Shown here piece by piece: positions 1-24,243 of a DNA stretch of 24,243 nucleotides (position 1 is the first letter of the stretch; each line of letters begins with the position of its first letter). Position numbers and translations under genes: made by a program. This stretch comes from a virus. Location of the stretch: IMG/VR virus record IMGVR_UViG_3300010389_000136, positions 1 through 24,243 of that record; one strand, 5' to 3'. The notes beneath the pieces are model-generated. The model was not told the DNA's origin. It searched no databases and saw nothing but the letters and a program-made list of their open reading frames with translations.

Positions 1-1
1 C

Positions 2-295
2 GAGTCAACGATCCGCGCGGTTGACCGGTCGGTCGCCTACGAGGCGGTGCGGGCGAGCCGAGGCAAGGCGACCCGTGCCGAACCTGTCGCCGCGCTGTAT
101 GAGCAGGGGCGGGTGCACCACGTCGGCGTGCACGTCGAGCTTGAGGATCAACTCTGCTCGTGGGTGCCGGGGCTCGCGTCGCCTGACCGTCTCGACGCGC
201 TCGTGTGGGGTGTCACGTGGCTGATGCCAGCGATCGGGCGGTCGCCGTCCGTGTCGTGGGCTGCCGCACCTGCCCTGCGCCGTCCGGGTTTCTGA
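2..295 (+). CDS. Terminase large subunit, C-terminal end (partial)
   Basis: The frame is open from the left edge of the window and ends at TGA 293-295, giving the last 97 residues. The text carries the C-terminal signature of phage terminase large subunits (RNase H-like nuclease half): R-A-S-R-G-K-A-x-R-A-E-P-V-A-x-L-Y-E-Q-G-R-V-H-H-V-G, then L-E-D-Q-L-C-x-W-V-P-G, then S-P-D-R-L-D-A-L-V-W-G-V-T. In this family the protein is the packaging motor ATPase and headful or site-specific nuclease that docks on the portal, which fits the portal gene directly downstream. The ATPase half lies outside the window. A 53-base gap with a promoter separates it from the portal gene, so the two may not rely on the same transcript. 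Confidence 0.93.
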   Translation, partial: ESTIRAVDRSVAYEAVRASRGKATRAEPVAALYEQGRVHHVGVHVELEDQLCSWVPGLASPDRLDALVWGVTWLMPAIGRSPSVSWAAAPALRRPGF

Positions 296-302
296 CCGCA
301 CC

Positions 303-319
303 TGTGCCATATTGACACA
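303..319. promoter_or_regulatory. Operator-like 17-bp palindrome over the portal promoter
   Basis: TGTGCCATATTGACACA is an imperfect palindrome with 6-bp arms (one mismatch) around a 5-base A/T core. The reverse complement of the perfect palindrome at 15415-15431 matches it at 16 of 17 positions. The right half contains the -35 hexamer of the promoter at 312-340, so a protein bound here would be expected to block or alter polymerase binding. The binding protein is unknown; the XRE-type regulator at 22249-22659 is a candidate by elimination only. Confidence 0.6.
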
Positions 320-340
320 CGCTTGATCTGCCTGTATCAT
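312..340 (+). promoter_or_regulatory. Sigma70-type promoter upstream of the portal gene
   Basis: TTGACA (312-317, 6/6 to consensus) and TATCAT (335-340, 5/6) are separated by exactly 17 bases in the only sizeable non-coding gap of the left end. The expected transcription start (about 346-347) lies two or three bases before the ATG at 349, implying a leaderless or nearly leaderless message for the portal gene and then the whole head operon. The -35 hexamer lies inside the palindrome at 303-319. Confidence 0.7.
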
Positions 341-348
341 TCTGGAAC

Positions 349-2994
349 ATGGCAGACAGCGTGCGCACACCCACGTTCCAATACGGTTGGCAGGTTCCCA
401 CGCGGGAGCCGACCGCTGAACTGTATCCGAAGTCGGTGCGCGGGCTGTCGGGTCTGCCGGGCATCTACGACCAGATGGAGCGCGGGCACCCTCGCATCGC
501 GTCCGCTGCCGAAGAACTCGTGCTGACCATCGCGCGCAACGTGCCGGAGTTTCGCGCGCCCAACGATGCGACCCGCGACGAGGCACGCTTTGCCGAGTTG
601 TGCCAGTCGCTGTTCGTCGATGACGTGACGCCCGACGCTGACGGCGACGCAACCGGATGGGCTGCCGTCGCCCCGATGCTGTCGGACTACTACCGGCGCG
701 GGTTCTACTTGGCCGAACGTCGATGGGTCGAGGCGCGCACGTCCGCGCGTCCGCTGCCGATCGGTGACGGTCGCCGCGTCGAACTGTACCAGATCCACGC
801 ATCGACGGTGGATCAATACCAGTGGCCGCAGACCCCGAGCGCGACCCCGATCGCTGTGCGGCAGACGTCGCGCAGTGGGTCCGAGGTTATTGAGTGGGAC
901 CGGCTGCTGCACCTGCAGCACGGCGGGACGCCGGGCGAGGTCGAGGGCGTGTCGTGGTACCGCCCGCTCGTCATGCTGTTCGAAAGGTGGAAGGGCGCGC
1001 TCCTCGGCGCCGAGCGTCGCCTATACATGGACGCCGGAATGCTGCGCGTCGTCGCGCCGCCCGGCGAGTCCGAGGCAGATCGCGCCGCGATGCTGTCGAC
1101 GCTGCAGTCGTGGGCAAGCGGTTACGCGCCGTGGCTGATTCACCCCGAGGGGTATCAGGTCGCGGTAGAGTACCCGTCCGGGTCCATGCCTGACGTGCGG
1201 TCGACGCTCGAATATCTCGACGCCGAGATCGATTCGAAGTTGTCCCGCGCCCTCCGGTCCCTCGCAGCTGCCGCGCACGGCTCGCGCGCGCTGGGCGAGG
1301 AGGTCGCAGGGTTCGACGCCGAAGAAACCGCGGCGCGTCTAGAAGTGCTGTGCTCGCAGTACGGACGCGCGAACGCGGCATGGCTCGCGCGCGAGATCGG
1401 ATACGCCGGTCGGCTGCCGTCGCTTGAGCTCGTCGACGATGTCGAGGTCGACGCCGAGACGTGGACGTCTCGCACGACGCAGGCAGTCGCGGGCGGGCTG
1501 CTCACGTGGTCGGCAGACGACGAGGCGCAGGCGCGCGAGATCCTCGGGCTTGGCGAGCGTGCCGAACAGTCCGACGCCCGCACGCTGCTGGTCGGTCAGA
1601 TTCAGGCGGCGCAGGCGATCGTGGGGTCGCTCAACCCGGTTGAGCCCGGCGTTGCGCCCATCGCAGCCGAGACGGCGCTTGAGCTGCTCACCGCTGCGGG
1701 CGTGCCCGCCGAGTCTGCGCAGCGCATCGTGGACGCCGAGACGCGCAAGCGAGACGGCGCACCCAACGTCACGCTGCCCCCGCTGCCGACCCGCGAGCCG
1801 GTCACCCTCGCAGACGGTCACGTGCCACCGAAGGGCGCCGCGGAGGCTGCCGCCCGCGCGCTTGAATGGCGGCGCGAGTACGGACGCGGCGGGACCGAGG
1901 TGGGCGTAGCGCGTGCCCGTGACATTTCAAACCGCAAGGCGCTGTCGCTCGACACCGTCAAGCGCATGAAGGCTTTCTTCGACCGCCACGAATCGAACCA
2001 GTCCGCCGAGGGCGCCGACGCTGGCGACGACGGATTCCCGTCTGCCGGTCGCATCGCGTGGGACCTGTGGGGCGGCGACGCCGGGCGGGCGTGGGCGGAG
2101 CGCATCGTTGCGCAGTCCGTAGAGCAGTCCGAGCACGATGGCGTGACCGTCGTCGGCGCGGACGGTCGCGAGTTCGTCACGTACCGCCCGCTGACCGAGA
2201 TCGAATCCGACGTTGCCTGGCAAGACAACTGGCAGGCGCGCGAGGAACTCGACGCCGAGTTGACCCGCGACATCAACGCGCTGGCCGACCGTCACCGCGC
2301 TGACGTGTGGGACGCGCTGGCCGATGGCTGGCAACCGGGCGAGCGTGCCGCGGTGTACGATGCCGCGGTGGCACGGTACGAAGCGCGGATCGCGGAGTAC
2401 CGCGAGGCGATGATCGGGCTGGTCGGTCAGCAGGCAGCCGACGAGGCAGCCCGCGCCGTTGCCCGCGGGCTGTCGGTCGATGCGTCGCCCGGTGCTGCTG
2501 GCGCCCTTGAGCGCGCCGCGTCCGAGTCCGCGCGCCGCACCGCTGCCGCTGTCCAGCGGTCCGCCGAGACCGTCGCCAGCCGAGTGCAGGGCGAGGTTGA
2601 GACGGCATGGACGCAGGGCGCTGACCGCGCGTCGTTCGTCTCGCGCATCACGCCGGACGGGCTGACCCGCGAGGCTCGCGCCGTCGGGACCGCCATCGAA
2701 TCGCAGGGGCGGTTGCTGGCGCCGACGCCCGAGGGTGTCGAGGTCGCCGCTGTCGTCCGCACGTCCATCCCCGACCGCAGCCGCTGCACCGTGTGCAGGC
2801 AGCGTGACGGCATCACGTTCCGGCTGCCCGAGGACGAGGACACGTGGGAGGCGTGGAGCCTGCCCGACTCGCAGTGCAAGGGCGCGCCGAAGTGCCGTTG
2901 CGGGTGGCTGATCCTCTACGGACGCAGCGCCGAGCAGGCGAGGACGACCGACGACGAGACGCTGGCGCGACTGCGCCGGGAGGCGGACCAGTGA
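349..2994 (+). CDS. Portal protein fused to a conserved phage domain and a MuF-like C-terminus
   Basis: 881 residues, far longer than a usual portal (about 450-550). Residues 1 to about 470 look like a Mu gp29/DUF935-type portal, the dodecameric channel through which DNA is packaged; they include a W-D-R-L-L-H-L-Q-H segment near 185 and an L-x-A-E-I-D-S-K-L-S-R-A-L-R segment near 290. Residues about 490-585 hold a conserved block found in other phage head modules (Y-G-R-G-G-T-E-V-G-V-A-R-A-R-D, R-H-E, P-S-A-G-R-I-A-W-D-L-W-G-G-D-A-G-R-A-W-A) with no firmly established function. Residues about 610-881 are helical and end in a MuF-like minor head segment with Cys813, Cys816, Cys843, Cys849 and Cys851 around R-x-R-C-x-x-C-x-x-x-D-G, a possible metal site. 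ATG 349 has no good ribosome binding site; GTG 361 is an alternative. The stop overlaps the next start (GTGA). Confidence 0.85.
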   Translation: MADSVRTPTFQYGWQVPTREPTAELYPKSVRGLSGLPGIYDQMERGHPRIASAAEELVLTIARNVPEFRAPNDATRDEARFAELCQSLFVDDVTPDADGDATGWAAVAPMLSDYYRRGFYLAERRWVEARTSARPLPIGDGRRVELYQIHASTVDQYQWPQTPSATPIAVRQTSRSGSEVIEWDRLLHLQHGGTPGEVEGVSWYRPLVMLFERWKGALLGAERRLYMDAGMLRVVAPPGESEADRAAMLSTLQSWASGYAPWLIHPEGYQVAVEYPSGSMPDVRSTLEYLDAEIDSKLSRALRSLAAAAHGSRALGEEVAGFDAEETAARLEVLCSQYGRANAAWLAREIGYAGRLPSLELVDDVEVDAETWTSRTTQAVAGGLLTWSADDEAQAREILGLGERAEQSDARTLLVGQIQAAQAIVGSLNPVEPGVAPIAAETALELLTAAGVPAESAQRIVDAETRKRDGAPNVTLPPLPTREPVTLADGHVPPKGAAEAAARALEWRREYGRGGTEVGVARARDISNRKALSLDTVKRMKAFFDRHESNQSAEGADAGDDGFPSAGRIAWDLWGGDAGRAWAERIVAQSVEQSEHDGVTVVGADGREFVTYRPLTEIESDVAWQDNWQAREELDAELTRDINALADRHRADVWDALADGWQPGERAAVYDAAVARYEARIAEYREAMIGLVGQQAADEAARAVARGLSVDASPGAAGALERAASESARRTAAAVQRSAETVASRVQGEVETAWTQGADRASFVSRITPDGLTREARAVGTAIESQGRLLAPTPEGVEVAAVVRTSIPDRSRCTVCRQRDGITFRLPEDEDTWEAWSLPDSQCKGAPKCRCGWLILYGRSAEQARTTDDETLARLRREADQ

Positions 2995-4016
2995 CCCTGA
3001 TGCTGTCCGAGCGTGAGATCGTGCGCCACGACTCTGACGGGCTGGCGTGGGTTTGGGCGGTCGGTGACGACCCGATTCACTACGGCGGCGACGTGTGGGA
3101 GTGGGATCAGCGATTCGACGAATGGGTCGGCTCGATGCTGACGTACCTCGACACGTGGCAGCCGCCCGTGCTGCGCGAGCATGACCGCGAGGGCGTCACC
3201 CTCGGGTGCGTGCGGCGTGGTCGCGTACTGACGCGCGACGAGGCGACGGCGCTGGGCATCCCGCAGACGCACGCGCGCGCGCTGTATCTCGGGATCGAGT
3301 GGAACGCGATCGGTGCGGCGCTCGATGATGCGGGCGCGGTGCAGTACGTGTCGATCGGTGCAGATTTCAACTGGACCGACGAGGACGGGGCGACCCATCC
3401 CGCGGTGCTGAAAGAACTTTCTGTCGTGTCTGTGCCGCACCTCAAGCGCGGCCAGGCGGAACGTGGCGAGCTTCGCCACATCACCCTAGCCGAGGAGGTG
3501 CGTGTGGACACGCCCGAAACGGAGATGAAGGACGGCGAAGCACCTGCCGAGGAAGGTGCCAAGATGATGGACGACGAGATGCTCGCGCAGATCGCCGCCA
3601 TGATCGACGAGCGGATTGCGGCTGCCCTGTCGGGTGTCGAGATGCGCGAGAAGCCCGCCAAGCCGAGCGAGCCCGCGGACGTCATGCGCCTTCGCGAGGA
3701 CTACGACCGGCTGGCGCGTGAGTTCGCCATGGAGAAGGCACGAGCCGACGTGCTGCGGCTCCGTGAATCGCACGTCATCGACGATGCCGAGGTCGACGAA
3801 CTCGCGAAGCTGCGGCTGCGCGACGAGGTCGCCTATGGGATGGTGACGTCGCGCCTGCAGGCTCGCCCGACCGAGACGCCCCGCAAGGCGATGGCGGCGA
3901 CTGGCGAGGACGTCCGCACGCTGTCGCTCGGTGAGCGCGCGCGTGCGCTGATGCAGTCCGAGGGCTGCACGTTCAGCGAGGCATGGGAGCGCGTGAACGC
4001 GCCGGAGGTGAAGTAA
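2991..4016 (+). CDS. Prohead protease with C-terminal scaffold-like region
   Basis: Start GTG 2991 is chosen because GGGAGG lies 7 bases upstream and the codon overlaps the portal stop (GTGA); ATG 3000 is an alternative. 341 residues. The N-terminal half has the layout of HK97/Mu-type prohead serine proteases: P-V-L-R-E-H-D with His64 as the likely catalytic His, V-S-I-G-A with Ser121 as the likely nucleophile, and K-E-L-S-V-V-S-V-P-H shortly after. Residues about 175-341 are acidic and helical (M-D-D-E-M-L-A-Q-I-A-A-M-I-D-E-R, then long charged helices), as in scaffolding proteins. The family role is to guide capsid assembly and then cleave scaffold and capsid precursors. It sits directly before the decoration and capsid genes, where a protease-scaffold is expected. 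Confidence 0.82.
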   Translation: MTLMLSEREIVRHDSDGLAWVWAVGDDPIHYGGDVWEWDQRFDEWVGSMLTYLDTWQPPVLREHDREGVTLGCVRRGRVLTRDEATALGIPQTHARALYLGIEWNAIGAALDDAGAVQYVSIGADFNWTDEDGATHPAVLKELSVVSVPHLKRGQAERGELRHITLAEEVRVDTPETEMKDGEAPAEEGAKMMDDEMLAQIAAMIDERIAAALSGVEMREKPAKPSEPADVMRLREDYDRLAREFAMEKARADVLRLRESHVIDDAEVDELAKLRLRDEVAYGMVTSRLQARPTETPRKAMAATGEDVRTLSLGERARALMQSEGCTFSEAWERVNAPEVK

Positions 4017-4017
4017 C

Positions 4018-4437
4018 ATGGGCATCATGACGCAGTATGCCGCCCGCCCGCGTGTGGCGGGTGAGCCGATCCTTGAACGCGGGCTGGTCGTCCGCGATTC
4101 GTTGGATGAATGGGTGATCTGCGACGACGCCGGGCAGGCGACCGTCGCGGCGCTCAAGTGCGCCGGGGTCAACGTGACGACCGCGGCCATCCAGAGCAGT
4201 CCGGTCACGGTGTGCACGTTCGGCGAGTGCAGCGCGCTCGCGGGCGCCACCATCGTCAACGGCGACCGGCTGGTGGCCGAAGCCGCGACCGGGCGGGTCA
4301 TCCCGTTCGATCCCACGGACTACAGCGACGGAGACACCGTCTACATCCTCGGCACCGCGCTCGAGGACGGCACGGACGGCGCGTTCTGCCGCATCAACGT
4401 CAACCCCAACGTCGTCGAAATCTCGACGCCCGCGTAA
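4018..4437 (+). CDS. Head decoration-like protein (DUF2190-like)
   Basis: 139 residues, starting at ATG 4018 with GGAGGTG 6-7 bases upstream and only one base after the protease stop. The protein is small, beta-rich and short on charged runs (V-A-G-E-P-I-L-E-R-G-L-V-V, L-V-A-E-A-A-T-G-R-V-I-P-F-D, D-G-D-T-V-Y-I-L-G-T-A-L). The A-T-G-R-V-x-P followed by G-x-x-V-x-I-L-G-x-A-L layout is typical of DUF2190 proteins found just before major capsid genes, which are thought to decorate or cement the head. Its place between protease and capsid genes agrees. Decoration is an inference from family resemblance and position. Confidence 0.7.
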   Translation: MGIMTQYAARPRVAGEPILERGLVVRDSLDEWVICDDAGQATVAALKCAGVNVTTAAIQSSPVTVCTFGECSALAGATIVNGDRLVAEAATGRVIPFDPTDYSDGDTVYILGTALEDGTDGAFCRINVNPNVVEISTPA

Positions 4438-4451
4438 CCGGAGACTGAATC

Positions 4452-5432
4452 ATGAGCAGCGGACTCGGAATCGTCCCCTCGCAGCGACCGGTGGACAGCG
4501 TCGCGGTCAAGGGACTCTACAACGAAGCGGTCGCACAGGAGCGTCAGTGGCAGCTTGCCACGACCTGCGCGCCGATCACGCAGATGGGCGCCCACGAGGG
4601 CACCTACCCCACCGATGCCACGTGGCGCGGTGTCGACCTGTCGACCGACGCGAACATCGCGTCCGAGGTCGCGTTGTCGGCCACCAACTACGCCCCGCTG
4701 GCGATCGACTTCTCGTCGAACTCGTACCGCTGCGCGCGGTACCAGCTGGGTCAGATCGACATCCCCGATCGCGAGGCGGCGAAGCTGCTTCTCGACAATG
4801 GGGTCGACGTCGAGTCGTACTCGTCGCGCATCCTCGCGGGTCGTAGCGCCGCGCTGCACTACTACCACACGTTCACCGCGCTGGGCACGTCGGGCAACTA
4901 CACCAACGCGGCGGACCCCGGCAACATCACGTCGGCAAGCTTCGCGCTGGTCGGGCTGCTCGACACCGTCGAGGACGCCCTGCTGGACGAGGAGGCGTGG
5001 GACATCGGCGCCCCGCTCGACATCTGGATCGCGCGCGACGTGAAGCGGTACCTCAAGTTGAACACGGAGATCCGCAACCGCGTCGGCACGGCGAACGACA
5101 CGATCCCGACCGACGATGACGTGCTGCAGTTCTTCCGGGACTACCTGCCCGGCACGCGCAACGTCAACTACGTGACCGGCAAGTACAAGGCGGCGAACGG
5201 GACGAAGACCGACATCTTCAGCGGGAAGATCGCGTTCACCGTGCCGGGCTCGGGGCTCGAGAAGTCGTTCCTCAAGACCATCGTGCCGTCCGACAACTCG
5301 GGCGGTCCGCTCGACATGCGCTCCGAGCGCGTCGAGGCGATGCCGGGTCTTCGGATGTACGCCGACGCGTACTACGATGTGCACGTGGCCGACGCCGGTG
5401 CGGGCTACCTCGCCTACGACCTCCTGTCCTGA
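4452..5432 (+). CDS. Major capsid protein
   Basis: 326 residues, starting at ATG 4452 behind CCGGAGACTGAATC. It is called as the major capsid protein from its size, its place after protease and decoration genes, and its content: an N-terminal arm, an aromatic Y-R-C-A-R-Y segment with I-D-I-P-D-R-E-A-A near residues 95-110, a long helix-rich centre, and a C-terminal beta section ending in L-R-M-Y-A-D-A-Y-Y-D-V-H-V. The family, with an HK97 fold expected in this module, forms the icosahedral shell. No cleavage site for a delta domain is evident, in line with a protease that may act mainly on its own scaffold part. No other gene in the module is a credible alternative. Confidence 0.82.
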   Translation: MSSGLGIVPSQRPVDSVAVKGLYNEAVAQERQWQLATTCAPITQMGAHEGTYPTDATWRGVDLSTDANIASEVALSATNYAPLAIDFSSNSYRCARYQLGQIDIPDREAAKLLLDNGVDVESYSSRILAGRSAALHYYHTFTALGTSGNYTNAADPGNITSASFALVGLLDTVEDALLDEEAWDIGAPLDIWIARDVKRYLKLNTEIRNRVGTANDTIPTDDDVLQFFRDYLPGTRNVNYVTGKYKAANGTKTDIFSGKIAFTVPGSGLEKSFLKTIVPSDNSGGPLDMRSERVEAMPGLRMYADAYYDVHVADAGAGYLAYDLLS

Positions 5433-5434
5433 TC

Positions 5435-5764
5435 ATGCGATACCGAGTCACGCACAGCACGTACGCCCTGATCACCGCCGGAACGCGTAGGCGACCCGGT
5501 GACGAATGGGAGTGCGACGCGGACACCCTGCCCGAATGGGACGCGCTGCACAGCGCGCTCGCTCGCGGCCTGGTGTCTGCGGTGCGGGACTCGGCGCCCG
5601 TCGCTGCCCCTGTCGTGGACGACACGGCGGGGGCAGAACCGGGCGAGTCTGACGGACTCGACGAGATGACACGCGCCGAGTTGTGGCGTATGTATGACGG
5701 CACCGCGCTGACGTACCGGACCGCCACGCGCGAGGCACTAATCGCTGCACTGCGGGGCGACTGA
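5435..5764 (+). CDS. Small head protein with HeH/SAP-like C-terminus
   Basis: 109 residues, starting two bases after the capsid stop. The first 50 residues form a compact segment with basic residues (R-R-R-P-G-D-E-W), the middle is an Ala/Pro/Asp-rich linker, and the C-terminal 35 residues (L-D-E-M-T-R-A-E-L-W-R-M-Y ... T-R-E-A-L-I-A-A-L-R) resemble the helix-extended-helix / SAP-like modules that end many small phage proteins beside capsid genes. Such modules may bind nucleic acid. The role here is unknown, but it is probably a head or head-tail accessory protein. The stop overlaps the next start. Confidence 0.6.
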   Translation: MRYRVTHSTYALITAGTRRRPGDEWECDADTLPEWDALHSALARGLVSAVRDSAPVAAPVVDDTAGAEPGESDGLDEMTRAELWRMYDGTALTYRTATREALIAALRGD

Positions 5765-6246
5765 TGGCGACGATCGCGACATTCGGCGTGCTGGCGGCGG
5801 ACATCGCCGGGCGGGCTCACCGCCTCGACATCACCGCGACCACGTCGCCGTCGTCGACGGTCGTGGGCGAGATGATCACCGAGCGCGGCGCGGAACTGTC
5901 CGCGGCGCTGCGGGACATGGGCGTGGACGTTGACACGGTGTCGGCGGACGCGACGTTGCAGGTGTACCAGATCGCGCGACGGTGGATCATCTACGCGGTT
6001 GCGGCTGACGTGCTACTGGCGCGTGACCGGACCGCCACGGACCTCGCAGAGGCATACGAGCGGCGCACCCGCGAGACGTGGGACCGGCTGTCGTCCGAGG
6101 TGTCGCGCATGCTGGCGGATGGTCGCCCGACCGACTCCGGCGCCGCGAACTATCCGGCGTCGCACGTCACGCGTGAATCGTTCATTGACGACGCGCTGGA
6201 CTCGCAGGGGCTCGGGCAGCGTCTCGCGTGGTCGGGGTCGCTCTGA
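5764..6246 (+). CDS. Head-tail connector candidate
   Basis: 160 residues. The ATG at 5764 overlaps the upstream TGA. The protein is mostly helical, with an aromatic stretch (R-R-W-I-I-Y-A-V-A-A-D-V-L-L-A) near residues 72-87 followed by a charged helix. This size and helical make-up match gp6/gp15-type head completion or adaptor proteins that dock under the portal in siphoviruses. No diagnostic motif is visible, so the call rests on its place between capsid and tail-completion genes. Confidence 0.55.
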   Translation: MATIATFGVLAADIAGRAHRLDITATTSPSSTVVGEMITERGAELSAALRDMGVDVDTVSADATLQVYQIARRWIIYAVAADVLLARDRTATDLAEAYERRTRETWDRLSSEVSRMLADGRPTDSGAANYPASHVTRESFIDDALDSQGLGQRLAWSGSL

Positions 6247-6839
6247 TGGCAGGCTTTCGCCTCACAGTCTCGGACGACCTCGGGCAGGTGCTGGACGGCA
6301 TCGAAGGCGCGATCGGCGCGGTGCGGGACTTCCGCCCGTTGTGGGCGTCGCTCAAGCGCGAGTGGTACACGTCGCGCCGCCGGATGTTCCACACGCAGGG
6401 GCGAAGCAACGGCACGCCGTGGCCGCAGTACGAGGACACCGCCGAGCGCCGCGCGTATCGCTGGATCAAGCCGCGTCTGCTGACCAACCCGCGATTCGCT
6501 GCGGTGCCGCTGCGGTGGCAGCCGGGGCGCGAAGTGCTCTATCCGTCGCTGGTGTCGTCGCGTCACCCGCTGTCCGTGTGGGAGCCGACGCGCCGCACGC
6601 TGACGACCGGGACCGACGTGCCGTATGCGTGGCGCCATGACCGCGGCGCCGGGCGTTCCCCTCTGTGGGCTGGCGCATACGCGATCCCGCGTCGTCCGCT
6701 GCTGTCGCTCGGGCAGCGGTTCACCAACGTCACGCGCCACAAGGTGCAACTCGCAGCAGCAGAGGTCGCGCGGCAACTCGGGACCGGCGCGCGCGTCGGG
6801 CTCACGAGCGCCGCGGTGCGTCGGAGGTTGGGCAGATGA
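6246..6839 (+). CDS. Virion morphogenesis / tail completion protein
   Basis: Start ATG 6246 overlaps the upstream stop, giving 197 residues; an upstream in-frame GTG is less likely. The pattern resembles the phage virion morphogenesis family (Mu gpG / P2 gpS and HK97 gp10-like neck proteins): an N-terminal helical part, then G-x-x-N-G-T-P-W-P-x-Y-x-D-T-A-E-R-R-A-Y, and a C-terminal helical end (L-S-L-G-Q-R-F-T-N-V-T-R-H-K). The family helps join head and tail. Very rich in Arg and Trp. Its stop overlaps the next ATG. Confidence 0.65.
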   Translation: MAGFRLTVSDDLGQVLDGIEGAIGAVRDFRPLWASLKREWYTSRRRMFHTQGRSNGTPWPQYEDTAERRAYRWIKPRLLTNPRFAAVPLRWQPGREVLYPSLVSSRHPLSVWEPTRRTLTTGTDVPYAWRHDRGAGRSPLWAGAYAIPRRPLLSLGQRFTNVTRHKVQLAAAEVARQLGTGARVGLTSAAVRRRLGR

Positions 6840-7381
6840 CCGTTGGCATCGACTGGAATGCGGTAACGCTGCTGCAGCAGGCGGAAGCGGTCCTGACGAC
6901 CGAACTGCCGACCGTTCTGGATGCGCTCGAGACGGCGCACGGCGTGACCGTGCCCGACGTCCGCAGCATCATCCGCAGTGAGGTCCCCGAAGTCGTGCTG
7001 TCGGATACGCCGCTGGTGCAGCTGTACGTCGAATCGACGCAGCGCGACCCGTCGACGGCTGGCCAGGCGGATGCGTTCGGCGCGTGGTACGTCGAACACA
7101 CGATGGTCGCCCGCGTGCTGATGGCTGCTTACTCGGGCGCCGATGACGTCGACGGATACAGCGACGCGCGGCGGATCCTGTGCTGGGGGATCGCCTACGC
7201 GCTGCAACTGTATCTGCCCACCGCGGACTACGGGGCAGCGGTCGGTGTGTATGAATGCCGCCCCGAGACGATCAATACCGAACTCGTGTTCGAGGACGAA
7301 CGATCGGGCCAGTGGTTCCAGGCCGTTCAGATTCGCATGCTCGCAAACCAACGGATGCGGATGGGTCCGCTGCCCGTCTGA
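6836..7381 (+). CDS. Tail terminator / neck protein candidate
   Basis: 181 residues. ATG 6836 overlaps the upstream TGA (ATGA) and has GGAGG 9 bases upstream. It looks like a mixed alpha-beta protein of the usual tail-terminator size, with D-E-R-S-G-Q-W-F-Q-A-V-Q-I-R near the C-terminus. In siphovirus modules this slot, directly before the tail tube gene, is occupied by the ring-forming protein that stops tube growth and binds the head. No family motif can be named, so the role comes from gene order. Confidence 0.5.
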   Translation: MTVGIDWNAVTLLQQAEAVLTTELPTVLDALETAHGVTVPDVRSIIRSEVPEVVLSDTPLVQLYVESTQRDPSTAGQADAFGAWYVEHTMVARVLMAAYSGADDVDGYSDARRILCWGIAYALQLYLPTADYGAAVGVYECRPETINTELVFEDERSGQWFQAVQIRMLANQRMRMGPLPV

Positions 7382-7396
7382 TAGGAGGCACACGCC

Positions 7397-8380
7397 ATGC
7401 CATTGCAGTCACGTCAGACCGTCGTCACGGTCAAGTCACAGGGATCGGCGGGCACCGCCGCGACCATCACGATCGGCACCGACCCGTCGCTGCGGGTGCT
7501 CGGCGTCCCGACGTGGGAGCCGATCGGTGAGCAGCTGATCGAACGCGGCGACATGTCGTCCAGTGCGGGCGGCGTCGTGCGTCCGGTGGTCGGCTCGCAG
7601 GGCTGGCGCGTCCAGTTCCAGACCGAGGACTACGGGTTCACCGACCTGACCGACGAGACGACGAGCCCGCTCGCGCCCCTGTGGGATGCGTCGGGCAAGG
7701 TCGAGGCGCTGACGACCCCGGACCGCGTGCGGTGGACGCCGAGCGCGGGGCAGGTGTTCGGCACGGACCTGACGTATGTGACGATCCAGCTGGACGAGAT
7801 CGGCGGGAACAAGCACGTCCTCTACGACGGCGTTGCGACGGTCACGACCGAGGCGGACGCGGGCGGGCGACTGGTCCACACGTGGACGATCGAGGGCAAG
7901 TGGGAGACGCCGGTCGCCAGCACCGTGACGAACGGCGCCGAGACCTACGGCGCAGAGCCGACGCCCAGCGTGTTCAAGCCCACCGTCTCGTTCACGTCGG
8001 GGATTGCGGGCACGCTGACCGGCCTGTCCGCGTTCTCTGCGGACTACGGCACCGAGCTCGTGACGCGGCAGGTCGCGACCGCGACGGGCGGCATGGACGC
8101 ATCGTTTCTCGCGCGGTCGTCGACGGGTCCGGTGCTGTCCGTGACCATCGACGCCGACGACGAGACCGCGCTGACGGTGTGGGGCGAGGCGCTCGGCACG
8201 TCGACGGAATCGCGGTCTCTGGCGTTCACCGATGGCGAATCGAACACCGTCACGCTCGCGTGGCTGGATTCGTTCGTCCGGTTGCCGCAGCGCGGGGGCG
8301 ACACGTTCCGCACGTATGACATCGAGATCGTCGGCACGACCGAGTCCGTGCCGGATCCTGTCTACATCACGTGGAGCTGA
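7397..8380 (+). CDS. Major tail (tube) protein
   Basis: 327 residues. ATG 7397 has a strong ribosome binding site (AGGAGG 8 bases upstream), as expected for a highly made virion protein. The protein is beta-rich with very few Lys and Cys residues, and shows a tube-like N-terminal half plus an Ig-like C-terminal half (K-P-T-V-S-F-T-S-G near 195 onward). It lies between the terminator candidate and the frameshifted chaperone pair, which is the conserved position of the major tail protein. It would polymerise around the tape measure. Confidence 0.75.
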   Translation: MPLQSRQTVVTVKSQGSAGTAATITIGTDPSLRVLGVPTWEPIGEQLIERGDMSSSAGGVVRPVVGSQGWRVQFQTEDYGFTDLTDETTSPLAPLWDASGKVEALTTPDRVRWTPSAGQVFGTDLTYVTIQLDEIGGNKHVLYDGVATVTTEADAGGRLVHTWTIEGKWETPVASTVTNGAETYGAEPTPSVFKPTVSFTSGIAGTLTGLSAFSADYGTELVTRQVATATGGMDASFLARSSTGPVLSVTIDADDETALTVWGEALGTSTESRSLAFTDGESNTVTLAWLDSFVRLPQRGGDTFRTYDIEIVGTTESVPDPVYITWS

Positions 8381-8384
8381 CCCG

Positions 8385-8675
8385 ATGCCGACCGCCACGT
8401 TCGAGAGCCTGACCGAAGGTGAAGTGACGCTTGATTTCCGTGCGCCGCGCCAGTCCGAGGTGCTGGCGTGCATGGCTGCGAGCGCCGGGGTACAGACCGC
8501 CGCGGATGCGCAGGCGGTTCACCTCGACTTCCTCGCGCCGCTGTGCGACCGGGATCGGTCGTGGCTGGACGACCAGGTGCCGTTCGATGTGCTCGCGCAG
8601 ATCGCCGCGCACCTGCTGGCGTCGCGCCTGCCCGGTGAGGACGTGCTGGGAAAGTCGCGGGTCTCGCTCGCCTGA
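8385..8675 (+). CDS. Tail assembly chaperone (gpG-like)
   Basis: 96 residues from ATG 8385, chosen because it starts four bases after the tube stop; the frame is open further upstream only by chance. The product is small and acidic (T-E-G-E-V-T-L-D-F-R, L-A-P-L-C-D-R-D). It lies between the tube and tape-measure genes, and its 3' end carries GGGAAAG in the G-GGA-AAG phase, the same heptamer as in lambda gene G. In lambda-like phages G coats the tape measure and, with the frameshifted G-T, recruits tube subunits; neither enters the virion. Identity rests on position, size and the frameshift site rather than sequence similarity. Confidence 0.75.
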   Translation: MPTATFESLTEGEVTLDFRAPRQSEVLACMAASAGVQTAADAQAVHLDFLAPLCDRDRSWLDDQVPFDVLAQIAAHLLASRLPGEDVLGKSRVSLA

Positions 8676-9004
8676 CCAACCGCCGAGGATACGTCTGTGC
8701 GGAGTGCGACGACATCACCCGGATCCAGCGCGGCTGCCCGAAGCCGCTGCGCGACCCCTCGCGGTACCGTCGCGACGGGCGCCCGGCGTCGTGCCCGGTG
8801 CTGGACGTGCCGGTGTGGTACTGGGACATGGTAGAAACCGGCGCGCACATCGACCGGGGCAGCGTGTCGCCTGACGCGCTGGACGCCCGTGCGTGGTCGC
8901 TGGCGCGCGTGTGCCACGGTGAGCACCGACGAGCAGCCGACGCCCGGCAGTGGGCAGAGCAGCGCAAGCGCGAGTTGCTGCAGCGCGCGGCGGGGGGTGG
9001 CTGA
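8385..9004 (+). CDS. Tail assembly chaperone G-T frameshift product
   Basis: Reading 90 codons of G to AAG at 8652-8654, slipping back one base and continuing with GTC at 8654 gives a product of about 206 residues ending at TGA 9002-9004. The 116-residue T part starts V-A-G-L-A-R-L-T-N and carries four cysteines at T positions 15, 18, 28 and 47 (C-A-E-C, G-C-P, S-C-P), a likely zinc site, then an aromatic P-V-W-Y-W-D-M-V and a charged helical tail. The first ordinary start codon in this frame is GTG 8798, after all four of those cysteines, so they are reachable only by frameshifting. In lambda, G-T links the tape measure to tube protein. The stop overlaps the tape-measure ATG. Confidence 0.78.
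8648..8654 (+). promoter_or_regulatory. Programmed -1 frameshift slippery heptamer GGGAAAG
   Basis: In the phase of the G frame the heptamer reads G-GGA-AAG, so both tRNAs can slip to GGG-AAA, the classic X-XXY-YYZ form. The -1 frame is opened by a stop at 8636-8638 and runs to 9004, while the G frame stops at 8673-8675; the heptamer is therefore inside the short 37-base overlap where a shift must occur. A GC-rich segment follows, with possible short pairings (CTCG at 8663-8666 or 8667-8670 with CGAG at 8684-8687), but no definite pseudoknot was established by eye. Confidence 0.85.
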
Positions 9005-10623
9005 TGGCGACGACGGTAGGCGCACGGATCAAGTTTGACGCGGACTCAAGCGACGCAGTCCGCGCGATGTCTCGCCTCGAGCGCGCCGCAGATGGCACGC
9101 GCGCGAGCCTGTCCCGGATCGGTGACGTGGCGGGCGGCGCGGCGCTCGGGGTCGCAGGGCTCGGCACGGTAGAGGAGGCGTTGACGCGCGTCGTCGACGG
9201 GCTGACCGAATCGGTGCGGGCGTATGCCGCAGCGGATGCCGACGTCGGCGCGCAGGTCGCGGGCACGGCCGAGCAGTTTCGCGGGCTGCAGGAATCGATC
9301 GGCGCGGCGATCATCGGGGGCGACAACGCGAACCGGATCTTCGGCGCGACGCAGGCGATCGTGGCCGACCTGTCGCGCATCGTTGCAGAGAACGAAACGG
9401 CGATCCGGTCGTTGACGATCAACGCTTTCGCCGGGTTCCTTGACGCAACGGTCGCGGGCGTTCGGTTCGTCAACGGGCTCGTCGATGTGTTTGCGCTCGC
9501 GAAACTCGCCGCAAAGGCGCTATCGCTCGGCGTCGTGGAACTCGGAATCGCGCTCGGCGACGGGCTGCTGCGGACTGTCGAGGCGGTGTCACGCGCAATC
9601 CGTGACATGACGCGCGACCTATCCAGCGCGCTTGAGACCGCATATCAGGTCGCGATCGGGCTCGGTCAACGCGGGCTTGCCGGACAACTTGAGGGCGTGA
9701 TCTCTCGCCTCGATTCGTTCGGCAACGGCGCGGACAACTTCGCGCGGTCAACGGCACAGATGCGTGCGGGGCTTCTCGAGACGCGCGACGCGCTGCGGGA
9801 GGGATTCCAGCGCGACTTCGAAGACACGATGGCGTCGATTGACCGTCGATCGCAGGCGGTCACGGACTTCTCGCAGTCCATCGGCGGTATCGCGGACGCG
9901 ATCCGCGAGGCGTCCACCGTGTTCCCTGTGCTGCGGGGGCAGGTCGAGACGACCGGGGATGCGGTCGAAGCAGAGGCGAGCCGCATCAACGCGAGCATCG
10001 CGGACACGCTGGCGCTTGCCGAGCGCGTGCGGCAGTTCGGCGCCGACGTGTCTGCGGGCGCGCTTGAGACGCTGAAAGAGGGCGACGCCGCAAAGCAGGC
10101 CGAGCGCCGAAAGCTGGCAGACGCCGAGATCGCGGACCAGCAGCGCGTGGCGGCAGCAACGAAAGAGGCGTTCAACGCCCGCGTCGCAGCAGCGCAGGAC
10201 TTCACGAGCGCCGTGACCGCGTCGTTCGCCAGCGTCGTCAGCGGGCAGCAATCGGCGCTGGATGCCATCCGGCAGTTTCTGGGGCAGGAGTTGATCGCGC
10301 GGGGCGGGCGGTACGCGCTCGAGGCTGCCGCGCTGGCGTTTGTGCCGGGGCTGCAGGGTAACGCGGCAGGTCTCGCTGTGGCTGCGGCTGCGATGGTCGC
10401 GGGCGGCGCGGCGCTGTCCGCGTCGGGTGGCGGTGGCGGCGCAGGGGGCGGGGGCGGCGCTGCCGCTTCCGGGCTCGCGTCACCCGCGCCGACGAGCGCG
10501 CCGACGCAGACGATCAACACGACCGTGCAAAGCAACTTCGGGATCGTGGGCGACCCGCGACAGGCTGCCAGGCTGGTCGCGGACAACGTGCGGACCGCAC
10601 AGCGCGAGGGGTACCTGCGGTGA
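9004..10623 (+). CDS. Tail tape measure protein
   Basis: 539 residues from ATG 9004, which overlaps the G-T stop; an in-frame GTG 18 codons upstream is unlikely. Long helical and Ala-rich, with heptad-like stretches (residues 250-400), hydrophobic segments near residues 135-190 and 445-480, a Gly-rich linker at about 478-490 and a T-I-N-T-T-V-Q-S-N-F beta segment before the C-terminal L-V-A-D-N-V-R-T-A-Q-R-E-G. These features and the position right after the G/G-T pair identify the tape measure, which sets tail length and exits with the DNA. By the usual 0.15 nm per residue, a tail near 80 nm is inferred. No peptidase domain is visible. Confidence 0.85.
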   Translation: MATTVGARIKFDADSSDAVRAMSRLERAADGTRASLSRIGDVAGGAALGVAGLGTVEEALTRVVDGLTESVRAYAAADADVGAQVAGTAEQFRGLQESIGAAIIGGDNANRIFGATQAIVADLSRIVAENETAIRSLTINAFAGFLDATVAGVRFVNGLVDVFALAKLAAKALSLGVVELGIALGDGLLRTVEAVSRAIRDMTRDLSSALETAYQVAIGLGQRGLAGQLEGVISRLDSFGNGADNFARSTAQMRAGLLETRDALREGFQRDFEDTMASIDRRSQAVTDFSQSIGGIADAIREASTVFPVLRGQVETTGDAVEAEASRINASIADTLALAERVRQFGADVSAGALETLKEGDAAKQAERRKLADAEIADQQRVAAATKEAFNARVAAAQDFTSAVTASFASVVSGQQSALDAIRQFLGQELIARGGRYALEAAALAFVPGLQGNAAGLAVAAAAMVAGGAALSASGGGGGAGGGGGAAASGLASPAPTSAPTQTINTTVQSNFGIVGDPRQAARLVADNVRTAQREGYLR

Positions 10624-11462
10624 GTTACTACCCTCTGATCTCGTGGGCGATTGACCTTGAGGGCGTCGGCATCGATGTCAACGCGAACAGCGTAGAAGAG
10701 ACGCTGACCTTCCCGGCTGCCGCCGCGACCACGTGGGGCTGGGGCGCGGACTCGGTTGGCGACGCCGCGTCGGACTCGCTGGCGGGCCGTCTCGCGACGC
10801 TGCTCGTCACGCACAGCGAGATCACCGCGGCGTCAGCGACCTACGCGATCGGCAAGCCCGGCACGTACACGATCACCGTGACCGCGAACGGCGGGGTGAA
10901 CATTTCGATCAAGGCAGCCGTCGACACGCTGCGGCGTCTCGGGCTCTACACGTCCGGCACGTCGGGCACGGACACGCTGACGTTTGCGCTCGTGACGGGC
11001 GTCGTTTCGGATTGCCACTTTGACGGCGCGTGGATGCCGGGCGTGCCTGCTGCGGACGCCGAGCCCACGTATGTCGACCCCGGAACGTCGGTCGGAAGCC
11101 CATACGACCCCGGCACGTGGGACCGCCTGTCGTGGACGGCGCGGCGCGTGTGGTCGGTCACGTGGCCCTACGTCGAATCCGCGGACATGTCGCGGGATTA
11201 TGTCGCATACGTTGACGCCGGATTCTCGGCGCTGGCAAACCGCGAGGCGCTGGACACGTACGGCACGTTCGATGACGTGCTGATCCAGACTGCCGCGGGC
11301 GCCGATCTTCGGCTGGTCCTCGCGATGGGCACCGAACGTGACGTACGGTTTGTCGAGGACGGCGACCTTGACCGCAGCCGATACGCCAATCGCGAGACGG
11401 TCGGCGGGCGCAGGTGGAACGTGGTGGCGGCACTGCTCGAGACCAGCGAGGCGACCCCGTGA
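10620..11462 (+). CDS. Distal tail protein candidate
   Basis: 280 residues. GTG 10620 overlaps the tape-measure stop (GTGA). The text is beta-rich with many aromatic residues (W-A-I-D-L-E-G-V, T-T-W-G-W-G-A-D, R-R-V-W-S-V-T-W-P-Y-V-E-S-A-D) and has only one Lys-rich point. The slot after the tape measure normally holds the distal tail (Dit-like) protein or the first tail-tip protein. I do not recognise a family motif. Its stop overlaps the next start, so it is translationally coupled. Confidence 0.55.
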   Translation: MSYYPLISWAIDLEGVGIDVNANSVEETLTFPAAAATTWGWGADSVGDAASDSLAGRLATLLVTHSEITAASATYAIGKPGTYTITVTANGGVNISIKAAVDTLRRLGLYTSGTSGTDTLTFALVTGVVSDCHFDGAWMPGVPAADAEPTYVDPGTSVGSPYDPGTWDRLSWTARRVWSVTWPYVESADMSRDYVAYVDAGFSALANREALDTYGTFDDVLIQTAAGADLRLVLAMGTERDVRFVEDGDLDRSRYANRETVGGRRWNVVAALLETSEATP

Positions 11463-13513
11463 CGGCATACGCCGACGCATACGTGCTGACGGTCGACGGG
11501 TACGGCGACGCATCGGGGCTGTATGGCTTCGCCACGTCGACGCCTGTCTCGACGCCTGCCGGTGTCGGCACGGTGTACGCTGGCACACTGCGGGACGTGC
11601 CCGGCACCATCACGCAGCAGTGGTCGCCCCCGGACGCGGTCGGCAGCGACGCCGGGCTGACGGTGTCGGTCACGCACACGACTGACACCGCGCGGCTCGT
11701 GCGGCGTCTGCTGACGTATTGGGCGGACTCCGCGGGCGTGCCGCTGCGGCTGTCCGAGCCCGTGCAGTCCAGCGACACGACGATCACGCTGACCGGCACG
11801 ATCTCGGGCGCGTCGTCGGGCGATCTGCTGTACGTCGCGGGCGAGGCGTGGTCGTACACGTCGCACTCTGGCGCCGACGTCACGGTCACGCGCGCGCAAC
11901 TCGGGACGACTGCCGCGCCGATCGCGTGGACGGCGCCCGGTCCGGTCGTGCTGTCCGAGCCGCCTGGCGTCGTCGGGCGACGGTGCACGGTGTATCGCGT
12001 CACGTCTGCGGGCGTGTCGACACTCTACCGCGGCACGGTGCAGGGGCTGACCACGTCCGCGGGCGCGATCGGGCTGACCATCGGGTCGGCGTATGGTGAC
12101 GCGCTGCGACGTCCGTACGCGCCGCCCGATGCGACGGGGCTGCGGCTGCCCGTGACGCTGACGCCGGGCACGCTGTCCGCGGATGTCGAGGTCGACACGC
12201 GAGCGTGGGGCGTCGACGACGCGGGCACGCTGTGGACGTGGTGCGACGTGCGTGCGGGCGGCACGGACTACGCGCTGCTGGTCGCGGGCGCGGTGTCGTC
12301 GGGCACGCTGACGATCGGGTCGCCTCCGGTGCGTGCGGCATACGACGGTGACGAGTACGTGGGCGCGCTCGACTTGCCGACCGGTCCTGCCGAGCTCCGC
12401 GCGGTGCGGGTCGCTGACGTGTGGTCTGCGACGTCGCCCGGTGACGTGGTCGCGAGCATCATCGAGGACACGAGCCCGTCGACGATGCGCGGCGCGTGCG
12501 CCGTGACGGTGCAGAACGCGGACGCGGTCACGCTGGCGTCGGGCGTCGCGACGATGCGCAGCCGCACCGAGGCGTCGGATCTGTACTACTTGCCGCACGA
12601 CACGGACGCGCGGACGATCGGGGACGTGGTCGAGGCGCTGCTGCAGCCCGTCGCGCTGTCCATCGTGCCGGATGCACAGGGGCGCCCGCTGGTCATCGAC
12701 TGGCCTGACGTGTCGCGCACCGCGACGACAATCGCGGAATCGCAGGTGCGGCGCGAGGCGGTCACGGGCTGGTCGCAATCGAGCGCGGGCACGCTGCGGT
12801 CCGCACTGGTCGAGGGCGAGCAGGCGACCGATCGCGTCGTGTCGGACGTCGCCGCGCAGATTAACGGGGGTGCCGAGGACGTCGAGATCGACTCGACCCC
12901 GTGGGGCTCGCGGCACGCGGAGTGCGTCGACCGCTGGCGTCAGGCGCTGGCGTCTGCGCAGCTGCCGCGCGTGGCGGTGCAGATGGACGTGGCGCGCGCG
13001 CTGTCGGTCGACGTGGGCGACGTGGTCGCGGTCACGCTGTCGACGGTGTACGACACGGACGGCACGCGCGGCGTGACCGGTGCGCGCGGCCTCGTCGTCG
13101 AACGCGGCGACACGCTGGACGCGCAGGCGCTGACGGTCCACATCGACGCGGGCACGTACCAGCCCGGCGCGTGGGCGCCCACCGCAGAGATCACCGCGTG
13201 GAGCTCGCCCACGGCAACGGTCGACGTCTCGGACTACGACGCGACGGGCGACGCCACGGTGTATGAGGTCGGCGCGGGCGTGACGCTGCGGGACTCTACC
13301 GGCACCGTGCGGGATACCGGCACCGTCTCGGCAGTGACCGCGACGACGGTATCGATCACCGGGCTGACGGTGACGCCAGCGGTGGGCGACCTGCTGACGC
13401 TCGGGACGTGGGACGGCGTCGGGTCGGCGTACCGCGCGGGGTATGCGTGGCTCGCGCGTGACCTCTCTGGTACACTCGGGGCGGGCGGCGACGACCCGTT
13501 CACGTGGGGCTGA
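11459..13513 (+). CDS. Tail tip / baseplate hub-type protein
   Basis: 684 residues. GTG 11459 overlaps the previous stop (GTGA). It is Thr/Asp/Ala-rich and almost free of Lys. Residues about 100-160 form a repeat-like block (S-S-D-T-T-I-T-L-T-G-T-I-S-G-A-S-S-G-D-L) followed by E-A-W-S-Y-T and R-A-Q-L-G-T-T-A-A-P, a style common in tail hub proteins that present polymer- or receptor-contacting loops. A mixed region with R-R-C-T-V-Y-R-V and a duplicated D-V-G-D-V-V-A-V-T-L fold sit further on. The second gene after the tape measure usually encodes the tail hub (Tal-like). No enzymatic motif was found. Confidence 0.6.
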   Translation: MTAYADAYVLTVDGYGDASGLYGFATSTPVSTPAGVGTVYAGTLRDVPGTITQQWSPPDAVGSDAGLTVSVTHTTDTARLVRRLLTYWADSAGVPLRLSEPVQSSDTTITLTGTISGASSGDLLYVAGEAWSYTSHSGADVTVTRAQLGTTAAPIAWTAPGPVVLSEPPGVVGRRCTVYRVTSAGVSTLYRGTVQGLTTSAGAIGLTIGSAYGDALRRPYAPPDATGLRLPVTLTPGTLSADVEVDTRAWGVDDAGTLWTWCDVRAGGTDYALLVAGAVSSGTLTIGSPPVRAAYDGDEYVGALDLPTGPAELRAVRVADVWSATSPGDVVASIIEDTSPSTMRGACAVTVQNADAVTLASGVATMRSRTEASDLYYLPHDTDARTIGDVVEALLQPVALSIVPDAQGRPLVIDWPDVSRTATTIAESQVRREAVTGWSQSSAGTLRSALVEGEQATDRVVSDVAAQINGGAEDVEIDSTPWGSRHAECVDRWRQALASAQLPRVAVQMDVARALSVDVGDVVAVTLSTVYDTDGTRGVTGARGLVVERGDTLDAQALTVHIDAGTYQPGAWAPTAEITAWSSPTATVDVSDYDATGDATVYEVGAGVTLRDSTGTVRDTGTVSAVTATTVSITGLTVTPAVGDLLTLGTWDGVGSAYRAGYAWLARDLSGTLGAGGDDPFTWG

Positions 13514-13516
13514 CCG

Positions 13517-14890
13517 ATGGCGTACACCGAACTGGACGACGACATCTGCACAGACGACGCGAGCGCGGCGAGCCTGATCGGCGTGCGGACGCGGGCGAAT
13601 CTCGCAGGGCTGGCGGACGACCGGACGATCGCGGGGTCGTGGTCGTATGAGTCGCCCGCCGCAGCGAGCACGCACCCGGATGAGTGGTTCGGCGTGCCGT
13701 TCATCGTGCCCGCGGTGCCGGGCGCCGACACGCTGACCGTCACGACCTACATGGACGTGGCGAACGCGGACATGGACTTCTCGCTGCAGGTCGAGGGCAA
13801 CACGGGCGCGACCGTCACCGTGTCCGCGGCGTCGGGCACGTCCGTCACTGTCACGTGCACCGTGCCGCGCACAGCGAGCCCGGACCCCGCGGATGCGTGG
13901 CGGTGCATGCTGCGGATGCGGTCGACCGAGAGCGCGACGACGACTACCGCGCTGAATATCGAGTTTCTCGGGGCGGGCGGTAACGCGATCTTCACGGATC
14001 GCGACGTTTCGACGCCGACCGGTGTAACTCACTATTCGCTGGACCTGTCGGCATACGATGGCGACGGGCTCGATCTGGGCAAATACTACATCGGGCGCAT
14101 TAGCGATGCGGGTCCATCAACGGGCATCGAATACAACCGGCTGATTTGCTGGCCGTCCATCCCGCGGATCGGTGGCCCGATCATCGATGGCGTTGGAAAG
14201 TCGCTGACGCTCACCCTGCTGTCAACGTGCACGCTTCGCGCGGTGTCGTGGGCGGTCGTGGGTGGCGCCGACGCGCCCCCGCCCGTGTCGCTGTATCAGA
14301 CCGGCACGACCGCCTACGCGCGCGGCGTGCGTGGGCTGGCGCGGTACGGTGCCGACGTATACCAGCGCACACCGCACGTGCTGTGTCCGTCGCCTCGCGA
14401 TGCCGCGGGCGGCGTCACGTTCGGTCACGACTTCGGCGTGACGCCGACGTTTGGGTTCTGCCACGCGACACAGCGCGCGGACGTGACCGCGTGGCGCGCA
14501 TGGGTGCTGCTCGGGCGACGGGGCGGCGACCGGACGCTCACGTTCGATTGGACGCTCACGCCGTATGCGCCGACCATCGGGACGCCGCTGACCGAATCCA
14601 GCAGCGCGATTGAGATTGCGACATCTGGCGGGGTCCGGTCAAGCGTGGACGACTCGGGGCTGATGTCTCTGTTCGGCCTGGGCGCGCTGACGTGGGGCGC
14701 GCGGGATCTGTCGTATGCCGGGCGAGACTCGGACCTGTCGCGGTTCCAGTTCGTCGCCATCGAATCGCCCGACCTCGCGACGGTGGGCGTCGACGTGCTG
14801 ATCCAGATCGGCACGACTCGCAGCGGCGCGGCGGGTGACACGTACGTCGCAGCCGTGACCATCGCAGAACGTATCGAGGTGACGCCATGA
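13517..14890 (+). CDS. Minor tail / adhesin-like protein
   Basis: 457 residues, ATG 13517 four bases after the hub stop. Beta-rich with a jelly-roll-like N-terminal half (T-V-T-T-Y-M-D-V-A-N-A-D-M-D-F-S-L-Q-V-E) and a C-terminal half ending in D-V-L-I-Q-I-G-T-T-R. The first half may be a carbohydrate-binding-type sandwich, but I cannot name a family. As the first gene downstream of the hub it is probably part of the tail tip or a receptor-binding component. The stop overlaps the next ATG (ATGA). Confidence 0.5.
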   Translation: MAYTELDDDICTDDASAASLIGVRTRANLAGLADDRTIAGSWSYESPAAASTHPDEWFGVPFIVPAVPGADTLTVTTYMDVANADMDFSLQVEGNTGATVTVSAASGTSVTVTCTVPRTASPDPADAWRCMLRMRSTESATTTTALNIEFLGAGGNAIFTDRDVSTPTGVTHYSLDLSAYDGDGLDLGKYYIGRISDAGPSTGIEYNRLICWPSIPRIGGPIIDGVGKSLTLTLLSTCTLRAVSWAVVGGADAPPPVSLYQTGTTAYARGVRGLARYGADVYQRTPHVLCPSPRDAAGGVTFGHDFGVTPTFGFCHATQRADVTAWRAWVLLGRRGGDRTLTFDWTLTPYAPTIGTPLTESSSAIEIATSGGVRSSVDDSGLMSLFGLGALTWGARDLSYAGRDSDLSRFQFVAIESPDLATVGVDVLIQIGTTRSGAAGDTYVAAVTIAERIEVTP

Positions 14891-15393
14891 CAACCGCCTA
14901 CACCGGCGCGTGGGAGCGTCTCGAGCAGCGGTACGCCGTGACGCCGGGGATCGCCATCCGGTCCGGGTCGACTGCGGACGACGGCGTGCGGGCGATGCCA
15001 GTCAACGCGCGGCTCATCTACCGCAGGCAGGGGCGCGTGCTCGCGACGCTGGGCGGTGACGCATCGGCGCCGCTCGTGCAGACGACGAACACGAGCTATC
15101 CGGGGTCGGCACAGTATACGCTGATCTGGCGCAAGTCGCCCGACCAGCGCCCGGATGTGCGGCTGACGGTGATCGGTGACGACATCGACGTAGAGGTCCG
15201 CGTGACCACGCTGGCGGGCTCGGCGGTCGAAACGCTGACCGTCTCGCGTGCATCGACGACGACCGGCGCGAGCACGACGACCGCGACCACGTCGCAGTCG
15301 TCCGACACGGTGTACGTCGCTGGCGTATTCGTGCGCTCGCGCAGTGGTGGAGCGGGCGAGCTCGTCTCGCTGTGGCTGACCGAGGAACCCTAG
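14887..15393 (+). CDS. Small tail-tip protein with Ser/Thr-rich linker
   Basis: 168 residues. ATG 14887 overlaps the previous TGA. The N-terminal 120 residues look like a small beta protein (R-L-I-Y-R-R-Q-G-R-V-L-A-T-L-G-G, D-V-R-L-T-V-I-G-D-D-I-D-V-E-V-R-V). A Ser/Thr tract (S-T-T-T-G-A-S-T-T-T-A-T-T-S-Q-S-S) at about residues 119-137 leads into a final strand pair (T-V-Y-V-A-G-V-F-V-R-S-R). Function unknown. It is the last gene before a regulatory gap, so it may end the first tail transcript. Confidence 0.45.
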   Translation: MTTAYTGAWERLEQRYAVTPGIAIRSGSTADDGVRAMPVNARLIYRRQGRVLATLGGDASAPLVQTTNTSYPGSAQYTLIWRKSPDQRPDVRLTVIGDDIDVEVRVTTLAGSAVETLTVSRASTTTGASTTTATTSQSSDTVYVAGVFVRSRSGGAGELVSLWLTEEP

Positions 15394-15414
15394 CGGTTGC
15401 CCTGATTGTCCGAT

Positions 15415-15431
15415 TGTGCCAATATGGCACA
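15415..15431. promoter_or_regulatory. Operator-like perfect 17-bp palindrome
   Basis: TGTGCC-AATAT-GGCACA has perfect 6-bp arms around a 5-base A/T core, in the 57-base gap between 15393 and the preferred start at 15451. It matches, in reverse complement, the palindrome over the portal promoter at 303-319 with one mismatch. A weak promoter candidate (TTGCCC 15397-15402, 17 bases, CAATAT 15420-15425) overlaps its left half. There is no U-run after it, so it is more like a protein-binding site than a terminator. Confidence 0.6.
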
Positions 15432-15450
15432 GACTGAACCCGAGGAATCA

Positions 15451-15777
15451 ATGACACCCATCCTGCAGGAATCCGTCACCGCCACGACCGGGGGCGTCGC
15501 GTCCGACGTGTCGGGCGACGTGCTGTCGTGGATCGAGTTCTACGTGTGCCGCGTGCACAACACGGGGTCGAACACCGTCGCGATCAACGAACCCGGCATG
15601 GCTGCCGCGTCCACGTCGGGCGTGATGCTGGCGTCGGGCGCGTCGTCGCCGCTCATGGGTCCGTACCGGCGCGCGCTGCTGGACGGCACCGGGACGAACT
15701 CGCTGCGGCTGACGACCGCGTCCAGCACGTCCGCGTGCGGCGTCACGTGGTACGCTCTGACCGACGAGTCGGTCTGA
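15451..15777 (+). CDS. Small virion protein, probably fibre-associated
   Basis: Start ATG 15451 is preferred because GAGGA lies 4 bases upstream, while the in-frame ATG 15424 lies inside the palindrome and has no ribosome binding site. 108 residues, beta-rich with little charge (S-W-I-E-F-Y-V-C-R-V-H-N-T-G-S-N-T-V-A-I-N-E-P-G-M), ending L-T-T-A-S-S-T-S-A-C-G-V-T-W-Y-A-L. Small beta-sandwich proteins of this kind often trim or decorate tail fibres or capsids. Its stop overlaps the next start, so the two are coupled. No specific function can be claimed. Confidence 0.5.
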   Translation: MTPILQESVTATTGGVASDVSGDVLSWIEFYVCRVHNTGSNTVAINEPGMAAASTSGVMLASGASSPLMGPYRRALLDGTGTNSLRLTTASSTSACGVTWYALTDESV

Positions 15778-16610
15778 TGGGCGTCGTCTCTGGCATTCTG
15801 TACGGCAGCACGACGACTGCGCCGAGCGGTGGCGATGCGGGCGATGCCAACGCCTGGGATCTGACGTCCATCGTCGACGTTCCCACGGGCGTCGCGGTCG
15901 GTGACTACGGCGTGTTGGACGGCCGCGTGTATCAGTACACGTCTCTGACGGTGGACGCGGGCGCGGGCGGGGGCTCGCAACTGCTGTGGATCCCGACTGA
16001 CGTCGCCGCGTGGACGTCCCCCACGGTGTCCGCGTTTCTGGTTGGCGACGAAGACGCGACCGCGCGCGGCAATCAGGGATGGACGGACAGCACAAGCGGC
16101 ACCGCGAGCATCACGGGTGATGTCAGCGGCACCGGATGGACGCGGCTGCAGGCCGAGACGAGCAGCGCGGTCGCTGCGATCCAGACGCTTTCTTCTGCTG
16201 TAGCCTCCGGTACCAAGGTCTACGTGCGCACGCTCGCCACGGGGCAGAGCGAGTCGGGCGCGTCGGTTGGGTGGTTCTGCGCGGACGGGAGCAAAGCGAT
16301 GCGACTGTACGACGCCGACGACGGGCTAGCATTCCGTGCCAACTCGGCCACCGTGATAAACCCGTCGACGGTGCGAGATGGCGGGATTAAACTGGCAGAC
16401 GCGCCGAGCGGCGCGCTTTGGGAGACCGTCGACGAGGGGCAGACCGTGTGGGCGCAGGCGTACCGAAACGGCGCGGCGTACCACGGGACGCAGCGGACGA
16501 ACGGAACGAGTTCTTCAAATCGCCTTGAGTTGCGCGCGTTCAGGTTCTCTGGGTCTACCCGGATCCCGACGCTGGACCTCAAAAATCTGATCGTGGTGAC
16601 AGGCACATGA
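15777..16610 (+). CDS. Tail fibre / receptor-binding candidate
   Basis: ATG 15777 overlaps the upstream TGA, giving 277 residues; the frame is open further upstream only by chance. Residues 20-90 have a fibre-tail adaptor flavour (D-A-W-D-L-T-S and G-V-L-D-G-R-V-Y-Q-Y-T-S), the middle is Ser/Thr/Gly-rich, and residues 140-277 form a beta-sandwich-like domain (V-G-W-F-C-A-D-G-S-K-A-M-R-L-Y, L-E-L-R-A-F-R-F-S-G). It is the last gene before the lysis cassette, the usual place of the host-range protein. The 3' half of the gene is less GC-rich than its neighbours (e.g. AAAAATC at 16581), which may signal exchange. The call is positional. Confidence 0.5.
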   Translation: MGVVSGILYGSTTTAPSGGDAGDANAWDLTSIVDVPTGVAVGDYGVLDGRVYQYTSLTVDAGAGGGSQLLWIPTDVAAWTSPTVSAFLVGDEDATARGNQGWTDSTSGTASITGDVSGTGWTRLQAETSSAVAAIQTLSSAVASGTKVYVRTLATGQSESGASVGWFCADGSKAMRLYDADDGLAFRANSATVINPSTVRDGGIKLADAPSGALWETVDEGQTVWAQAYRNGAAYHGTQRTNGTSSSNRLELRAFRFSGSTRIPTLDLKNLIVVTGT

Positions 16611-17164
16611 TCGCCGCAGCCCTCCGCACCATGCAGCGCGTGCCCGGTGTCGTCGCCGTGCTGGTCGCGCGGTCGTTCGCGCTGATGGAAGTGCGCGAGC
16701 ACGGCCACAACCGCGGGCGGTGGGTGTCTGCGATCATCCGGCTCGGCGGTGGCGACGACGACGACGCGCCCGCGTGGTGCGCGTACTTCGGCTGGGCGTG
16801 CTGGCACATCGCCGCGCTTGCGCTCGGGTGCCGCGTCGTGTCGTACACGTCAGGCGGTGTCGCACGGTCGTGGATCAACGCGCACGAGGGCGACCGCGTG
16901 ACCGGCACCCCGCAGCCCGGTGACCTGATGTGCATTGTGCGGGACGCCCGGCACGTCGCCACGGTGCACGCGGGCGGCACGATGCCGGGGCATATGGAGA
17001 TCGTGCGGCGCGTCAACGGTGACGGCACGATCGACACCATCGGCGGCAACACGACCGGCGGTGACAGTGCGGAGGGCGACGGGGTGTACGAACACCGCGG
17101 CGTGTACCGGCTGGACGACCCGCGGCTGATCGGATTCATTCGACCGATGCTTGAGAGGCTGTGA
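16607..17164 (+). CDS. Endolysin, CHAP/NlpC-like peptidoglycan hydrolase
   Basis: 185 residues. ATG 16607 overlaps the upstream stop. The text fits cysteine peptidoglycan hydrolases: A-P-A-W-C-A-Y-F-G-W with Cys58 as the likely nucleophile, S-G-G-V-A-R-S-W, P-Q-P-G-D-L-M at about 102-108, G-H-M-E-I-V with His129, and I-G-G-N-T with Asn148 as the third polar residue. An upstream N-x-G-x-W-V element precedes the Cys, as in 'PWCA' type phage lysins. It would cut peptide cross-links or stems of the cell wall at the end of infection. No signal peptide or cell-wall-binding repeat is visible, so release would depend on the holin downstream. The stop overlaps the next ATG. Confidence 0.78.
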   Translation: MIAAALRTMQRVPGVVAVLVARSFALMEVREHGHNRGRWVSAIIRLGGGDDDDAPAWCAYFGWACWHIAALALGCRVVSYTSGGVARSWINAHEGDRVTGTPQPGDLMCIVRDARHVATVHAGGTMPGHMEIVRRVNGDGTIDTIGGNTTGGDSAEGDGVYEHRGVYRLDDPRLIGFIRPMLERL

Positions 17165-17364
17165 TGCGATACGTGAATCTCGGACTGATTCTCGCCGCGC
17201 TGTCGGGTCTGCTGACCCTGATCGCTGGCATGATCGAGCGCGGTGCGCCGTGGCACGAGATGGCGCTTGCGGGGCTCACCGCTGTCGCGGCGCTGATGTG
17301 GCGCGACACGGACGGCGATGGGACCCCCGACCTGCGAGACCGCACGCCGAACGGGGGCAAGTGA
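17164..17364 (+). CDS. Holin candidate with C-terminal Asp-rich Ca-binding-like motif
   Basis: 66 residues from ATG 17164, which overlaps the endolysin stop. Two hydrophobic segments (residues about 5-24 and 32-46) separated by a short charged turn (E-R-G-A-P-W-H-E) are typical of a class II-type holin that forms lesions in the inner membrane. The C-terminal tail has D48-T-D50-G-D52-G-T-P-D56, matching the D-x-D-x-D-G-x-x-D calcium loop of thrombospondin type 3 or dockerin-like repeats, which is not usual in holins. Holin function is inferred from size, topology and lysis-cassette position. Confidence 0.65.
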   Translation: MRYVNLGLILAALSGLLTLIAGMIERGAPWHEMALAGLTAVAALMWRDTDGDGTPDLRDRTPNGGK

Positions 17365-17573
17365 TGCGCACTCTCGTCGTCGTGTGCGGGCTGATGCTCG
17401 CTGGATGTGGTGCGCCCATCGTTGCGCAGGTCGACACCGCGGAGCAGTCCGCGGGCGTCACTGTCGACGGGTGGGGGCTGTCCGCGTCATGCAAGGCGGG
17501 GCACGTCTGTGTCCGCACGCCTGTCATGCCGGTTTGCTTCCCTGTCCCCGACAAGTTGTGTGGATGGATCTGA
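17364..17573 (+). CDS. Small lipoprotein, outer-membrane spanin candidate
   Basis: 69 residues from ATG 17364, which overlaps the holin stop (TGATG). A short positively charged N-terminus (M-R-T) is followed by a hydrophobic segment and the lipobox L-M-L-A-G-C with Cys15, so the mature protein should be a lipid-anchored peptide of about 55 residues with four more cysteines. In Gram-negative phages, a small lipoprotein in the lysis cassette is usually the o-spanin (Rz1-like), although this one is not Pro-rich and is Cys-rich, so another envelope role is possible. Confidence 0.6.
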   Translation: MRTLVVVCGLMLAGCGAPIVAQVDTAEQSAGVTVDGWGLSASCKAGHVCVRTPVMPVCFPVPDKLCGWI

Positions 17574-17632
17574 TACCCCTGTGCGTCGCGTTGGCGATCC
17601 TCGCTGGCGTGGCGGCCTACTGCACGAGCTGA
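17564..17632 (+). CDS. Tiny membrane peptide (22 aa)
   Basis: ATG 17564 begins ten bases before the lipoprotein stop; the frame ends at TGA 17630-17632 and fills the gap to the next gene. The product is a near-continuous hydrophobic helix (I-P-L-C-V-A-L-A-I-L-A-G-V-A-A-Y) with an Asp at position 2 and a C-T-S end, so a single membrane span is expected. There is no strong ribosome binding site; translation could be coupled to the lipoprotein gene. It may be an accessory lysis peptide or may be a chance frame. Confidence 0.4.
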   Translation: MDLIPLCVALAILAGVAAYCTS

Positions 17633-17636
17633 CCCC

Positions 17637-17867
17637 ATGTCGATCGAATCGCTCACCGTCCCTGTCGTGCTGGTACTCGGCGCTGTGTCGTCTGCTGGCG
17701 CGATGTCGTGGTGGCTCGGCTCGCAGTTGCGCGCCGTCTCGACGAAGATCGACGACCTGCGGCTGCACATTGTGTCGAGCTACGTGACGCACGAGCGCCA
17801 CAACGAACTTGACCGGCGCGTCGCAGACCTGAACGATCGCGTGGTGCGCATCGAGGCGCGACAGTGA
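17637..17867 (+). CDS. TM plus coiled-coil protein, inner spanin-like candidate
   Basis: 76 residues from ATG 17637. A hydrophobic segment (residues about 6-26) is followed by W-W-L-G-S-Q and a coiled-coil-like charged helix (residues about 30-76, with Leu/Ile/Val in heptad-like spacing: K-I-D-D-L-R-L-H-I-V, R-R-V-A-D-L-N-D-R-V-V-R-I-E). This topology fits an i-spanin partner for the lipoprotein, or a hemolysin XhlA-like membrane protein. Close coupling to the lysis genes supports a lysis role. The stop overlaps the next gene's GTG start. Confidence 0.55.
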   Translation: MSIESLTVPVVLVLGAVSSAGAMSWWLGSQLRAVSTKIDDLRLHIVSSYVTHERHNELDRRVADLNDRVVRIEARQ

Positions 17868-19342
17868 GCGACGACGGACGATGGTGCGCGGCAGGCGAAG
17901 CCGCAGCACACTACCAGATCAGCCCCCGGACGCTGCGCGACCGACGCGCGGCGGGCACCGTGCGGGCTCGCAGACATCCCGAGTATGGGCACCAGTGGGA
18001 GTACTGGTGCCCCGCCGCCTCGGACCCCGGTGATGCGCCGCGCGAAGCAGGCGACACGGGCGAGACCGAGGCGGCGTCACTGCACCTTGCGGCAGACGAG
18101 CAGGTCCGCACCACGGGCGAGGAAGTCCACCGCGACGGCTACGTGTATGTCGGATCGTCCGACACGTACATCATCGGGTGTCCGCCCGCTGGCGGGCAGC
18201 TGGTGCGCCCCGGTGCGTGGGTGCGGTCGCTGTGGCGCGCGTACACCGCGGGCGGAATGACGATCGCGGAGGTCTGCCGCGAGTTCGAGATCGATCGGGC
18301 GACGTTTGAGGCGACGCGCCGATCGCTGGCGCTGACGCATTCGTCGGCACCGTGGACGGATGAGGAGATCGCGGGGTCGACGGTCGACGCTCTGACCGCG
18401 GACGCGCTGCGGAGCAAAGAGCGCGAGGCGCTGGTCAGGGCAGAGCGCGCGGACTGGCGACGCACGCGGCAGGACGCCCAGCGGTGGCGCATGCTGCGCG
18501 AGGCGCTGCGCGAGGCGGTCGAAGAACTCGGCATCCCCGAGCCGAACATCCGCCCGCAGCCCGTCGACCGTGGCGCGTGGGACGTGCTGATCGGGACGAC
18601 CGACATGCACGTCGGCAAGCGCACCGCGGGGCAGGACCACACGCTGGCGGCGCAGGTGGCGGGGCTGCGTGACCTGCTGCACCGCATCCCCGACGACGTC
18701 ATCGGCACGTGGGGCACCGCGCCCGCACGATGGATCGTCGTCATCGGGTCGGACGGTCTGCACTCGGACACCTACGGGCAGACGACGACCAGCGGCACGC
18801 CACAGGGTGCGCAGTCGGTCGGGTCCACGGGACAGGCGCTGGCGGCGTACATCGGGCTGATGGCAGGGCTGATCGATCTGCTGGCCGAAAGCGCGCCCGT
18901 GCTGGCGGTGCACGTGCCTGGCAACCATGACCGCATCCTCGGGCACGCTGCCGCGCTCGCGCTGTCGCAGCGGTACCGCGACGAGGACCGCGTGACCGTC
19001 GATGACGACGAGACCCCGCACCGCGTGCTGGCGGTCGGGTCCGTGCCGCTCATGCTGCACCACGGAGACGGCGCAGACGCGCGAAGGGCTGCCGCCACGC
19101 TGCGACGCGAGGCGCCCGCGTCGTGTGACATCCGGCACGCGATGGTCGCCCACGGTCACCTGCACAGCCGAAGCGCGGCATGGCAGGACGATCACGGCGT
19201 GCTCACCGTGTGCATGGCGTCGCCCGCGAGCGCGGACGACTGGCACGCCGCGAAGCACTACACCGGCGCACGGCGCGCGGTGGGTTGCTGGCGGATTCAC
19301 CACTCGGGGCGGTTGCCGATGCCGATGTGGTGCGAGGTGTGA
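17864..19342 (+). CDS. HTH domains fused to calcineurin-like metallophosphoesterase
   Basis: 492 residues from GTG 17864, which overlaps the upstream TGA. Residues about 8-33 form a MerR/excisionase-like HTH (G-E-A-A-A-H-Y-Q-I-S-P-R-T-L-R-D-R-R) and about 123-152 a second HTH-like block (M-T-I-A-E-V-C-R-E-F-E-I-D-R-A-T). The metallophosphoesterase motifs follow in order: T-D247-M-H249-V-G, G-S-D297-G-L-H300-S-D, P-G-N354-H355-D, H399-H-G-D and H430-G-H432-L-H434. The set is complete, so the enzyme should be active on phosphoesters. With DNA-binding domains in front, DNA (nuclease or end-processing, SbcD-like in fold) is the likely substrate, but this is not shown. It lies at the end of the + strand arm, one base from the convergent helicase-methyltransferase gene. 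Confidence 0.82.
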   Translation: MSDDGRWCAAGEAAAHYQISPRTLRDRRAAGTVRARRHPEYGHQWEYWCPAASDPGDAPREAGDTGETEAASLHLAADEQVRTTGEEVHRDGYVYVGSSDTYIIGCPPAGGQLVRPGAWVRSLWRAYTAGGMTIAEVCREFEIDRATFEATRRSLALTHSSAPWTDEEIAGSTVDALTADALRSKEREALVRAERADWRRTRQDAQRWRMLREALREAVEELGIPEPNIRPQPVDRGAWDVLIGTTDMHVGKRTAGQDHTLAAQVAGLRDLLHRIPDDVIGTWGTAPARWIVVIGSDGLHSDTYGQTTTSGTPQGAQSVGSTGQALAAYIGLMAGLIDLLAESAPVLAVHVPGNHDRILGHAAALALSQRYRDEDRVTVDDDETPHRVLAVGSVPLMLHHGDGADARRAAATLRREAPASCDIRHAMVAHGHLHSRSAAWQDDHGVLTVCMASPASADDWHAAKHYTGARRAVGCWRIHHSGRLPMPMWCEV

Positions 19343-19343
19343 A

Positions 19344-21614
19344 TCAGACGAGGTCGAGGAGCGACGTCTGCGCGTCGGGCTTGACCGCCTCGTCCATGTT
19401 TCGACACGCGAGTTCGAAGTAACTTGCCTTGAGTTCGCAGCCCCACGCGCGTCGACCCATGTTGACCGCCGACACCGCCTCGCTGCCGATGCCCATGAAC
19501 GGCGTCAGCACGAGGTCTCCGGGGTTACTCCACAGGTGGATCGCACGCTCGATGACGTCGAGTTGGAGCGGGCAGATGTGGCGCTCGTCGTCCTCGTCTC
19601 GCCCGTCGCGGTAGTTCAGCGTGCGGGTCTGATTGATGTCGAACCAGACCGGGCTGGCGTACCGCTGCCACACGTCGATGCTGTATCGGCGCGCGTCGTC
19701 ATCGGGCGAGCCGTCCGGGCCGCTTTCTCCGATGTACGAGTCGAACCGCTCGCCGCCGCTCGATACGGGCTCGGGGTTCTCGCCGGGCTTCTGGAACACG
19801 CACAGGTAGTCAGCGAGTCCCTGACGTGACCGCGCCGAATCCTTGCACAGCGTCTTGTAGAGCAGGCCGTGCGCCTTCGTCCGCTGCATCGCGGTCACGG
19901 GATCCTTCCAGATGCAGACCTCGGAGTGCAGGACGAATCCCTTCGACTCGAACAGCCGGATGATGTCGCCGCGGAAGTCCTTCACCCCGACGTACCCGTC
20001 GCGGGACTTGGACGCCATCAGCTGCATGACGTGCACCGCGCAGATTCGGCCCGGCATCAGCACGCGGAACAGTTCATCGACGATGAATCCGAAGTGCACC
20101 GCGAAGTCGTCCGCGTTCTCGCAGTTGCCGAGATCGCGCGGGCTGTTCGAGTACGTGAACAGGGACGCGAACGGCGGGCTGAACACCATCATGCCGACGC
20201 TGTCGTCTTCGACGTCGCGCAGCTTCTCGACGCTGTCGCCCTTGTGGAGCTCGAACCCTTCACCTCGATACACGTCGACGTCGTACTCGTCGCGCATGGC
20301 GGTCAGACTCGACACGTTCTCGATGCTCGTCTCTCGCATTGCCTTCGTCATCTCCTCCCCCATTTCATCCGCTGCTGCCTGCTTTCTCGAGATCGATCGG
20401 GCGACTGCCGACTCGGTGTCAGCGAACGCGACGTGCACGCTCACCGGCGACTTCTGGCCGAATCGCCAGCACCGACGCACGGCCTGGTAGAACTGCTCAT
20501 AGCTGTGCGTCAGCCCGACGAATGCGACGTTTCGGCAGTGCTGCCAGTTCATGCCGAATCCGGCGATGCTCGGCTTGGTGACGATGACCCGATGGTCTCC
20601 GTGAGAAAACCCGAGCATCCGGGCCGCCTTCTGCTCCGGCTTGTCGCTGCCGCGCACAGTGACCGCGTCGGGAATCAGTCGCGACAGTTCATCCTCCTCC
20701 GCGTTGGTGTGGCACCACACGACCCACGGCTCGTCGCTGTCGTTGACGAGTTCCGCGATCGTGGACGCGCGCATCGGCATCGTGCGCTTGGACTCGGCGC
20801 GCAACTCGGACAGGGTGCGCGCCTCCATCCGAAACAGCGTGCCGCCATCTGCGGTGCGGTCCGCCTCGATCATGTGCTCGACGATGTCCATCGGCGGCAG
20901 CATGAATCCGTCGTCGCTGAATCCGATATCGGACGGGCGGCGGATACAGATCGCCCACGTCGCGACCCATCGCCAGAACGCTTCGCGGGCGTGACCCTTG
21001 AGTCGCCAGTCCGACACGTTGCCGCCCGTGTCATGGATGAAGAACGACGCCAGCATCTCCTCGCGAGACATGATCCCGCAGAACTGTGCGTGATTGCCGA
21101 GCTCGGTGTGGTCGTTGGGCGCGGGCGTCGCCGTGCATGCCAGGCGGTACGGCACCCGCTCCGACATCATCAGCAGCTCTGTGCGCGTCTTGCCGTTGAA
21201 CGACTTCAGGATGCTCGACTCGTCCAGCACGATCCCTGCGAACTCGTCGACGTTGAACTTGTCGCGCTGCTCGTAGTTGGTGATCACGATACCGCTTCGG
21301 ATGACTCCGTCGCGCGAGACCGCCGCGTCGATGCCGAACCGCGACGCCTCCTCCGACGTCTGCTCCGCCACGGCGAGCGGGCACAGGATCAGCACCGGCA
21401 TCCCGGTGTGCTCGTGCACGCGGTGAGCCCACTCGAGTTGCATCAGCGTCTTGCCCATTCCGCAGTCAGCGAAGATCGCGGCACGTCCGCGACGGAGCGC
21501 CCACCGAACGATGGCGGATTGGTAGTCGAACAGGTGCGAGTTCAGATCGCCGCAGTCGAATCCCGACGCGGGCGCCTCGCGCATCTTCGTCTCGATGTAC
21601 TTTGCGTAGTTCAT
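19344..21614 (-). CDS. SNF2-like helicase fused to SPPF-type DNA methyltransferase
   Basis: 756 residues. N-terminal half: F-D-Y-Q near 29-32 (Q-motif-like), Walker A D50-C-G-M-G-K55-T, D131-E-S-S as motif II, T161-A-T-P as motif III and a C-terminal helicase core with S-I-A-G-F-G-M-N-W and Q-A-V-R-R-C-W-R-F-G-Q (about 378-388) as motif VI, i.e. an SF2/SNF2-type DNA translocase. C-terminal half (about 445-756): S479-P-P-F as catalytic motif IV and P-F-M-G708-I-G710-S as the SAM-binding motif I, in the permuted beta-class order; SPPY/F usually marks N4-cytosine enzymes. ATG 21614 overlaps the MazG stop. The likely job is self-modification of phage DNA or restriction evasion, possibly coupled to translocation. 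No cognate endonuclease lies in the window. Confidence 0.85.
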   Translation of the reverse strand: MNYAKYIETKMREAPASGFDCGDLNSHLFDYQSAIVRWALRRGRAAIFADCGMGKTLMQLEWAHRVHEHTGMPVLILCPLAVAEQTSEEASRFGIDAAVSRDGVIRSGIVITNYEQRDKFNVDEFAGIVLDESSILKSFNGKTRTELLMMSERVPYRLACTATPAPNDHTELGNHAQFCGIMSREEMLASFFIHDTGGNVSDWRLKGHAREAFWRWVATWAICIRRPSDIGFSDDGFMLPPMDIVEHMIEADRTADGGTLFRMEARTLSELRAESKRTMPMRASTIAELVNDSDEPWVVWCHTNAEEDELSRLIPDAVTVRGSDKPEQKAARMLGFSHGDHRVIVTKPSIAGFGMNWQHCRNVAFVGLTHSYEQFYQAVRRCWRFGQKSPVSVHVAFADTESAVARSISRKQAAADEMGEEMTKAMRETSIENVSSLTAMRDEYDVDVYRGEGFELHKGDSVEKLRDVEDDSVGMMVFSPPFASLFTYSNSPRDLGNCENADDFAVHFGFIVDELFRVLMPGRICAVHVMQLMASKSRDGYVGVKDFRGDIIRLFESKGFVLHSEVCIWKDPVTAMQRTKAHGLLYKTLCKDSARSRQGLADYLCVFQKPGENPEPVSSGGERFDSYIGESGPDGSPDDDARRYSIDVWQRYASPVWFDINQTRTLNYRDGRDEDDERHICPLQLDVIERAIHLWSNPGDLVLTPFMGIGSEAVSAVNMGRRAWGCELKASYFELACRNMDEAVKPDAQTSLLDLV

Positions 21615-22252
21615 GACCCTCCACGGTCGTCACGCCTCTCCATTGAGGCTGTTGTGGTGAACCCATCTGGGTATCTCTTTGCCAGTTTGTCAACGTTCAT
21701 CTTCGCCACGTCATCAAGCGACACGCCGATGCACGCTGCGATGTCAGCGACGTACCACAGCACGTCTCCCAGTTCGCTGGCGATCCGGTCCCGATCGAGC
21801 GGGTGCCCGTGCCCAGCGAACTTCTTGATGTGCTCGACGACCTCGCCAGATTCGCCAGCCAGCCCGAGCGCAGAGATCGTCAGCCTGTGCACGGCTGGCG
21901 TGTACGGGCTCGTCGTTCGCTGCGCCATGCGCTGGTAGTCGTGCAGTGTCCAGTGTGATTCACCTCCCATCGCCACCCCCTCGCTGATCATCCTGTGTGC
22001 CGTCGCCCCGTCCAGTTCGGCATCGGTCACCGGACCGAGCCGCGCGTCGAGATCGTCCAGCCACGCGAGCGTGTCACGGCGCGTCCCGTCGCGCGTGAAC
22101 GCCAGCAGCCCCGTGGGGGCGTGCGTGACCGCCCAGGACGACGGGTGCGCGCGTCGGACGTGCCAGCGTCCCGAGGGCGAGACGACGCCGTTGACCTCGA
22201 TCGGCTCGCGGTGCCTTTGGTTGATCTTGACCTTTCTGCGTGTCCATGTCAT
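21611..22252 (-). CDS. MazG-like nucleotide pyrophosphohydrolase with N-terminal extension
   Basis: 213 residues. ATG 22252 is chosen because GGAGGG lies 7-8 bases upstream and the codon overlaps the upstream stop. Residues about 103-197 are MazG-like: L-H-D-Y-Q at 103, G-L-A-G-E-S-G-E137-V-V-E140, then E160-L-G-D163-V-L-W-Y and the end K-L-A-K-R-Y-P-D-G-F, giving the metal-binding E-x-x-E and E-x-x-D pair. The family hydrolyses NTPs or dNTPs to monophosphates; phage versions are linked to nucleotide pools or the (p)ppGpp response. The first 100 residues are a separate Trp-rich segment with no recognised match (R-W-H-V-R-R-A-H-P-S-S-W-A-V-T-H). Its stop overlaps the helicase start, so expression is coupled. 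Confidence 0.82.
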   Translation of the reverse strand: MTWTRRKVKINQRHREPIEVNGVVSPSGRWHVRRAHPSSWAVTHAPTGLLAFTRDGTRRDTLAWLDDLDARLGPVTDAELDGATAHRMISEGVAMGGESHWTLHDYQRMAQRTTSPYTPAVHRLTISALGLAGESGEVVEHIKKFAGHGHPLDRDRIASELGDVLWYVADIAACIGVSLDDVAKMNVDKLAKRYPDGFTTTASMERRDDRGGS

Positions 22253-22659
22253 GCCGACGCCCTCCCGATCACGTCGCGCCACCCGAGCACGAGCACGAGC
22301 GCGCCAACGTCGACCATCGTTGCGGGTGCGCCAGCTGCGAGGCGGCGCAATCGTCGCTCGCTCATGCACGCCAGCACGGTCGCGAATCCCTCGCTGTCAC
22401 GGTCCATCGCGTACACGTCCCACGCGGCGTCACGGACGGACTCTGCGAGGTGCGGGCGCGGCGTGCCGTATGCGTCGAGACAGCGCGCGACGGACGGCAC
22501 GGTGCCGAGCCCGCGCTCGATCAGGCTGACGGTGTGACCGGACATCCCGGCGCGGTCGCCTGCCTCGTCGAGTGTCAGCGCGTGCCGGAACCGGTCGCGC
22601 GTGAGGTCGCTGCCCCACTGCCGCGCGTTCTCGTGTGCGATGTGCCTGGGGGTTTTCAT
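22249..22659 (-). CDS. XRE-type HTH transcriptional regulator
   Basis: 136 residues. ATG 22659 is chosen for GGGAGGA about 9 bases upstream and the ATGA overlap with the previous gene; a longer frame upstream is chance. Residues about 22-66 form a Cro/C1-type HTH: L-T-L-D-E-A-G-D-R-A-G-M-S-G-H-T-V-S-L-I-E-R-G, followed by V-P-S-V-A-R-C-L-D-A-Y-G. A helical C-terminal half may dimerise. It is the only classical DNA-binding regulator in the window, so it is a candidate for the palindromes at 303 and 15415, but a direct link is not visible in the sequence. Confidence 0.72.
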   Translation of the reverse strand: MKTPRHIAHENARQWGSDLTRDRFRHALTLDEAGDRAGMSGHTVSLIERGLGTVPSVARCLDAYGTPRPHLAESVRDAAWDVYAMDRDSEGFATVLACMSERRLRRLAAGAPATMVDVGALVLVLGWRDVIGRASA

Positions 22660-22910
22660 GGCCGCTCGTCCTCCCACTGCGGATCGTCCGAAATCATCCG
22701 CTCCGTTCTGGCGTGCACCGCCCAGCATGCTTCGCGCTTCGTCTCGTGCGTCGTCCGGTAGATGCGCGCGTCGAGTCCGTACCAGACCTCCCACGCTTCG
22801 CCGGACCATGACACGAGCCAGCACCCTCGCGCGTGTCGTCCGCTGATCCAGTGGCCTCGGTGCGCGTCGTATCCGCGCATTCCGAGACGCTGCAGGGTGT
22901 GATCGTTCAT
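22656..22910 (-). CDS. Hypothetical Trp-rich early protein
   Basis: 84 residues. ATG 22910 follows GGAGAG at 6 bases. The text is rich in Trp, His and Arg (W-I-S-G-R-H-A-R-G-C-W-L-V-S-W-S-G-E-A-W-E-V-W-Y-G-L-D-A-R) with an acidic C-terminus; there is no recognisable motif. The gene begins after the hairpin at 22931-22973 and shares the short leader seen before two other early genes. It ends in an ATGA overlap with the regulator gene, so it is the first gene of the regulator-MazG-helicase transcript or a coupled member of it. Confidence 0.6.
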   Translation of the reverse strand: MNDHTLQRLGMRGYDAHRGHWISGRHARGCWLVSWSGEAWEVWYGLDARIYRTTHETKREACWAVHARTERMISDDPQWEDERP

Positions 22911-22930
22911 GTCTCTCCGTGTCGTGGTGA
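22911..22930 (-). promoter_or_regulatory. Shared early leader with ribosome binding site
   Basis: On the minus strand the bases before ATG 22910 read CACCACGACACGGAGAGAC. The same block in slightly altered form precedes ATG 23191 (CACCACACCGGAGACTGAC) and ATG 24091 (CACCACACGGAGAGAGAC). GGAGA is the ribosome binding core; the conserved CACCAC to its left is not needed for ribosome binding. Confidence 0.5.
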
Positions 22931-22973
22931 CACCCCGAAAGCCCCGTGCGGTGAGGCTACGGGGCTCGGGGTG
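22931..22973 (-). terminator. Very stable hairpin, terminator or leader element
   Basis: Pairing 22940-22947 with 22959-22966 (8 bp) and 22931-22937 with 22967-22973 (7 bp) gives a 15-bp almost all-GC stem with a 2-base bulge (22938-22939) and an 11-base loop. It lies between the stop at 22985 and the leader before ATG 22910, on the outgoing side of the 68-aa gene. No clean U-run follows the stem, so a rho-independent terminator is possible but not classic; an RNA switch or processing site is the alternative. Confidence 0.5.
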
Positions 22974-22984
22974 GTTTGCGTCGA

Positions 22985-23191
22985 TCAGCAGATTCCGGCC
23001 TGCTTCTGGCTCTCGCGGATCAGATACAGCACGCGCTCTTCCGTTTCGGTGCTGGCCTCAATCGCCCGCCACAACTCACCCTGTCGGGCTGTGAACTGCG
23101 AGTGAGGGATCTTGCCCGCCCAGTAGAGATCAACGTTGGCCTTGATTTCGCGGTGGAGTTCGTCGGCGGTCATCGTCGCAAGCGTCGTCAT
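22985..23191 (-). CDS. Small hypothetical early protein
   Basis: 68 residues from ATG 23191, which follows the CACCAC...GGAGACTGAC leader; an in-frame start further upstream would run through the promoter gap and is rejected. The product is helical (T-A-D-E-L-H-R-E-I-K-A-N-V-D-L-Y-W-A-G-K-I-P and E-T-E-E-R-V-L-Y-L-I-R-E-S-Q-K) and looks like the small helical proteins common in phage early regions. No domain is recognised. It has its own promoter candidate (23241-23269) and is followed by the strong hairpin, so it may be a single-gene transcript. Confidence 0.6.
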   Translation of the reverse strand: MTTLATMTADELHREIKANVDLYWAGKIPHSQFTARQGELWRAIEASTETEERVLYLIRESQKQAGIC

Positions 23192-23211
23192 GTCAGTCTC
23201 CGGTGTGGTGA
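23192..23211 (-). promoter_or_regulatory. Shared early leader with ribosome binding site (second copy)
   Basis: Minus-strand CACCACACCGGAGACTGAC directly before ATG 23191. The GGAGACTGA part also precedes the major capsid ATG at 4452 (CCGGAGACTGAATC). Confidence 0.45.
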
Positions 23212-23240
23212 TGGGGCGCTGCGCCCCGTTGACATGAGAG

Positions 23241-23269
23241 ACTATGCACCCGGTCCGCGCCCTTTGCAA
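23241..23269 (-). promoter_or_regulatory. Promoter candidate for the 68-aa early gene
   Basis: On the minus strand TTGCAA (23264-23269, 4/6) and CATAGT (23241-23246, 4/6) are 17 bases apart in the 93-base gap between 23191 and 23285. Transcription would start near 23234, giving a leader of about 43 bases to ATG 23191. It is only of medium quality, and it lies just after the inverted repeat at 23274-23296. Confidence 0.4.
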
Positions 23270-23273
23270 GAGT

Positions 23274-23296
23274 AAAACGACACGTCATGTCGTTTT
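23274..23296. terminator. Inverted repeat with A/T-rich flanks, possible bidirectional terminator
   Basis: AAAACGACA (23274-23282) and TGTCGTTTT (23288-23296) are perfect 9-bp arms around CGTCA. On either strand the hairpin would have a run of Us on its 3' side (TTTTT on +, TTTT on minus). It overlaps the stop codon of the small minus gene ending at 23285 and sits immediately upstream of the promoter candidate, so it could end one minus transcript or serve as an operator. No other gene reads into it on the + strand. Confidence 0.5.
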
Positions 23297-23470
23297 TCTC
23301 ACGTCGGCCAGATCGACGAACACAACCCGCTCGGGGTCGTCCTCGCACGGCACAACGGCAACCCACCGATCCCGGTGGCGCTCGATACCGAGACAGCCAC
23401 GCGGGACCGGTGGGCGGGGCGGGCATCCGACGCGACGGTCACGCGGTGCGCTGACGGGCTGCTTCTGCAC
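23285..23470 (-). CDS. Small hypothetical early protein
   Basis: 61 residues from GTG 23470, overlapping the previous gene by 32 bases. The C-terminal half reads like a folded protein (G-I-E-R-H-R-D-R-W-V-A-V-V-P-C-E-D-D-P-E-R-V-V-F-V-D-L-A-D-V), while the first 25 residues are Pro/Arg-rich, so the true start may be later or non-standard; no better start codon is present. The stop is inside the inverted repeat at 23274-23296. Function unknown. Confidence 0.5.
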   Translation of the reverse strand: MQKQPVSAPRDRRVGCPPRPPVPRGCLGIERHRDRWVAVVPCEDDPERVVFVDLADVRKTT

Positions 23471-23714
23471 GGGCCTTCATCCGTTGGGCGTGCGCTCGCG
23501 ATGCCGCGAACTGGTTGGAATCGTGAGCCTTCCCGCTCTCGGCACGGGCTGCGACGTACACCGAGCCGCCGCGCGCGAGGTACTCCGCGACCGTCTCGCG
23601 CGGTGCCTCGGCGTGGTCGCCGCAGTGCTCGTCGTGGCGTGCCTCGCGACGGTGCAGGGTGCAGCGCGAGTTGTACCGGTTGGGGCGGTAGTGTCGGCAG
23701 GTTGCGCAGGTCAT
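23439..23714 (-). CDS. Cys/His-rich small protein, putative zinc-binding
   Basis: 91 residues from ATG 23714, three bases after the SSB stop. The N-terminal 35 residues carry C3-A-T-C6, C18 and C31 with several His residues (H-Y-R-P, L-H-R-R-E-A-R-H-D-E-H-C), a probable structural zinc site. The rest is a charged Ala/Arg-rich helix (S-R-A-H-A-Q-R-M-K-A-R-A-E-A-A-R). Close spacing to SSB puts it in the replication operon, where it may act on DNA or RNA. No family is recognised with confidence. Confidence 0.55.
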   Translation of the reverse strand: MTCATCRHYRPNRYNSRCTLHRREARHDEHCGDHAEAPRETVAEYLARGGSVYVAARAESGKAHDSNQFAASRAHAQRMKARAEAARQRTA

Positions 23715-23716
23715 GG

Positions 23717-24091
23717 TCAGAACGGGATCTCATCGTCCCCGAACGACCCGCCGCCCTGCTTCGGTGCGGCGCGCTTCGCGGGGGCGGGGGCGGTGGCGGA
23801 GTCGTCGCGGCGCCCACCCTGCAGCGCGATGTCGTGCACGCGCAGCTGGTGGTACACCTTGCCGTTGTGCTCGCGCAGGGTCATCTCGCCCGAGACCGTG
23901 ACCTTGCTGCCCTTCGTCAGGTGCGGCGCCAGCGCCTCGCCGCGCCGTCCCCACACTGCGCAGTCGAACCAGATGGTCGTCTTCTCGCGCCCGGACTCCG
24001 CCGCGACTGCGACGTTCAGCACCTGTCCGTCGCCAACGTTGCGAAGTTCTGCGTCGCGCCCGACATTGCCAGTGATGATGGTCGTGATCAT
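23717..24091 (-). CDS. ssb: Single-stranded DNA-binding protein
   Basis: 124 residues from ATG 24091, with GGAGAGAGAC just upstream. The first 100 residues are an OB-fold of the bacterial SSB type (T-G-N-V-G-R-D-A-E-L-R near 8-18, W-F-D-C-A-V-W-G near 41-48, L-T-K-G-S-K-V-T-V-S-G-E near 58-69). A short Ala/Pro/Lys/Gly linker leads to the conserved acidic tip D-D-E-I-P-F at the C-terminus, which recruits replication and repair partners. It coats single-stranded DNA during phage replication or recombination. The length is shorter than a host SSB, as is usual in phages. Confidence 0.95.
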   Translation of the reverse strand: MITTIITGNVGRDAELRNVGDGQVLNVAVAAESGREKTTIWFDCAVWGRRGEALAPHLTKGSKVTVSGEMTLREHNGKVYHQLRVHDIALQGGRRDDSATAPAPAKRAAPKQGGGSFGDDEIPF

Positions 24092-24111
24092 GTCTCTCTC
24101 CGTGTGGTGCG
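24092..24111 (-). promoter_or_regulatory. Shared early leader with ribosome binding site (third copy)
   Basis: Minus-strand CACCACACGGAGAGAGAC directly before the ssb ATG 24091. It falls in the 35-base gap after the partial gene at the right edge, where no promoter is visible, so it serves translation within the operon. Confidence 0.45.
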
Positions 24112-24126
24112 CCGTGGCGCGGGGTG

Positions 24127-24243
24127 TCAGCCGAGCGCCGCGTCGAGGTCTGCGGCGTCGGTGTCGGTGGGTGCGGCTGCCTTCGCCGCGTCGGTGATCT
24201 CCTGCAGGAACTCGAGCCCGAGCGCCTCGCGCACCTCGGGCGG
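24127..24243 (-). CDS. C-terminal end of an unidentified gene upstream of ssb (partial)
   Basis: A minus-strand frame enters from the right edge and stops at TGA (24127-24129), giving the last 38 residues: P-E-V-R-E-A-L-G-L-E-F-L-Q-E-I-T-D-A-A-K-A-A-A-P followed by an Asp/Ala-rich tail. It has no recognisable domain. The gene directly upstream of ssb in phage operons is often a recombinase or an exonuclease, but this fragment is too short to tell. Confidence 0.55.
   Translation of the reverse strand, partial: PPEVREALGLEFLQEITDAAKAAAPTDTDAADLDAALG

Follow-up and report, generated by a model that had tools for sequence, protein, structure and literature searches.

The window analysed here is a whole IMG/VR virus record (24,243 bases, G+C 69%), possibly a genome fragment, and a megablast search with its full length did not find near-identical phage DNA. 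Its plus strand carries late-type genes, including those for a neck protein (6228-6839, from a PHROG scan), a CHAP endolysin (16607-17164, from a profile match) and, as the last of them, an SbcD-like exonuclease with an N-terminal HTH-like stretch (17864-19342; PHROG 704, 2.4e-30). The large late genes that were scanned at positions 349-14890 of the same strand gave almost no Pfam match and two PHROG matches only, so the phage lineage is a poorly sampled one. Reading leftward from the right end, the minus strand encodes a single-strand DNA-binding protein (SSB; 23717-24091; Pfam SSB, 2.8e-13; PHROG 44), several small ORFs, an 84-aa product (22656-22910, from the ORF list), an HTH regulator (22249-22659; Pfam HTH_31, 5.4e-7, with the ATG at 22659 taken as its start), a MazG-type pyrophosphohydrolase (21611-22252; Pfam MazG, 9.9e-13) and, finally, a fusion of an SNF2-type translocase with a beta-class DNA methyltransferase, identified from its ORF, profiles, AlphaFold model and Foldseek matches.

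The fusion gene begins with an ATG at 21614, downstream of a Shine-Dalgarno-like GGAGGG, and its stop codon ends at 19344, giving a protein of 756 aa. The first-pass annotation had the coordinates 19344-21614 right and gave no strand; it is the minus strand that carries the ORF. Together with the three genes before it, it forms a string of same-strand overlapping frames (22910-22656, 22659-22249, 22252-21611 and 21614-19344), of which the 84-aa ORF is the first, and its start shares four bases, ATGA (21611-21614), with the MazG stop. This arrangement fits the proposed co-transcription of the fusion gene with MazG and the regulator, and the SSB gene can be taken as the marker of an early or replication module. 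At its other end the fusion ORF meets the convergent exonuclease gene head-on, which stops at 19342; a homologue of that exonuclease lies nearby in one of 103 relatives. E-values and conservation rule out a chance ORF, and the intact catalytic residues of the window protein and its relatives rule out a degenerate remnant.

The first half of the protein (residues 24-430; 20325-21545) is an SNF2/SF2 ATPase by Pfam, Foldseek and motifs. It contains motif I (D50-C-G-M-G-K-T56), motif II (D131-E-S-S134), motif III (T161-A-T-P164, within TATPAPND) and motif VI (QAVRRCWRFGQ, with R380-R-C-W-R-F-G-Q387). All of the motifs quoted for the two halves in the first-pass annotation are found at the residues given there, in the minus-strand translation. 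The Pfam models SNF2-rel and Helicase_C cover residues 31-173 (3.4e-7) and 291-386 (2.8e-6), respectively, and PF00176, which is above cut-off in the window protein, is also matched by 45 of 55 relatives. The top Foldseek matches of this half are the solved SNF2 motors CSB, Mot1 and ISW1. With its SF2 core, DExx box, QxxRxxRxGQ signature and SNF2 fold, the half can be assigned by homology to the SNF2/SWI2 group, and it may translocate on duplex DNA at the expense of ATP. Certain relatives bind DNA without processive movement. Duplex DNA is the substrate of SNF2 ATPases (PMC5512222).

A variable linker (residues 431-453; 20256-20324) leads to the methyltransferase half (residues 454-740; 19395-20255), to which Pfam N6_N4_Mtase aligns over residues 475-736 (2.7e-15). 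Here motif IV (S479-P-P-F482) precedes the SAM motif I (PFMGIGS, 705-711, including F706-M-G-I-G-S711), the order and SPP(Y/F) type of the beta class. The domain reading put forward earlier, an SNF2-like motor followed by a beta-class SPPF methyltransferase, is thus borne out by both profiles and fold. Foldseek matched this half to the methyltransferase TTHA0409 (2zie; TM 0.83 by target, 23% identity) and, among viral models, to proteins annotated as N4-cytosine methyltransferases; M.PvuII was matched too, as 1boo. In beta-class enzymes SPP(Y/F) goes with N4-cytosine, and M.PvuII makes m4C. The product is therefore probably N4-methylcytosine, SPPF pointing to m4C without fixing the target base for certain. 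The AlphaFold model, built from 55 relatives, has a mean pLDDT of 81.7 and a pTM of 0.72, and the mutual placement of the two halves in it is not to be relied on.

Within the methyltransferase, residues 610-648 (19671-19787) form the sole short variable stretch and are, from the alignment, the candidate site for a target-recognition insert. This spacer is about 20-45 aa long in the main subfamily and about 100 aa in a distant subfamily with SIPF as motif IV. Because the alignment of relatives shows no long hypervariable region for target recognition, the enzyme may have a single specificity that is conserved or relaxed. Neither Pfam nor PADLOC nor Foldseek revealed a nuclease domain in the fusion protein. 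The earlier statement that the window lacks a nuclease partner holds for the operon; the SbcD-like exonuclease is encoded convergently on the opposite strand.

The window protein belongs to a widespread phage family that is already known. The PHROG 16 profile spans residues 27-755 (1e-77) and PHROG 67 matches as well (2e-41); the profile alignment is full-length, and both the ATPase and the methyltransferase motifs are intact. Relatives were found by tblastn in 360 phage records, 305 of them with at least 80% query cover and none with more than 60% identity, and also in at least 599 IMG/VR stretches and 124 GTDB species genomes, spread over many bacterial phyla and some archaea. Among the matches listed the best identity is 56-57%; the best named match is gp40 of Synechococcus phage S-CBS3 (52%), and other named examples are gp69 of Arthrobacter phage Hestia and gp64 of Mycobacterium phage Girr. 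Since the fusion occurs in hundreds of phage records and is already annotated as 'DNA helicase/methylase', the rarity implied at first did not survive the searches. The window protein is a real, intact and ordinary member of this family, if a diverged one.

The two halves are not always a single protein. In 174 loci, retrieved by exact peptide words from the query and hence biased towards conserved members, they are fused in 112, encoded by adjacent genes in 59 and interrupted in 3, where a contig ends or the frame breaks. Split loci break at the linker, and the adjacent genes often overlap by 4 bp; a large gap or overlap was measured in some of the split loci. In a FastTree tree built from 102 loci, fusion or fission occurs about 11 times, compared with 28.5 when the labels are shuffled, and therefore the link between helicase and methyltransferase outlives the gene structure. 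Distances in the two halves correlate (r=0.81, permuted maximum 0.28), a value that shared descent alone raises and that was set against no control gene pair. At 10848-11489 of Flavobacterium phage hattifnatt9-1 (L090), the split pair is set apart by a small ORF and a gene annotated as an endonuclease, as though a homing endonuclease had inserted itself there.

Catalytic residues are nearly constant. Across 102 dereplicated loci, S479, P481 and F482 of motif IV are kept in all (98 SPPF, 4 SIPF), and K55, D131, E132, R381 and R384 of the ATPase are kept in all save one truncated locus. The first-pass annotation had named catalytic mutations in relatives as evidence that would speak against its reading; apart from P480I in the distant subfamily and the one truncated locus, none was seen. 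This constancy argues for selection on both activities. Pairwise identity averages 0.53 in the motor, 0.61 in the methyltransferase, 0.20 in the linker and 0.39 in residues 610-648. The SIPF subfamily, which has lost the first proline of motif IV and kept the second, consists of four loci from Mycobacterium, Pseudomonas, Arthrobacter and Pseudanabaena phages (L086, L087, L088 and L089). A Dethiobacter alkaliphilus MAG (L121) carries a 316-residue intein (Pfam Intein_splicing, 6.8e-11) in the motor DExx box, at DE|SG after the equivalent of E132; it starts with C and ends with HN before S.

The neighbours of the pair are replication and recombination genes and not defence nucleases. Among 104 dereplicated loci, with some labels read from a representative sequence or from annotated members of a cluster, they encode SSB (21), an m5C methyltransferase (21), a beta-clamp-like protein (11), HNH proteins (10), a second SF2 helicase (8), a DnaB-like protein (7) and a nucleoside deoxyribosyltransferase-like protein (7), and RusA also recurs; apart from the scattered HNH genes there is no conserved nuclease neighbour. 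In its 21 loci the C5-type cytosine methyltransferase is encoded no more than 9 kb away, often near the pair, which it adjoins in the P52 phage (L087) and in Pan5 (L089). MazG homologues stand directly beside the pair in some loci (e.g., L080, L024 and L025) and occur in 5 of the 173 other loci, or 3 of 103 after dereplication, so the link with MazG drawn in the first-pass annotation is not a family trait, and MazG was rejected as a functional partner. It had also been suggested that the fusion be sought in defence islands. Instead, the 102 flanking ORFs of 15 sampled chromosomal relatives included members of the terminase, portal, primase and DnaB families, together with RecE and exonuclease genes, and these chromosomal copies lie in prophages. 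Most PADLOC hits in the flanks were to methyltransferases and SNF2 helicases, two groups that cross-match; PDC-S05 and ShosA gave isolated hits.

On the strength of the domains, the intact catalytic motifs, the recurrent fusion or pairing, the location in replication modules and prophages and the lack of a nuclease, we consider it somewhat probable that the protein is an early phage methyltransferase that translocates on dsDNA, probably makes m4C and marks phage DNA against restriction. The SNF2-type ATPase would move along double-stranded DNA without unwinding it, probably transporting the methyltransferase over phage DNA that has just been made or is incoming, and removing bound proteins; many sites would then be methylated in cis, and DNA so modified would escape cutting by host restriction enzymes. 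Self-protection is, we infer, the best available explanation of the fusion. One point against it is the conserved methyltransferase surface, lacking a long variable recognition domain, which is at odds with an enzyme tailored to the restriction system of each host.

The foremost alternative is an accessory of replication or recombination. Its motor would remodel forks or displace proteins, and the methyl marks on new phage DNA would serve repair, packaging or timing and not defence against restriction. Conservation of the recognition region across hosts would suit such a phage-internal mark. The neighbours already described (SSB, the beta-clamp-like protein, DnaB and RusA, with primase, RecE and exonucleases at prophage copies) fit such a role, as does the behaviour of the distant homologue Girr gp64, which is mildly toxic when over-expressed and was grouped with replication genes (PMC11075535). 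However, separate replicative helicases exist, both in S-CBS3, which encodes its own RepA and for which the SNF2 half is thus not the sole helicase, and in the sampled prophage modules, which also have primases; the fusion is therefore not the replicative helicase. Moreover, some F1 phages are stated to lack a DNA methylase gene (PMC10453261), and phages of the Girr cluster without it do grow, which would count against this role if that gene, possibly a different one, is the gene of the pair. Location is indecisive, as early regions carry anti-host and replication genes alike, and we regard the accessory role as unlikely, if worth keeping in view.

We consider it a long shot that the whole family, whether its phages infect bacteria or archaea, is a methyltransferase driven by a motor and directed at a single conserved, relaxed target (perhaps m4C at sites that occur very often), and that it coats phage DNA by translocation and not by a host-specific motif. 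If true, coating of this kind would give general protection from many restriction systems. A further, improbable alternative is a promiscuous methyltransferase acting on single strands or coupled to replication, in the manner of M.EcoGIX and M.BceJIII from plasmids, to which the ATPase gives access. SSB is a frequent neighbour, the recognition region is short, and promiscuous replication-associated enzymes that block restriction provide a precedent (PMC7736820), but M.EcoGIX and M.BceJIII make m6A, and the duplex preference of SNF2 ATPases favours a dsDNA substrate (PMC5512222). A superinfection-exclusion or restriction-like system directed against other DNA, with the nuclease encoded elsewhere, has a layout resembling the type I and III motors plus methyltransferase and weak profile matches to ResIII and DpdE in its favour, but it is highly improbable given the lack of a nuclease in the protein or, scattered HNH genes aside, conserved beside it, the prophage rather than defence-island location of chromosomal copies and a similarity to P1 type III Res at noise level.

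It is the family that carries the weight, the window itself adding one diverged member. In hundreds of phages a motor driven by ATP stays linked to a DNA methyltransferase, in fused or overlapping genes and with both active sites intact, and several members occur in phages with established laboratory hosts, which makes the function directly testable.

Among known systems, the closest likeness is to S-CBS3 gp40, Hestia gp69 and Girr gp64, which share domain order, motifs and a full-length alignment with the window protein (52% identity for S-CBS3 and 32% for Girr), although the MazG-HTH gene string of the window is not common to its PHROG 16/67 relatives. For this family no paper was found that reports a substrate, a target motif or the phenotype of a knock-out; phrase searches for helicase-methyltransferase fusions returned a 2017 paper on polyvalent proteins as the sole relevant one, and a marine methylome paper does not mention SNF2 proteins or helicases. 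TTHA0409, itself an uncharacterised protein, shares the methyltransferase fold and motif order but is free-standing, without a motor, and has SPPY instead of SPPF. Type III (Mod/Res) and type I restriction motors likewise pair an SF2 motor with an amino-methyltransferase, whereas the window protein has no nuclease, its motor is SNF2-like with an RxGQ motif VI, and no nuclease-bearing Res stands beside a Mod; homology to P1 type III Res was rejected.

The phage-borne DarB of P1, one of the polyvalent proteins (Iyer 2017), also joins a DNA methyltransferase to an SNF2-clade ATPase. DarB is a virion-borne protein of the gamma class (NPPY/F) with the methyltransferase first (PMC5512222), and it is 2255 aa long, whereas the window protein has the opposite domain order and a beta-class SPPF motif, and its gene sits in an early-type module with SSB, away from structural genes. 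Homology was rejected, as the similarity (E 0.010) covers 73 aa around Walker A only and profile comparison was negative. With its methylase and SNF2 ATPase, DarB shields the DNA of the phage in cis against type I restriction (PMC5512222), which makes this protein a precedent for the proposed mechanism while being no homologue. According to the same 2017 paper, coupling of SNF2 ATPases to methylases is widespread in phages beyond the polyvalent proteins, and the methylases are described as adenine methylases (PMC5512222); in contrast to that label, the beta-class SPPF type of the window family points to cytosine.
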